The notes under the pieces were generated by a model that searched no databases, was not told the DNA's origin, and saw only the letters and a list, made by a program, of their open reading frames with translations. A stretch of DNA of 64,000 nt. It comes from Rhizobium sp. Pop5. Its GTDB lineage: Bacteria; Pseudomonadota; Alphaproteobacteria; Rhizobiales; Rhizobiaceae. A program made the translations under genes and the position numbers. Below are positions 1 to 64,000 of this stretch, piece after piece (the first letter of the stretch is position 1; every line of letters begins with the position of its first letter). The stretch lies in assembly GCF_024721175.1 (NCBI RefSeq), contig NZ_CP099398.1:390825-454824 (forward strand). Reading direction: 5' to 3'.

Positions 1-181
1 TGGCGGAAGTGATCATCGGGATGGCCGGGTAAGCGATGGCGTAGCCGATCGCCCAGAGGATCGTCACGTAGAAGGTCCAGATCCACCAGCGCGGCATGGG
101 ATTGTTGAGCTCTTGGATGCCGTCCCATTCATGACCCGTCGTTTCGACGCCGCTCAGTTCATCGATATGCTTTTGCGACAT
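1..181 (-). CDS. fixP: FixP, cbb3 oxidase diheme cytochrome c subunit, N-terminal part
   Basis: This is the first 60 residues of FixP; the gene runs off the left edge. It starts [11 protein letters not shown] and carries the conserved segment around [17 protein letters not shown], followed by one hydrophobic segment (about residues 34-55) that anchors the protein in the inner membrane. In the family two periplasmic heme-c domains follow and pass electrons to FixO and FixN; they lie outside the window. The start codon is 1 base beyond the fixQ stop, so it is translated from the fixNOQP transcript. Identification is by recognisable family sequence and operon position. Confidence 0.93.
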
Positions 182-182
182 C

Positions 183-335
183 TCAATCGTCCTTCAAGGG
201 AATATCGGCGGCATCTTTGGCCGTCTGCTTGCTACCTGGGCGAAGGGTGAGCATGACCGCGCCGACGAAGAATGCGGCCATTGCCAGGAGGCCCCAGCTG
301 TCGGAGAAGTGTCTCATTGCAGTGTAAGTTTCCAT
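183..335 (-). CDS. fixQ: FixQ, small cbb3 oxidase subunit
   Basis: A 50-residue protein beginning [15 protein letters not shown], with one transmembrane segment (about residues 14-32) and a short charged tail ending IPLKDD. Size and layout match FixQ/CcoQ, the small subunit that stabilises the cbb3 cytochrome oxidase. It lies between fixO and fixP, with 8 bases from the fixO stop and a start for fixP directly after its own stop. Function is taken from the family and operon position. Confidence 0.92.
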
Positions 336-343
336 GGATCACC

Positions 344-1078
344 TCACCGGTAGCCGGTCGCGTCGTCATAGGTCGAGAAATTAACCAGCGTTCCGAGCAT
401 CTGCAGGTAGGACACCAGCGCGTCCATCTCGGTCAGCCGGGTTGGATCGCCGTCGAGATCGCCGACATTCGCATTTGGGTAGCGCTTGAGTAGAGCCGCC
501 GTGTCCGCGTTCGGATCGGCCTGGGCTCTCATGTCGGCCTCGGCATTCGCCAGCATGTCGTCGCTGTAAGGCACGCCCACGTCCTCATTGGCCTTGAGGT
601 CCTCTCCGATACTCCTGACCGTCACCTCCTTCTCTTCGAGGAAGGCGTAGCTCGGCATGATTGATTCCGGCACCACGGCCCGCGGATTTGCGAGATGCTG
701 GACGTGCCATTCGTTCGAGTAACGCCCCCCGACGCGGGCCAGATCGGGCCCTGTCCGCTTGGATCCCCATTGGAACGGGTGGTCGTACATCGATTCCGCG
801 GCGAGCGAATAATGGCCGTAACGTTCGACCTCATCACGGAACGGCCGGATCATCTGGCTGTGGCAGAGATAGCAGCCTTCACGGATGTAGATGTTCCGTC
901 CGGCGAGCTCTAGCGGCGTGTAGGGCCGCATGCCTTCCACTTTTTCGATCGTGTTCTGCAGGTAGAACAGCGGTGCGATTTCAACGATGCCGCCAATGCT
1001 GACGACCAGCAGCGAGCCGACCAGAAGAAGCGTCGCGTTCTTCTCGAGGGTCTTATGTTTATCAAGTAACGATGCCAT
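344..1078 (-). CDS. fixO: FixO, cbb3 oxidase monoheme cytochrome c subunit
   Basis: A 244-residue membrane-anchored cytochrome c. The N-terminus has one hydrophobic segment (about residues 15-38), followed by the heme-c attachment motif CYLCH near residue 70 in the context [14 protein letters not shown]. Later M residues in the C-terminal domain (for example around [10 protein letters not shown]) can supply the axial ligand. In the high-affinity cbb3 oxidase FixO carries electrons to the FixN catalytic subunit on the periplasmic side. The gene lies 8 bases after fixN and 8 before fixQ, as in the standard fixNOQP operon. Confidence 0.96.
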
Positions 1079-1086
1079 GTCTCACC

Positions 1087-2709
1087 TCACTCGGCAGGCT
1101 GTGCCTGGGGCACCAAACTGGTCGGGATTGGCGCTTCGTCGCGCAGGTGGCCGCGGATCGTCATGAACACGTTCCAGGCCATGACGAGGCCACCCGCTAG
1201 GTAGAGTGCTCCGCCGACGGCACGCAGCACGTAATAGGGGATCATCGCCGCGACCGTTTCAGCGAAGGAATAGACGAGGAAGCCCTGGGAATTGTATTCT
1301 CGCCACATCAGCCCCTGCTGGATGCCCGCGACCCAGAGCACCGCGGCGTAGATCACGATCCCGAGCGTCGCGACCCAGAAGTGCCAGTTGACCATCCGCA
1401 GGCTGTAGAGGCGCTCGCGCCCCCACAGTTTCGGCGTCAGGTAGTATATCGCCCCGAAGGTGATCATACCCACCCAGCCAAGTGCTCCGGAATGCACGTG
1501 ACCGATCGTCCATTCGGTATAGTGGCTGAGCGAATTGACCGCCTTTATCGACATCATCGGGCCTTCGAAGGTCGACATCCCATAAAATGCGATGGCGACG
1601 ATCATCATCCGGATGATCGGGTCGGTGCGAATTTTGTCCCAGGCGCCCGAAAGGGTCATCAAACCGTTGATCATGCCGCCCCAGGAGGGCATCCAGAGCA
1701 TGACGGAGAAGACCATTCCGAGCGTCTGCGCCCAGTCAGGCAGCGCCGTGTAATGCAGATGATGCGGGCCGGCCCAGATATACATGAAGATCAGGGCCCA
1801 GAAGTGGATGATCGACAGCCGGTAGGAATAAACCGGCCGGTTGGCCTGCTTCGGCACAAAATAGTACATCATCCCCAGGAAGCCGGCGGTGAGGAAGAAG
1901 CCGACGGCGTTGTGGCCGTACCACCATTGGGTGAGTGCATCCTGGACGCCGGAGAAGAGAGAATAGCTCTTGGAGCCGAGGAACGACGCCGGAACAGCGA
2001 GGTTGTTGACCACATGCAGCATCGCAATGGTGACTATGAAGCTGAGATAGAACCAGTTTGCCACGTAGATATGCGGCTCTTTGCGCTTCAGGATCGTTCC
2101 GAGATAGACGGCCAGATAGGCGACCCAGACGATGGTAAGCCACAGGTCGACGTACCATTCGGGCTCGGCATATTCGCGCGACTGATTGATGCCGATCACG
2201 TAGCCGGTCGCAGCCATCACGATGAACAGCTGGTAGCCCCAGAAGACGAACCAGGCGAGTGTTCCTCCGAAGAGACGCGCGCGACAGGTGCGTTGCACCA
2301 CATAGAAGGATGTCATGATCAGCGCGTTGCCGCCGAAGGCGAAGATCACCGCCGATGTGTGAACCGGCCGCAATCTTCCGAAATTCCAATAGGGCGCGAT
2401 GTTGAGGTCGGGAAAGGCGAGCTGCAGCGCGATGATCACGCCGACGAGGAAGCCGACGACGCCCCAGAACACCGTAGCGATCAGGCCGTAGCGGATTACC
2501 TCGTCGCAATAGCCCGTAAGCTCTGTTTTGCGCTGTTGGCCCGTCGGCGAAAACTCTGCGTTTCTGACAAGCAGCAGCGTTCCCGCAACCAGGCAGAGGC
2601 AAAGTATACCCATATGGACTGCAAACAGATGATCGTGCGCGAATGCGGCCGCGAGCAGCGCCAGAAACGCTGCGACCGCGATCACCATCGTTTCTGTCGT
2701 GTAATTCAT
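1087..2709 (-). CDS. fixN: FixN, cbb3 oxidase catalytic subunit I
   Basis: A 540-residue polytopic protein with about 12 hydrophobic segments. Expected heme-copper oxidase histidines are visible: [15 protein letters not shown] (low-spin heme region), [16 protein letters not shown] (CuB region), AGPHHLHYT (CuB histidine pair) and [17 protein letters not shown] (heme ligands). The enzyme reduces O2 at the very low oxygen of the nodule and pumps protons. It is the first gene of fixNOQP, and an FNR/FixK-type box lies about 90 bp upstream of its start. Length is normal and no damage is seen. A fixK-family pseudogene lies divergently upstream. Confidence 0.97.
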
Positions 2710-2797
2710 GATGTCGTCTCCAGTGCGCAGACGACCGCCTCGCGGCCGGCTTTCTCGGATTTCGAGGCAGGACTGTCACGAAGACGGGAACGGCTCC

Positions 2798-2811
2798 TTG
2801 ATCTACATCAA
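2798..2811 (-). promoter_or_regulatory. Anaerobox (FNR/FixK-type site) of fixNOQP
   Basis: TTGATCTACATCAA is a perfect TTGAT-N4-ATCAA palindrome 89 bp upstream of the fixN start. Such boxes bind FixK/FnrN and activate fixNOQP under microaerobic conditions. The site is symmetric; orientation is assigned from fixN. Confidence 0.92.
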
Positions 2812-2939
2812 CAAGCGGACTGGAAGCGGTGGACGAACCGACGTTGTTACACTCTGTTGCAAACTTCCCCCTTTGGCACCGCCCGCTTACTCCCGTGTGA
2901 CGCAGCTGCTTTCTACCGCACCCACTGCCACAAGGGGCG

Positions 2940-3660
2940 ATGAAGATGCTGTGCAGAACAACCACGCGTTCGACAATGGCGCGAAGGGGCGCGAAGCCAT
3001 ACATGCCGGCCAATCCCTCTCTTCGCTGTTCGTAGGCTCGGCGGCCGAGGCCGTCGCAGCCGGTAAGGCGATTTGGTGGGAGGGTGATAAGCAACCATCT
3101 TGTCCAGGTGGAAGAAGGTGTCGTGCGCCTGCTTCGTATCATCGGCGAAAGATCGTCGGGTGATAATCGCTCTTCAATTCGCCGGCGATCTCAACGGCGC
3201 GTCGCTGCAAAACGATTTCCTATTTACGGCTGAGGCCGTCACGAAATGCAAGATCCGCCGGATATCGCACATGAGTTTCCACGGGGAAGTCGCTCGGTCT
3301 AATGCGCTCGCTCGACCTAGCTCTCGTTGCTCTGGCAGGAGGCGGCCGCTTCGCATGAACAGATGGTGCTGTTGCCGAAGAAGAACGCCGAGGAGCGCCC
3401 CTGCAGCTTCATCGTGAAGCTTGCATTCCGGCGCAACCCGCGTCCGCCAAGGTCCGTTGCGCGTTTCCATGAATCGTCAAGACATTGCGGATCATCTCGG
3501 CCTGACCATTGAGACCCTGGCCCACACCGTTACGAAACTTGCGTCGCGCAACATCGTTATTCCCGAGGGCAGGCACGACCTGCGGAACGTCAATCTTGCC
3601 CGCTGGTACGGTTATCGGGCGACACTGATGATTTTTCCGAGGATTTCTGTCAGAGGGTAA
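2940..3660 (+). pseudogene. fixK: fixK/fnrN-family regulator, decayed by several frameshifts
   Basis: Pieces of a Crp/Fnr-family regulator follow in order on the plus strand but in different frames: AGKAIWWEGDK near 3060, a VQVEEGVVRLLRIIGE stretch near 3105, IIALQFAGDLNGASLQNDF then LFTAEAVTKCKIRRISHMSFH (about 3160-3285), HEQMVLLPKKNAEERPCSF (about 3355-3415), and the DNA-binding helix region [16 protein letters not shown] then [14 protein letters not shown] (about 3470-3560). The order matches the cyclic-nucleotide-binding-like domain followed by the HTH. At least three frame changes and stop codons rule out a full protein. It sits divergent from fixNOQP, where a fixK would normally lie. 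A functional FixK/FnrN must be encoded elsewhere if the boxes here are used. Confidence 0.85.
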
Positions 3661-3888
3661 ACCTCAACACACGCGACAAGCCGCGGGATCGACATTCATG
3701 CCCTCCGCGAACTTCTCGACGCGATATGAGCTCAGTCACGGCAATCCTAAGCTGTTCAGCAGCGCCGACGTTCGCCGAGCGTGCTTGTCCTTCGGTGATT
3801 CCTACATCGCTTGCAGGCTGCCATGTCCCTCGCAAGGGCGCTGGGCAAGCAGGCAAAAATTGGGACCTTCTGCCTTTTTTCCCCGAAT

Positions 3889-3902
3889 TTGACGGGCGTC
3901 AA
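3889..3902 (+). promoter_or_regulatory. FNR/FixK-type box upstream of pseudoazurin
   Basis: TTGACGGGCGTCAA is a perfect dyad of the TTGAC-N4-GTCAA form, a common variant of the anaerobox. It ends 72 bp before the pseudoazurin start, a suitable place for activation. Assignment rests on motif and position. Confidence 0.72.
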
Positions 3903-3974
3903 AGAGCCCAATTCCGGCATCTGCTAAGACACATTCATGAGGCTGATTGGGTCTCGCAGAAAAGGAGCTTGCAA

Positions 3975-4418
3975 ATGCGGTTAAAATTCGGTCTGATCGC
4001 TGCAGCGGCAGCCTTGATTGTTTCGGCAGCGCCGTTGATGGCGGCCGACCACCAGGTTCGGATGCTCAACAAAGGCACGGAAGGCGCGATGGTGTTCGAG
4101 CCTGGCTTCCTGAAGATCGCCCCCGGCGACACCGTCACCTTCATCCCCACCGACAAGGGCCACAACGTCGAAACCTTCAAAGGCCTCATTCCGGATGGCG
4201 TTGCCGACTTCAAGTCAAAGCCGAATGAGCTATATCGCGCGAAATTCGATGTTCCAGGCGTCTATGTCCTGAAATGCACCCCACATTCCGGCATGGGCAT
4301 GGTTGCCCTGATCCAGGTGGGTGACAGTCCGCCCAATCTCGAAGCGATCAAGACTGCAAAGGTGCCGAACATGGTGCGCAAGCGGCTCGATGCCGACCTC
4401 ACAAACATCACCCAGTGA
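3975..4418 (+). CDS. azu: Pseudoazurin, periplasmic blue copper protein
   Basis: A 147-residue precursor. A Sec signal peptide (about residues 1-23, ending PLMA) precedes a cupredoxin domain. The type 1 copper ligands are visible: His in DKGHNVETF, then Cys, His and Met in [11 protein letters not shown]. It shuttles electrons in the periplasm, in the family to copper nitrite reductase or other terminal reductases; no such enzyme is in the window. The ATG at 3975 is chosen because AAAGGAG lies 7 bases upstream and it begins the signal peptide; a longer reading frame from 3726 is open but lacks coding character. An FNR-type box upstream suggests low-oxygen expression. Confidence 0.93.
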
Positions 4419-5381
4419 GACACAGCAGGTGCGGATGACCGCGCAGCCCATGACGATGGCTTTCGTGGCAGCTGTTTGCCTCGCCAGGAGCAGCTGATGC
4501 TCAGTGAGCATCGAGCAGAGCCAGGCGCTGTCAGGCAAGACGTCCAAGGCAGTGGTCGGACACGGTTGTCGGCAAAGCCGATGCCGAAACCTGGTGGGAC
4601 CGTCGAGAAAGTGAATGTGGCCTGTGAAAAGAGCTATGATCTGCACGGCAGACCTGTGAAGGAACGCGTGGGCAAGATCACTAGCCCGGCGGCAATCTCG
4701 CTGACGACGAATATAACGAGGTCGTTTTTTTGCGCGGCAGTCGCGAAGGAGATGCCAGCCAAAACCCGGGGTCTCGTTCTGGTTACCCAAGAATTGCACG
4801 GAAGGCGCCGTCGAACGTTTGATCGAAATCCCCGCGGCAGGCAAGTCCTACAACTAGGAGACCCCTGCCTCGTCCTTCGACGTGCTCGAACAACCGCGTT
4901 CGTGAGAGGGCGAGAGCCGTCGATCATGGCGCTCGGTAGCTCACCTCGCGAAAAGGCTCCTTCAGGCGCCTGCGCGGCCGCCATAATCGCGATGGGCACA
5001 ACTCTGCGGACCGACGCTTGCCCACGCCACCTTAAAGGTTCGACGTCAGTCGCCAACGATACCCTGGGCCGGGGCCTGCCGAGATCGAGCTGTATTTGAA
5101 TGAGCCGAAAAGCTCGACGATAACGACCTCGACGTCCAGGCGGTGATACGGGCGCCCATCTACTTGTGACAGGGCGGCCCGATGACCGTATTTGTGAGTG
5201 CGCCCGCCCTGCTTCACACGAACTAGCGACGTCGATCCTCCTCGACGTGCCGTTGTCGACGGGACTCCTGGGAAGATAACTGCAGGGTCCTCGATCGAGA
5301 AACGGGAACTCGATGTCTTCTCGCGCGGCCTTTGATGCGTTTCGTGTCGCCGGAACCGATGCACACTTCCGGCGACAAGTA
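4419..5381. other. 963 bp without a recognisable gene
   Basis: Between the pseudoazurin and hemN stops long frames are open on both strands, as expected at this GC content, but none shows a known domain, a good ribosome site or consistent family sequence. It may be decayed coding sequence; no remnant could be assigned. Confidence 0.5.
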
Positions 5382-6734
5382 CTAGGCTGCCTTGCTGTGC
5401 GTGTGCCCGTGCGAGCTAAAATAGGCGTCGAATGCCGCCGCGACTGCACGGACCATGAAGCGCGCCTCCTCGCATACGACAATCCGCTCACCGCTGATCG
5501 TCACGACGCCGTCGGCCATGAGCTCGCCGAGACGGTCGTTGCGCTCGACAAGGAAGCCGGTGTCGAAACCCGATCCGCTGCTCAACTGGCCGAGATCGGC
5601 TTCGAAATCGCACATCAGCCTCTCGATGACCCTCGCCCGAAGCTTGTCCTCCTCGCTGAGAAGATATCCCTTGGCGGTCGGCAGCACCCCGAAGGCAATT
5701 CGCTCGGCATAGAGGCCGAGAGGCACGTGGTTCTGCATATAGCCGGCCGGCAGCCGCCCGATCGCAGATGCGCCGAGGCCGATCAGGCTATCGCAATCAT
5801 CCGTGGTATAGCCCTGGAAGTTTCTCCTCAGCGTTCTGTTGCGCGCGGCGAGCGCCAACTGATCGTTCGGCAGTGCAAAATGATCGAGCCCAATGCGCAG
5901 ATATCCGGCCTTCTGGAGCTCCTCGGCGATCACTTCCGCCTGCTCGTTCCGCTGTTTTGCGTCCGGCAGCGATGCTTCGTCGATCAGGCGCTGATGTTTC
6001 TTAAAAGCGGGTATGTGAGCGTAACCGAAAACGGCGAAACGTTCGGGACGCAGTTCTGCAGCCAGCCGGACCGTCTCGATGCAAGATTGGACAGTCTGTT
6101 TCGGAAGGCCATAAATTAGGTCGAAGTTGATGCTGCTGACGCCTGCTGAGCGCAACCCGGCGACCGCCCTTTCCGTCTGCTCAAAGGATTGCAGCCGCTT
6201 GATACCGGCCTGCACGATCGGATCGTAGCTCTGGACGCCGAGGCTTGCGCGGTCGACGCCGTTTTCGGCGAGCGCATCGATCATGGGGGCGACCAATGTG
6301 CGAGGGTCGATCTCGACTGCGACGCCGGCTTTCGCTTCAAACGTGAAGGCACTCCTGAGCTTTGCCATTAGAGCCGAAAATTCCTGCGGCTTCATGACCG
6401 ACGGCGTGCCGCCGCCGAAATGCACGTACTTGACGGGCACGTCGTTTCCGGCCGCAAAAGAGACGAGCTCGATCTCTTCCTTCATCACGTCGAGATAGTC
6501 GGCGACCGGAGCGTCTTGCCGGGTGATGGTCGTGTGGCAGCCGCAGTACCAGCATATCGAACGGCAGAACGGGACGTGGAGATAAACCGAAACCGGGCCA
6601 GCCGCGGCGATATGGGCGAGATTGCCGGCATATTCATCCGGCCCCACGGCTGCAGAAAAAGCCGCCGCCGTCGGGTAACTCGTATAACGCGGAACCCGCG
6701 CATCGCCGTATTTGGCGATCAGATCATCAGACAT
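5382..6734 (-). CDS. hemN: Oxygen-independent coproporphyrinogen III oxidase
   Basis: A 450-residue radical SAM enzyme of the HemN family. The cluster motif is CRSICWYCGC (C-x3-C-x2-C) near residue 60, preceded by YLHVPFC. Further family segments are VHFGGGTPSVM, the region around SLGVQSYDP, and FDLIYGLPKQT. It oxidatively decarboxylates coproporphyrinogen III to protoporphyrinogen IX without O2, supplying heme for cytochromes such as FixNOP in microaerobic cells. The ATG at 6734 is preferred over a TTG at 6752 because AAGGGA lies 7 bases upstream. An imperfect FNR-type box lies 57 bp upstream. The gene is intact and convergent with pseudoazurin. Confidence 0.95.
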   Translation of the reverse strand: MSDDLIAKYGDARVPRYTSYPTAAAFSAAVGPDEYAGNLAHIAAAGPVSVYLHVPFCRSICWYCGCHTTITRQDAPVADYLDVMKEEIELVSFAAGNDVPVKYVHFGGGTPSVMKPQEFSALMAKLRSAFTFEAKAGVAVEIDPRTLVAPMIDALAENGVDRASLGVQSYDPIVQAGIKRLQSFEQTERAVAGLRSAGVSSINFDLIYGLPKQTVQSCIETVRLAAELRPERFAVFGYAHIPAFKKHQRLIDEASLPDAKQRNEQAEVIAEELQKAGYLRIGLDHFALPNDQLALAARNRTLRRNFQGYTTDDCDSLIGLGASAIGRLPAGYMQNHVPLGLYAERIAFGVLPTAKGYLLSEEDKLRARVIERLMCDFEADLGQLSSGSGFDTGFLVERNDRLGELMADGVVTISGERIVVCEEARFMVRAVAAAFDAYFSSHGHTHSKAA

Positions 6735-6790
6735 TTTCGCATCCCTTTTCAAAACAGGATGCTTTATGACCTCCGGCCGCGCCGGCTTCC

Positions 6791-6804
6791 TTGTCCCAAA
6801 TCAA
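6791..6804 (-). promoter_or_regulatory. Imperfect FNR/FixK-type box upstream of hemN
   Basis: Read on the minus strand the site is TTGATTTGGGACAA: one half is the consensus TTGAT, the other (GACAA) differs in two bases from ATCAA. Its position 57 bp before the hemN start supports FixK/FnrN control, as known for rhizobial hemN genes. Confidence 0.55.
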
Positions 6805-6969
6805 TGATGACGTCTCAGGCCAGAATCAGCCGGATCTTTGTCCGCTGTGAAAGTCAGCACTTTCGAACCCGCCTAACATCTCGTTCTGACATGGGTCGAG
6901 CCGCGGTCCCGGCTGTTCGAAGAGACGTGCCACAAGGAAATGAGCAAGAATGACTGATACGCAAAACGG

Positions 6970-7441
6970 GTGAAACAAATTGGTGTCCGCGTGCTGTCGC
7001 CGGTCGAGCCATCCCACGGTTTCGGCTCGCTCCATGCGCTGGCCCCCGGCGATAGTTTGTTGATCGCCAGTGGAACTGGTGCCGGCCTAACGGCGGGAAT
7101 CTCGAGCGAAGCCTACCGAAACGCGGAAGTCGTGGTCGTTTTCCAATTCCACAGGCCCTCGCCGCGGCCGCCGACGTGATCGTCAAGGTGCGCCTCGATC
7201 AATGAGGTCGCCCTGCTGTCGCCTGAAAAGACGCTAATCGCTTTCTTCTATCCCGCAGCCAACAATGAGTTGCTCAAGCGGGCTCTGCATTCGGGCGCGA
7301 ATATAAGCGCCATAGACATGGTCCCGCGCATCAGCCGTGCACAGAAGATGAATGGGAAAGATCGGGGTTACCGGGCGGTCATCGAAGCGAGTGCGAACTT
7401 CAGGTGTTTCTTCACCGGGCAGATCACCGCGCGGTATTTCT
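6970..7441 (+). pseudogene. pntA: pntA relic (NAD(P) transhydrogenase alpha subunit)
   Basis: The N-terminal part of PntA/alanine dehydrogenase-type sequence is recognisable in two frames: LLIASGTGAGLTAGISSEAY then ADVIVKV, followed by VALLSPEKTLIAFFYPAANN, AIDMVPRISRAQKM and GYRAVIEASANF. PntA is normally about 370-510 residues; this stops after FFTGQITA and has at least one frameshift plus an internal deletion after RAQKM. The phasin duplication begins directly behind it, which suggests the break arose by recombination there. Confidence 0.82.
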
Positions 7442-7456
7442 AGGGTCTCCTCAGTT

Positions 7457-7912
7457 TTACGTCGCCTTGAGGTCCGTCAGCACCTTGTCAAAAGCATCCT
7501 TGACCGGCTTTGAGATTTCCTCCACCGCCCTGCTTGAGAGCACCCGGACTTCCTTGGCGTGCTGCAAACTTGTCTCAACGCGCTTGCGGAAAAAGGTCGA
7601 CTGCTGTTCGAGGATCTGCGACGGCGAATTCGCGCCCAGCAAAGCTTGCAAATGTGAGAAGCTGGCCTCGGCGTCGGCCTGCAGTGCAGCGATCGTCTTC
7701 CACCACAATTCGTTGCCGAATAGACTTGTCGTTTCGAGGATCGGAGGCAGCATTTTCTGTGTCGCTTCAGCGCCGGACGCAAGTTTCAAAAGAGCCTCTG
7801 TCACCTTCTTGTTCCCCTTTTCAACAGATGCGCCGAACTGATCTGGCACCTTGAGCGACGATGACCCCGGGTTTTCGATCGTTTCAAAGGATCTTTCGGA
7901 AATCTTGGTCAT
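7457..7912 (-). CDS. Phasin-family protein, copy 1
   Basis: A 151-residue protein of the phasin type: no signal peptide, an amphipathic helical centre (KQVTEALLKLASGAEATQ-like segment, then LQADAEASFSHLQALLG) and a C-terminal helix ending EEISKPVKDAFDKVL. Phasins coat polyhydroxybutyrate granules, the carbon store of many bacteroids. A sigma54 -24/-12 promoter lies about 185 bp upstream. The copy at 55896-56351 encodes almost the same protein, differing at a few positions such as SSS versus SSP. Start chosen at the ATG preceded by AAGGAAAATGCA, shared by both copies. Confidence 0.85.
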   Translation of the reverse strand: MTKISERSFETIENPGSSSLKVPDQFGASVEKGNKKVTEALLKLASGAEATQKMLPPILETTSLFGNELWWKTIAALQADAEASFSHLQALLGANSPSQILEQQSTFFRKRVETSLQHAKEVRVLSSRAVEEISKPVKDAFDKVLTDLKAT

Positions 7913-8095
7913 TGCATTTTCCTTCTCTTTGAGTTGGTTGCAAGCTGTGACATCGGGATTGACCCTTCCGCCGGCGGATGCATGGCCGCTTGGTAGAACG
8001 CGGATCCGATGACGAACGGTCAGGTGGCCTCCGTTCCGTTCGTTTCATGAACCGGCATCATGCAGACTGCTTTCTGCCGCTTGTAACCAGGGATC

Positions 8096-8111
8096 AGCAA
8101 ACACCATGCCA
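8096..8111 (-). promoter_or_regulatory. Sigma54 promoter of phasin copy 1
   Basis: On the minus strand TGGCATGGTGTTTGCT has GG and GC separated by exactly 10 bases, the -24/-12 signature. The same 16 bases recur at the second copy (55692-55707). An upstream dyad (CGACATTT, 5-base spacer, AAATGTCG; 8250-8270) is also kept; no perfect NifA site was found. Confidence 0.78.
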
Positions 8112-8293
8112 ACTGCTCCGACGCGCCAAGAAGATGATTTTCTTTTATCAATGGGCGGGTTGAGGGCAGGTTGATGTGTATTTGACGGAGAGACCGGCGA
8201 ACAAAACGTTCCAATCACGACAAACCTGACAAAAGTGGCGGATGCCCGACATTTGCGAGAAATGTCGACGGTTGCGCTGGGGACAAGGGAATT

Positions 8294-8786
8294 AGCATGT
8301 AATTCAACCGCGCTCAGGATCGTCCTGTGTCGGATCGTATTGAGCCTGCGGGGTGGAAAGTGGCGTTGCGGTCCTCGCCGCAAGTGCCTCCGTCAGCTGC
8401 GCACTGGTGCTTACCTTGACGGTCAGCTTGCGCGAGACATTGCGTGCAATTGCAGTGCCTTCTTTGCACCGGCCGCCATTGATTAGAACCGCCGCATCCG
8501 CGGATCAGGCATGGGACACGAACGGCACGATCTGTGGCGATCCAATCGCGGGGCATCTGCCTTGGCAACCGGATAAGTTCATCGCCGAGGGCGACGAGAC
8601 AGCGATCGCCACTTCGCGCTTTTAAAAAAGTCCTATTGAAAGAAGCGACGAACTAGCCACCATCGCAGCGCTAACTTTGTGGATGGAATGCCACACGAAG
8701 TAACTACGTTCGTTCGTTTGCGCAGACGACGAGCAGCAGGAGACAACAAACGATCTGAAGGTAACAGCGTTGACTTGTTCGCGAGA
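8294..8786. other. 493 bp with no clear gene
   Basis: Lies between the phasin duplication and fdxB. A short plus-strand reading ending around WQPDKFIAEGDET recalls the tail of a SnoaL/NTF2-like protein but is too short and lacks a start. No promoter or terminator could be assigned with confidence. Confidence 0.45.
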
Positions 8787-9104
8787 TCACGCAGTAACCT
8801 TGTCTGCCGCGACATGGGTCTGACAGTTCTTCGGGCAGACGCGCGCGCAGGCGCCGCAACCAATGCAGCGGCCGGCCTCATCGACAACCATGATCATACG
8901 ATTGAGCTCGCCATCGAAGTCTTCCTCCTCGTCGTCGCAGATGCCGAGGATTTCACCCGCTTCACCGACGCCATAGAGGTGCATGACTTCGCGAGAGCAG
9001 GCTTTGAAGCATCGGCCACAGCCGATGCAGGTTGTAGCATCGATGCAGGTCAGGTACTCCGGCACCCAGCTGGAGCCGTCGCGCGTGACGAAAGGGCCAG
9101 TCAT
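8787..9104 (-). CDS. fdxB: FdxB, 2[4Fe-4S] ferredoxin of the nif operon
   Basis: A 105-residue ferredoxin with two cluster motifs: CIGCGRCFKAC near residue 25 and CIGCGACARVCPKNC near residue 80. The spacer between them is long and acidic, as in FdxB-type (ferredoxin III) proteins linked to nitrogen fixation. It probably supplies electrons for cofactor assembly or nitrogenase support. It overlaps the end of the upstream DUF683 gene by 4 bases, so the two are translationally coupled, and it is the last gene of the nifHDK-linked run. Confidence 0.93.
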   Translation of the reverse strand: MTGPFVTRDGSSWVPEYLTCIDATTCIGCGRCFKACSREVMHLYGVGEAGEILGICDDEEEDFDGELNRMIMVVDEAGRCIGCGACARVCPKNCQTHVAADKVTA

Positions 9105-9304
9105 CGTGAATTCTCCAATGCAGCGAGCTCTTCCTTCGCAGCGTTCAACTCGGCGAAGGCGTCGAACGTCTCTCCTGCAATGGTCTTGATTCTAGCCCAA
9201 TTAATCGGAAGGTCCTCGGCAAGATCGTGCAACTCCATCTTCGCAGCGGCGGCGCGGGACTGCAGCTTGCGGACCTTCTTCAGCTGCTCCACAATGTCTG
9301 ACAT
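9101..9304 (-). CDS. DUF683 (CCE_0567-type) small nif-associated protein
   Basis: A 67-residue, largely helical protein (KKVRKLQSRAAAAKMELHDL then AEDLPINWARI). Small proteins of this family are found between the NifX-associated DUF269 protein and a ferredoxin in nif operons; their role is unknown, possibly FeMo-cofactor trafficking. It overlaps fdxB by 4 bases and follows the DUF269 gene by 24 bases. No sign of damage. Confidence 0.9.
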   Translation of the reverse strand: MSDIVEQLKKVRKLQSRAAAAKMELHDLAEDLPINWARIKTIAGETFDAFAELNAAKEELAALENSR

Positions 9305-9328
9305 GATCTCTTTCCTCGAAAATTGATT

Positions 9329-9817
9329 TCATGATGCCCGCGCCACGTCGGGATAGGTTTCGATAACTTCAATAGCGTCATCGACCATTTTCGTGCCGGT
9401 CTCGGCGAGCTTGCCTAGCGTCTCAAAGCCGAACCGGTGGACATCGCGCAGGGTCTTCGACAGAACGACCAACCGTCCAGTCGTGAAAAGCAAGCGGCCG
9501 AAGCCCTCATGGCCGATCGTCATGATCGGCGATGCCAACAGGCCTGTGCACTCTTCGATCACAAGCCCCACGCAACTGTAAAAATTCTGTAGCCTCCACA
9601 GCACATCAGGATCCGGATCGCCTATGATCGGGATCTTACGGCGCTGCTCCTTGGTGAGGATGAAGTCGGCCAGCAGGTCAGCGTCCGATTTGCCTTCCCA
9701 CGCCCCATGGGCATCCTGAGCGCGGATGAGCCTTATCAGGCATCTGAGAAAAGGGGTGGCGAGATCCCCATCTTCGTTGACAGCAGGGCCATTCGTACTT
9801 CCTGTCAATGTACCCAT
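9329..9817 (-). CDS. NifX-associated protein (DUF269)
   Basis: A 162-residue protein of the DUF269 family normally encoded directly after nifX. Family segments seen are ATPFLRCLIRLIRAQDAHGAWE, SDADLLADFILTKEQRRKIP, and HEGFGRLLFTTGRLVVLSKT followed by LRDVHRFGF. The family is thought to help NifX in iron-molybdenum cofactor handling. It starts 3 bases beyond the stop of the nifE'-'nifX fusion. A diverged paralogue at 44652-45137 lies beside a nifH relic, which shows that a second nif locus once existed on this replicon. Confidence 0.92.
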   Translation of the reverse strand: MGTLTGSTNGPAVNEDGDLATPFLRCLIRLIRAQDAHGAWEGKSDADLLADFILTKEQRRKIPIIGDPDPDVLWRLQNFYSCVGLVIEECTGLLASPIMTIGHEGFGRLLFTTGRLVVLSKTLRDVHRFGFETLGKLAETGTKMVDDAIEVIETYPDVARAS

Positions 9818-9820
9818 TTC

Positions 9821-10153
9821 TTAGTCCTCCTCATCGAAAGGCTTCTTTTCAATGGCGCCTGCTTCGGTCAGCGCCGTGAAGCTCGTGCGCCAGAGCGTTG
9901 GACCTGAGGAAGCCGATCCGCGGTTGTCCCAGGAATTGCCCTCACAGCCGAGAGGCCCATGGATCAGGTGCGCGACGTCGGTGATCGGCTGCAGCACGAT
10001 CTTGGCGCCATCGAAAGCGCATCCGCCGGCTGCCGCCCCGGGGATCAGCGGCTTCGAACAGCCGTTTTTGCGCGCCTTGGAATCCTTGCTGCGGTTCTTC
10101 TCGCAGGCAGGCTCGTCGAAGACATCCTGGACTTTAGCATTGAGCAAGGGCAT
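9821..10153 (-). pseudogene. nifE: nifE'-'nifX in-frame deletion fusion
   Basis: The 110-residue product opens as NifE: MPLLNAKVQDVFDEPACEKN, then GCSKPLIPGAAAGGCAFDGA, DVAHLIHGPLGCEGNSWDNR and GPTLWRTSFT (residues 1-93). It then switches to ALTEAGAIEKKPFDEED and stops just before the DUF269 gene, where nifX normally ends. The tail resembles the acidic end of NifX; a comparable tail (LPEAGVALSQ...QEDFN) precedes the DUF269 paralogue at 45.14 kb. The simplest reading is one deletion removing about 80% of nifE, all of nifN and most of nifX. Residual NifE lacks most of its fold and should not make a scaffold. ATG 10153 has GGAG upstream. Confidence 0.85.
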
Positions 10154-10176
10154 TGCGGTCTCCAAGTTCAGATGAA

Positions 10177-10204
10177 GGCGGCCGGCCTCACAAGGCCGAC
10201 CGCC
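10177..10204 (-). other. Hairpin between nifK and nifE'
   Basis: GGCGGCCGGCCT pairs with AGGCCGACCGCC across a 4-base loop with one internal mismatch. It lies 7 bases past the nifK stop without a following T-run, so transcript processing or stability is more likely than termination. Confidence 0.55.
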
Positions 10205-10211
10205 GCCGCTC

Positions 10212-11753
10212 CTAGCGGGTCAGGTCGTAAGAATAGTCCGTCACACCCGGCTCGCTCGTCTCGCGATCGAGCTTGTCGAAGATCTTGTCGAGGATCGTCG
10301 TCAGGACGCGCAGGCCGCCTTGGTAGCCCATGAGCGGGAAACGGTGGTGATGGTGCCGGTCGAATATCGGAAAGGTCAGCCGGATCAATGGGGTGCCGGT
10401 GTCGCGCTCGAGATACTTGCCATAGGAATTGCCGATCATAAGATCAACCGGCTCGGTAAAGAGCAGCGAGCGCAACGCCCACAGGTCCTTGCCCGCCCAG
10501 ACCTGGGCATCCTTGCCGAAGGGCGAGGATGCGAGCAACGCCTTCATCTCGGCTTCCCAGGCCGACGTGCCGTTGGTAGCAAGGCAGTGGGTCGGCTCAC
10601 CGCCGGTTTCCAAGACGAACCGGGCAACGGCGTAGACGAAGTCAGGATCGCCGTAGATCGCGTATTTCTTCCCGTGCAGCCAGGCTTGGCTATCTGCCAT
10701 AGCGTCGACGAGACGGCCGCGTTCCAGGCCGATTGCCGGAGGAATTTCCTTGCCGGTAATCTCCGAGACCTTCATCAGGAATTCGTCGGTCGCCTGAACA
10801 CCCAGCGGATAATGGAACGAAGCCGTAACCTGACCGACCTCCTTGCAATATTCCAGCGTTTTGCGCGTGTTATAGTGCTGCAGCGACAGGGTCGCTTCGG
10901 CATTCAACGCCGTTTTCAAGTCCTCGATCTTCGTGCCGCCGTCATACATGCGGTACGTACCGTCAGACGGCGTGTCGAACTGGTCGGAGGCATCCTGGAT
11001 GAAGATGTAGGATACGCCCATCATGTCGAGCAGGCGCTTCAGTTCGCGGTTGTTGCCGACGCAGAAGCCGTCGAAGCCGGGAATGATGTTGATGGCTTGA
11101 GCAACCTCCTTCCGCTCGTTGCCTTTCCAGAAGTTCTCCAGAATGCCCTTGATCATGCCGTCATAGCCATCGACGTGGCTGCCGACGAAGGCAGGCGTGT
11201 GGGCGAAAGGAACATCGAAGTCGTGCGGGACCGACCCTTCGTTCTTTGCGTTTTCGATGAAGCCGTGGAGGTCGTCTCCAATGACTTCGGCCATGCAGGT
11301 GGTCGAGACGGCGATCATCTTCGGATCGTAGAGCTTGTATGTATTGGCGAGCCCGTCGACCATGTTCTTCAACCCGCCGAACACTGCCGCGTCCTCCGTC
11401 ATCGAGGACGAGACCGCCGATGAAGGCTCCTTGAAGTGACGCGACAGATGCGAACGGTAATAAGCGACGCAGCCCTGGCTGCCATGGACGAAGGACATCG
11501 TTTGCTCAAAGCCTGCGGCTGCGAAGACGGCACCGAGCGGCTGGCAGGCTTTGGCCGGGTTCACGACCAGGGCTTCGCGGCCCAGGTTCTTTTCGCGATA
11601 CTCCCAGGTCTTCGTGAAGTCGTTTTGATCGGCAACGACCTGATCCGGGTGGGGGCATTCGAAATTGGCTTTCTTCTCGGCGAGCATCTGCCTGTATTCC
11701 GGCTCGCGGAACAGGGGAGCATGGTCGAGAACTTTTTCCGCCGACTGCGGCAT
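10212..11753 (-). CDS. nifK: Nitrogenase MoFe protein beta chain
   Basis: A 513-residue NifK. P-cluster cysteines are in [38 protein letters not shown] and [12 protein letters not shown]. With NifD it forms the alpha2beta2 MoFe protein; the P-cluster at the interface relays electrons from NifH to the cofactor. Start [15 protein letters not shown] is chosen by family N-terminus; an in-frame extension of 18 codons is non-coding in character. It follows nifD by 123 bp containing a strong hairpin. Length is normal and no damage is seen. Confidence 0.97.
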
Positions 11754-11839
11754 AGTAAGCACCTTTCTTTTCATCGCGCCGCACCGGTGGCGGCAATGGG
11801 ATGTCATCTGTCACGAGTGCGGATCAAGTCCGATGGGAA

Positions 11840-11876
11840 GAGCCTGGCCTGCCCCTTCCCAAGACAGGCCAGGCTC
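11840..11876 (-). other. Hairpin between nifD and nifK
   Basis: GAGCCTGGCCTG and CAGGCCAGGCTC form a perfect 12-bp stem with a 13-base loop, starting at the base next to the nifD stop. No T-run follows, so it is probably an intercistronic processing or stability element rather than a terminator. Confidence 0.75.
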
Positions 11877-13379
11877 TCATTCGGCCGCAACCGCCTCAGC
11901 TGGCGCGGCCTCTTTTTTCCAGGGGACGTCGTAGAGATCCCACACCGGATTATTGATGGCCAGATCCATGTCGCGGGCGAATATGGCGAAGCCGTCATAG
12001 CCGTGATACGGGCCGGAATAATCCCAGGAGTGCATCTGGCGGAAGGGGATGCCCATCTTCTGCACCGGATACTTCTCTTTAATGCCGGACCCAACAAGGT
12101 CGGGGCGGATGCCTTCGATGAACTTTTCCAGCTCGTAACCGGTCACGTCGTCATAGATCAGCGTACCCTTGTTCACATAATGGCCGGTGCGCTGATAGTC
12201 GTCGTTGTGGGCGAACTCGTAGCCGGTGCCGACGATCCGCATGCCGAGGTCCTCATAGGCCGTGATGACGTGGCGAGGACGCAGGCCGCCGACATAGAGC
12301 ATCACCGTCTTGCCTTCGAGGCGCGGCCGGTACTTGTCGACGACAGCATCGACCAGGGGCCGGTACTTGGTGATGACAGCCTCGGTCTTGTCGACGATTT
12401 CCGGACCGAAGTGCTTGGCTATTTCGCGCAGGGAGGTTTCGATCTGGGACGGACCAAAGAAATTGTATTCCATCCACGGGATGCCGTATTTTTCCTCCAT
12501 GTGCCGACAGATGTAGTTCATCGAGCGGTAGCAGTGGATGAGGTTCAGCTTGGCCTTTGGCGCGCGCTCGACCTCAGCGAGCGTGGCATCACCCGACCAG
12601 TTGCCGACCACGCGCAGCCCCACCTCCTCCAATAGAATGCGCGTAGCCCACGCGTCGCCACCGATATTGTAGTCGCCGACGACGTTGACATCGTAAGGGC
12701 CGGTCTCAAACTCGACTTCGTTCTTGTCGAAAACCCAGTCACGGATGGCGTCGTTGGCGATGTGGTGGCCGAGCGATTGCGAGACGCCGCGGAAGCCCTC
12801 GCAGCGTACCGGCACGATCGTCTTTTCGTGCTCCTTGGCCTTCTTGCGCGACACCGCCTCAATGTCGTCGCCAATCAGCCCGATCGGGCATTCCGACTGC
12901 ACGCTGATGCCGTTGTTGAGGGGGAAAAGCTCCTCGATCTCGTCGATGACCTGTTCAAGCTTCTTGTCGCCGCCGAACACGATGTCCTTTTCCTGGAAGT
13001 CTGAGGTGAACTGCAGCGTCACGAACGTGTCGATGCCCGTCAGGCCGACGTAGTAGTTGCGGCGTTGCGACCAGGAATAATGACCGCAACCGACCGGCCC
13101 GTGCGAGATGTGGACCATGTCCTTGACCGGCCCCCATACCACGCCTTTGGAACCGGCATAGGCGCAGCCGCGGATCGTCATCACGCCCGGAATGGACTTG
13201 ATGTTCGATTTGACGTCGCATTCGGAAAGGGCCTTCGGCTCATCGCCAGGCTCGTCGCCGCTCGTTGCGACGCTGAGGTGCTTCTTGCGGCGCTTCGCCG
13301 CCTTGTCTGGATATTGCGCTAATACTTCCGCAATGAGCTGTTCATGCAAAACGCTGTCATTCTCGTAATCAAGGCTCAT
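11877..13379 (-). CDS. nifD: Nitrogenase MoFe protein alpha chain
   Basis: A 500-residue NifD. P-cluster cysteines are in [29 protein letters not shown] and [11 protein letters not shown]. The FeMo-cofactor ligands are Cys in [11 protein letters not shown] and His in [18 protein letters not shown]. The start [15 protein letters not shown] fits the family; an upstream extension is not supported. It is the second gene of nifHDK, 107 bp after nifH with a hairpin between, and is followed by another hairpin before nifK. No damage is visible. Confidence 0.98.
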
Positions 13380-13440
13380 GGGCCCCTGCCCCCTTTCAAG
13401 GTTCGGGTTAGGTCGTCGTCGCCGAAGCGGCTTTCTTGGA

Positions 13441-13472
13441 AGGACGCGCTGGCGCAAGGGCCAGCGCGTCCT
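13441..13472 (-). other. Hairpin between nifH and nifD
   Basis: AGGACGCGCTGGC and GCCAGCGCGTCCT form a perfect 13-bp, GC-rich stem with a 6-base loop, 14 bases after the nifH stop. It lacks a T-run. Such a stem can protect the 3' end of a processed nifH transcript and raise NifH over NifDK. Confidence 0.78.
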
Positions 13473-13486
13473 GTCGACAGCGGCAG

Positions 13487-14602
<1,116 letters not shown>

Positions 14603-14630
14603 TCACTTGCACCGCTAGAGCAAATCCTGC

Positions 14631-15313
14631 TCAATCTGGGTCATATCCAGCGGCCTTAAGGTAGTTTGCGCATTCTGCCGCAGTGAAGCGAGGTATCAAG
14701 GCCCCGACCGCATCCCATAGAGCATCGATCTTTCGCTCGGCTCGGCCTCGCAACATGGCTTTCAGCTTCGAGAATGCGTTCTCGATTGGATTGAAGTCCG
14801 GACTATAGGGCGGCAGGAACATGAGCTTGGCGCCGGCACGTTCGATGGCATCGCGGACACCGGCTATCTTGTGTGCAGGCAGGTTATCCATAATGACGAC
14901 GTCGCCGATCTCCAGGGGCGGCACCAGCACCTGTTCGACATACGCAAGGAAGACGTTGCCGTTCATCGCGCCATCGTAGACGAATGGGGCGGTCATTCCG
15001 CTGAGGCGCAACGCACCGGTGAAAGTCGTTGTTTTCCAATGGCCGTGCGGCACGCCGGCACGGCAAACGCTCACCTCGCAATGCACGTCCGCGCAGACCG
15101 TGACATCTTGGTCGAGAGGCCGGTTTCGTCGATGAAGATCAGTTTCTCCGGATCGAGGTCCAATTGACCATCGAACCAGGCGCGCCGGCGCTTCAGGACG
15201 TCCGGTCGGTCCTGCTCCAGTGCGTGTGCGGTCTTTTTTTAAAGGTCCACCCACGGCCTCGAAGCCAGGCGCCAAGTGCGCTGCGGCTGATCTTCACCTG
15301 CCGCTCGACGGAC
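14631..15313 (-). pseudogene. IS630-family transposase, C-terminal part
   Basis: Shows DDE_3-type catalytic sequence: FIDETG is readable in one frame (near 15130), and VVIMDNLPAHKIAGVRDAIE, LMFLPPYSPDFNPIENAFSK and LKAMLRGRAERK follow in another. At least one frameshift separates the two blocks. The N-terminal part lies beyond the IS21 insertion. Confidence 0.83.
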
Positions 15314-15372
15314 TGTCAGTACCGGAGCAATACTCCTCATTAGTGCCGTTTGAATCTTCCCCAGGTGCTGCG

Positions 15373-15412
15373 GCCGCCGGTCTTCCGGGGCGCGCCCCGG
15401 AAGACCGGCGGC
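15373..15412. repeat. Perfect 40-bp palindrome in the IS21 leader
   Basis: Two 20-base arms with no spacer, centred between 15392 and 15393 on GGGGCG/CGCCCC. It lies just inside the left end, before istA, and may block readthrough transcripts or mask translation of the transposase from outside. The same structure is in copy 2 at 47320-47359. Confidence 0.85.
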
Positions 15413-15457
15413 GCGTCATCGCCGATACTCCTTCCGATGGTCGGAAGGGGGATATTG

Positions 15458-17595
<2,138 letters not shown>

Positions 17596-17646
17596 ATGGG
17601 GAATTTTACTTCGGCACTTCTGAGGAAAATTCACGCGGCATTGACA

Positions 17647-17916
17647 CGGACAAGCGCTCAACCATCTCATCGAGCGTCACATCCCTACGCTCGTTGATCA
17701 ACGCGACAACGAATTCCTCGTGTGCATCCACTGCCGAAGGTCGTCTCCAGCTCTGTGGCAGAGCAGTTAACTCACCCTCTTTCGCTCTTCAATCCAGCGG
17801 ATCGCCGTCGAAATCCCAACTCCGAAACGAGCCGCAGCCTGTCGAGCCGACATGCCCGCCGCAGACGCTTTCAAAACCCGTATTAGGAGATCATCGCTCA
17901 GGGCCTGTCCCATCAT
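17647..17916 (-). pseudogene. IS630-family transposase, N-terminal part
   Basis: Starts MMGQALSDDLLIRVLKASAA and contains the HTH SARQAAARFGVGISTAIRWI; in another frame a stretch VDAHEEFVVALINERRDVTL then DEMVERLS continues up to the IS21 boundary. It joins the C-terminal part at 15313 if IS21 and one target repeat are removed. Confidence 0.82.
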
Positions 17917-18195
17917 CCACCTCTCCGCTGTGGATGTTGAATCAGCTTCGGTCGCTCTCGTCACCTCACAATCGATTCATCAATCGCAGGACATGTCTAG
18001 GTCGACCGCGCGCCAGCGCGACCGCGACCATCAGCAGGACAAAGAGCTTTGAAAACAGGAGACAATCGCACATCCCTGTAGCCAAGAGAGAAATGGCGTA
18101 TCGCACGGGAGACGCTGCGAGCGCCCAGGTGATAGAGCTTCGCCTTGTGGCTGAACAAGCCAACTTCGATCGCGCAGGCCCGCCGCGCCCGACAG

Positions 18196-18603
18196 CTGGC
18201 CAAAAACAGCGCCAGGAGCTACGACTGGGGCCACGCACGTGAGTATGTCGAGGGCATGTCGCGCATGCTGCAGCAGGACAAACCGGATGGCCACGTCTTG
18301 GCGACCGGCGAGACGACGAGTGTCGGCCAATTTCTCGAGCGGGCTTTTGCCGACGTGAACATTACTTTGGAATGGAAGGCGTCCGGCGTCGACTGGCTAC
18401 GACTCCGCGTCCGGTGCCTGCCTTGTTGAAGTCGATCCTCGATACCTCCGCCCGACGGAAGTTGATCTTCTGCCGGTGATCCGACCAAGGCCCGCCAGAA
18501 GCTGGGCTGGCAACACAAGGCCCCGGTTCAGGAGCTCGTCGCCGAGATGGTGCGCGAGGATGTCAAGCACTGGAAGGCCCTGAACAGCCGGGAAGAGCTC
18601 TGA
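18196..18603 (+). pseudogene. noeL: noeL relic (GDP-mannose 4,6-dehydratase), C-terminal part
   Basis: Recognisable C-terminal GDP-mannose dehydratase sequence: RSYDWGHAREYVEGMSRMLQ, HVLATGETTSVGQFLERAFA, then after a frameshift DSASGACLVEVDPRYLRPTE and KARQKLGWQHKAPVQELVAE ending LNSREEL. The N-terminal Rossmann half is missing. In rhizobia NoeL makes GDP-4-keto-6-deoxymannose for the fucose on Nod factors. The nolK start follows directly, as in the functional operon. Confidence 0.85.
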
Positions 18604-18690
18604 GTGTACGACTTGTCCAACAAGAAGATCTGGGTTGTCGGCCATCGCAGTATGGTCGGCAGTGCGCTTGTGCGCAGGCTCCGATGCCGT
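18604..18690 (+). pseudogene. nolK: nolK relic (GDP-fucose synthetase), first codons only
   Basis: Directly after the noeL stop a start-like GTG opens VYDLSNKKIWVVGHRSMVGS then ALVRRL, the N-terminal nucleotide-binding motif of GDP-L-fucose synthetase. Sequence similarity then ends. NolK would follow NoeL in fucose synthesis. Only about 25 codons are left. Confidence 0.72.
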
Positions 18691-19013
18691 GCTCTGCGGC
18701 AGTGGCGTCAGTTAGCGGGTCGAACGAGGAGCGCGGATCGTGAACCCGCGAGCGCGCAAAAATACGGCATTAGCCGATGATGTTCATACTTCCACCAGGT
18801 GCCCGGATTGCGGTACCGAGGCTTCGGGGCATATGTTCCTGATGGTCCTGCTTGTCTCGAATATCTCACGCTTGACGTCTAAGCGTTCGCAGATCGAAAG
18901 GTGCGGGATGTGTCATCGTGTGGGTCGGTCCGTCATCGAGGGTTAAATAGACGCACCGATCACTGGGCCGCCACCGTCTCTTCGGATAACTTCAGCTATG
19001 GGACCATGCTCTT
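18691..19013. other. 323 bp with no recognisable gene
   Basis: Between the nolK relic (plus strand) and the nodA stop (minus strand). A short open frame at 18740 with two CxxC pairs (RCPDCG, RCGMC) shows no known family. It may be decayed sequence. Confidence 0.4.
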
Positions 19014-19601
19014 TCATAGCTCAGGGCCATTCCGCTCGATCAAGGTCCCCGATGGCCAATCACTCATTGAGCATCCTATTGGGAATACTACCAAAATTAC
19101 GTTTTCACAGCGCGTCGGCGGGAGGTTGAGATAAACATCGGCAAGGGTGGATCGCACGCGTACCCCTTCCAAAACCGTCGCAAGACCATTTCGGCAGAGC
19201 CTGAGAACAAGGTTGCGCAACGCCTGCCGAACACCGCCGAACGCAAACCGAACGCCAAGTTGCTGCAGCACTGGGTAAACAATGCGCATCGAATTAATGC
19301 CGTACCCCTCAAGATCTGGACGCACGCCCCACAATCCAAGCTCGCATACGAGTAGATCGACCTCGCCAACCCGAACGAAACGACGCAACAACCCCATGTG
19401 AGCGGCCACACCGTGCGCATCATAGCCTATTACGCGAAGCTCGGGCCTAGCTCCTGACCAACTACGAGCACCTTCGAATGGAAGGGCGTTGTAAGCTCCA
19501 GTTGGCCCATAGGTCTTCCGAAAGAAATCTGCGAGCTCCGTGTGGTCAGAGAGCTCCAACTCGTTTTCCCAGCACACTTTCCACCGCACCTGAGGGCTCA
19601 T
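19014..19601 (-). CDS. nodA: NodA, Nod factor N-acyltransferase
   Basis: A 195-residue Nod[61 protein letters not shown] and [20 protein letters not shown]. It transfers a fatty acyl chain to the de-N-acetylated chito-oligosaccharide backbone made by NodC and NodB. GGAGG precedes the chosen ATG at 19601; an upstream in-frame ATG is less likely. A nod box lies about 92 bp upstream. nodB and nodC do not follow it: the next sequence is noeL/nolK debris. nodA separated from nodBC is known in R. etli. The length is normal and the gene looks functional. Confidence 0.96.
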
Positions 19602-19692
19602 ACCTAAACCTCCACTTAATACTCTGTCCAGGCGTCGACAGAGCAACTACTTGATACGCACTCGTTGGGGCGCTTCTAATGGCACTGGTATA

Positions 19693-19739
19693 AGCTGGTG
19701 AAATCATTTGTTTGGATGGAACTCATCCGTCCAATGGAT
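19693..19739 (-). promoter_or_regulatory. nod box of nodA
   Basis: On the minus strand the site reads ATCCA, 7 bases, GATG, 6 bases, ATCCAAACAAATGATTTCACC, closely matching the 47-bp NodD-binding consensus. Distance to the nodA start is about 92 bp. Confidence 0.9.
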
Positions 19740-20483
19740 GCGTTCCAATCAATCGGCCTGCCATCGGCTGCCGACGCCAGATGAAGCGGCTGCTCCAACT
19801 TCTTCGTGAACATGCCGCCTTGTCCATCATGCTGGATCATCTTGATCAGGCATCCAGGACATTGAACTGAAAAGTTGACCATGACTGAGAGGCTCGCTAC
19901 TCAGGCAGAAGCAAGCCAAAGACGTTTTCGGCGATAATCAGGCAAATTGTCGAGATCACATTAGAACCCTCGGCGGAACCGGGCTGGTCTATCCCGGCGT
20001 CGAAAGTCGTCGAACGACCCGACCTGGCGGAGGGGTTTTTTCGGAATGTTCGGTTTGCGACAGTCTGATTCCACACAAAATGGGACGCGGCGATAGGCAG
20101 CAGCATTCTCCTGTTGAATCTGAAAGGGGTTCCCCTCGCAAAACGCCCTGGTTCGCTTTGGCTATCGCAGCCCATGGACCGGCACGCTGGGTATCGGCGA
20201 AGATTGCCAGAGGACATACTTGCCTGGCGATCCCGACCTCGGGAGAAGATGATGGGTACAGGAATGGATTCCTAGATCAGTGCGTTTCCGGTGCAAGCTT
20301 TTAGGACCCCGGACACAGCAAACGCCTCCCAGGACTGGCGAGGCGGCCGCGAGATCGCAATTTTCTCCTAGATAACGGTATGAGGTGATCGTCATACCCT
20401 GGTCACCGGTTGCCGATCGTCACGCACATGGTCTGGTACAGAGCCGGCGGCGCCGATGAGCCCCCGAGGAAATACTTAGTGAC
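19740..20483. other. 744 bp with no recognisable gene
   Basis: Lies between the nodA nod box and the sigma54 promoter at 20484. Short frames on both strands show no family features. Probably intergenic debris. Confidence 0.45.
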
Positions 20484-20499
20484 TGGCACGGTTGTTGCG
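20484..20499 (+). promoter_or_regulatory. Sigma54 promoter of the HEXXH protein gene
   Basis: TGGCACGGTTGTTGCG has GG and GC separated by exactly 10 bases and near-consensus -24 and -12 elements. It ends 37 bp before the start codon at 20537. No exact TGT-N10-ACA site was found in the 300 bp upstream, so NifA control is possible but not shown. Confidence 0.8.
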
Positions 20500-20536
20500 T
20501 CGTCTCACGAAAGACAGCCGTTAACGAGAGGTCACG

Positions 20537-21451
20537 ATGATGGATGTATGCTCGATGGGGATGGTGTTGTGCGGTGGGTACCTTCTTGCTGCATCCGCAG
20601 GCAGACTCGGCGGCGCTGAGAATGTCTTATCTGACTCGCCTTTGTCCGCGGCTGATGTATCGAGTTTCGAGACTTTCATAGTTCGCAGCCCACCGACATC
20701 ACTCAATCTGGATCCATTTTATGCCAAATATGCTGACGCAGCGGGCATACCTATTATTTCGTCAAACAAGGTTCCAGACACGGCACTATTGATCTCACGT
20801 GACATTGTCCTCTACATGTTGTCAGAACGCCGTGATGTCCGCGATGCTTTAATCCAGGCTGGAGCGCGGGTGGGCGTCATGGCAATTGACGAGACGACGA
20901 CTGATATTCCCGAGCAGCGGGATTGGAAGAAGCCTCTTCCCGATGATCCACGTCTCACCCCTGACGAGCGGCGGGATTACGCCAACACGATCGGCAAGAT
21001 GACTGCCCGAGACTACTGGGCACAAAGGGCGCGCGGCATGGGCGGGCTCTACACGACGGGAGCTGTGGAGAATTTGATGGGCGTGCCGGGCACGCGGTAT
21101 TACGGCGGGAACATTCTTGTTCACGAATTCTCACATAATATTTTCAACGCGCTGCGCACGGTAGATCCTGATCTCGTTGCACGAGTTGAACGTGCCTATT
21201 CGCACGCCTACGAGAAAGGCCTCTGGGCGTGTTCCTATATGGAGAACAACGTCGATGAGTATTGGGCCGAGGGCACGCGATTTTGGTTCAATACGAACTT
21301 GGCTTACAGCCGAGGCAATCTCACCATTGCCACATCAGAAGATTTCGAGGCTCACGATCCAAGCCTCTATAATATCATGGCCGAAGTCTACCGCCATGAC
21401 CACCACATTCTGGCGGATGTCTATTACCGGCATTCGGCGAAGTCGCAGTAA
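20537..21451 (+). CDS. Putative exported zinc metallopeptidase-like protein (HEXXH)
   Basis: A 304-residue protein with a hydrophobic N-terminal segment (about residues 7-22) that looks like a signal peptide, though not a textbook one. HEFSH at residues 196-200 is an HEXXH zinc motif, and EYWAEG at 241-246 has the glutamates expected of a downstream zinc ligand, a gluzincin-like arrangement. I recognise no named family with confidence; the spacing is loosely like anthrax lethal-factor-type peptidase domains. A sigma54 promoter sits 37 bp upstream, so expression under nitrogen-fixing conditions is likely. It stands alone, between nodA and an IS3 element. An inactive or non-protease fold remains possible. 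Confidence 0.7.
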   Translation: MMDVCSMGMVLCGGYLLAASAGRLGGAENVLSDSPLSAADVSSFETFIVRSPPTSLNLDPFYAKYADAAGIPIISSNKVPDTALLISRDIVLYMLSERRDVRDALIQAGARVGVMAIDETTTDIPEQRDWKKPLPDDPRLTPDERRDYANTIGKMTARDYWAQRARGMGGLYTTGAVENLMGVPGTRYYGGNILVHEFSHNIFNALRTVDPDLVARVERAYSHAYEKGLWACSYMENNVDEYWAEGTRFWFNTNLAYSRGNLTIATSEDFEAHDPSLYNIMAEVYRHDHHILADVYYRHSAKSQ

Positions 21452-21752
21452 TGTCCTTTGGTATTGACTGCCGGCCTCATGCTGCAATCCCGCTGGAGAC
21501 CCGAACTATCGCTGATCGTCCGTAATTTGTCAGAGCCAGCCATAAATTTGAGTTTCCGTTCAATTGAAGCGCCCATGTTGTTCCCACGGGTGCATACCAA
21601 GTACTTCGTGGCCGCTGGAATTGGCTCCTTGTGCAACATCGAGACCAAATGACCTGCCACTGAATTTTCATCCGGCGGCGATTAGAGCCTCGGCGGTCTT
21701 TGAAACGCTCCCAAACGTTGGACCACCGGATGCTAGAGTTTTCCGGCTTCAT

Positions 21753-22568
21753 TCAGGGAGGCGGGCTGGTTGCGCCTCCCGAATTCACCAACGAGATCGG
21801 CACCTTGTTGCCGATCGCACCATGAGGTCTTTCCTCATTGTAGTATCTACGCCAATCCTCCATCTTTTCGCGGGCATCCGCAAGGGTCAGGAACCAATGC
21901 TGGTTCAGGCATTCTGCACGGAAGCGGCCATTGAACGCTTCGATGAAAGCATTATCAGTCGGCTTGCCGGGGCGTGAGAAGTCCAACGTCACACCCTTGG
22001 AATAGGCCCACAGGTCCAAGTCGCGCGACACGAACTCGGTCCCTTGGTCGACACGGATCGTTTTCGGATAGCCGGCTTTTTGGCACACCCGTTCAAGGGT
22101 TTGCACAACGTCTTCGCCTCTATAGCTATGACGTGGATCAAGCACCGGCACGTAGCGCGAGAAGGTGTCGACCACCGTCAGCACGCGCAGTTTCTTACCC
22201 GTTGCGAGTTGGTCGTGAACGAAGTCCATCGCCCAGACGTCGTTGGGTCCGACGGCCATGTGCCGATCCTCGCGAAGCTTGGCTTTTACCCCCCGCTTCG
22301 GTGTCTTGTTCCGCAACTGTAGCCCCAAGTCCCTGTAAATGCGGTAGGTTCGCTTGATGTTGGTGCCCCAACCCTCGCGTTCCAACAGCACATGCACGCG
22401 GCGATAGCCGTACCGCACACGGATCTCGCAGATCTCGCGAATACGACGTTCCAGACCGGCCTGATCAGCACGGCGAGAGGTATAGTGGTGAGTTGATCGA
22501 TCGAAGTTCAACGCTCCACAAGCACGTCGGATCGAGATCGCCCAATCGCAGCACATGCCTTTCACCAT
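21753..22568 (-). CDS. IS3-family transposase OrfB, copy A
   Basis: 271 residues with an rve integrase core: WAMDFVHDQLATGKKLRVLT (first Asp), VDQGTEFVSRDLDLWAYSKG (second), DNAFIEAFNGRFRAECLNQH (third, Glu), and the C-terminal YNEERPHGAIGNKVP. Intact here; copy B has a 1-base deletion in the C-run near 38087. Confidence 0.94.
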   Translation of the reverse strand: MVKGMCCDWAISIRRACGALNFDRSTHHYTSRRADQAGLERRIREICEIRVRYGYRRVHVLLEREGWGTNIKRTYRIYRDLGLQLRNKTPKRGVKAKLREDRHMAVGPNDVWAMDFVHDQLATGKKLRVLTVVDTFSRYVPVLDPRHSYRGEDVVQTLERVCQKAGYPKTIRVDQGTEFVSRDLDLWAYSKGVTLDFSRPGKPTDNAFIEAFNGRFRAECLNQHWFLTLADAREKMEDWRRYYNEERPHGAIGNKVPISLVNSGGATSPPP

Positions 22569-22588
22569 CTCCCGCTTCCGAGCAGGCC

Positions 22589-22891
22589 TTAGAGCTTTCG
22601 GCGGATGACATCCTGCAACATCTCGCGGTCCAGCGTCAGATCCGCGACGATCTTCTTCAGGCGCGAATTCTCGTCCTCGAGCTGTTTCAGCCTCTTCATC
22701 TCCGGTGGCAGCATGCCCGCGTATTTTTTCTTCCAGTTGAAATAAGTCGCCTGGCTGATCCCCGCCTTCCTGCAGATTTCAGCAACCGACACGCCTTCAT
22801 CACCTTGCTTCAGAATGAACGCCTTCTGAGCGTCCGAAAACTGCGACGCTTTCATCGTCTTCTGGTCCCTTTCCCAGCCAGGAAAATGCAC
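22589..22891 (-). CDS. IS3-family OrfA, copy A
   Basis: 100 residues: HTH (KASQFSDAQKAFILKQGDEG then AEICRKAGISQATYFNWKKK) and a coiled coil (MKRLKQLEDENSRLKKIVAD). It binds the IS ends and is fused to OrfB by programmed frameshifting in the family. Confidence 0.92.
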   Translation of the reverse strand: MHFPGWERDQKTMKASQFSDAQKAFILKQGDEGVSVAEICRKAGISQATYFNWKKKYAGMLPPEMKRLKQLEDENSRLKKIVADLTLDREMLQDVIRRKL

Positions 22892-22937
22892 CGGAAAACT
22901 CTAACCAAAACTGGTCCAGTTTGAAGGGTTCAGATCA

Positions 22938-23547
22938 GCATCAGCCGCAACTTTCTACCAGCGCCGTCGCTTATCCGATCCGACGACCATGTCTATTTTG
23001 TGGGGGAGAACGGTGTTGCCGGTGGTCATGTTGGCGATCGGTGCTTGTACGTTCGCAGGCCTGTCCACGTTTCAAAGCATATATGCCGAAACGCGCGGAC
23101 TCTCACCGAATGTCTTCTTTCTGACATTCACCGTCACGACTGTCACATTGCGATTCTCCGTCGCGGGTATGATCGGTAAGTTGCCGCTTGGGCGCCTAGC
23201 ACTCACCCTCTTCGTGACGACACTGATTGGGATCGGACTTTTGGTTTTGAACCCGGGAAGCGAGCTGCTGTACGTCGTCGCCACCGTTCTCTTTGCGATA
23301 GGCTACGGTCTCACTTATTCGACCTTGAATGCGATGGTGGTGAACCTCGCTGGCGAACGTGGTCTGTCAATCTCAACGGCCTCCCAAGTCTTTACACTCG
23401 CTTATTTTCGTGGGTTCGTTCGAATTCCCGTATCTCGGTGGCACATTAATTGCTGTTTATGGCATCGACGTTGCCATGCTCGTGATGGCGGGTCTGGTCG
23501 CTCTCAACATCGCAATCGCCAGTCAGACATTGTGGAGGGCGGTGTAG
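22938..23547 (+). pseudogene. MFS transporter, 5'-truncated and frameshifted
   Basis: Begins at the IS3 boundary with MSILWGRTVLPVVMLAIGAC, the second half of a major facilitator protein: about five membrane segments including FFLTFTVTTVTLRFSVAGMI and LYVVATVLFAIGYGLTYSTL. After SISTASQVFTLAYF the frame shifts (near 23405) and continues as GTLIAVYGIDVAMLVMAGLV to a stop at 23547. The first six helices are missing. It precedes the N-monooxygenase by about 70 bp on the same strand and probably was the efflux gene of that cluster. Confidence 0.8.
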
Positions 23548-23619
23548 GAGACAGACGTCCTTCGATAATGATTTCCGTATCGCTGCCCACGTGCCCGCCC
23601 AACCAAAGGAAGTGTGTTT

Positions 23620-24906
23620 ATGCAAGTGCTGGATCTCATCGGTATAGGCATCGGACCCTTTAATCTTAGTCTTGCAGCACTCGCGTGTCCGACGCCGCTG
23701 CGCACTGCCTTTTTCGAAAAGGAAAGCGGCTTCGATTGGCATCCTGGGCTGCTGCTGCCCAACAGTCGCCTGCAGGTATCTCCGCTGAAGGACTGTGTGA
23801 CACTTGCAGATCCGACCAGTCCGTTTTCGTTTCTCAACTACCTCGCGGTGCATGGACGGCTGTACAGCTTCGTAAACCGGTGCGACGCGACCACGTCGCG
23901 AAGAGAGTTCACACAGTATTTCCAATGGGTTGCGCATCAGTTGCCACAACTCCGGTTTGGGGAGGAGGTTACCGACGTAACCAGATTAGACGAGGGTTAC
24001 CGCGTGACGACGACTCGAGATCACTACCATGCACGCTCAGTTGCGATTGGCGTCGGTGTCGTTGCAACAATTCCCGAATGCGCCAAACCTTGGCTGGGCG
24101 AGAAGGTCTACCATGTGGCGAGCTATCTGGATCGGCCACAAATCGACATCGGTGAACGCGTATTAGTCGTTGGTGGGGGGCAGAGCGGTGCGGAGGTTGT
24201 TGAACACCTATTGGGCAGTCCGGGTATCGGTAAAATTACATGGGTGACGTCACGCGGGAACCTGTTCACGAGGGATGACAGCTCTTTTATCAACGTGTCA
24301 TACACGCCGTCTTACAGCCAGCGCTTTCATTCGCTGCCACTTAAAAAACGTCGCACTATTGTCGACGACGAAAAACTCACCAGTGACGGCATTTCAGCAG
24401 AATTGAGCAACCGCATTTACGAAACTATCTATCACCGCAGCGCGACTGGCAATATTGACGATGTCATTCAACTGCTACCCGCAGTCGTCATGAAGGAGTT
24501 GTCTCCTCATGCGGACGGTTGGCACGCGCTGTTGGCTTCGCACGGCACCTGTCAGCGACCGACTGTAGTGGCTGATCGGGTCGTACTCGCCACCGGTTTC
24601 GAGCCTCGCCCGCTAGCGTTTATCGATCGCCTATTGGCTTCCGCTTCTATGGAAGGCGGTCTGCCGGTCGTGAAGGACGATTACTCCGTTCAATTCGAGG
24701 ACAACGCCGCCGGCCAGGTATATCTGCAAAACCGATCCCCAGTCCAAAGTGGCTTGCAGAGTGTGAATCTATCGCTCGTCGCCTACCGAAACGGTCGCAT
24801 CATCAATAGCCTGCTTCGGCGTGAATACTATCTGAACGTCCCAGATCGGCCGATCCTTGGGTGCCTAGGTTTACTTCCCGCTCAAGAGACACAAAACGCA
24901 AGATAA
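23620..24906 (+). CDS. Lysine/ornithine N-monooxygenase (SidA/IucD/PvdA family)
   Basis: A 428-residue flavin-dependent N-hydroxylase. The FAD motif is IGIGIGPFNLSLAAL (residues 7-21), followed by family segments FDWHPGLLLPNSRLQVSPLK and DPTSPFSFLNYL; NADPH motif VVGGGQSGAEVVEHL; ATGFEPRP near residue 330. The family hydroxylates the side-chain amine of L-lysine or L-ornithine using NADPH and O2. No siderophore synthetase is nearby; instead a PhyH dioxygenase, a cupin and a MetRS-like protein follow on the same strand, which points to N-N bond chemistry rather than hydroxamate assembly. ATG at 23620 is preferred; an earlier alternative start 2 codons upstream exists. Substrate is inferred. 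Confidence 0.88.
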   Translation: MQVLDLIGIGIGPFNLSLAALACPTPLRTAFFEKESGFDWHPGLLLPNSRLQVSPLKDCVTLADPTSPFSFLNYLAVHGRLYSFVNRCDATTSRREFTQYFQWVAHQLPQLRFGEEVTDVTRLDEGYRVTTTRDHYHARSVAIGVGVVATIPECAKPWLGEKVYHVASYLDRPQIDIGERVLVVGGGQSGAEVVEHLLGSPGIGKITWVTSRGNLFTRDDSSFINVSYTPSYSQRFHSLPLKKRRTIVDDEKLTSDGISAELSNRIYETIYHRSATGNIDDVIQLLPAVVMKELSPHADGWHALLASHGTCQRPTVVADRVVLATGFEPRPLAFIDRLLASASMEGGLPVVKDDYSVQFEDNAAGQVYLQNRSPVQSGLQSVNLSLVAYRNGRIINSLLRREYYLNVPDRPILGCLGLLPAQETQNAR

Positions 24907-24987
24907 CACTCCAGTGCAGTGCAGCTCGGGGCGCCTGCTCACGACGCAGCTTTACCAGGCGGCTTTAAATCTAAAAAGGAGTTACAC

Positions 24988-25767
24988 ATGTTAACCAAAG
25001 AACAAAAATCAACATGGGATGACGTTGGATACATTAGGATTGAGTCATTTCTCGATCTAGAAAGCCGAGATAAACTTTCAGCTCTTGTGGCTGATGTTTC
25101 GTGCTGGGAGACAAGTGAAGACAAATGGCTGATATGGTTCGAAAAAACAACTGACGGTAGGAGGATCATTTCGAAGGTCGAGAACTTCCTCGAATTTAAC
25201 GCCCCCCTGCGTGATTTACTGCTGGCTGACCACCGTATCGAGTCGATCGTCGAAGAGTTACTGGGGGAAGATGCCCGCATGCTCAAAGAGTTGCTGATCT
25301 TTAAGTACTCCGACAGCGGCGGCTATCGCCCGCATCAGGACATCTACCATATCCCACATAAGCTACCAGACCGGATGGTGCACGCGATTGTTGCAATAGG
25401 CATCGACGATTCCGGCCCAGACAACGGAGGGCTTTTCTTCAGCCCCGGGAACCACAAAAAGGGCGTGTTCCCAATGGACGCCGGCGGCGTAATGTACCCC
25501 GAGGTCGCGGACAGGCTGGCCTGGGAGCCCGTAACGTGGAAGGCCGGTGACATTTTCATCTTTGACGACTATGCCCCACATTACTCAAAGCCCAACAAAA
25601 GTGAAAATTCTCGAAGGGTGATTTATCTCGTGTTCCAGCGTGCCTCAACTGGTGGGCCAACGAGGGCCGAATACAACAAACTGAAACGCGCCTACAACCC
25701 TCCCGAGGGCAAGGTCTCCAACATCGACGAGCTCAAGCCGCCGAACGGCATTTTCTATCGCGATTGA
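24988..25767 (+). CDS. PhyH-family Fe(II)/2-oxoglutarate dioxygenase
   Basis: A 259-residue protein of the phytanoyl-CoA dioxygenase family. The iron-binding HxD is in YRPHQDIYHIPHKL, the distal His in DDYAPHYSKPNKSENSRRVI, where the Arg can bind 2-oxoglutarate; GGLFFSPGNHKKG is also typical. Start MLTKEQKSTWDDVGY at 24988 has AAAAAGGAG just upstream; the open frame extends 23 codons further but lacks support. It lies 81 bp after the N-monooxygenase and 21 bp before the cupin gene. It likely hydroxylates or oxidises an intermediate or the product of the cluster; substrate unknown. Confidence 0.87.
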   Translation: MLTKEQKSTWDDVGYIRIESFLDLESRDKLSALVADVSCWETSEDKWLIWFEKTTDGRRIISKVENFLEFNAPLRDLLLADHRIESIVEELLGEDARMLKELLIFKYSDSGGYRPHQDIYHIPHKLPDRMVHAIVAIGIDDSGPDNGGLFFSPGNHKKGVFPMDAGGVMYPEVADRLAWEPVTWKAGDIFIFDDYAPHYSKPNKSENSRRVIYLVFQRASTGGPTRAEYNKLKRAYNPPEGKVSNIDELKPPNGIFYRD

Positions 25768-25788
25768 AGGCAGAGGACAGAGGCAAAC

Positions 25789-26118
25789 ATGTATACGAAA
25801 CAGATCGACCGCTCAATCATGCGCCAGGAGTATGGCGTTCTGGTGTGCCGGTTACTTGAGCATCTACCGCAGGCAGTCGCAACGGCTTTCGGCACATCGA
25901 TTGTGGAGGTGGTACCTGGCGATGCGGTCGATCTTCATTCGCACCCAGAGCACGAACTCTGGGTATTGATCTCGGGCAGCGGCGTGTTTCAATCCGATGG
26001 AGAAACCTCCGCAGTCAGTGGGGACACGATGGTCTATATAGCGCCGCACCAAAAACACGCGATCAAAAATAGCAGCCCTCAAACCAGCTTAAAGTTCCTT
26101 TCGATATGGTGGGATTGA
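25789..26118 (+). CDS. Single-domain cupin, probable partner of the MetRS-like protein
   Basis: A 109-residue cupin. Motif 1 is VDLHSHPEHELWVLISGSGV, with His residues and Glu suited to bind zinc or another metal; motif 2 is GDTMVYIAPHQKHAIKN. The stop overlaps almost directly with the TTG start of the MetRS-like gene (1 base between), so the two are made in step. In characterised hydrazine synthetases (Spb40 of the s56-p1 pathway and relatives) a zinc cupin domain and a MetRS-like domain are fused in one protein and join an N-hydroxylated lysine to an amino acid. Here the two domains are separate proteins. That function is inferred. Confidence 0.8.
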   Translation: MYTKQIDRSIMRQEYGVLVCRLLEHLPQAVATAFGTSIVEVVPGDAVDLHSHPEHELWVLISGSGVFQSDGETSAVSGDTMVYIAPHQKHAIKNSSPQTSLKFLSIWWD

Positions 26119-26119
26119 A

Positions 26120-27709
26120 TTGAGAGCAAACCAACATACTTTTTTTGCCTGCTCGGCGCCGCCGTGCCCGAACGGCAAGCTGCATCTTGGGCATATAGGT
26201 GGCGTGTACCTTCTCGCCGACGTGTTCGTACGCTACCACCGCATGGTAGGCAACGCGGCCTATCACGTGACAGGTGCGGACGAACATGGCACTTACACGC
26301 TGGTGAAAGCCCGAAAGCTTGGCAGGCCGGTTGATGACGTCGCACACATGCACATTGAAGAAATTCTGCAGTGTCTGCGGTCAGTTGATATTGAACCGGA
26401 CGTATTTGTAAGGACTTCAAGCGAAGACCACAAAGACCGCAGCTTGGCGATCTACGACCAACTAAGAGCGTCCGGCTACGTTGAGCTGCGCGACGGAGAG
26501 CAACTGTATTGCGGGACGTGCGAAGAGTTCGCCGCAGACTCACTCGCGGTCGGAGAGTGTCCAGCTTGTAACGCGCCAACAGATAGTAACCTTTGCGAAG
26601 ATTGCGGCTCGGCGCTGCAACACAATCTACTACGCAACCCGATTCACACGACATGCGGCCAGAGCCTTATCTTGCGCCCGATTCGACAGGTTCATTTTGA
26701 GCTTGAAAAATTTGCTCCGGGGCTCGATCACGCCATTGAGGCGAGCGGATGGCCGGAATCCATAAAGCGCAAAGAACTTGACTGGCTACGGTCAAAACTG
26801 ATGGCATTGCCGATGTCGCGGCATTTCGACCGTGGTGTGACTTTGAACTCCCCGGTGGAGGTGGCAGGCCAAACTTTAATGACTTGGTTTGAAGGATTGT
26901 GGTGCTATGAGACAGGAATCGAACGCCTCTGCAAGCAAAATGGCGCAGATCTCGATGACACTATGCGCAACGCGAGCACGAGACTCGTATTCTTCATGGG
27001 TCAGGATAACCGGTTTTATTACACGATCGGCGTTACTGCTAGTTTGTTCTCGCGCGGTTATGCGATTCCATACAACCATGCAATTCAGGACTTTTATAAG
27101 CTCGAAGGGGCGAAATTTTCTACTAGCCGTGACCACGCTGTGTGGGCTGACGAGGTGGCAGCAGATATCGACACGAACGTGCTGCGCTACTATTTGGCTA
27201 GCATCGCCAAGCCATTTGGCGCAAACGACAACGATTTTCTGATCGAGGGGCTGCTTCAGACCGCGGCTAGAATTCGTGCTTTCGAAACGGCTTTGCGCAA
27301 GTACGCCGGATGTAACGAGACGCTGACGGCCGACAAGCTGACAGTCGAGCAGAACCACAATGTTAAACGATATTCCGAAGCGGTGCAGGACTTGCGCGTC
27401 TGGGATGCCATGGACGCCATAGACGCCTTTTTCGACGTTGCGTCTTTTTCAAGGGCAGATACCTCAGTCAGCGCAGCGGAAGTTTCCGTATTTCTAAGCC
27501 TTCTTAATCCTGTGACCCCGATGCTTGCGGCGCGGTATGGTGCTTTCTTTTTCGGAGCCGGATGGCGGCCGGGGCTCGATGGCGGCACTATCCGGCCAAG
27601 CACCGGCTTACGCAAACCGGTTGATTTCCCATTGTTTAGCGACCCGATTCCGGAAGCCTTCATAGAGGCTTATGAAAGACGATTTAGGCAAGTCCGGCCG
27701 AATTCTTAG
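26120..27709 (+). CDS. Methionyl-tRNA synthetase-like protein, probable N-N ligase component
   Basis: A 529-residue class I synthetase-like protein. HIGH-type motif HLGH in PNGKLHLGHIGGVYLLADVF, zinc-knuckle cysteines in YCGTCEEFA, ECPACNAPT and LCEDCGSALQ, and a KMSKS-like KFSTSRDHAVW. A C-terminal helical region matches the MetRS anticodon-binding domain only loosely. As an extra synthetase inside a biosynthetic operon, next to a cupin and an amine N-hydroxylase, it probably adenylates an amino acid for N-N bond formation rather than charging tRNA. It starts at TTG, 1 base after the cupin stop, with GGTGGGA upstream. A housekeeping-like or resistance MetRS cannot be excluded. Confidence 0.82.
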   Translation: MRANQHTFFACSAPPCPNGKLHLGHIGGVYLLADVFVRYHRMVGNAAYHVTGADEHGTYTLVKARKLGRPVDDVAHMHIEEILQCLRSVDIEPDVFVRTSSEDHKDRSLAIYDQLRASGYVELRDGEQLYCGTCEEFAADSLAVGECPACNAPTDSNLCEDCGSALQHNLLRNPIHTTCGQSLILRPIRQVHFELEKFAPGLDHAIEASGWPESIKRKELDWLRSKLMALPMSRHFDRGVTLNSPVEVAGQTLMTWFEGLWCYETGIERLCKQNGADLDDTMRNASTRLVFFMGQDNRFYYTIGVTASLFSRGYAIPYNHAIQDFYKLEGAKFSTSRDHAVWADEVAADIDTNVLRYYLASIAKPFGANDNDFLIEGLLQTAARIRAFETALRKYAGCNETLTADKLTVEQNHNVKRYSEAVQDLRVWDAMDAIDAFFDVASFSRADTSVSAAEVSVFLSLLNPVTPMLAARYGAFFFGAGWRPGLDGGTIRPSTGLRKPVDFPLFSDPIPEAFIEAYERRFRQVRPNS

Positions 27710-27714
27710 CTTTT

Positions 27715-28003
27715 AATGACGGCAACCGCTTTGACGATCCCGAGGCGAGTAACGCGGACGCCGACCGGATGACGGCATCTCGATAGCGGAGAACGCAAGG
27801 CGGCAGTCGGGCGACCTACTTCGTTCCGAAAGGCCCACGACGGCTTTCTGGCGTGCGACGGCGTCGCGCTTGGCGGCGGGCCTTTCTATTTTTTTAAGGA
27901 GCTCGGGAAGTGGGGCCGTATCCAGGATCTGCTCGGCGAGCAGTCTCTTCAGTGTGGCGTTCTCTTCCTCAAGCGCCTTCAGGCGCGTTGATCTTTTCAT
28001 CAC
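27715..28003 (-). pseudogene. IS3-family OrfA relic
   Basis: MKRSTRLKALEEENATLKRL then LAEQILDTAPLPELLKKI is the coiled-coil tail of an IS3-type OrfA, followed by RPAAKRDAVARQKAVVGLSE, the start of its OrfB. No catalytic core remains. It differs in sequence from the other IS3 elements in the window and abuts the IS2-group element. Confidence 0.75.
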
Positions 28004-28087
28004 AAATTACTGGCTGAACTGCCCCCACTTTCGACCGGACACTCAGCATAAGCAGGAAGGCTCAAGCACAGGCTTGAGGATAAGCTT

Positions 28088-28477
28088 ATGTCTAACGAGT
28101 TTCGACAGGTTGACTTGATGATCGGTGACGTCCGGCGGCGACGCTGGACAACGGAACGCAAACTGCAGATCATCGAGGAAAGCTATGCCGCCGGGGAGAC
28201 CGTTTCCTCCGCGGCGCGGCGGCATGGAGTTGCGCCAAATCTTCTGTATCGCTGGCGTAGGCTCCTGAGCGAGGGAGGTGCGGTGGCCGTGGATTCTGAC
28301 GAGCCAGTGATCGGCAATTCCGAGGTGAAGAAGCTGGAAGATCGAGTGCGCGAGCTTGAGCGCATCCTCGGGCGCAAGACGTTGGAGAACGAGATTCTCC
28401 GCGAAGCTCTTTCTAAAGCCCACTCAAAAAAACCGATATCGCGGCCGATCTTGTTGCCGAAGGACGGTTCCCGATGA
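28088..28477 (+). CDS. IS2-group transposase OrfA
   Basis: 129 residues: HTH_21-type DNA-binding part (RRRWTTERKLQIIEESYAAG, SSAARRHGVAPNLLYRWRRL) and a C-terminal coiled coil (VKKLEDRVRELERILGRKTL). The stop overlaps the orfB start by 4 bases. Confidence 0.92.
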   Translation: MSNEFRQVDLMIGDVRRRRWTTERKLQIIEESYAAGETVSSAARRHGVAPNLLYRWRRLLSEGGAVAVDSDEPVIGNSEVKKLEDRVRELERILGRKTLENEILREALSKAHSKKPISRPILLPKDGSR

Positions 28478-29301
28478 AGACCGTGGCTGACGTCCTGGGC
28501 GTATCGCGGTCCAATCTCGTGGAGCGCCTTAAAGGCAAGTGCAAGCCGCGTGGATCATACCTCAAAGCGGACGATGCCGAGCTGCTGCCTGCCATTCGTA
28601 AACTCGTGGATGCTCGGCCGACCTATGGCTATCGGCGGATCGCTGCCCTTCTCAACAGGCAGCGGCGAGCTGCTGATCTGCCCGTCGTCAATCGCAAGCG
28701 AGTTCATCGCATCATGGCCAATCACGCTATGATCCTTGAGAAACACACGGCGGTGCGAATAGGCCGTGTCCACGACGGCAAGGTCATGGTGATGCGGTCT
28801 AACCTGCGCTGGTGCTCGGATGGCCTTGAGTTCACTTGCTGGAATGGCGAGGTGGTCCGTCTCGCGTTCATCATCGATGCGTTTGACCGGGAAATTATCT
28901 CATGGGCAGCCGTCGCCAATGCCGGGATATCCGGCTGCGACATTCGAGACATGATGTTGGAGGCCGTCGAAAAGCGCTTCGGCGCAACCAGCGCCCCGCA
29001 TGCAATAGAACATCTATCTGATAACGGCAGTGCATACACCGCGCGGGAGACCAGGCTGTTTGCCCAAGCCCTCAACCTGATCCCATGCTTCACGCCCGTT
29101 GCCAGCCCACAATCGAACGGCATGTCTGAAGCCTTCGTCAAAACCTTGAAGCGGGACTATATACGCATCTCACCCATTCCGGACGCCGATACAGCTCTCC
29201 GGAAGATCGACGGATGGATCGAAGACTATAATGAAATCCATCCACACTCAGCGCTGAAAATGGCCTCCCCAAGGGAGTTCATCAAAGCATTGTCTCAATA
29301 G
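28474..29301 (+). CDS. IS2-group transposase OrfB
   Basis: 275 residues with an rve DDE core: DGLEFTCWNGEVVRLAFIID, EHLSDNGSAYTARETRLFAQ, SPQSNGMSEAFVKTLKRDYI and a C-terminal IEDYNEIHPHSALKM. It appears intact. Confidence 0.94.
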   Translation: MKTVADVLGVSRSNLVERLKGKCKPRGSYLKADDAELLPAIRKLVDARPTYGYRRIAALLNRQRRAADLPVVNRKRVHRIMANHAMILEKHTAVRIGRVHDGKVMVMRSNLRWCSDGLEFTCWNGEVVRLAFIIDAFDREIISWAAVANAGISGCDIRDMMLEAVEKRFGATSAPHAIEHLSDNGSAYTARETRLFAQALNLIPCFTPVASPQSNGMSEAFVKTLKRDYIRISPIPDADTALRKIDGWIEDYNEIHPHSALKMASPREFIKALSQ

Positions 29302-29645
29302 CTGATCTGTCCGGCGAAATGGGGGGCACTCCACTGGCACGCCACCAATATCTTGAACATGCTTCCAAACAGAAGGAGCCCGCCAGTCGATAGCCAGCGT
29401 ACGGCAAAGCCTCTCCGGTATCGCGATATGATGAACCTACTTCCGCCCATCCGTTCACTAGCATTTCATGTCGCTCGGTGACGCCGCTCCACATCGCCTA
29501 TTGCTAAGGTGCCATTCGATATTTAAAGTGGATTATCTGCAACTATAACGTCTATCGTAACTATGCGGCCTACTTAATTGATCACCAAACTAACCTAAGC
29601 CTTTTCGACGAACCTTCATTGGATCTATGCTGGAAGGTTCTGTAC

Positions 29646-29689
29646 TGGAAAAATCGATTGTTTGGATATAAAATATCCGTTGTTTGGAT
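29646..29689 (-). promoter_or_regulatory. nod box divergent from nodD, no target left
   Basis: Minus strand: ATCCA, 7 bases, GATA, 6 bases, ATCCAAACAATCGATTTTTCC, a strong NodD site. It points left, away from nodD, but the next 315 bp hold no gene and then the IS2-group element begins. It can still serve autoregulation of nodD. Confidence 0.88.
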
Positions 29690-29699
29690 GTGACTAAAG

Positions 29700-30656
29700 A
29701 TGCGTTTCAAGGGCCTTGATCTAAACCTGCTCGTTGCATTGGATGCGCTCACGACCGAGCGCAACCTAACGGCTGCCGCACGTAGTATCAATCTAAGTCA
29801 ACCAGCAATGAGTGCCGCCATTGGTAGGCTTCGGGACTATTTCCGCGACGAATTGTTTACAATGAATGGTCGAGAACTTCGGCTGACGCCCCGTGCCGAA
29901 GGACTTGCCTCGGCAGTGCGTGAAACTCTCTTGCAGGTACAATGCTCAATCATCTCTTGGGAGCCGTTTAACCCGTCGAAGTCTGACAGATGCTTTAGAA
30001 TAGTTCTGTCCGATTTCATGATGCTGATATACTTCAATAAAATCATTGAGCGAGTTGCTCGAGAAGCGCCCGCAGTCAGCTTTGAGTTGCTGCCTTTGGA
30101 TAGTGATCCGTACGAGATGCTTAGCCGCGGTGACGTCGACTTCCTCATCGTGCCTGAATTTTTTCTCTCGGGCGCACACCCGAGCGCAAAACTGTTCACA
30201 GAGAAGTTTGTATGTGTAGCCTGTTCGACAAATGTGGACCTACCTTCAGCGCTGACGATCGAGCAATATGTCTCCACGGGACACGTCGCTGCCGCGTTTG
30301 GGCGCTTTTTGAAGCCATCGGTCGAGGGCTGGTTCTTGCTCGAGAATGGTATTCAGAGGCGGGTGGAGGTCGTCGTGCAAGGGTTTAGCTTAATACCACC
30401 AGTCCTGCGTGGCACGAACCGCATAGCTAACCTACCGCTTCGCTTAGTCGAGCATTACGAAAGTACTTTCCCTTTGCGGATCATCAACCTTCCGTTACCG
30501 CTCCCCGTCTTCACAGAAGCTGTTCAATGGCCAGCGCTCCATAATGCCGATCCAGGGAGCATCTGGTTCAGGGAGATATTGGTTGAGGAAGCTTCCCGTA
30601 TGATGTCCTCCAACGCACCTAAAATACATGGGTTGCTACAACAATCCGGTTCCTGA
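29700..30656 (+). CDS. nodD: NodD, LysR-type flavonoid-responsive regulator
   Basis: A 318-residue NodD. The N-terminal HTH is [20 protein letters not shown] then [20 protein letters not shown]; the effector domain shows the NodD-typical segments [20 protein letters not shown] and [20 protein letters not shown]. It binds nod boxes and activates nod operons with plant flavonoids. The start lies 10 bases from a divergent nod box, the classical arrangement. A second NodD is encoded at 31066-31974; the two share the N-terminus almost exactly but diverge in the effector domain, so they may sense different signals. The C-terminus is slightly longer than in its sister. Confidence 0.95.
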
Positions 30657-31065
30657 CCAAGGTTCCTGCTTGAGTAAGATCCGCCCGAGCCCGAATAAGT
30701 TCAACAGCCACCAAAGAGGCTTTTCAAAGGTATCCATCCGGGGAAGGCCCGCTGACCTTGCCCCCAAGTTTTATCCAGTTTTGAGTTCGCTCCGACGGTT
30801 TTGGGTTGCTGTATTTGCGGCGGTAGCGGCGGGTTGCGGTGCGGAGCAATTGTGGTCCCCCAGCACCCTTCGATTTGCCGCCGAAGGTGCTAGACAGCAC
30901 GTCGCGCAATCGTCCGAAGGGCGGCCGATCGGCGACGGGCGTAGCGCTCAGCTTCGTCGATAAAATGGCCTGCGGGTCACTCACAGGTGGTGCCGTCTTC
31001 AGCTAATCGGCCGCGTCGCGGGTCGTCGCTCCCAATGCAGCCCAGCTTCCTAGGTTTCAGGATGG
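30657..31065. other. 409 bp between the two nodD genes
   Basis: No gene is recognised. A stretch near 30757 (CCCCAAGTTTTATCCAG) looks like an insertion-sequence end, so this may hold a decayed IS fragment. Confidence 0.4.
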
Positions 31066-31974
31066 TCACGGCAATCGCGCTGCCTCCTGAACCATTATAT
31101 CTCGCATCCAGATATTTGCCGGATCTTTGTCGTGAAGTACCGGCCATTGGACTGCCTCGGTGAATGTCGGCAGCGCTATCGGGGGCGCAGTCATCCGCAA
31201 TGGTATCGTGTCCTCAAAAAGCCCAACTAGTCGTAACGGAACGGTTGCGATGCGATCGGTGCCCATTAGGGCGGCGGGGATCATGCTAAAGCTTGAAACA
31301 ACGACTTCGACCCGCCTCTTGAGGCCATGCTCCTGCAAGAAGCAATCTTCTATGGTAGGCTGCTGCGTCCGACCGAACCTAACTACCGCGTGCCCCATTG
31401 AAGAATACTCCTCGGCAGTAAGGGCTTCCTCAAGTTGTTTGTTATTACTGCAGCCGACGCAAGTCAGTCGTTCCTGAAATAGATCTATCTTAGGGTGCGC
31501 GCTCGACATGAATAGCGGTGGGCTAATAAGGAAGTCTACGTCGCCGCGTCGCAAAAGCTCGTCTGGATTGTCAGTAAGAGGCAGCAAGTCAAAACTAATG
31601 CCGGGTGCTTCCCGCGCAAGACGCTCCAGTATCTTCTGAAAAAGAACAACTGTAACGAAATCGCATAAGCTTACTCGGAAATGACGATCTGATTGATCAG
31701 GAGTAAATTTATCCCAGGGTATGATATTGAGCCGAATATGCTGTAAAGCCTCACGAATCGCAGGCGCGAGGTCTTCCGCACGCGGAGTTGGAACGAACTC
31801 ACGACCACGCATCGTAAATAGTTCATCGCGGAAATAGGAGCGGAGCCGGCGGACAGCTGCACTCATTGCGGGCTGGCTCAGATTAATGCTACGTGCCGCC
31901 GCAGTAAGGTTGCGCTCAATCATTAGTGCATCGAGCGCGACAAGGAGATTTAGATCGAGGCCCTTAAATCGCAT
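31066..31974 (-). CDS. nodD: NodD paralogue, LysR-type regulator
   Basis: A 302-residue Nod[44 protein letters not shown], effector segments [24 protein letters not shown]-specific [20 protein letters not shown] and [20 protein letters not shown]. It lies on the minus strand 151 bp after the luciferase-like monooxygenase gene and could be part of the nod-box unit that begins at 33.7 kb. No own nod box is evident directly upstream. Multiple nodD copies are usual in R. etli and S. fredii. Confidence 0.95.
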
Positions 31975-32125
31975 ATCTTTTAACTATCCAATAGTGCAGC
32001 CCATTCCACAATGGCTGTTCCTACGGCGATGGCTGAATTCGCCTTGACGCTCCTCAATCGATTTGAGGGCGCGGCCACAGAGACTTAATCTCTGTGATCG
32101 GAAAGCAACCTGAGGCCAGTCCAGA

Positions 32126-33151
32126 TTAAGCCATAACTCCAGAGTGAACGCTCGTTGCAGTGTAATAGGAAGCCTCCAATGGCAAATCACCAAACGCCAG
32201 CTGGCAAAGAAGATAATTAGCACCTGCTTCCTCGACATGATCGAGAAGATCTTGCCTAACTGAAGCAGCAGTACCAACTACGCACAACTGACAGTCTACT
32301 GCTGCATCAAAATCCGGCGGGAGGTTCTGAGGAGTCTGTATCCCGTTAATCTCGTACAGAAACCTAAAGCTCCGAAGCCACCGTTGATAAGCCGGGGCCG
32401 CGAGCGAAATGGCATGCTTCGTCGTGCTGCCGGCCACCACCATTCGGACCAACCCAAGGAACGGCGCCCGTTTCCTGCCCCCGGCGGTACGTCTCTCGTG
32501 TGCTCGGTAGGCATCAGTGATCTGGCGAACAGCAGAAGCAGGGCCCCCGCAGGCAAGATTTGTATCGTTCTCAGCCGCCCAGCGCGCAACCTCAGGACGA
32601 CTGGTTGTAATCCATGTCGGAGGCTGAGGACGTTGGTGTGGCCGCAACATCAACGGGACTTTGTCTAGTTCAAAGTGGTCGCCTTTGTAGGAAAGAGCCT
32701 GAGCTCCTTCCTTCATCGCTTGGATGACGATCTCGCTGGCTTCGAGATAGCGCGATGTCGCCACCTCCTCATCAATACCGAAAAAGCTCCATTCGATTGG
32801 TAAGGAGCCGCGCCCCATGCCCAACTCGAGCCTGCCACCGCTCAGATGATCCAGCATGCAAATTTCTTCAAACGCACGTAACGGATGATAAAGGTTCAAC
32901 AGCATAACCAAAGGACCGAGACGAAGATGCTGCGTGCGCTGAGCTACGCTTGCTAGAAATAGATTCGGCGAAGGTCCTCTGCCGTGGGGAGTACAGTGGT
33001 GCTCTGCGACGTGATATCCATAAAAGCCAAGGCGATCGCAGACCTCTGCCAACTTCATCCGATCTTCATACTGGCGCCCAATCTCCCTTCCGTCTTCGTC
33101 CAAATGGTCGAAGATACCAACCATCAGCTTTGCGGGAAGAGAGTTTGTCAT
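32126..33151 (-). CDS. Luciferase-like (LLM) flavin monooxygenase
   Basis: A 341-residue bacterial-luciferase-fold monooxygenase: LMVGIFDHLDEDGREIGRQY, AEVCDRLGFYGYHVAEHHCT, FLASVAQRTQHLRLGPLVML and the family signature DHLSGGRLELGMGRGS. It needs reduced FMN from a partner reductase, not seen here. GGAG lies upstream of the ATG. In NGR234 a flavin monooxygenase under nod-box control (y4wF in y4wEFG) is linked to indole-acetic acid formation; whether this gene is its counterpart is inference. It is downstream of the nod box at 33679-33723 with one small gene between, and upstream of nodD. Confidence 0.87.
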   Translation of the reverse strand: MTNSLPAKLMVGIFDHLDEDGREIGRQYEDRMKLAEVCDRLGFYGYHVAEHHCTPHGRGPSPNLFLASVAQRTQHLRLGPLVMLLNLYHPLRAFEEICMLDHLSGGRLELGMGRGSLPIEWSFFGIDEEVATSRYLEASEIVIQAMKEGAQALSYKGDHFELDKVPLMLRPHQRPQPPTWITTSRPEVARWAAENDTNLACGGPASAVRQITDAYRAHERRTAGGRKRAPFLGLVRMVVAGSTTKHAISLAAPAYQRWLRSFRFLYEINGIQTPQNLPPDFDAAVDCQLCVVGTAASVRQDLLDHVEEAGANYLLCQLAFGDLPLEASYYTATSVHSGVMA

Positions 33152-33274
33152 TTAAATGTCTCCAAGTTTGGCGGCGAATTTTCGGTGACCAAGACCGGAG
33201 GGTGGCCCCGATGTCTTTCGCCAGGAATCATCGAAAAGCTGCTGGTTCTAAAAAACGATGCTGACGCCGATGAG

Positions 33275-33565
33275 CTAATCATAATGCTCACGTTGAAATG
33301 ACATTGAATCATTCGTATTCATGTATGACTTCGCGGTGGGTAACACCCCATCTCGCATACCCACAGCTCCGTTCACTTTTGAGAAGCCAAGGATTGGCAA
33401 GATCGGATAGTGGTTGTTCAGCTTTTGTGGCGACCCAAATGTGTTAAAGCTGGTATTCGGTTTAATGCGACGAGGCTCCTGCAGTAGGCGAAGAAAGGAC
33501 CCAGAGCTATGTCTCGGCGCTTGATTGGCAGACGAGAGCGCCTTCTGCAGTTCCACGTTGGCCAT
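33275..33565 (-). CDS. Small unknown gene directly downstream of a nod box
   Basis: A 96-residue frame from an ATG at 33565 with GGAG 6 bases upstream: MANVELQKALSSANQAPRHS, then a Pro/Ser/Asn-rich tail. I recognise no domain. It starts 113 bp from the nod box and could be a real flavonoid-induced gene, a decayed gene remnant, or a spurious frame. Conservation of the protein would decide. Confidence 0.35.
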   Translation of the reverse strand: MANVELQKALSSANQAPRHSSGSFLRLLQEPRRIKPNTSFNTFGSPQKLNNHYPILPILGFSKVNGAVGMRDGVLPTAKSYMNTNDSMSFQREHYD

Positions 33566-33678
33566 GTTCGTCTCCATTTACCGGCCAGGTCTGTGACCTT
33601 GCCCTCGGCTGCTCTCGGTGGAGCAACATCATGGGGTCCCCAATTCATAATCGAGGTGTTTAATAACATCCCATGGCT

Positions 33679-33723
33679 TCGTAAAATTGATTGTTTGTAT
33701 GGCATTGATCCACCAGGTGAATA
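33679..33723 (-). promoter_or_regulatory. nod box upstream of the LLM monooxygenase unit
   Basis: Minus strand: ATTCA, 7 bases, GATC, 6 bases, ATACAAACAATCAATTTTAC. The distal half is perfect (CAAACAATCAATTTTAC); the first half has two mismatches. It points toward the small gene, the LLM monooxygenase and nodD. Confidence 0.83.
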
Positions 33724-33976
33724 ACCAGGAATCTTCACCGTCAAAGGGTTGCTGATCGAACTAGCATACGGTCGACCCAGGCGAGATCACGGCCCCTTCC
33801 GAAGGTGGAAGGATCAGGAGCCAGTGCGGTTTTGGCCGCAGCGCAACAGCGCCGATACCAGAAATAGATGTGACGCAGTTGGCTTCCGCGTCTTTCGTGC
33901 ACGCTGTTGTATGTCCTTAACATTCCCCATCTTAACTTCATAGGATCACAGGTTTTACGATAGGGAAATTGCTCTC

Positions 33977-34797
33977 AACCCTTCAAACTGGACCAATTTT
34001 GGTTAGAGTTTTCCGGTGCATTTTCCTGGCTGGGAAAAGGAACGGAACACGATGAAGGCATCGCAGTTTTCGGACGCTCAGAAGCCGTTCATTTTGAAGC
34101 AGGGTGATGAGGGCGTCTCGATCGCGGAGATTTGTCGCAAGGCGGGGATCAGTCAGACGACTTACTTCAACTGGAAGAAAAAGTACGCCGGCATGTTGCC
34201 GCCAGAGATGAAGAGGCGCAAGCAGCTTGAGGACGGGAATTCGCGATTGAAGAAGATCGTCGCGGATCTGACGTTGGACCGTGAGATGCTGCAGGACGCC
34301 ATCCGCCGAAAGCTCTAAGGCCTGAGGGGTAGCGGGAGGTGGTGTCATGTGCCGCGATTGGGCGATCTCGATCCGGCGTGCCTGTGGCGCGTTGAACTTC
34401 GATCGGTCGACCGATCACTACATCTCTCGCCGCGCCGAGGCCGGTCTAGACCTGTGAGCGCGGGTGCGCTACGGCTATCGTCGCGTGCATGTGCTTTTGG
34501 AACGCGAGGGTTGGGGCACCAACATCAAGCGAACCTATCGCATTTACAGGGACTTGGGACTGCAGCTGCGGAATAAGACTCGGAAGCGCCGTTTTAAGGC
34601 GAAACTTCGCGAGGATCGGCAAATGGCTGTCGGACCAAATGACGTGTGGGCGATGGACTTCGTGCACGACCAGCTCGCAACCGGAAAGAAACTGCGGGTC
34701 CTGACGGTGGTCGCCACCTTCTCACGCTATGTTCCCGCGCTTGATCCGCCTCACAGCTATCGAGGTGAAGATGTCGTGCAGACGTTGGGACGGGTGT
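33977..34797 (+). pseudogene. IS3-family element remnant, diverged copy
   Basis: OrfA (34016-34318, 100 residues, MKASQFSDAQKPFILKQGDE) is complete, but OrfB (from about 34347) has a stop after the first third and ends abruptly at 34797 after DVVQTLGRV. It is a relative, clearly less than identical, of copies A and B. The right half of the element is missing. Confidence 0.85.
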
Positions 34798-34951
34798 GAC
34801 GATTTTCGTTATAGTGCGCACTATGAGTCCGATTACGCAACATACGTATTGAACCCTCATTCTCTAATCGAGGCGCCGTTACGTGGAACCGCATTTCCTT
34901 TCCCGAAGAAATAACCTACCTCACGGCATCTCTATGAAAGGTGACGAGGCG

Positions 34952-35473
34952 TTAGGTTTGACTGGCCCGTCCACGCGTCTGTAACGGCTGCCCGATCTTC
35001 CAAAGCATGCTTGTGTCGATCTCAAGCTCGACTCCAACCTTGCCCGCACCTGTGACTACGGTAGGATAAGAAAAAAGGGCGGTGTCGATCAGTACAGCGA
35101 TCTTCTGGAGACCGAATGGTGATACGCTTCCTGACGGGTAGCCGAAGAGATCGAGTACCTGTTCTTTCTGAGCAAGCTCGGCTCGTTTCCATCCATACGT
35201 GCCAGCAACCGCTTTCATGTCAATCTTTGAAGGTGATGGCAGCAAAACGGCACAAAGGTGGCGCGCAGGATGAGACCGGCGCATCACATCGTTCGCTTTC
35301 TGCTCGGCAATAATCATCGTCTTTGCAACGCGCCCCACGGGAACGCCGATAGCGGAGGCTAAATCGGAAGGAGATGTAATAGGGGTGGCGAACTCACTAT
35401 AGCGCCACAATCGTACCGTCGACGCTCCGATCTGGTGCAGTTCAGCAAGTACGTTCGGATGAACGTCCAACAT
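34952..35473 (-). CDS. YbaK/ProX-family aminoacyl-tRNA deacylase
   Basis: A 173-residue YbaK-type protein: MLDVHPNVLAELHQIGASTV, conserved Lys in VGRVAKTMIIAE, and the substrate-pocket motif GYPSGSVSPFGL. The family hydrolyses mischarged tRNA such as Cys-tRNA(Pro) in trans. The ATG at 35473 fits the family better than the start 7 codons upstream. It ends in a poorly conserved tail after LQTRGR. It lies 86 bp after the DUF6875-like gene on the same strand. It could protect against a noncanonical amino acid; no direct evidence. Confidence 0.85.
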   Translation of the reverse strand: MLDVHPNVLAELHQIGASTVRLWRYSEFATPITSPSDLASAIGVPVGRVAKTMIIAEQKANDVMRRSHPARHLCAVLLPSPSKIDMKAVAGTYGWKRAELAQKEQVLDLFGYPSGSVSPFGLQKIAVLIDTALFSYPTVVTGAGKVGVELEIDTSMLWKIGQPLQTRGRASQT

Positions 35474-35558
35474 AGTCGTTTCCTTCCGGTTCACCTGGTA
35501 GGACGATCGAGGATAGCTGTTTCAGCGACTGCGAGTACAGCCCTCTTGCGAGTAAGTT

Positions 35559-36254
35559 TCAGGCGGTTCGCTCCAAAAGCTGCCTAATGCGGCGGCGACC
35601 CTCGTTCCCAAAAATACTGAAGTAAGCCTCCAGGCACTTATCGCTATCGAGCATGAAAGGAGCATCATATTTGGTGATATGCCGAATAGCCAAGGCTGGA
35701 ACCGTTGTGTCGAGCGGTCGAAACATCCTGTTGTGCAAACCGGGCTCCGGGCAACCTGGATAAAATTCACCGATCATGAAACCTTCCTGAATGAAGTCGG
35801 GCTTCAGCCGTTTTTGCAGTTGACCAATCCTGATGATCTCTCCTTCATCCTGTATTCCAGGAAGGGCAATGATAATGGCCTTATAGATCCAGTCGCCCGT
35901 TCGATCGTTGAAGGACTTTACGGGTTTCATCTGGCTGAAGACGGCGAGCATACGCGCCAAATCGTTTTCGATTTCGTCAACTGCAACAGCTTGCGACGCG
36001 GCAACCCGTAAAAGCCCCTTCGTCAGAGCCTCGGGAACGAAAGGGCAAACGCTCCCGTCCCGACCTAAATGAGGATGTGGATTGGAGAGGAATTCTGAGG
36101 CATACCGAGCAAATTTCTGAAGAGCTGCGTTTGCATACTCATCATAGGCGTTGTATCCCGCATCAATATTCTTTTCCAGAATTTCGCCCACTGTCATCAA
36201 TGGACCAATCGTCCCGAAAGGTTGGCTGTAATCTTTCCAAATCTCTTTATTCAT
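35559..36254 (-). CDS. Conserved hypothetical protein, DUF6875-like
   Basis: A 231-residue soluble protein starting MNKEIWKDYSQPF. Segments RDGSVCPFVPEALTKGLLRV and PLDTTVPALAIRHITKYDAP resemble DUF6875 proteins, which occur in biosynthetic gene neighbourhoods; the role is unknown. No catalytic motif can be named. The leader contains a large two-part hairpin (36290-36364). A longer frame runs upstream to 36398 through that hairpin and is rejected. YbaK follows on the same strand. Confidence 0.6.
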   Translation of the reverse strand: MNKEIWKDYSQPFGTIGPLMTVGEILEKNIDAGYNAYDEYANAALQKFARYASEFLSNPHPHLGRDGSVCPFVPEALTKGLLRVAASQAVAVDEIENDLARMLAVFSQMKPVKSFNDRTGDWIYKAIIIALPGIQDEGEIIRIGQLQKRLKPDFIQEGFMIGEFYPGCPEPGLHNRMFRPLDTTVPALAIRHITKYDAPFMLDSDKCLEAYFSIFGNEGRRRIRQLLERTA

Positions 36255-36289
36255 TTCGGATCCCTGGTTCGAAAAGCCACGTGCAAAAC

Positions 36290-36364
36290 GGAAGGTCGGG
36301 CTCTTGCATGCCAGCTCGGGCGGCGGGCGAGCTGGTCGGGGGCCAATCAAGAGACCGACCTTCC
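36290..36364 (-). promoter_or_regulatory. Nested hairpin in the leader of the DUF6875-like gene
   Basis: Outer arms GGAAGGTCGG/CCGACCTTCC, continued by CTCTTG/CAAGAG-like pairing (one bulge), enclose an inner stem CCAGCTCG/CGAGCTGG. It ends 36 bp before the start codon. It could be a riboswitch-like or protein-binding leader, or an attenuator. Confidence 0.6.
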
Positions 36365-36402
36365 ATCGGAAGCGAAGCTCCCGAATTTTTGGTAGCACTC
36401 GT

Positions 36403-36428
36403 AGTTACACTTGTGTAACTGTTTTTTT
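36403..36428. promoter_or_regulatory. Palindrome AGTTACACTTGTGTAACT with T-run
   Basis: A perfect 18-bp dyad in the divergent region between the DUF6875-like gene and the winged-helix gene, followed on the plus strand by G and seven T. It could be an operator of the TetR/GntR kind, or a plus-strand terminator; no plus-strand gene ends there, so an operator seems more likely. Confidence 0.55.
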
Positions 36429-36608
36429 AAATGGATGTGAAAACAAGAGCGGGGGCTCGTGCACGATGAAGGTTAGTCTCACGACCGCCCGCAAATTCTT
36501 ATATTCGTCGTAGTTATGAAGACATACATATGATAAATGTCGCCGCGATGGGATCCGGTAACAGGCTTTGGGTGAAAACAGAACGACCCATTGCGCAGAG
36601 GCGTGGCC

Positions 36609-37151
36609 GTGGCGAAGACAACACGAAGAGAAATATATACGCCAGAACAGATCGACGTCGGCGTAAAGCATAAGCTTGAGAAAATTGACTCGTTTTTGTC
36701 AGATCTCTTTAGCGAAAATTCCGAAGAAAAACTATTCCTGAGGAATATTCTTGGATTGATGCTTAAAGTATATCATATGGACGCCAATAACAAACCCATG
36801 ACGAAGATGCAGGCGTGTCGCTATCTGCCTTTCAAAAACCAGACTGTTTGCCAAAAGTATGTCGAGGCAGCGCATTTGCGTGGGTTCATCGACATCACTC
36901 GGGATAAAACGGACAAGCGGCGTCTGATTGTTGTTCCAAAGGAGCCGTTGGTTGTCTATGTCAATGAATATATAGCTGACTTCCTTGATGACTGCCGTAG
37001 AGCGATTGACAGTGCCGCTCAAGTAGCTACGCTTCCTGAGGAAGGGATGGCAACGGCAAGTTCTTCATCTATTGATAAATCGCCAGCGTCTTCTGGGGCA
37101 CCTGTGGGTTCCTCTCAAAAGAGAGTCGATCGAAAAGCCAGGAAATTTTAG
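36609..37151 (+). CDS. Winged-helix (MarR-like) DNA-binding protein
   Basis: A 180-residue protein. The middle holds a winged helix: MTKMQACRYLPFKNQTVCQK, then YVEAAHLRGFIDITRDKTDK with RRLIVV as the wing, as in MarR-type proteins. The N-terminal part is charged, the C-terminus Ser/Pro-rich and basic (SSQKRVDRKARKF). GTG 36609 is chosen because AGAGG lies 7 bases upstream. It is divergent from the DUF6875-like gene, with a palindrome between, so it may regulate that unit. AT-rich codon use suggests recent acquisition. Confidence 0.62.
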   Translation: MAKTTRREIYTPEQIDVGVKHKLEKIDSFLSDLFSENSEEKLFLRNILGLMLKVYHMDANNKPMTKMQACRYLPFKNQTVCQKYVEAAHLRGFIDITRDKTDKRRLIVVPKEPLVVYVNEYIADFLDDCRRAIDSAAQVATLPEEGMATASSSSIDKSPASSGAPVGSSQKRVDRKARKF

Positions 37152-37548
37152 CGAGTTTTATTGTGGGAAAGCAAAAGTAAGAAGCCGGTCTCGCGCGCGT
37201 TTATCCTTTCATCAATCAAATGTTTCCTCCGTAAACAAGCTTCATCGAGGTAACCCGCTTCGCTTAACCGGCCTGACGGCCGGTGCAGGCGCTGCTAGGG
37301 GGAGCGGCTGTATCGTCGTTTCGGCCAAGAAACTGCGCGGGAAGTTCGGCGGCATCCTCAGCCTTATCACCTTGGCATTTACGCTATCTTTTTAGGCGAG
37401 GCGGAAACCGCTGACGCGGTCCTCCATCTCTTGGTCGAGACAGTGTGACCTGCCACTGAATTTTCATCCGGCGTCTGACCTGCCACTGAGAATTTCTGAA
37501 ACGCTCCCAAACGTTGGACCACCGGATGCTAGAGTTTTCCGGCTTCAT

Positions 37549-38363
37549 TCAGGGAGGCGGGCTGGTTGCGCCTCCCGAATTCACCAACGAGATCGGCACC
37601 TTGTTGCCGATCGCACCATGAGGTCTTTCCTCATTGTAGTATCTACGCCAATCCTCCATCTTTTCGCGGGCATCCGCAAGGGTCAGGAACCAATGCTGGT
37701 TCAGGCATTCTGCACGGAAGCGGCCATTGAACGCTTCGATGAAAGCATTATCAGTCGGCTTGCCGGGGCGTGAGAAGTCCAACGTCACACCCTTGGAATA
37801 GGCCCACAGGTCCAAGTCGCGCGACACGAACTCGGTCCCTTGGTCGACACGGATCGTTTTCGGATAGCCGGCTTTTTGGCACACCCGTTCAAGGGTTTGC
37901 ACAACGTCTTCGCCTCTATAGCTATGACGTGGATCAAGCACCGGCACGTAGCGCGAGAAGGTGTCGACCACCGTCAGCACGCGCAGTTTCTTACCCGTTG
38001 CGAGTTGGTCGTGAACGAAGTCCATCGCCCAGACGTCGTTGGGTCCGACGGCCATGTGCCGATCCTCGCGAAGCTTGGCTTTTACCCCCGCTTCGGTGTC
38101 TTGTTCCGCAACTGTAGCCCCAAGTCCCTGTAAATGCGGTAGGTTCGCTTGATGTTGGTGCCCCAACCCTCGCGTTCCAACAGCACATGCACGCGGCGAT
38201 AGCCGTACCGCACACGGATCTCGCAGATCTCGCGAATACGACGTTCCAGACCGGCCTGATCAGCACGGCGAGAGGTATAGTGGTGAGTTGATCGATCGAA
38301 GTTCAACGCTCCACAAGCACGTCGGATCGAGATCGCCCAATCGCAGCACATGCCTTTCACCAT
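37549..38363 (-). pseudogene. IS3-family OrfB, copy B, frameshifted
   Basis: Same protein as copy A OrfB, but five C instead of six near 38087 shift the frame after QLRNKTPKRG. The catalytic part continues in the other frame. A sequencing error in the homopolymer would give the same picture. Confidence 0.88.
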
Positions 38364-38383
38364 CTCCCGCTTCCGAGCAGGCC

Positions 38384-38686
38384 TTAGAGCTTTCGGCGGA
38401 TGACATCCTGCAACATCTCGCGGTCCAGCGTCAGATCCGCGACGATCTTCTTCAGGCGCGAATTCTCGTCCTCGAGCTGTTTCAGCCTCTTCATCTCCGG
38501 TGGCAGCATGCCCGCGTATTTTTTCTTCCAGTTGAAATAAGTCGCCTGGCTGATCCCCGCCTTCCTGCAGATTTCAGCAACCGACACGCCTTCATCACCT
38601 TGCTTCAGAATGAACGCCTTCTGAGCGTCCGAAAACTGCGACGCTTTCATCGTCTTCTGGTCCCTTTCCCAGCCAGGAAAATGCAC
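38384..38686 (-). CDS. IS3-family OrfA, copy B
   Basis: 100 residues, same sequence as OrfA of copy A, with the HTH and coiled coil intact. Without a working OrfB it may act only as a regulator of related elements. Confidence 0.92.
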   Translation of the reverse strand: MHFPGWERDQKTMKASQFSDAQKAFILKQGDEGVSVAEICRKAGISQATYFNWKKKYAGMLPPEMKRLKQLEDENSRLKKIVADLTLDREMLQDVIRRKL

Positions 38687-38732
38687 CGGAAAACTCTAAC
38701 CAAAACTGGTCCAGTTTGAAGGGTTCAGATCA

Positions 38733-39992
38733 AAGTGCACAAGATGGTGGCGAATGGGAACGTAGGGTCGTCGCCTCGATCGCCAAGAAATTGAAAAGGG
38801 GCCAGCGAGGAGCGCCTTTTGGCTCGCATCGCCGGGTCCGCGATCAAGGCCCTCGACGGAGCGGTGCCGAAATTGCCGAACAGGCGATACTTTCGGCTCT
38901 GGTCCGCAAATACAAGACTGGCGGTTCCTAAGCAGCGAGCCCAGGCGGTGCCACGTTCCTCCTACGGCATTTCATTATCCACGCATGTTACCGAGGCTGC
39001 TGAGCCTGCTCGAATTCCGGAACAATGCAGCACATCGGGTCCGCCATCGCGGCGCTGGAATGGCTCAAGCGTCTGATCGACGAGGACGACAGACGGATCG
39101 ACCCGTATCGATCCGAGACCTGGCTGTAGGCCTGAAGGCCTAGCATCCTGCCGTATTTCACGTTTACCAGGGCGTCGCCTTGCGCTGTGGCGGCAAATAA
39201 TAGGCCGTCGCTCGAAGCCGGAGTGCCCATGGATCGGTAACCCCGCCTGCGCCTCGACCACCCTGGCTAGCGCCCGGTCGTAGGCTTCGCTCTCGACATG
39301 CCACTGTCGAACACGGATTAACACCCACAAGGTGTGGGTGTCTGTGGCATCGGCCATCATGCGCAGGCCAAAGCTAGTCTCTTCTGCGAGGATGACGTTC
39401 ATCGCAGGGCGCTCCTGTACGCAGATGACTGAATGCTTCGCAGAAGCCAGTCGCAGCATCCACGTCTGGACGTCGCCTTCGCAATCGAGCCGCCCGGAAT
39501 CGTAACAGCCCGAGCTGGCGCGGCCAAGCTCGCGTAACCGGATGTCGAGGTGAGCTTGAGATTTGCCAGCTATCCTCCTGTCGCAACGGCCCCGCGAGAC
39601 GATCGCTGTCGGCCACAGCCTGGGCCGGAACAAGTGCAGGTCTGAGATCGCCATAGCGTCGGGACCCGCCCAAGCATTGCCCAATAGGTCTCGTGTTTCT
39701 TTTCGCATCCGGTGGATCTTTTACTTGACACATCCGGCCATAGCATCTGCCAATAGGGACAAGGCCCGCGGCACCAAGCGGCGCATCCGCGCCCACTATC
39801 GTGCGGAGGGCCACTAACAATTCACCAGGTTTCAGAGTGAATCAGCAGCAACAAAAATCGACGGCAAACTCGATGGGGGCTACGCGGATGGGGGCGCGCT
39901 TACTGAGCGCCGAGTCTCAACTGTACCGTCGCCACCGAACTTTGGAGCTGTCGATCCTGTTCAGGACGTTCATTCAGAACCCTACTCGGTTT
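38733..39992. other. 1.26 kb without a recognised gene
   Basis: Several frames up to about 250 codons are open (for example on the minus strand 38962-39708), but codon content and protein composition look like GC-rich noise or decayed genes, and no family was recognised. The right end contains the control region of the peptide operon. Confidence 0.45.
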
Positions 39993-40008
39993 GTCGTGCT
40001 TGCGACAG
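39993..40008 (+). promoter_or_regulatory. NifA upstream activator site of the peptide operon
   Basis: TGTCGTGCTTGCGACA fits TGT-N10-ACA exactly and begins 108 bp upstream of the -24 element (92 bp from end to -24), almost the spacing seen at nifH. Confidence 0.82.
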
Positions 40009-40100
40009 CGTGATGTGCGGTTTGGCACGTCTCGGCGCTCTAGGGCAGCCATTGAATAACATACAGAACAGTTTTCTGATGCTTTTCGCTCCTTCTGCAT

Positions 40101-40116
40101 TGGCACGAATCTTGAA
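40101..40116 (+). promoter_or_regulatory. Sigma54 promoter of the peptide operon
   Basis: TGGCACGAATCTTGAA: perfect -24 TGGCAC and TTGAA at the -12 position, i.e. GG-N10-GA, the same variant as the nifH promoter in this window. It ends 78 bp before the precursor start. Confidence 0.75.
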
Positions 40117-40194
40117 CCTTTTTGTTGCGCGCCGCTAGGAGCTCCCAACGGGGGCCTTGGCATCTTCTCAATCCAGCTCTGAACGGAGACACCA

Positions 40195-40320
40195 ATGATG
40201 AACAACATGGCAGCCTATCGTGTAACCGAATTAACCCCTCAAGAAGCAGCTGAAACCTCCGGAGGTTGGTATTTTTGGGTTTACTTGTTTTTGCGACGTT
40301 ACGGACACTTGTTTGGTTGA
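40195..40320 (+). CDS. Double-glycine leader peptide precursor (microcin-like)
   Basis: A 41-residue peptide. Residues 1-24 form a leader, MMNNMAAYRVTELTPQEAAE then TSGG, with the hydrophobic/acidic pattern and GG that C39 peptidases cut. The mature part would be WYFWVYLFLRRYGHLFG, 17 residues, very aromatic and cationic, without Cys. GGAGA lies 6 bases upstream. HlyD and a C39-type ABC exporter follow, and a NifA site plus sigma54 promoter precede it. It is therefore probably a peptide secreted by nitrogen-fixing cells, an antimicrobial or a signal. No modification enzyme is adjacent. An alternative start 1 codon downstream changes little. I know of no named homologue. Confidence 0.78.
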   Translation: MMNNMAAYRVTELTPQEAAETSGGWYFWVYLFLRRYGHLFG

Positions 40321-40338
40321 TAAGCGAGCTGGCTCTCG

Positions 40339-41519
40339 ATGGCTCCTAGTGACTACAGACTAGCAGTTCCCCTTTCTGCTGAAACGGCCAGCTGCACCGC
40401 AGAAAGCATACTGGCGCGACGATCAGGACGATCCTTGAGCATTTATAGGGCGATCTTGCTCTTCGTCGCCGCGGCATTTGGCTCACTGCCACTCGTTACC
40501 ATTCCGGTCTCCATGCAGAGTGTCGGTACTATTCGCCCGATCGTGGAGAAGACGCCCCTGATAGCGCCCGTCTCCGGACGCATCTCCCGTGTCCTTGCCT
40601 TTGAGAACGATGTCGTTGCTAAGGGGAAGGAAATAATCGCCTTTGACGATCATGTAATCGAGGAAAAGCTCAGCGGGGTTTTAGCCGACATTCATGCCAA
40701 GAGCGATCTTGCCCATGACTTCCAAACGCTGATTTCTTCCGGCGCAAGGCTCAGCGTCTCGCCCCCCTCCAAACCGAATCCGCGACGGCTGAAAGGGTGC
40801 ATTTTCTCAACTTGCTGCGCGAGAACCAAAATGCGCGCAGTAACGCCGCGGCGGAACTCGACCGCGCAAAGCGACTTGTCTCGGCTGCTGCGGCGCCGGC
40901 GAAGACCGTTGACGAGAAGGCTTTCGCTCTCCAAAATATCGAGGTCCAAGGCGAGATCCTCGTGCGACGCAAAACCGCTGATTGGAACCAGAAGCTCCTT
41001 GATGCTAACCTGCGCTTAAAGGAACTCACGGCCACCTTGCATCAGCTCGAGCACGAACGGGACCTGCACCGCATCCGCGCCCCAGTATCGGGTGCTCTCG
41101 AGCAGTTCTCCGGCCTCGCGCACGGAAGCTACGTGCAGAGCGGGCAAACCGTTGGTTGGATCTCGCCGAACGACGATCTGGTGGCGGAAATCTACGTCTC
41201 CCCCAACGACATTGGCTTTGTGCAGCCTGGTCAGCCGGTGCGGCTCCAAGTGGATGCCTTTAACTACAACCAATGGGGTGTCATCAAAGCAAGGGTGGTC
41301 GAGGTGGCGCAGGACTTCACTCTGCATGACGGGAACCCGGTCTTCAAGGTCCAGTGCGCGCTCTCTCGCAGCGAACTCGCGCTGAAAAGCGGGGCCATCG
41401 GCCACCTGAAGAAAGGCATGACCGTGCGGGCTCGCTTTCTGTTGGCCAATCGCACTCTCCTGCAACTGCTCTACGACGAGGCAGACGATTGGCTCAACCC
41501 GATGCTGGCGGGGCGCTAA
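40339..41519 (+). pseudogene. HlyD-family export adaptor, one frameshift
   Basis: The N-terminal part (40339 to about 40735) gives a membrane anchor near residues 35-60 and the lipoyl-like segment PLIAPVSGRISRVLAFENDV. After DLAHDFQTLISS the homologous sequence continues in another frame: RLAPLQTESATAERVHFLNL, a coiled coil, IRAPVSGALEQFSGLAHGSY and a C-terminal beta domain to NPMLAGR. One shift near 40735 (plus or minus 1 base) separates two good halves of about 390 residues in total. The adaptor links the ABC exporter to an outer-membrane channel. It is either a recent mutation, programmed frameshifting, or a sequencing error; neighbours are intact. Confidence 0.82.
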
Positions 41520-41546
41520 TATTGTCCCAACAGCCAGCGAGCCTCC

Positions 41547-43694
41547 ATGTCGAGTAAGGCCATTAAGTTCAAACAGCGTGACATCACGGATTGCGGCGCC
41601 GCCAGCCTCGCATCTGTCGCAGCCTTCTATGGCTACAAGTTGCCATTGGCGCGCATCCGCCAGTATGCGTCGACCGACCGCTCCGGTACGAGTGTGCTGG
41701 GGCTCACGGAAGCGGCGCAGAAGCTGGGCTTCATCGCGAAAGGCGTCAAAGGTGGCTTCGACAGCCTGTACAAGATCCCCAAGCCCGCTATCGCGCACGT
41801 CGTCAAGGAGGACCTGCACCATTTCGTAGTGGTCCATGCGATCGACGCCAAGTGGGTCATCGTCATGGACCCGGCCTTGGGCGAAATCTGCAAAGTGCCG
41901 CATCAGGAATTCATGGAGCAATGGACCGGCGTTCTGGTTTTGCTGGTTCCGGCAGACACATTCAATCGTCGAGACGAGACCACGTCGCCCCTCGCCCGAT
42001 TCGCCCGCCTACTCGCGCCACACCGCACGGTGATGGCGCAGGCTCTCGTCGGCGCTCTTGTGACGACCGTCCTCAGTCTCTCGACGGCGATCTACGTTCA
42101 GAAGATCGTTGATCACGTGATCCCAGCGGGAAACCGCAACCTGCTCAACTTGATGAGCATCGCAATGCTGCTGATCCTAGCGATACAGATCCTGATCAAC
42201 CTCCTAAGAGGCCGACTCGTCCTGCAGACGGGGCAGAAGATCGACGTATGCTTGATCCTCGGCTATTACAATCACATCCTGGCCCTGCCCCAGAAGTTCT
42301 TCGATAGCATGCGCATGGGAGAAATCGTGTCGCGCATGAACGACGCTGTGAAAATCAGGAGCTTCCTGAACGACGTTTCGATAAACATGTTTGTTGACAT
42401 TTTAATGATACTGTTCTCGTTCGGAATGATGTTCATCTATTCCTGGAATATTGCTTTGATCGTGGCGCTCGCCATTCCAATGTACATCCTGGTATATTGG
42501 GCCATCAATCGGATGAATCGAAATCTCCAACGAGTCATCATGGAAAATGACGCCAAACTCGAGGCGCAACTGGTAGAATCACTCGGAGCTGTCTCCACCA
42601 TTAAGACTTCCGGCGTCGAGAGCTTCGCAAACTTCAAAATGGAGACCCGCTTCGTAAAGATGCTGCATTCCGTCTACAGCTCCGGGCTGATCTCAATCTG
42701 CGGCGACAACGCCTCGACGTTGCTGTCGGTCCTGTTCACCATCGTGCTGATGTGGTTTGGAACCACGCTTGCGCTCGAACAGGCCGTCACGCCCGGCGAA
42801 TTGCTGTCCTGCTATACGTTGCTTGGCTATATCACCCGGCCGGTCGCCCGCCTGATCCAGACCAACCGGATCGTTCAAGACGCGTTTATCGCGGCGGATA
42901 GACTTTTCGAGATCTTTGAACTGGAGTCGGCAAGCAGCAGCGGCATCGATGCTACGAAGACCGATCTCGGAGATATTCGCCTGGAGAACGTCACATTCCG
43001 CTATGGCGCGCAGGCGGAGGTTTTCAGCGATCTAAGCGTCTCCTTTCGCCAAGGAGAGTTGACGGCCGTCGTGGGTGAGAGCGGCTCGGGCAAAAGCACC
43101 CTTGCGGCTCTGCTGCAGAATGTCTACCAGCTTGAGGATGGATGCATTCGGATCGGCCAATATGCCCTCCAGGATTTCTCGAGCGCATCACTGCACAAGG
43201 TCATGGCTGCAGTACCGCAATCGATAGACGTCTTCTCCGGTTCCGTGATCGAGAACATCGCCCTGGGCGAGTTCGAACCGGAGTTCGATAAGATCGTACG
43301 CATCTGTGATCGAATAGGACTGCGGGAGTGCATCGAGCGCTGGCCCGGGCGGTTCCAGGCCCATCTGGGCGAGAACGGGGTTCGCCTCTCCGGAGGTGAG
43401 AAGCAGCGCCTCGCATTGGCTCGGGCCCTGTACCGGGATCCCGACGTTCTAATCCTTGACGAAGCGACCTCCTCTCTGGACTCGGCAGCCGAAGAATTTG
43501 TGCTGCGGGTTGTTGAGGATCTGTCTCGCGCTGGGAAGACCATCATAGTCATCACTCATCGGTTGAGCACCGTTCGTGGGGCGGACAATATTGTGGTCCT
43601 GGACAAGGGGCGGGTCATTGAGGAGGGAAAGCACGCTGACCTAGTGAGAACTGATGGCCCTTACGCTCGATTATGGCGGGCGCCAAGGTCGTGA
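41547..43694 (+). CDS. Peptidase-containing ABC exporter (C39)
   Basis: A 715-residue bacteriocin-type exporter. N-terminal C39 peptidase with Cys16 (DITDCGAASLASVAAFYGY), His92 (HHFVVVHAID) and Asp108 (VMDPALG); membrane domain with about six helices (residues 155-440); ATP-binding domain with Walker A VGESGSGKSTLAALL, signature LSGGEKQRLALARAL and Walker B VLILDEATSSLD. It cuts the leader after Gly-Gly and exports the peptide. The catalytic triad is complete, so the precursor at 40195-40320 is its obvious substrate. It follows the HlyD gene by 27 bp and ends at an IS3 fragment, which may have removed further operon genes. Confidence 0.93.
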   Translation: MSSKAIKFKQRDITDCGAASLASVAAFYGYKLPLARIRQYASTDRSGTSVLGLTEAAQKLGFIAKGVKGGFDSLYKIPKPAIAHVVKEDLHHFVVVHAIDAKWVIVMDPALGEICKVPHQEFMEQWTGVLVLLVPADTFNRRDETTSPLARFARLLAPHRTVMAQALVGALVTTVLSLSTAIYVQKIVDHVIPAGNRNLLNLMSIAMLLILAIQILINLLRGRLVLQTGQKIDVCLILGYYNHILALPQKFFDSMRMGEIVSRMNDAVKIRSFLNDVSINMFVDILMILFSFGMMFIYSWNIALIVALAIPMYILVYWAINRMNRNLQRVIMENDAKLEAQLVESLGAVSTIKTSGVESFANFKMETRFVKMLHSVYSSGLISICGDNASTLLSVLFTIVLMWFGTTLALEQAVTPGELLSCYTLLGYITRPVARLIQTNRIVQDAFIAADRLFEIFELESASSSGIDATKTDLGDIRLENVTFRYGAQAEVFSDLSVSFRQGELTAVVGESGSGKSTLAALLQNVYQLEDGCIRIGQYALQDFSSASLHKVMAAVPQSIDVFSGSVIENIALGEFEPEFDKIVRICDRIGLRECIERWPGRFQAHLGENGVRLSGGEKQRLALARALYRDPDVLILDEATSSLDSAAEEFVLRVVEDLSRAGKTIIVITHRLSTVRGADNIVVLDKGRVIEEGKHADLVRTDGPYARLWRAPRS

Positions 43695-43801
43695 TCCGTG
43701 TAGGCCCTGTCGGCTCGAGGATTGAAAACGGTTGTGAACGTCACGGTTAAGCAGCATGGCAACATTGTCGGCTGTGAACTTGAAGCGGCGGTGATCGGAA
43801 C

Positions 43802-44391
43802 GTGGGCGATGGACTTCGTTCACGACCAACTCGCAACGGGTAAGAAACTGCGCGTGCTGACGGTGGTCGACACCTTCTCGCGCTACGTGCCGGTGCTTGA
43901 TCCACGTCATAGCTATAGAGGCGAAGACGTTGTGCAAACCCTTGAACGGGTGTGCCAAAAAGCCGGCTATCCGAAAACGATCCGTGTCGACCAAGGGACC
44001 GAGTTCGTGTCGCGCGACTTGGACCTGCGGGCCTATTCCAAGGGTGTGACGTTGGACTTCTCACGCCCCGGCAAGCCGACTGATAATGCTTTCATCGAAG
44101 CGTTCAATGGCCGCTTCCGTGCAGAATGCCTGAACCAGCATTGGTTCCTGACCCTTGCGGATGCCCGCGAAAAGATGGAGGATTGGCGTAGATACTACAA
44201 TGAGGAAAGACCTCATGGTGCGATCGGCAACAAGGTGCCGATCTCGTTGGTGAATTCGGGAGGCGCAACCAGCCCGCCTCCCTGAATGAAGCCGGAAAAC
44301 TCTAGCATCCGGTGGTCCAACGTTTGGGAGCGGTTCAAGACCGCCGAGGCTCTAATCGCCGCCGGATGAAAATTCAGTGGCAGGTCATTTG
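43802..44391 (+). mobile_element. IS3-family element, 3' half
   Basis: The sequence from TGGGCGATGGACTTC to the end TGACCTGCCAC (inverted) matches the orfB 3' half of copies A and B, nearly identically. The 5' half and OrfA are missing. A frame starting 26 codons earlier reads into it but is not a real gene. It may mark the deletion end point beyond the peptide exporter. Confidence 0.9.
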
Positions 44392-44651
44392 AAGGCCAAC
44401 CACCTACCTTCCTGCCGAACACTGGCAGACCAGAAAACAAGGGGCGCAGCCAATACACGTCGCTTGATCAGTGCTTGTGAGATACGCCGGAGCCAAAGAG
44501 GAGCCGTAGTGAGTAGTGAACGCACTGTCATGCAGGTTCCTCCATGTCGCCCCCCCCCCGCGCCAAGAACGCTAGGGCACACCCCCGGATTGCTTGATTG
44601 CTGGGCAGATTAGCGAAGAATTCCGCCCTATATGAGCCGTTTCAACCGCAC

Positions 44652-45137
44652 TTAAACGCGCGCTACATCTGAATAGGTCTTAATTGTTGTTAAGCCATTA
44701 TCGACCAGGCCAGTTCCCGCCTCGGCGAGCTTTTGGAGGTTGTCGAAGCCAAATCGATGTACGTCGCGGAGCGTCTTCGAGAGTACTACGAGCCGCCCCG
44801 CCGTGAGTAATATCCGACCGAATCCCTCATGGTTCACAGTCAACACCGGTGACGCCATCAGTCCGGACTGCTCCTCTATAGCAAGTGCTACGGCGGCATA
44901 GAAGATCTCAAGCCGCCACTGCACCTCTAGGTCAGGTCCCCCGATGAGAGGAATCGCCCTACGCTGCTGCCTCGTCACGATGAAATCACAGAGCAAATCG
45001 GTGTCCGATTTCTCTTGCCACAATTCAAAGGTGTCTTGAGCACGCATCAGACGCAAGAGGCACTTAATGAAAGGCGTGGCGAGAGCATCTTTCTCATCTA
45101 ATCGAGCATTGTTGGGGACAGGGGTGACGTTTGACAT
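44652..45137 (-). CDS. NifX-associated DUF269 protein, second copy
   Basis: A 161-residue DUF269 protein: ATPFIKCLLRLMRAQDTFEL, SDTDLLCDFIVTRQQRRAIP, HEGFGRILLTAGRLVVLSKT then LRDVHRFGFDNL. It is a diverged paralogue of the gene at 9329-9817 (clearly similar, many differences). It has no nifX ahead of it, only a short nifX-like tail (LPEAGVALSQ...QEDFN), then a nifH remnant. DUF683 and fdxB do not follow it. The reading frame is intact, but with no promoter visible it may be silent. Confidence 0.88.
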   Translation of the reverse strand: MSNVTPVPNNARLDEKDALATPFIKCLLRLMRAQDTFELWQEKSDTDLLCDFIVTRQQRRAIPLIGGPDLEVQWRLEIFYAAVALAIEEQSGLMASPVLTVNHEGFGRILLTAGRLVVLSKTLRDVHRFGFDNLQKLAEAGTGLVDNGLTTIKTYSDVARV

Positions 45138-45369
45138 CAGTTAAAATCCTCCTGAGTGTTGGATGCGGTTTGACTAAGGGCCACACCCGCTTCCGGTAAC
45201 ACCATCCCTTAAAATGGTGCGGCAGATGGGACCTGTGGCGACGCAACTTGGCCCGGACGAATGACATGGCCCCTCGAAACGGGGCGGCCGCAACAACAAC
45301 GGCAAGCGGCGGGCAACGCTGGCGGGCTTGACGAAAAGCGCTTCACAAGCGAGATTCCCGTCGCGATAG

Positions 45370-45577
45370 TCCAGTGGCGGTAGGTTTCGCCGCGAACTCC
45401 ACCCTCAACCAACCTATTCGCCGCCAGGTGTAAAACCGTGTCTCGGGCTTTCGAATTGAGGATCAGGCGGGGGGTGGAATCAGCTTTTCGAGGTCGACAA
45501 GGACAGTGAGAGTATCTTGAGAGGCCGTGTACTTGCCGATACCCCCTTTTCCGTGCGAACTGATGCAGACCTGCCAT
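45370..45577 (-). pseudogene. nifH: nifH relic
   Basis: On the minus strand HGKGGIGKYTASQDTLTVLV can be read in one frame and ADSTPRLILNSKARDTVLHL then AANRLVE in another, equivalent to the first 70 residues of NifH with a deletion over [12 protein letters not shown]. The remainder of nifH, nifD, nifK and most of nifX are missing up to the DUF269 paralogue. Confidence 0.85.
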
Positions 45578-45592
45578 GTATTTTCCCTTCAA

Positions 45593-46503
45593 GGTTCAAA
45601 TCGACTTCGACCGGACGCCACACGTTCCACCAGGCGATTGCCCGCCGCGTAGTTCTGGGAGTTCAAGACTCATGCCAGTCTCCTCCGCTGAGGTTCGGAA
45701 CACGGCATCTGTATTGTTTCCAGCTTCTTAGCTAGCCCATGAAGAATTGATCGAGGACAACGTTGTCGTGAACCGGACAAGACGCGGTGGGGATCGAAGA
45801 AATGGCATCCCGGTGCAGCGGCGGAACCTATTCTCCGGCCACGTCAGCAACAAATGACACCCGCCGAAGCCGCTCCGCTCTCAATTCGCGGATTGGGCGC
45901 AATGTCCGGCCGCTTGCCGAGGTGCAGCCGGTCGATCTTCTTTGCTTGGCGATCACAGCGCCTCCCAGTGATGGACTCCGAGACCCGCATGCATCACTGG
46001 CTGGAGCTCCCTTCCTCGACAGTTAGCGCCGTCATTTGGGGGAATGCCGCGGGCAAATGGAATGCGGCATAGGCCCCCGCGACGCCGGCGACAGCTCAAC
46101 AACGCTCTGAATTTCCACAGTGAACGGCTGTTAGACGTAGCCGGCAAAGGGGAAGCTCACGAAGATCAGATGGCCCTTCAGGGCCGGGTCCTGGTCCGAT
46201 GCCCACCGGATCGACCGGCCGCAAGGTTTTAGGACCGTTTCAACAACCAGCCCCTGGGCGCCTCGGCGGCGTGTATCTTAAGTTGCCGGCGTGCGTCGGC
46301 CGCGTTCACTCTCTATCCGCACCAGAACACGGCACCCGGGGGATCATGCTGCCGGCACGACCTAGCTGGCCGGTACCGTCGGCGCCGGCAAGAGGATGAC
46401 TGTGGCAGCGGCCGTCATGGAGCAGTGCTGCCTCGGTGTGACCGCTGAGGCGATACTCGGTAACCGATGTTCTGCTCCCACGTTGCTCTGGCAGCCCTGA
46501 TCT
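45593..46503. other. About 900 bp with no recognised gene
   Basis: Between the nifH relic and the IS66 element. Plus-strand frames (for instance 45787-46026 and 46044-46232) contain fragments that look coding but belong to no family I recognise; stops and frame changes suggest a decayed gene. Confidence 0.4.
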
Positions 46504-46542
46504 GTGATCGCCTATCCATGGACGAGCAACAGGAGTTTCTCC

Positions 46543-46929
46543 ATGGAGACTACAATTGAGTTTCTCACGACCAAGAAGTCTGGACGTGATATGCATCGGC
46601 ATTGGCCGGACGAAGTCAAGGCGCAGATCGTTTCGGAAAGTCTTCGGCCAGGCGCGATGGTCAATGAGGTCGCAGAGCGCCACGGCTTGAAGCCGAACCA
46701 CCTGTCCACATGGAGAACGATGGCACGGCAGGGCAAGCTGGTTCTGCCTGCACCCGAGGATGCGGTGGAGTTCGCTGCGGTGATCGTTGATCCACCCGTT
46801 TCGGAGCCGCCGATCAAGAAAGCCAGCCGTCCCGAGATCATCGTCGGTGCTGTCACGATACGTTTGGAAGAAGGCGCGTCCGCCACCCGGATCGCCGCTG
46901 TCGCACGTGCCCTTGCGGTTCCGGCATGA
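46543..46929 (+). CDS. tnpA: IS66 TnpA
   Basis: 128 residues: METTIEFLTTKKSGRDMHRH, an HTH (RPGAMVNEVAERHGLKPNHL) and a C-terminal region ending ARALAVPA. The family protein is an accessory DNA-binding factor. The stop overlaps the tnpB start by 4 bases. Confidence 0.9.
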   Translation: METTIEFLTTKKSGRDMHRHWPDEVKAQIVSESLRPGAMVNEVAERHGLKPNHLSTWRTMARQGKLVLPAPEDAVEFAAVIVDPPVSEPPIKKASRPEIIVGAVTIRLEEGASATRIAAVARALAVPA

Positions 46930-47319
46930 TCTTTCCATCGAACCGCGTCCGGATCATGGTGGCGACCAAGCCGGTCGACTTCCGCAAGGGGCATGACGGA
47001 TTGGCGGCGCTTGTCAAAAACGAGCTGCACAAGGACCCATTTACGGGGACCGTCTTCGTATTTCGGTCACGCAAGGTGGACCGGTTGAAGCTAATCTACT
47101 GGGATGGCAGCGGTCTGGTGATGGCTTACAAGCGGCTGGAGGAGCACACGTTCACTTGGCCAGATATCCGGGACGGCTTGATGACCCTGGGACCTGCCCA
47201 GTTCGAAGCGTTGTTTGCGGGGCTCGACTGGCGTCGGGTCCGTTCCATTGAGGCGAGAGCTGTCAGTACCGGAGCAATACTCCTCATTAGTGCCGTTTGA
47301 ATCTTCCCCAGGTGCTGCG

Positions 47320-47359
47320 GCCGCCGGTCTTCCGGGGCGCGCCCCGGAAGACCGGCGGC
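47320..47359. repeat. Perfect 40-bp palindrome in IS21 copy 2
   Basis: Identical to the palindrome at 15373-15412, ahead of istA. Arms of 20 bases meet at GGGGCG/CGCCCC. Confidence 0.85.
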
Positions 47360-47404
47360 GCGTCATCGCCGATACTCCTTCCGATGGTCGGAAGGGGGAT
47401 ATTG

Positions 47405-49542
<2,138 letters not shown>

Positions 49543-49685
49543 ATGGGGAATTTTACTTCGGCACTTCTGAGGAAAATTCACGCGGCATTGACAAGAGCGC
49601 CTAACGCCATCGAATAGGTGCGTCACGATGACTCGGGCGGCAAATTTTGACGGAGAGCGGAGCCGCAATTTGATAGCCTTCCACC

Positions 49686-51215
49686 ATGTTGGACGCCGCC
49701 GATTTGCCGGACGATATTGCTGCCCTGAAGGCGATGCTGATCGCGGCGCAAGCGCGTGAAGTCCGCAAGGATGATCGGATCGAACGGCTGGAGAAGTTGG
49801 TCGCCGCTTTCAAGCAGGTAGCCTTTGGCCGCAAATCCGAGAAGGCCGATCCCGAGCAGTTCGATCTCGCACTGGAGGACTTGGAAACGGCCATTGCGGC
49901 CGTCCATGCCGAAGACGAGGCCGATAGCCCTTCGGGTAATCCGCACCCCAAACCACGCGCTGCCAATCGCGGCTCTCTTCCCGCCCACCTTCCTCGTGTC
50001 GAGGAGATTATCGAGCCGGAAAGCCTGATCTGCCCCTGTGGCGGCGGCCTGCATTGCATCGGCGAGGACGTGTCCGAGCGGCTGGATGTCGTTCCGGCGC
50101 AGTACCATGTCATCGTCACCCGCCGTCCCAAATATGCCTGCCGTTCCTGCTCCGACGGCGTCTCCCAGGTTCCGGCACCTGCTCGACTGATCCACGCCGG
50201 ATTGCCGACTGAGGCGACTATCGCGCATGTCCTGGTGTCGAAGTACGCCGATCATCTGCCGCTCTACCGCCAGGCCCAGATTATGAGCCGACAGGGCATC
50301 GATCTCGACCGCTCCACGCTCGCCGATTGGGTCGGCCGGGCAGCGTTCGAACTGCGTCCGGTCTTCGACGCTCTGATCGCAGACCTGAAGCGGTCGACGA
50401 AGCTGTTCATGGACGAGACCCGAGCACCGGTTCTCGATCCCGGCTCCCGCAAAACCAAAACCGGATACTTCTGGGCGTTGGCCCGCGATGACCGACCTTG
50501 GGGCGGAGGTGCGCCGCCAGGTGTCGCCTTCACCTATGCACCCAGTCGCGGCGGGCTACATGCCGAACGAATATTGCAAGGGTTCACTGGCATCCTTCAG
50601 GTGGATGGCTACGCTGGATATAACCGGCTGATTGCCCCGGATCGCGTCGGCCCGGACATCCGGCTTGCCTATTGTTGGGCCCATGCCCGTCGCAAGCTGG
50701 TCGAGATCACGCGCACCGGGTCAGCGCCAATTGCCGAGGAAGGCGTGAGGCGGATCGGCGAACTCTATCGGATCGAGGCGGAGCTGCGCGGCCTTCCCGC
50801 CGAAGCTCGGCTTGCAGGAAGGCAGGAGCGATCCGCGCCTTTGATAGCCGACATGCGGTCCTGGCTCACTCAGCATCGTGTCGCTGGTAAGTCGCCGCTT
50901 GGCGAAGCGCTTGCCTACATCGCAAAATACTGGGATGGCCTTTGCCGCTTCCTGGCCGATGGCCGCATCGAGATCGACAACAACAGCGTCGAGAGAACAA
51001 TTCGGCCGATTGCCCTTAACCGCAAGAACGCGCTTTTTGCCGGGCATGATGCCGGAGCGGAGAACTGGGCAACCATCGCCTCACTCATCGAGACGTGCAA
51101 GCTCAACGCCGTTGATCCGTTTGCATATTTGACCAACACGCTCACCGCCATTGTCAACGGCCATAAGCAGCGTCAGATCGAGAGTATCCTACCGTGGAAT
51201 CATCCGGCTGGGTAA
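49686..51215 (+). CDS. tnpC: IS66 transposase TnpC
   Basis: A 509-residue IS66 transposase. N-terminal coiled coil (RKDDRIERLEKLVAAFKQVA), zinc-binding part (ICPCGGGLHCIGE, KYACRSCSDGV), then the catalytic core with DETRAPVLDPGSRKTKTGYF, LQVDGYAGYNRLI, LAYCWAHARRKLVEI and the C-terminal IEIDNNSVERTIRPIALNRK. It is intact though TnpB is disrupted. Confidence 0.95.
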   Translation: MLDAADLPDDIAALKAMLIAAQAREVRKDDRIERLEKLVAAFKQVAFGRKSEKADPEQFDLALEDLETAIAAVHAEDEADSPSGNPHPKPRAANRGSLPAHLPRVEEIIEPESLICPCGGGLHCIGEDVSERLDVVPAQYHVIVTRRPKYACRSCSDGVSQVPAPARLIHAGLPTEATIAHVLVSKYADHLPLYRQAQIMSRQGIDLDRSTLADWVGRAAFELRPVFDALIADLKRSTKLFMDETRAPVLDPGSRKTKTGYFWALARDDRPWGGGAPPGVAFTYAPSRGGLHAERILQGFTGILQVDGYAGYNRLIAPDRVGPDIRLAYCWAHARRKLVEITRTGSAPIAEEGVRRIGELYRIEAELRGLPAEARLAGRQERSAPLIADMRSWLTQHRVAGKSPLGEALAYIAKYWDGLCRFLADGRIEIDNNSVERTIRPIALNRKNALFAGHDAGAENWATIASLIETCKLNAVDPFAYLTNTLTAIVNGHKQRQIESILPWNHPAG

Positions 51216-51293
51216 TATGTGCCAAAGGCTTCCATCGCCCTTTGCGGACTTCTCGGGACCCGCTAAACGTGCCGCTAGAACAGCGAGGGCGCG

Positions 51294-51758
51294 ATGGTCA
51301 GAGGCAGAAAGCAGAAACGAGGCGATATCGTTAGGATCGACATTGGAAACGGAAAGCGATTTCACGCCGTTGCCCTAACACATCCGCTGTTCGCTTTTCT
51401 CGACGGTGTTTTCGAAAGTGAAGAACCGGTTCAAGACGTGCGAGATCGAGCGGTTCTCTTCAAGCTATGGGTGATGGACAGCGCTGCGAAGTCCGGGCGA
51501 TGGCCCATCGTTGGAAAGGTTGATCCACCCACGGTGTCCGCGTTGGACGGCGCGGTGTTTTTCAAGCAGGACCGAATTTCGGGCAGAATTTCAGCGTATG
51601 ATGCCATCGAGAATGCCGAGTCTCCGCTCAGCTTTGAAGAGGCGGACCGCCTAGAATGCGCTGCTGTTTGGAGCCCTGAGCATGTCGAAGACAGGCTTCG
51701 TGATCATCTGAACGGCATCTCGAACAAGTGGTGGGCATCAATGCGGCCCCGAAAATAG
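51294..51758 (+). CDS. Imm26-like immunity-type protein
   Basis: A 154-residue soluble protein. The start MVRGRKQKRGDIVRIDIGNG then KRFHAVALTHPLFAFLD resembles the opening beta strands of Imm26-type immunity proteins (GD-x-x-x-I-x-L/I-G-x-G-K). It stands 78 bp behind IS66 tnpC on the same strand, perhaps as a passenger of the element or as an orphan immunity gene; no toxin gene is adjacent. Family assignment is tentative. Confidence 0.5.
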   Translation: MVRGRKQKRGDIVRIDIGNGKRFHAVALTHPLFAFLDGVFESEEPVQDVRDRAVLFKLWVMDSAAKSGRWPIVGKVDPPTVSALDGAVFFKQDRISGRISAYDAIENAESPLSFEEADRLECAAVWSPEHVEDRLRDHLNGISNKWWASMRPRK

Positions 51759-52235
51759 CGCTGATCGACCTTGTCGGAACGCCCTATGTTGCGGCGAAGC
51801 GCCGTCGCACCTTCACGACGGCAGTCTTCGAAACGGCGAAAGCTTCAAGGTGGGAGCGAGACAGCGCTTACGATACTCGCTGTTTCCGGTCATTGCTTAG
51901 CACAGGCCGGAAAAGCGTTTCTGGTACCTTAGCGAACGCTCGCGATTTTAGCAGGGACAACGGGACCTGGCGGCAAGCGGACCCCAAACAAGTGCGAAGC
52001 AAACCGAATCTTTGGCAACCTCAAAGAGGGTGGAGTCGATACCCTGGGGGTCAAGCGCCCGCGTCGTCGCGGAGCATTGGGCGCGGAGGGGTTTGCGGAT
52101 TCTCGATACGTGATTGGCACATCAGTCGGACCTCAGCTGATCTTCGTGCAAAAGGATCCTTTAAAAATGGGCCCCTTAACGCGTGCCTTGGCATGCTTGC
52201 TTGCTGACGAAGTTTAGGTTGAGAATTGAACACCG
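51759..52235. other. 477 bp with no recognised gene
   Basis: Between the Imm26-like gene and the stop of the NolL-like gene. Frames are open on the plus strand but lack family features. The IS66 right end may lie here; it was not located. Confidence 0.4.
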
Positions 52236-53414
52236 CTAGTTATTCGCAGGATTGCTCGGCAAACGAACGAGGCGGGGTGGCGTTCCAAGCATGAGCTGGG
52301 ACAGATAGGGAATGTCGCGCACGCTCCAGCGAACTGCTAGTGCTACGGCAATGATCATCGTCCCGAGAATTCCCGCCGCGCCAGACCTCATTGTGGGAGC
52401 CCATTGTTCTCCGTAATGTATCAAATCCATGAGACGGAATACCGTAGCCTGCACCAGGTACAACACGAGCGTGCTCTGCCCCACTTCCACGGCGATAAAG
52501 CGAACCACCCGGTTCGAGCGTCCAATTTTCCAGGATTGAAGCAGAATCTCGATCATCACTGCAGAGGCCACTGTCGAGCCAAAAAACATCAGAAGGATAT
52601 CTTTTGCCGACTGCAGATCCTGGATTAAGGCGAGATTGTTGTAGACATAGGTGTCCTCGCGCCACGCCATGAAGCACAAGCTAGCCGCGATAGAGGCGGA
52701 CATCATCAGGAGTGGCTTATGATACCGCATTATGCTCGTCCACCAATCTCTCGACTGCGCAAATGAAAATCCCATGCAGAAAAAGGGATAGGTGTACTTT
52801 ATGAGAGGGAATATAGAAAACGTCACGGGGGCAACTGCGACCAGTATGGATGAGACAAGCAAAGAGCGTGCCGACCCGGAGTTGAAGATCGAAATAAGTT
52901 TGACCAAAAGAAAAGAAGCAAACGCAGCCCAGATGAACCAGTATGTGCCGACGAAATCGTGCATGAATTGCAACAGGTTGCCAGGTGCGTCCGGCGGCCG
53001 GGGAAACATGAGCAATTTGACTGCCTCCAAAAGGGTGAACCAGAACAGCGTCGGCACCAGGAGCTGCAGCGCGCGATCACCGATGGCTTGCCTGAACGAT
53101 TTGCCTAGTAGCCCTGATCTAGAGAGATATCCGCTTATCGCCATAAAGAGAGGCATGTGAAACATGTAGATCGATTTGAAGCATGCCGAATCCCAGAAGC
53201 CATCACCCTCGTAAAAGATATATTGTATCAGGTGACCGAAAATCACCAAGACAATGAGTATTCCTTTGGCGAAGTCTAAAGCTAGATCGCGATCGTCGGC
53301 CTCTGGCGCCTCAGGCACTGTCTTTCCACCTACAATTCTTGCTCGCATTCTCAACATCTCACGATGCCTAGGGGAGCCTTTGAAAGCGGCATTTTCCAAC
53401 CTCTCGTTCATCAT
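52236..53414 (-). CDS. nolL: Acyltransferase 3 family protein, NolL-like
   Basis: A 392-residue membrane O-acyltransferase with about ten hydrophobic segments. The catalytic His segment is LALDFAKGILIVLVIFGHLI, followed by FKSIYMFHMPLFMAISGYLS, typical of the acyltransferase-3 family (NodX, NolL, OafA). On a pSym the likely role is O-acetylation of a Nod-factor sugar; NolL acetylates the fucose in R. etli and relatives. The fucose genes noeL/nolK are only relics in this window, so the acceptor would require copies elsewhere. No nod box was found in 300 bp upstream. NodX-like or exopolysaccharide acetylation are alternatives. Confidence 0.72.
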   Translation of the reverse strand: MMNERLENAAFKGSPRHREMLRMRARIVGGKTVPEAPEADDRDLALDFAKGILIVLVIFGHLIQYIFYEGDGFWDSACFKSIYMFHMPLFMAISGYLSRSGLLGKSFRQAIGDRALQLLVPTLFWFTLLEAVKLLMFPRPPDAPGNLLQFMHDFVGTYWFIWAAFASFLLVKLISIFNSGSARSLLVSSILVAVAPVTFSIFPLIKYTYPFFCMGFSFAQSRDWWTSIMRYHKPLLMMSASIAASLCFMAWREDTYVYNNLALIQDLQSAKDILLMFFGSTVASAVMIEILLQSWKIGRSNRVVRFIAVEVGQSTLVLYLVQATVFRLMDLIHYGEQWAPTMRSGAAGILGTMIIAVALAVRWSVRDIPYLSQLMLGTPPRLVRLPSNPANN

Positions 53415-54221
53415 GCAGGCTAATCCAGCTTCCGATCAGCGCTCCGACTTCGGCATGCTGAACGACGGCCAACGGTCATACAATTTGCCTGGGTTCCAAG
53501 TTCACAGGGCGACCGTGGCGACTTAGGCCCAGTAGCCGTTTTCGGCGTGTCCATTGGCTGTTTTTCGCCGCAACGTACGCCCCGCCTAAACTCGCTGCCG
53601 CGCAACTGCTTGGGCTGCCACGTCGTCGAAATCTTCTAACGGACATTTGCGCGTATGCAAGTAGCGCTGCTTGACTCTGCACTCGGCTATTGTTGCGATT
53701 GCATATGATTCTCCATGCCAAACTTGCGCGACACCGTATCAAAAGAACATATTGCCGATTCAATGGCTCCTAGCCGCTGTGGGTATCGTCTATCACCTAC
53801 CGGCGCTTGGGTGTGGATCGGCACCCCAGCGCAACCCCCCAGACGCTGGAGATTTGCTCCATTAGATCCGCCGCCCAACGTGTCCTATATGGCAGCCTCA
53901 CCATTGTAAAATTCATGCTCCTAATGACACGCATCTGCGGTATGGATGAGTATCGCGGACCCTTGACAACCTTGAGCGGAAGGTCGGTGAGTATCGCGAT
54001 ACACGAGGCTTTGGCCGCGATCGCCGCCGTTTTGGATCGCCGCCAATGATAGCTGGACGTTGGGCTGCCATTGTCGATCCGTATGCGACGTTTGTCGATA
54101 CGTCAGAGACGACCGTGGTCCCAATCCGTAGGAAGATCGCAGTAAGCGTCAAGATATGCGGGATGCAACGGCCAGTGTCTGGGGATGCGCTCCCCTGTCA
54201 AGGTCGAGACCCCCTCCTCGA
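53415..54221. other. 807 bp without a recognised gene
   Basis: Lies between the start of the NolL-like gene and the aquaporin stop. Only short frames; no nod box, anaerobox or sigma54 promoter could be assigned. Confidence 0.45.
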
Positions 54222-54995
54222 TCAGTGGCTTTCCCTTTTTGGGATACCTCTCCTTCGGTGGCGAAAGAATGAAACCGGGCTGGATATGTCGCTGGTCATT
54301 TCGCGCGATTCAAATTGGCGCAGACTTTGCGGCTCGCTTGACGCGACGATCCCCCTGAGCTGAAGAAGGCCGGCCGCAATAGCGCCGAGCATTGGCGCAC
54401 ATATATAAAGCCAGAGTTGAGAGAGTGCCGCCCCTCCTGCGAAAAGTGCTGGGCCGATCGATCGTGCTGGATTCACAGAAGAACCCGAAACGGTGATACC
54501 GCCAAGGTGGATCGCAACTAAGGCAAGTCCAATCGCCAATCGTGCAACAGCGCCGCGTCCAGCCGTGCATTTGAGGAATACAGTTACGAACAGGAACGTG
54601 GCGATAAACTCGAATAGGAACGCAGCTCTCCATCCGTAGACTACCCAGCCGGTTTGGGCGAAACCTTCTAGGGTGATATCGTAACCGCCGACCTTGTTCA
54701 TAGCGATAAGGTAGAGCGTGCCTGCCGCCGCGATAGCTCCTGCACATTGGGCGGAGACATACGCGAGAAAGTCCCACACTCTCAATCGGCGCGACACGAG
54801 GAAACCCAGGCTGACCGCCGGATTGAGATGCGCGCCCGAGACTGGGCCAATCGTGTAGGCCATTGCAACCACGGTCGTCCCGAAGGCTAAAGCGACACCC
54901 AACAGGCCCACCTCTTGACGCATATAAAGCAATGTGCCGCAGCCGAGGAAGACAAGTGTGAAGGTCCCGAAGAATTCGCAAACATACTTTTTCAT
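54222..54995 (-). CDS. aqpZ: Aquaporin Z-type water/glycerol channel
   Basis: A 257-residue MIP-family channel with six membrane helices. NPA boxes are SGAHLNPAVS and SSVNPARSIGPALF. N-terminus MKKYVCEFFGTFTLVFLGCG is typical of AqpZ. The C-terminus is longer than usual (about 30 charged residues after LQLRGIVAS), perhaps from loss of the original stop. Substrate (water, or another small solute such as ammonia) cannot be told from sequence alone. Its neighbours offer no clear operon. Confidence 0.9.
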   Translation of the reverse strand: MKKYVCEFFGTFTLVFLGCGTLLYMRQEVGLLGVALAFGTTVVAMAYTIGPVSGAHLNPAVSLGFLVSRRLRVWDFLAYVSAQCAGAIAAAGTLYLIAMNKVGGYDITLEGFAQTGWVVYGWRAAFLFEFIATFLFVTVFLKCTAGRGAVARLAIGLALVAIHLGGITVSGSSVNPARSIGPALFAGGAALSQLWLYICAPMLGAIAAGLLQLRGIVASSEPQSLRQFESREMTSDISSPVSFFRHRRRGIPKRESH

Positions 54996-55509
54996 TTTTC
55001 ACTCCATTGATTAGACCCCACGTACTTTTCGGTGTCATCCTCGTGCCGCCAAGCGTTCCGCATGCACCGAACCAATCATCGTGTCAGGTCCCGAAAACCT
55101 CCGTAGTTGACTTCAATTGCGTCCTTGTCCGACGAGATCGGCATCAGAGCCTATGGTCAACCAGCGTCACCGATCACCAGCAAACGTCGTACCAAATGAA
55201 ATATGTTGCGCATCACAGCGATCGCTCTGATGACGTTCGGTCTTATGTTCGAAAGTGCCGTGAACAGGATAGGCAGGCGAACCGTACCGAGACGTATGGA
55301 CCCGAGCTGGGCTACGAACAAATCGCCAAGCAGCCCATCCTCAAATTATCGAAACAACGACCCTCTTCATGGCTCCAAGCGGAAGGTGGTGCAAAGCAGG
55401 AACCAGGACAAGGGTTGATAAGACCGCCAGGGACGTTCACGAGAAGTCGAGTAACGCCCCTTAGCCACGAACAGGCACATGATCCTTGGCGCGATTTGAA
55501 GTCCGCGTG
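54996..55509. other. 514 bp with no recognised gene
   Basis: Between the aquaporin start and the phasin duplication. A plus-strand frame (55007-55510) is open but shows no family features. Confidence 0.4.
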
Positions 55510-55691
55510 AATTCCCTTGTCCCCAGCGCAACCGTCGACATTTTTCGCAAATGTCGGGCATTCGCCACTTTTGTCAGATTTGTCGTGACTGGAACGTTTT
55601 GTTCGCCGGTCTCTCCGCCAAATACACATCAACCTGCCCTCAACCCGCCCATCGATAAACGAAAATCATCTTCTTGGCGCGTCGGAGCAGT

Positions 55692-55707
55692 TGGCATGGT
55701 GTTTGCT
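55692..55707 (+). promoter_or_regulatory. Sigma54 promoter of phasin copy 2
   Basis: TGGCATGGTGTTTGCT, identical to copy 1, GG-N10-GC spacing exact. It lies 188 bp upstream of the start codon. Confidence 0.78.
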
Positions 55708-55895
55708 GATCCCTGGTTACAAGCGGCAGAAAGCAGTCTGCATGATGCCGGTTCATGAAACGAACGGAACGGAGGCCACCTGACCGTTCGTCATCGGATC
55801 CGCGTTCTACCAAAGCGGCCATGCATAGTCCGCCGGCGGAAGGGGTCAATCCCGATGTCACAGCTTGCAACCAACTCAAAGAGAAGGAAAATGCA

Positions 55896-56351
55896 ATGAC
55901 CAAGATTTCCGAAAGATCATTTGAAACGGTCGAAAACCCGGGGTCATCGCCGCTCAAGGTGCCAGATCAGTTCGGCGCATCCGTTGAAAAGGGGAACAAG
56001 CAGGTGACAGAGGCTCTTTTGAAATTTGCGTCCGGCGCTGAAGCGACACAGAAAATGCTGCCTCCGATCCTCGAAACGACAAGTCTATTCGGCAACGAAT
56101 TGTGGTGGAAGACGATCGCTGCACTGCAAGCCGACGCCGAGGCCGGCTTCTCACATTTGCAAGCTTTGCTGGGCGCGAATTCGCCGTCGCAGATCCTCGA
56201 ACAGCAGTCGGCCTTTTTCCGCAAGCGGGTTGAGACAAGTTTGCAGCACGCCAAGGAAGTCCGGGAGCTCTCAAGCAGGGCGGTGGAGGAAATCTCAAAG
56301 CCGGTCAAGGATGCTTTTGACAAGGTCCTGACGAACCCCAAAGCGACGTAA
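55896..56351 (+). CDS. Phasin-family protein, copy 2
   Basis: A 151-residue phasin, nearly identical to the product of 7457-7912. Central helices are EALLKFASGAEATQKMLPPI and LQADAEAGFSHLQALLGANS; the end differs (VLTNPKAT versus VLTDLKAT). ATG 55896 follows GAGAAGGAAA; an in-frame extension of 47 codons upstream is the conserved leader and is not taken as coding. Same sigma54 control as copy 1. Having two copies suggests dosage matters for polyhydroxybutyrate granules in bacteroids, or that the second arose passively by IS-linked rearrangement. Confidence 0.85.
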   Translation: MTKISERSFETVENPGSSPLKVPDQFGASVEKGNKQVTEALLKFASGAEATQKMLPPILETTSLFGNELWWKTIAALQADAEAGFSHLQALLGANSPSQILEQQSAFFRKRVETSLQHAKEVRELSSRAVEEISKPVKDAFDKVLTNPKAT

Positions 56352-56384
56352 AGTTGACTCGGCACTAAGATCAGGGCTGGACGA

Positions 56385-56610
56385 ATCATGATCGGAGCCG
56401 CTTTCGAGGAGACAACATTATGCGGCCGACTGATGTTTCATCTGTTCGCGGCGCTGGCGAATTCCGGCGTGATCTGGTCAGAGAGCGGACCCGTGCCGGC
56501 CCGGAGGAACGTGGTAGGCGCGGCGGCGGCCGCCGCTGATAAGCTTGCCAGGGCCTCATCTGGTGGCTGGCCACAAAGTGCGCGAGGCCATCGCACCTTA
56601 CGAGGCTCTT
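56385..56610 (+). pseudogene. Serine recombinase (resolvase/invertase) relic
   Basis: GRLMFHLFAALA in one frame, then EFRRDLVRERTRAGPEERGR and, after a further shift, GLIWWLATKC-like text, match the middle and hinge of a Tn3-type resolvase or DNA invertase. Catalytic N-terminus and a full C-terminal HTH are missing. It is a remnant of a transposon next to the phasin duplication edge. Confidence 0.7.
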
Positions 56611-56637
56611 AGATGGTTACATGTGGGGGATAGTAAA

Positions 56638-57192
56638 ATGATTGTAGCTGTTCCAAATAGCGGGGCGTCACGGATTAACCAATCCGGTGTAGAAGCATTA
56701 CGAGAATTTCCTAACTTTCCGATAGGCGGGATCTTGTTCAAGGATATAGCGCCTATGCTGGCTGGTAGAGGTGCATTGGGCGAAGTCGTTTCTACCGTCG
56801 CAAGCCAAGTGTCGGGAACAGAAATCGATGCCATTTTGGCGGTTGATGCGCGTGGTTTCATCTTGGGCGCCTCATTGGCTGATAGGCTCGGTTGCGGTTT
56901 CATCATGGTAAGGAAACCCGGTAAACTGCCGGGGGACGTCCTCTCATTTGAATACAGCTGTGAATACTGCTCCGGAACCCTGGAGGTAACTGCCGGCCTC
57001 ATCGGTGACGGCCTGCGATGCCTGATTGCTGATGACCTTCTAGCGACGGGTGGCACTGCTCGGGCGACTGGGAATTTTGTCAAGTCCCAAGGCGGAGAGA
57101 TCGCCGGATACGCATTCATACTCGAAATCGAAGTTTTGAAAGGCAGGCGTCAATTGGACGACGCACCAGTGATCAGTGCGATGACGTGCTAG
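56638..57192 (+). CDS. apt: Adenine phosphoribosyltransferase-like protein
   Basis: A 184-residue type I PRTase. Segments NFPIGGILFKDIAPMLAGRG and ILAVDARGFILGASLADRLG and VRKPGKLPGDVLSFEYSCEY are typical of APRT; the PRPP loop is LIADDLLATGGTARATGNF. It would add phosphoribose from PRPP to adenine or another base. Start ATG 56638 follows GGGGGA; an upstream frame runs through recombinase debris and is rejected. It is the first gene of an operon with a radical SAM enzyme and a PRPP synthetase; as an accessory copy it probably serves that pathway. The C-terminus has a MTC end. Confidence 0.9.
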   Translation: MIVAVPNSGASRINQSGVEALREFPNFPIGGILFKDIAPMLAGRGALGEVVSTVASQVSGTEIDAILAVDARGFILGASLADRLGCGFIMVRKPGKLPGDVLSFEYSCEYCSGTLEVTAGLIGDGLRCLIADDLLATGGTARATGNFVKSQGGEIAGYAFILEIEVLKGRRQLDDAPVISAMTC

Positions 57193-57223
57193 CGCAGCAA
57201 CATAGACGTAAGGAGGCAAGCGC

Positions 57224-58492
57224 ATGAATACCCCTGATTGGCTTTCGACACCGCAGGACGTGCATGTAGCCAGTCAGACGCTACAGGCCCTCGTCACAAG
57301 TGAACTTTCGAAACGAGTCGTCTCGGAAAACGAAATTAAAACGATCTATCTGTTTCTAACCCGCAAGTGCAATTTGGGATGCCACCACTGTTATATCGCA
57401 GGCGTCGGGCCCAAGGCCAAGGGCATTGATTTCAACCTGGAGGCGATCCAAGGACTGATCGAGCAAGCACTACCCAATGGGCTGCGCAAGGTTAAGGTTT
57501 CCGGGGGTGAACCGATGGTTCACAAGGAATTCATGGCAGTCATGGAATATCTCGCATCCTGTGGGCTGAAGGAGCTGGTTTTCGAGACGAATGGAACCCT
57601 CTTTGACGAGTTCACGATCGAGCAGCTAAGTAGGCTCCCCAATTTGACGGTCTTCATCAGCCTCGACCATTTCGACCCAGAGGCGCACGACGCTTTCAGA
57701 GCAAAATCGGGTGCGTTCGCCAAGACTGCGATTGTCCTGCAGCGGCTTGGAAAAACTGACATCTCTACGGTGGTAACGACGACTGCCTATCGCAACAACT
57801 ATGACAAGGTGATTTCGATTATAGATTTGGTGCTCGGCTGGGGCATCAAGAAGCATCGGACGCTGCTCAACATACATCCGATGGGCAACGCGCGCAGCCA
57901 TGAGGACAATGCGATAAGCTTGGAGGAATGCAAGCTACTGATAGGCGATCTTTTGAAATCTCCCCATTTTGAGAGTGGCGCTGCATACATGACTCTGCCG
58001 CCGGCTCTGATGCCTCTCAAGTATCTGAACGGCGTGCATACTTGCGGTTGGGGCGACAACGTACTGGGCATACTGTCGAACGGACAAGTTTCGATGTGCA
58101 GTGCCTCCTACGATGATCCGGAAATGATCGCCGGCAATGCCTTCGAAATGCCCTTGATGGAAATCTGGCGCAACAGCCCGTTCTTCCATGAGCTACGCGA
58201 GGTGGTGAGTGGCGAGGTTAAGGGCGTCTGCGGCAACTGCGTGTTTTATCCAGTCTGTCGCGGCGTCTGCAAGATGAGTAGCTGGTCGCACTATGGTGAA
58301 AAGGACGCGCCCTATCCGCTGTGCCAGGAACTTTACAATAACGGAGGTTTTCCGGAGTACGCCCTGGTGGACCCGACGAAAGATTCCACCTACCGCCGCG
58401 GAGTTATAGCGAAAGAGCGTCGGCCCGCCGCCGAAGCTCCTGTCTATAACTTCTCGGAGGAAATCGCGGCTGCTGCGCAACACACTCACTAA
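57224..58492 (+). CDS. Radical SAM/SPASM-type enzyme
   Basis: A 422-residue radical SAM protein. The cluster motif is CNLGCHHCY (Cys49, Cys53, Cys56), followed by the SAM-binding KVSGGEPMVHKEF. The C-terminal part has SPASM-like cysteines: HTCGWGD, VSMCSASYDDPEMIAGNAFE, then GVCGNCVFYPVCRGVCKMSS. Such enzymes modify peptides or small molecules, often forming thioether, C-C or other cross-links. AGGAGG lies 9 bases upstream of ATG 57224. No obvious precursor peptide was found, so substrate is unknown; the flanking PRPP genes suggest a nucleotide- or sugar-derived one. Confidence 0.88.
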   Translation: MNTPDWLSTPQDVHVASQTLQALVTSELSKRVVSENEIKTIYLFLTRKCNLGCHHCYIAGVGPKAKGIDFNLEAIQGLIEQALPNGLRKVKVSGGEPMVHKEFMAVMEYLASCGLKELVFETNGTLFDEFTIEQLSRLPNLTVFISLDHFDPEAHDAFRAKSGAFAKTAIVLQRLGKTDISTVVTTTAYRNNYDKVISIIDLVLGWGIKKHRTLLNIHPMGNARSHEDNAISLEECKLLIGDLLKSPHFESGAAYMTLPPALMPLKYLNGVHTCGWGDNVLGILSNGQVSMCSASYDDPEMIAGNAFEMPLMEIWRNSPFFHELREVVSGEVKGVCGNCVFYPVCRGVCKMSSWSHYGEKDAPYPLCQELYNNGGFPEYALVDPTKDSTYRRGVIAKERRPAAEAPVYNFSEEIAAAAQHTH

Positions 58493-58572
58493 CGCAGGAG
58501 GCGCGACGTAATAATTGCTGTGTCGACGACGTAATTTAACCAGGTCAACAAAAATAACGTGGAGGATTGAGG

Positions 58573-59067
58573 ATGAGCAGAGCTTTCCGAGGTGCGGCGG
58601 GTGTGGCGCACACACTTGCGAACAACGCGATACGATCCGGCAACAAAGCAGCCGCCCAGCAAGCCCAGGTGATTTCTCGTCTCGCGGAAGGACTCGCCCG
58701 GCTGCAGGCGGGTTTGGATGACCAAGCTCAGCAATTGACGGCTGGCCTTGTAAAATTAGAGCAATCGCTAAAGGTGTCACGCAGATCGCAACGGTCGAAA
58801 TCCGGCTCACTCGCTGCTAACGGCGAACTACAAGACTACTACGTTGATATAACCGCCTCGAAGAAATTTGGCAAAGCCAATTGGCCGCGCGCCGCCGATT
58901 CAGGTCTTGTAGGACGCCGCATTGGGCGAGGACCGGTTAGGATGACTGGTTCCGACACACAATCGGCAAAGGCGGTTACCGCCGCATTCGCCAAACTTCT
59001 CTCGGCTCAGGCACAATTGCTGCAGATACGCAGTGAAGTGGAAGACCTCAAGAAGGTTCAGAGGTAG
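58573..59067 (+). CDS. Unknown protein in the radical SAM operon, A
   Basis: A 164-residue protein, MSRAFRGAAGVAHTLANNAI, with an Ala/Gln-rich N-terminal coiled coil (residues 10-70), a basic middle (SRRSQRSKSGSLAANGELQD), and a second coiled coil at the end (AQLLQIRSEVEDLKKVQR). No family recognised. GGAGG lies 7 bases before the start. Its stop is 5 bases before the next gene. It might be a scaffold or partner; it could also be a protein substrate of the radical SAM enzyme, as it is neither enzyme-like nor exported. Confidence 0.72.
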   Translation: MSRAFRGAAGVAHTLANNAIRSGNKAAAQQAQVISRLAEGLARLQAGLDDQAQQLTAGLVKLEQSLKVSRRSQRSKSGSLAANGELQDYYVDITASKKFGKANWPRAADSGLVGRRIGRGPVRMTGSDTQSAKAVTAAFAKLLSAQAQLLQIRSEVEDLKKVQR

Positions 59068-59072
59068 CGGCA

Positions 59073-59402
59073 ATGGCTAGTTCCCGACTGTTTGGCTACG
59101 CCGTTGACGAAGAGGATGGCAAGCTGGTAATCGTGATTGACGGATTGCTTGCCGAAAGTTGCATCCGGCAAATTCGGGACAGCGCCCAGACGGGCCGCGG
59201 TGGTGAACTCTTGTCGCGATTGCTGCCGGTAAGTTCGGTTTACAAGCTTATGTCTGGACAAGAGGAACGCGCTGAAGAAACGCTCAGCCTTGAACAGTTG
59301 CTTGGACAAAACGTCGACCAGAGTTTCGCTTCCTTCGAACAACAGTTCGCCGACCTGAGGCAGACACTAGCCGAATTCGGCAGCCCGGAAAGTTCGAAAT
59401 AA
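59073..59402 (+). CDS. Unknown protein in the radical SAM operon, B
   Basis: A 109-residue acidic protein: MASSRLFGYAVDEEDGKLVI, then VIDGLLAESCIRQIRDSAQT, an RGGELLSRLLPVSSVYKLMS core, and a C-terminal helix (NVDQSFASFEQQFADLRQTL). No family recognised. It starts 5 bases after gene A and ends 29 bases before the nucleotidyltransferase. A single Cys near residue 30. Function unknown; co-translation with gene A suggests a complex. Confidence 0.72.
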   Translation: MASSRLFGYAVDEEDGKLVIVIDGLLAESCIRQIRDSAQTGRGGELLSRLLPVSSVYKLMSGQEERAEETLSLEQLLGQNVDQSFASFEQQFADLRQTLAEFGSPESSK

Positions 59403-59431
59403 ATCACGCAGCCGTATCAGGAGTCTCCGCG

Positions 59432-60547
59432 ATGCTTCGGTTGTCACCAGAAGACTCTATTTTGCTGATCACCTGCCGGGCCTACCTACGACCCGAGGAT
59501 GAAGAGCGTTTGGTCCGTCTCTGCAAGGAGCCTGTCAACTGGCCCTATGTGGTATGGCGCGCCGAGCATAATCGGACGGTGCCGCTGCTTGAGAATCACT
59601 TGCGCCGCCTCGATTTGTTGACACTATTGCCTACTGAGGCGGCGCATTACGTTCAGTGCTGGACTGTCATGTCAAAGGTCAGGTCCGCACTCGAATTTCG
59701 CAATCTGCCAGAAATCATGGATGCGCTGGATCGGGCCGGCATCGCCTGGTTCCTGGTGAAGGGACCAGATCTCGCGCTTCTCCACTATCCCGATCCACTC
59801 CTACGGCCGATGACCGATCTCGACATCATGGTCAAGCCCGCTGACGCGCAGCGCGTGCAGCGGCTCATGTTCGATCTCGGCTACCGGCACGGTATTTTCG
59901 ACCCTTCAAATGGCAACTGGCATCCGGAACGAAAGGAACTCGATGACGAAACCTTCCGCGAAAGCTATTCCTTGCCGGTGTTTGTAAGGATAGAATCCGT
60001 TGAATCTCCGTTCCCTGGTCCCGCGGTGCCACGCCAGCTGCGCTACCGCCACGTAAAGGGATACATCGATTCCGCGAAGAAGCTGCACATGCCCATCTTC
60101 ATTGATATGCATGTAAATCTCTCCGTCGGCATCGATGTCGAAGACATATGGTCAGGCGTGCGTCTTGCAAACGGTCTAGGCCGCATATTGCAGGTCCAAT
60201 CCGCGACTGGCGCCGTCTGGTTCCTTTCGGCCAGGCTTTATCACGAGGCCTTCCTTTATAATTCGCTTCGACTATTGATGTTCGGCGATCTTCATGCGGT
60301 TCTACACAAAGAAATGGCGAATATTAGCTGGGCGGAGGTCGCTGCGATAGGTTACAAATACGAGATGAGGCCGGCGTTATATTTCGTCCTGACGCAGATG
60401 AAGCGCATCTGTGGGATAGACATACCGTCCGAGTTCCTAGAGCTCATTCGACCTGATCAAACCGAGGTACCACTTCAACATGATTGGGGCGACGTGTTGC
60501 CCAAACTGCTGTCTATTCCCACTGTTAACGATCTTGAGCTGGCGTAA
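59432..60547 (+). CDS. Nucleotidyltransferase-fold protein (NTP_transf_5-like)
   Basis: A 371-residue protein with the signature of the uncharacterised nucleotidyltransferase family seen in peptide and natural-product clusters: FLVKGPDLALLHYPDPLLRP then MTDLDIMVKPADAQRVQRLM, where KG and D-x-D are the likely active-site residues. The C-terminal half is helical. AGGAG is 9 bases upstream. Its stop is 2 bases before the PRPP synthetase start, so both are translated together. It probably transfers a nucleotide to a small molecule or protein, with an unknown acceptor. Confidence 0.82.
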   Translation: MLRLSPEDSILLITCRAYLRPEDEERLVRLCKEPVNWPYVVWRAEHNRTVPLLENHLRRLDLLTLLPTEAAHYVQCWTVMSKVRSALEFRNLPEIMDALDRAGIAWFLVKGPDLALLHYPDPLLRPMTDLDIMVKPADAQRVQRLMFDLGYRHGIFDPSNGNWHPERKELDDETFRESYSLPVFVRIESVESPFPGPAVPRQLRYRHVKGYIDSAKKLHMPIFIDMHVNLSVGIDVEDIWSGVRLANGLGRILQVQSATGAVWFLSARLYHEAFLYNSLRLLMFGDLHAVLHKEMANISWAEVAAIGYKYEMRPALYFVLTQMKRICGIDIPSEFLELIRPDQTEVPLQHDWGDVLPKLLSIPTVNDLELA

Positions 60548-60549
60548 AT

Positions 60550-61491
60550 ATGGCGCCCGAGTCACCATATCGTACAGATCCTGCGGCGAACGACCTTCGT
60601 ATCGCAGCAACCGAAACCTCTGCAAAGTTTGCGTCAACAGTCCATCGGGCCCTCACGCGGTCAGGAATAACGATCCTAAACACGCAGGTGTTCAGCAATG
60701 GCCAGATGGCTGTCACTCCGCGCGACGGCGCGCTTGGCGGAAATGTGGTGGTCGTGCAAACATTTCCTGACAGCGTTCATGATCGTCTTTTCGAGTTGTT
60801 CCTAGCGCTTGGTGCCGTGCGGGCGCGGGGTCCCCGCACGATTACCGCTGTTCTTCCCTACCTCCCATATTCGCGTTCGGATCGCCCTGCCTTCGACGGC
60901 GGACCTGTACCGGTGCGAATCCTTGCGGGGATTATCGAAACGCTCGGTATAGATCGGCTGATAACTTTCGAACTCCATGTTCCTCAGCTGTGCGCCGCAT
61001 TTGCCTGTCCTGTCGTCAATCTTCAGTTCGCTCCCGCCCTAGTTCGCCATCTCGGTTCTGCGGCCGTCGATGGCGACATGGTCGTTTCACCGGACTTCGG
61101 CGGAGCGAAGCGAGCTGAGCACTTGGCGGCCCTGCTCGGCTGCCCATTCGCTGTCATGCGCAAGCACCGCAGAGACGATGATGACTTTCGGGAGAGCGTC
61201 GAGATTCTGGGGGACGTTGCTGGCCGGACGATCATCCTGATTGACGACGAAATCAACAGTGGTCAGACGGCTTTTTCAGCCGCCGCACATCTCAAAGCGG
61301 CAGGCGCTCGCAAGATAACCCTTGCCGCAGCCCATGCCATATTCACGCCGTCGCTGAACGAAAACTGGGGACGGTCTCAGATCGACCGCATCGTTGTGAC
61401 CGACAGCGTCGGACGTACCGACAATTTCCCCGACAGTGTCGAAGTAGTCTCGATCGGCAACGAAATTGCAGGCGCGCTGCAGGCACGCTGA
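60550..61491 (+). CDS. prs: Ribose-phosphate pyrophosphokinase, diverged
   Basis: A 313-residue PRPP synthetase homologue. PYLPYSRSDRP corresponds to the canonical PYYGYARQDRK, GGPVPVRILAGIIETLGIDR to the ATP region, SPDFGGAKRAEHLAALLGC to the flexible loop with Lys-Arg, and IILIDDEINSGQTAF to the PRPP loop. It makes PRPP from ribose 5-phosphate and ATP. Being accessory and in an operon with an APRT-like enzyme, it may provide a dedicated PRPP supply. Several catalytic-site substitutions versus housekeeping Prs suggest altered control or substrate. It ends 6 bases from the convergent dehydrogenase. Confidence 0.87.
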   Translation: MAPESPYRTDPAANDLRIAATETSAKFASTVHRALTRSGITILNTQVFSNGQMAVTPRDGALGGNVVVVQTFPDSVHDRLFELFLALGAVRARGPRTITAVLPYLPYSRSDRPAFDGGPVPVRILAGIIETLGIDRLITFELHVPQLCAAFACPVVNLQFAPALVRHLGSAAVDGDMVVSPDFGGAKRAEHLAALLGCPFAVMRKHRRDDDDFRESVEILGDVAGRTIILIDDEINSGQTAFSAAAHLKAAGARKITLAAAHAIFTPSLNENWGRSQIDRIVVTDSVGRTDNFPDSVEVVSIGNEIAGALQAR

Positions 61492-61497
61492 GAAGCA

Positions 61498-62532
61498 TTA
61501 CCTGAAATCTAGCATCACGCGATTAACACGTGGATCGAGCGCCTGCTCGAATGCCTCTTGGGCGTTTGACGAGGGCCAAAGATTGACCTGCAGCACGTCG
61601 AAGCGTGCGGCGTGTTCAACGATGGTTCGGATGGCATTTCTCACGTCGTCCGCGCTTTGGGCTATGGTGCCGATCAGTTCAATTTCCCGGTAATGCAGAA
61701 AGTTAGCGCCTACCGATAACAAATCGGACGTCGGAATCGATTGGTAGAGTACAATCCTGGCACCGCGTGACGCCGCAGCTATGGCCCCCTGAATGCCTCT
61801 GACACCGAAGCGCGTGCAAAAGATGCAGTCGAAGCCCCAGCCATCCGTTAATTTCTCGACGAGTTTCGGATCAGACAGAGAATGAACTGACCCCGTTGCA
61901 TGGGCGCCGGTCGACATCACAGGCCCATGCGTTGCCACGTCGTCATCGAAAAGGTAAACGTCGCATCCTTTGGTTGTCAGAAGTATCGAATGGAGAAGGC
62001 CCATCGTGCCTCCGCCGATGACGGCCACAGTGTCTCCAGCCTTTGCACGCGCCCTATTTATGCCGCGTGCCACGCAGGCGACAGGTTCAACTAACGCGGC
62101 ACGCTCGGGAGCCAAAAAGGAAGGTACGGAAAAAACCTGATAGGCGGGTACGCCCACAAAATTGGCCAATCCCCCCGGCCCCTGCGGCACCCCTCCTCTC
62201 GCTTTAGGATTTAAATATGCACAGTGGTTGTCCAGTCCGAGGCGGCAGGCACGACATTGGCCGCATCTGCGCATTAAAAGCACCGCAACGCGGTCTCCTA
62301 CGCGCAGGCCATCCGGTACATCGTCCGGCAGAGACACGATCGTGCCTGACAACTCGTGCCCGCCCCAATAGGGGTAAGTCGGCTTGGCGCCCCGATAAAC
62401 GCGTTGCTCCGGTGTGCAGAGTCCACACAACTCTATCCGCACACCGACTTCGGACGATACGGCGAGTGGAACCGACAATGTCCATTCTTCAACCTTGCGG
62501 GGGCAAGTAATTACGAGTCCACGAACCTCCAT
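61498..62532 (-). CDS. Zinc-dependent alcohol dehydrogenase family protein
   Basis: A 344-residue medium-chain dehydrogenase. Catalytic zinc region GLCTPEQRVYRGAKPTYPYW then GHELSG; structural zinc cysteines in RRCGQCRACRLGLDNHC; NAD loop AVIGGGTMGLLH. It resembles sorbitol/threonine dehydrogenases. The start MEVRGLVITCPRK at 62532 is preferred over one 25 codons upstream. It is convergent with the PRPP operon (6-base gap), so it belongs to a separate transcript yet could act in the same pathway on a polyol or amino sugar. Substrate unknown. Confidence 0.87.
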   Translation of the reverse strand: MEVRGLVITCPRKVEEWTLSVPLAVSSEVGVRIELCGLCTPEQRVYRGAKPTYPYWGGHELSGTIVSLPDDVPDGLRVGDRVAVLLMRRCGQCRACRLGLDNHCAYLNPKARGGVPQGPGGLANFVGVPAYQVFSVPSFLAPERAALVEPVACVARGINRARAKAGDTVAVIGGGTMGLLHSILLTTKGCDVYLFDDDVATHGPVMSTGAHATGSVHSLSDPKLVEKLTDGWGFDCIFCTRFGVRGIQGAIAAASRGARIVLYQSIPTSDLLSVGANFLHYREIELIGTIAQSADDVRNAIRTIVEHAARFDVLQVNLWPSSNAQEAFEQALDPRVNRVMLDFR

Positions 62533-62571
62533 ACGAGACCTCTCGCTCCCCGACACACCGACTATCCTAAT

Positions 62572-62772
62572 ATGTACACTTACTTGCATCCAGAATCTAG
62601 CCAACAACCACAGGCGGCAGTCAGAAAGCTGATGAAATCACGTGCCTTGCTGGCGGGCTTGCTTATGTCCTGGGTCTTGACAAGCTTCTCGGAGATATCG
62701 TCGGCGCAAACGGCAAAGGACGTTTCAAGCGGCAGAAGTGTTCCCTTGCGCAAGGAGCGACGAAACTATTGA
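62572..62772 (+). CDS. Short frame with signal peptide, possibly truncated exported protein
   Basis: 66 residues. An internal Met begins MKSRALLAGLLMSWVLTSFS then EISSAQTAKD, a convincing Sec signal peptide with AQT cleavage region. The protein ends after SVPLRKERRNY, too short for a normal exported protein, so it may be the 5' end of a broken gene. Low confidence as a functional gene. Confidence 0.35.
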   Translation: MYTYLHPESSQQPQAAVRKLMKSRALLAGLLMSWVLTSFSEISSAQTAKDVSSGRSVPLRKERRNY

Positions 62773-63008
62773 AGGTAGAGTGGAGCGCTTGGGCCGCGTC
62801 AATGCCACCAGCCTCAAACACGAGCCGCGGTTTACCAGCCCGTTCTTCGATGCATCCTCATCTCTGCGAAGATGCCATGTCGCCTTCCCTCATCTGCCCG
62901 CGCGAACCCTCCTAAGAGCCTATCGCCACATCGTCCAAAGCTTCATCCTTCGTGGCGCACCGGTTCGAATCGAACAGACCAACAATCCGAGTCGCACCGA
63001 GAAGGATG
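62773..63008. other. 236 bp, no gene
   Basis: Between the short signal-peptide frame and the traI relic. It may hold the decayed rest of the exported protein. Confidence 0.4.
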
Positions 63009-63014
63009 ACGGCA

Positions 63015-63614
63015 ACTAGATCGGTAGTTGGGCGGCCGCAACATCAGAAAGGTCTCAGCGTTTGCTGGACGCGTGCCTGCGATGGCGGTGGTGGCAACGA
63101 TCTTCTCTGGCTGCCCCAAGCGCGGGAGAGGCCATTCGACGCTAGCAAGAGTTCGCTCGAACCTGATATCCGTTACCGCAACGACTTCGCTGAGACCACC
63201 TCCCAGGCACCATTCTACGATGCCGGCGAACAAGGTCAGCGTTGCCTCGTGAACGGAACCATCTCCCCTCCCCTCCCCTCCACTCTTCGAGGTGTCGACG
63301 CAAAAGCGAGAACTCTAGACCATCAGGGGATTGGCGTTCAGGCGGCCCTTCGGGAGCAGAGACGGAAATACGTCTACCAGCATGGTCGGTCCCATCGCAG
63401 ACAAATCGCGTGCACATCCTGCAAGTGGTCCAGCCGCGGTGACATCCAGGATGGCAGTCGGGGCGAGAGCGTCAACCCCATCTGCCTCGCACTCGTCGAC
63501 TACTTCTACATCCCAAGTGCGAGTGGAAAAGATCCTCGCACGTAGCCTATGATCGTCCTGAAGCAGCTACGCTTCGTAGTAAATTTTTGGTGTCGAGATC
63601 GCGAATACCTGCAT
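63015..63614 (-). pseudogene. traI: traI relic (acyl-homoserine lactone synthase)
   Basis: Pieces match TraI in order: MQVFAISTPKIYYEA at 63614, LLQDDHRLRAR, TWDVEVVDECEADGVDALAP, then GPTMLVDVFPSLLPKGRLNA, SSRFCVDTS, SVHEATLTLFAGIVEWCLGG and VVAVTDIRFERTLASVEWPL ending LRPPNYRS. A stop after YYEA, a stop in PLMV-stop-SSRF, and frame changes disable it. In Agrobacterium and rhizobial repABC plasmids traI heads the trb operon and lies divergent from repABC, which fits the right edge of this window. trb genes do not follow. Confidence 0.85.
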
Positions 63615-63940
63615 GAATTTCTCCGCCGCCGTTAGGCGCCGGGAACTCTGCACGAATTGGAATCGGGCGTCCGTTGTCGAATGCTTACGGTTTTGTGCGA
63701 GTGAGTCGCGGCAAGGGGATCACCGACTTTGCCGAGGTCTTCTGCTTTTCGTCTAAATCGCCGGGGCACATTTGTAGGATTCACAATAAAACACACCATG
63801 ACCAATCGGTACCGCGGTCTTGCTAAGCTGCAGGATATAAACGGAAAAATCCATTTACTCTACGTTCCGGGTTTATCCACGTTAGCCTTTCGTTAACCTA
63901 AAACCCCTTGCTCAAAATGCAGAATCGGCTCTAATAGCTA
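63615..63940. other. Putative traI-repA intergenic region
   Basis: AT-richer than its surroundings, with no gene. It probably includes the repABC promoter region. No perfect tra box was found. Confidence 0.45.
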
Positions 63941-63979
63941 GTGGCGGAACTTTAGCGGTTTCGCGAAAAGTTCCGCCAC
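63941..63979. promoter_or_regulatory. 39-bp dyad near the expected repABC operon
   Basis: GTGGCGGAACTTT and AAAGTTCCGCCAC are perfect 13-bp inverted arms around a 13-base spacer, which itself contributes to the 10-bp palindrome TTTCGCGAAA (63959-63968). Position after the traI relic fits an operator or partition-type site in front of repA; the rep genes are beyond the window. Confidence 0.65.
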
Positions 63980-64000
63980 TTGCAGGAAATGGATTTTGAG

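Follow-up and report, generated by a model that had tools for sequence, protein, structure and literature searches.

What does the short reading frame that lies, in Rhizobium sp. Pop5, between a nif-type promoter and a peptide exporter encode, and is its product made together with nitrogenase? In the window, that is, the whole stretch of 64,000 nucleotides analyzed here, the earlier note had described a double-glycine (GG) precursor gene with HlyD and C39 exporter genes, downstream of a sigma54 promoter with a NifA-type site. This observation was confirmed, the genes following the promoter elements in the order precursor, HlyD, exporter, and nifA is located on the same contig. The features are:

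39992..40007, plus strand: NifA-type upstream activator sequence, TGT-N10-ACA, assigned by pattern match and conserved pairing with the -24/-12 site
40101..40116, plus strand: sigma54 (-24/-12) promoter, TGGCACGAATCTTGAA, assigned by pattern match and conservation across loci
40195..40320, plus strand: double-glycine precursor, 41 aa (leader 40195-40266, core 40267-40317), assigned by open reading frame and conservation
40339..41519, plus strand: HlyD-family periplasmic adaptor, frameshifted near 40761 (ORFs 40339-41019 and 40797-41519)
41547..43694, plus strand: C39 peptidase-containing ABC exporter, 715 aa, with Cys16-His92-Asp108
13490..14380, minus strand: nifH, used for comparison; its promoter lies at 14469-14454 and its upstream site at 14575-14560, 106 bp apart

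The cassette was found in Rhizobium, Sinorhizobium/Ensifer, Mesorhizobium, Microvirga, and Bradyrhizobium, and 32 non-redundant loci form the comparison set. All carriers found in two of these genera (29 of 29 in Rhizobium and 12 of 12 in Mesorhizobium, 41 in total) possess nifH or nifB.

The upstream site and the promoter of the peptide locus are 109 bp apart, start to start, compared with 106 bp at nifH, and the nifH-like spacing proposed earlier thus holds. Significance of the upstream site by itself was rejected, as TGT-N10-ACA occurs nine times in the 64-kb window against 8.0 expected. The pair is significant because it is conserved across loci: at a distance of 98-109 bp it is kept in 21 of the 32 loci, with one occurrence in 3200 shuffles and none in 32 coding controls, and the other 11 loci lack the pair in its strict form. 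These counts come from the strict pair scan; the promoter alignment has the window, L021, and L022 anchored at a wrong one-mismatch site, and for upstream sites with one mismatch an occasional chance occurrence is expected. A -24/-12 site of the same pattern precedes 29 of the 32 loci, with a near-consensus site in two more, and in two bean-type loci the upstream site is displaced. Zero-mismatch matches to the TGGCACGNNNNTTGNW pattern occur at two places in the 64 kb, the peptide locus and nifH. A TGT-N10-ACA site conserved at a nif-like distance before a -24/-12 promoter is also the promoter architecture of the NifA-RpoN regulon of R. etli, which comprises 78 genes (Salazar et al. 2010, as given in the available passages of PMC11387232). 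The predicted control of the peptide locus by NifA and sigma54, and the dedication of the exporter to it, are strongly supported by this comparison, since the promoter pair and the leader are kept over five genera while cores and flanks vary.

The precursor consists of a 24-residue leader ending in GG and a 17-residue core with a net charge of +2. A leader of this type is encoded at 31 of the 32 loci (0 of 1920 shuffles, 0 of 32 coding controls), so that the peptide passes the check proposed for it, conservation beside the exporter; no other occurrence of the leader was found in the genome. Leaders are conserved and cores variable, with dN/dS of 0.20 and 0.72, respectively, although this estimate has biases. 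In most relatives the core is about 30 residues long, hydrophobic, and rich in small residues, compared with 17 residues in bean rhizobia; strict GxxxG is present in few cores (one in that of the window), and small-xxx-small is common. Some Bradyrhizobium and Sinorhizobium loci encode Pro/Cys-rich cores that are not membrane-like, and in some Bradyrhizobium loci the core is unrelated. Two peptides are encoded at 14 of the 32 loci, and one in the window. The claim that the precursor is too short for ordinary gene calling was wrong, as it has a RefSeq annotation in R. etli CFN42 (RHE_RS34940, WP_004676277.1), and some relatives already bear the name class IIb bacteriocin. In profile searches, two of nine relatives passed the class IIb bacteriocin model TIGR03949 of NCBIfam (25.6 and 21.8 bits, cut-off 21.5); the peptide of the window matched no bacteriocin model above cut-off, TIGR03949 included, and no Pfam family was found above cut-off for the peptides.

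The C39 domain of the exporter is matched with E = 5.2e-32. Gln10, Cys16, His92, and Asp108, residues with catalytic roles in C39 peptidases, line up with their counterparts in PDB entry 4ry2, an ABC-type bacteriocin transporter, and the reported Cys16-His92-Asp108 triad is thus in place. The score against TIGR01193 (peptide cleavage and export), 524.6 bits, is barely above the cut-off of 523.85. With a Cys-His-Asp C39 domain joined to the membrane and ATPase domains of an ABC protein, and with a double-glycine substrate encoded next to it, the exporter belongs to the C39 peptidase-containing ABC exporters (PCAT). The frame of the adaptor is open at 30 of the 32 loci and broken in the window and in L119. 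At a homopolymer near 40761 the window is one base shorter than 30 comparable loci, some of which are one strain reached twice, and all 39 plasmid records covering this stretch are one base longer than the window. A working HlyD in this assembly is therefore unsupported, and unless the missing base is a sequencing error, export may be lost in this strain.

An immunity gene at the locus was sought by ORF conservation on both sides and not found. No conserved ORF of at least 40 aa, a cut-off that shorter ORFs would escape, was found within 3.5 kb downstream of 22 loci, where the widest ORF cluster covers five loci and appears by eye to be transposase-like; upstream, the conserved ORFs were only the peptides or ORFs overlapping the peptides or promoter, mostly antisense. 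Class II microcins such as microcin V combine a double-glycine precursor with a C39 ABC exporter and a membrane fusion protein in Gram-negative bacteria. The cassette shares these three components, with the adaptor frame broken in the window, but has a different leader, a nif-type promoter, and no cognate immunity gene that we could find. It likewise resembles class IIb two-peptide bacteriocins (lactobin A/cerein 7B, TIGR03949) in the double-glycine leader, the hydrophobic small-residue-rich core, the C39 exporter, the tandem peptide genes, and the model matches in relatives; unlike them, it combines a NifA/sigma54-type promoter and a Gram-negative exporter with HlyD with the lack of a detectable immunity gene, and the window has a single peptide outside the model.

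The R. etli operon RHE_PD00332-RHE_PD00333 (PMC8479133) is very probably the same operon, as it is composed of an HlyD gene and an ABC gene of the bacteriocin type on pD, and p42d matches the exporter at only one place with an E value of 1e-130 or better. According to the available passages of that paper, the operon partly restored growth alongside yeast, and yeast co-culture induced nifH in separate reporter tests; these passages mention neither a peptide gene nor a NifA promoter, and the role they propose is detoxification.

With a probability of about one half, we interpret the locus as a class II bacteriocin-like system under NifA/sigma54 control, with processing by the C39 domain, that has been reduced in bean rhizobia to a single short peptide. 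Judging from the conserved promoter, a single operon would be switched on by NifA and sigma54 together with the nif genes. As in its family, and given its active site, the C39 domain would cut the precursor after GG, and the core would leave through the exporter, HlyD, and a putative TolC-type channel. In relatives, the core would often come as a pair of distinct peptides encoded in tandem, as in two-peptide class IIb bacteriocins, and bean rhizobia would have retained one 17-residue core, with the adaptor frameshifted in this strain. The likeliest use, conjecturally, is an attack on the membranes of related or competing microbes, within nodules or at other sites poor in oxygen. This explanation is favored by the promoter-pair conservation, the leader motif, the two-peptide loci, the leader and core dN/dS, the TIGR03949 matches in relatives, the C39 active-site residues with the TIGR01193 match, the presence of nifH or nifB in the 41 carriers, the location of nifA on the contig of the window, and the yeast growth effect and nifH induction in R. 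etli (PMC8479133, in part). It is weakened by the failed immunity gene search, the short core without a bacteriocin-model match, the HlyD frameshift, the Pro/Cys-rich cores, and the loci lacking the strict promoter pair; moreover, the strain that showed the yeast effect had been cured of the plasmid on which CFN42 carries nifA, and NifA was thus not needed for the effect there. No activity assay for any of the cassette's peptides was found. More generally, such a cassette, under a switch of the kind that controls nitrogenase, is present in many nitrogen-fixing legume symbionts, which suggests that rhizobia secrete its peptides during nitrogen fixation or at low oxygen. A bolder and doubtful extension is that at least five rhizobial genera share a NifA-licensed two-peptide weapon, made only by cells running the nitrogen-fixing program, which would exclude rival and non-fixing rhizobia from nodules and whose cores would diversify like competition toxins.

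A peptide directed at the host, or a signal, would be exported under the same NifA control and act on the symbiosome membrane, on plant receptors, or between nodule rhizobia rather than kill. C39-exported peptides acting on plants exist, for instance RaxX of Xanthomonas. The nif-linked control and the lack of an immunity gene in our ORF searches fit such a role, as does the fact that the named peptide relatives, and the named exporter relatives with at least 68% identity among the 120 matches listed, all belong to rhizobial genera. A core that varies, and is unrelated in some Bradyrhizobium loci, is unlike a receptor ligand, however, and tandem two-peptide genes with TIGR03949 matches indicate bacteriocins, so that we regard this role as unlikely. 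It is also rather unlikely that the locus of bean rhizobia is a decayed remnant of a two-peptide bacteriocin, no longer functional after losing one peptide and shortening the other. The single short core, the HlyD frameshift, and the displaced upstream sites would agree with decay, but other bean strains (L010-L019 and plasmid records) keep a near-identical intact precursor, exporter, and promoter with an open HlyD frame, and the leaders of the window and L024 differ by two synonymous and no non-synonymous changes. Far less probable is the hypothesis of the authors of PMC8479133, which its available passages base on an R. etli pA-/pD- strain that was partly complemented, that HlyD and the ABC protein expel antimicrobials such as yeast sophoroside, the peptide being incidental: a role as nothing but a drug pump is unlikely in view of the C39 active-site residues and of the double-glycine peptide conserved at nearly all loci, and those authors had yet to test the ABC gene on its own.

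In the open-access literature, outside which most subscription papers lie, no description of this family of peptides or of a NifA promoter belonging to it was found in the passages available. Those of the bacteroid and regulon papers PMC6421345, PMC3973600, PMC11387232, and PMC3164627 name neither gene of the exporter operon, and no passage naming them was found in PMC2881028. Likewise, HlyD is unmentioned in the available parts of PMC4999443 and PMC3538637, as is bacteriocin in the latter, where an ABC transporter that was tested is ExsA, a different gene; those of PMC4085339, PMC8627217, PMC9855851, PMC11218460, and PMC3557214 contain no description of the peptide locus. The Mesorhizobium mobile elements examined in PMC8627217 yielded no bacteriocins with BAGEL4, as far as its available text goes, which could reflect a limit of the tool or be true of those elements. 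If peptide secretion is indeed tied to the nitrogenase switch, the NifA regulon would gain a new output, and there would be a testable mechanism for how strains compete, occupy nodules, or interact with the host. Such secretion would also connect a defined peptide gene with the yeast phenotype seen in R. etli and so far unexplained (PMC8479133, in part). The cassette also provides a family of natural peptides open to assay. A single published study, PMC8479133, describes in its available passages an activity of the exporter operon, and this activity was outside the nodule.

The locus is a cassette for a bacteriocin-type peptide and a C39 exporter, under a promoter of the nitrogen-fixation type, and is present in several rhizobial genera. 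An earlier note had proposed it from the sequence alone; the locus is real, and broader than one sequence could reveal. The promoter architecture and its conservation, the precursor, the exporter with its active-site residues, and the nif association are all shown at the sequence level. The parts in the window are listed below, with nifH for comparison.

39992-40007, plus strand: NifA-type upstream site TGT-N10-ACA (motif search)
40101-40116, plus strand: sigma54-type promoter TGGCACGAATCTTGAA (motif search)
40195-40320, plus strand: precursor peptide ORF, 41 codons (ORF reading)
40339-41519, plus strand: HlyD-type adaptor, frame broken in the window (family match)
41547-43694, plus strand: C39 ABC exporter, 715 residues (family match)
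13490-14380, minus strand: nifH

Preceded by GGAGA at a distance of a few bases, the peptide ORF encodes a 24-residue leader ending in GG and the 17-residue core proposed before, with a net charge of +2. The gap to hlyD is 18 bases in the window and larger in some relatives. In an alignment with the ABC-type bacteriocin transporter of PDB 4ry2, the exporter matches at its presumed catalytic positions Gln10, Cys16, His92, and Asp108, which include the triad named in the earlier note. The precursor would be cleaved after GG and the peptide probably secreted. An IS3-type transposase gene (type by eye) is present in three copies or parts (21753-22568, 37549-38166, and 43722-44285), one directly 3' of the exporter, and an element resembling the IS21 type by eye in two (15350-17595 and 47297-49542).

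The distance from the upstream site to the -24 element is 109 bp at the peptide operon and 106 bp at nifH, in agreement with the spacing noted before. The upstream site alone was rejected as a significant signal, since nine occur in the window against a mean of 8.0 expected. The pair of site and promoter was compared among 32 loci, the window included, retained at 12-mer overlap below 0.6 from 61 with at least 2100 bases upstream; the filter is lenient and close relatives remain, for instance L066 and L095 with identical peptides. With a spacing of 90-115 bp permitted, the pair was found at 98-109 bp in 21 of the 32 loci, in 1 of 3200 shuffles, and in none of 32 exporter coding sequences. Outside these 21, L090 and L092 combine the upstream site with a promoter close to consensus, and L022, L065, L114, and L119 offer, as weak evidence, a one-mismatch upstream site at 101-109 bp; L093, L115, and L116 have no upstream site at the pair spacing. 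In the alignment, site and promoter are kept and the intervening sequence has diverged. Because of this conservation across loci, the pair is more than chance, and NifA and sigma54 probably transcribe the operon. In the remaining two of the 32 loci, the bean-type L009 and L020, an insertion has moved the upstream site to 1150 bp from the promoter, providing a natural test of the upstream-site requirement.

A search for the exporter at E 1e-150 or better gave 29/148 Rhizobium genomes, 12/146 of the genus taken as Mesorhizobium, and 7/33 of the genus taken as Sinorhizobium/Ensifer; in even samples at E 1e-130, it occurs in 5/394 genomes of the family and 4/397 of the order. The 91 plasmid records with a match are named Rhizobium (44), Bradyrhizobium (24), Sinorhizobium (7), Mesorhizobium (4), Microvirga (1), and others (11, including Gram-positives and Bacteroidota); 11 records have below 60% identity, and an itemised listing covered all but 31 of the 91. 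Among the best 120 of 7031 exporter relatives passing, all named ones at 68% identity or more are rhizobial, one Bradyrhizobium stands at 60%, and those named at 59% or less are Desulfobacterales, Deltaproteobacteria, Magnetomoraceae, and Longimicrobiaceae. The nif check covered Rhizobium and Mesorhizobium, where nifH (E 1e-100) is present in 21/29 and 11/12 carriers, against 57/148 and 100/146 genomes overall, carriers included. The nine carriers without a nifH match are all many-contig assemblies with nifB above the cut-off, nifB being searched in carriers only. NifA above the cut-off was found in five of the six genomes or records searched, including the window's own contig and the R. etli plasmid p42d, and not on the cassette-bearing Bradyrhizobium 41S5 plasmid.

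The leader type (commonest residues MKxDMSAYGVTELTPEEASATSGG) is encoded at least once at 31 of the 32 loci, the sole miss being L114 (B. elkanii USDA 76), and in 0/1920 shuffles and 0/32 exporter coding sequences; 14 loci encode two peptides. Two core types are recurrent among the Mesorhizobium and Sinorhizobium pairs, one similar to FWAIAFAVLGLLGLAA, also present at two Rhizobium loci, and the other to FWGVVWAAVTLLAFVAATIAEG. Across the 42 distinct peptides, E-8, A-7, G-2, and G-1 are invariant, A-7 and GG being imposed by the search motif. The core varies: dN/dS is 0.20 for leaders and 0.72 for cores (29 related pairs), values that are indications rather than tests, since the pairs have sequences in common, had to reach a core identity of at least 60%, and come from a motif biased to conserved leaders. 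The cores are mostly hydrophobic and about 30 residues long; a length of 17 residues is seen in three variants from bean rhizobia and in one form from Mesorhizobium. Unlike the others, the cores of L063, L117, L065 (Bradyrhizobium), and L099 (Sinorhizobium/Ensifer) are rich in Pro and Cys, which for L063, L065, and L099 suggests unrelated, non-membrane-like cargo swapped behind one leader. A profile search with the family yielded 63 protein clusters, the taxon-named ones belonging only to Mesorhizobium, Sinorhizobium/Ensifer, Bradyrhizobium, Rhizobium, and Microvirga; some already carry the name class IIb bacteriocin in NCBI or UniRef. TIGR03949 was passed by two of ten peptides tested (nine relatives and the window peptide), the window peptide giving no match.

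We conjecture that the peptide is a membrane-active antagonist of related bacteria. A host-directed or signalling peptide is a rival reading, and the search for an immunity gene bears on the choice. Downstream (3.5 kb, 22 loci, ORFs of at least 40 aa), the widest cluster spans five loci and is transposase-like by eye; upstream, the ORF clusters common to 32, 22, and 10 loci consist of the peptides, ORFs overlapping them, and ORFs that run for the most part antisense to the promoter and the peptides. An immunity gene was not recognised, and one below the ORF size limits would escape detection; either the bacteriocin reading loses weight, or the immunity gene lies in another place. The system could also have lost its function in bean rhizobia. 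The HlyD partner named in the earlier note consists in the window of two overlapping frames, where a homopolymer near 40761 is one base shorter than in 30 comparable loci (some single strains reached twice); 39/39 plasmid records covering the stretch have one base more than the window. The adaptor frame is open in 30/32 loci and broken in the window and L119. Export may be lost in the window strain, or the homopolymer may be an assembly error.

A detoxification exporter is the remaining rival. The R. etli operon RHE_PD00332-RHE_PD00333 is very probably the same operon as in the window, judging by gene names and by p42d matching the exporter at one place only at E 1e-130. CE3 is presumably a CFN42 derivative, and the plasmid missing from the cured strain of the yeast study carries nifA in CFN42. 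In that study, the operon partially rescued pA-/pD- R. etli in mixed biofilm with yeast, RHE_PD00332 by itself did not, and the authors proposed that yeast sophoroside is detoxified; yeast co-culture also induced the nifH and fixA promoters in reporter strains (PMC8479133). Since the cured strain is without the nifA-bearing plasmid, the yeast effect did not require NifA in that strain.

Three further regions of the window were observed. On the minus strand, sigma54-like TGGCATGAGTCTTGAA at 45677-45662 and a TGT-N10-ACA site at 45779-45764 make up another nif-like pair with a spacing of 102 bp, about 0.5 kb upstream of a DUF269 gene (44652-45137; NifX-associated in RefSeq for CFN42). At 20484-21451, a sigma54-like TGGCACGGTTGTTGCG precedes a protein of 304 residues that shows an HExxH motif by eye and matches no Pfam family. 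Finally, Radical SAM/SPASM, NTP_transf_5, PRPP-synthetase-like, and alcohol-dehydrogenase-like genes, with an APRT-like gene by eye, lie close together at 56545-62607 and may form a biosynthetic gene cluster carried by the symbiotic plasmid.
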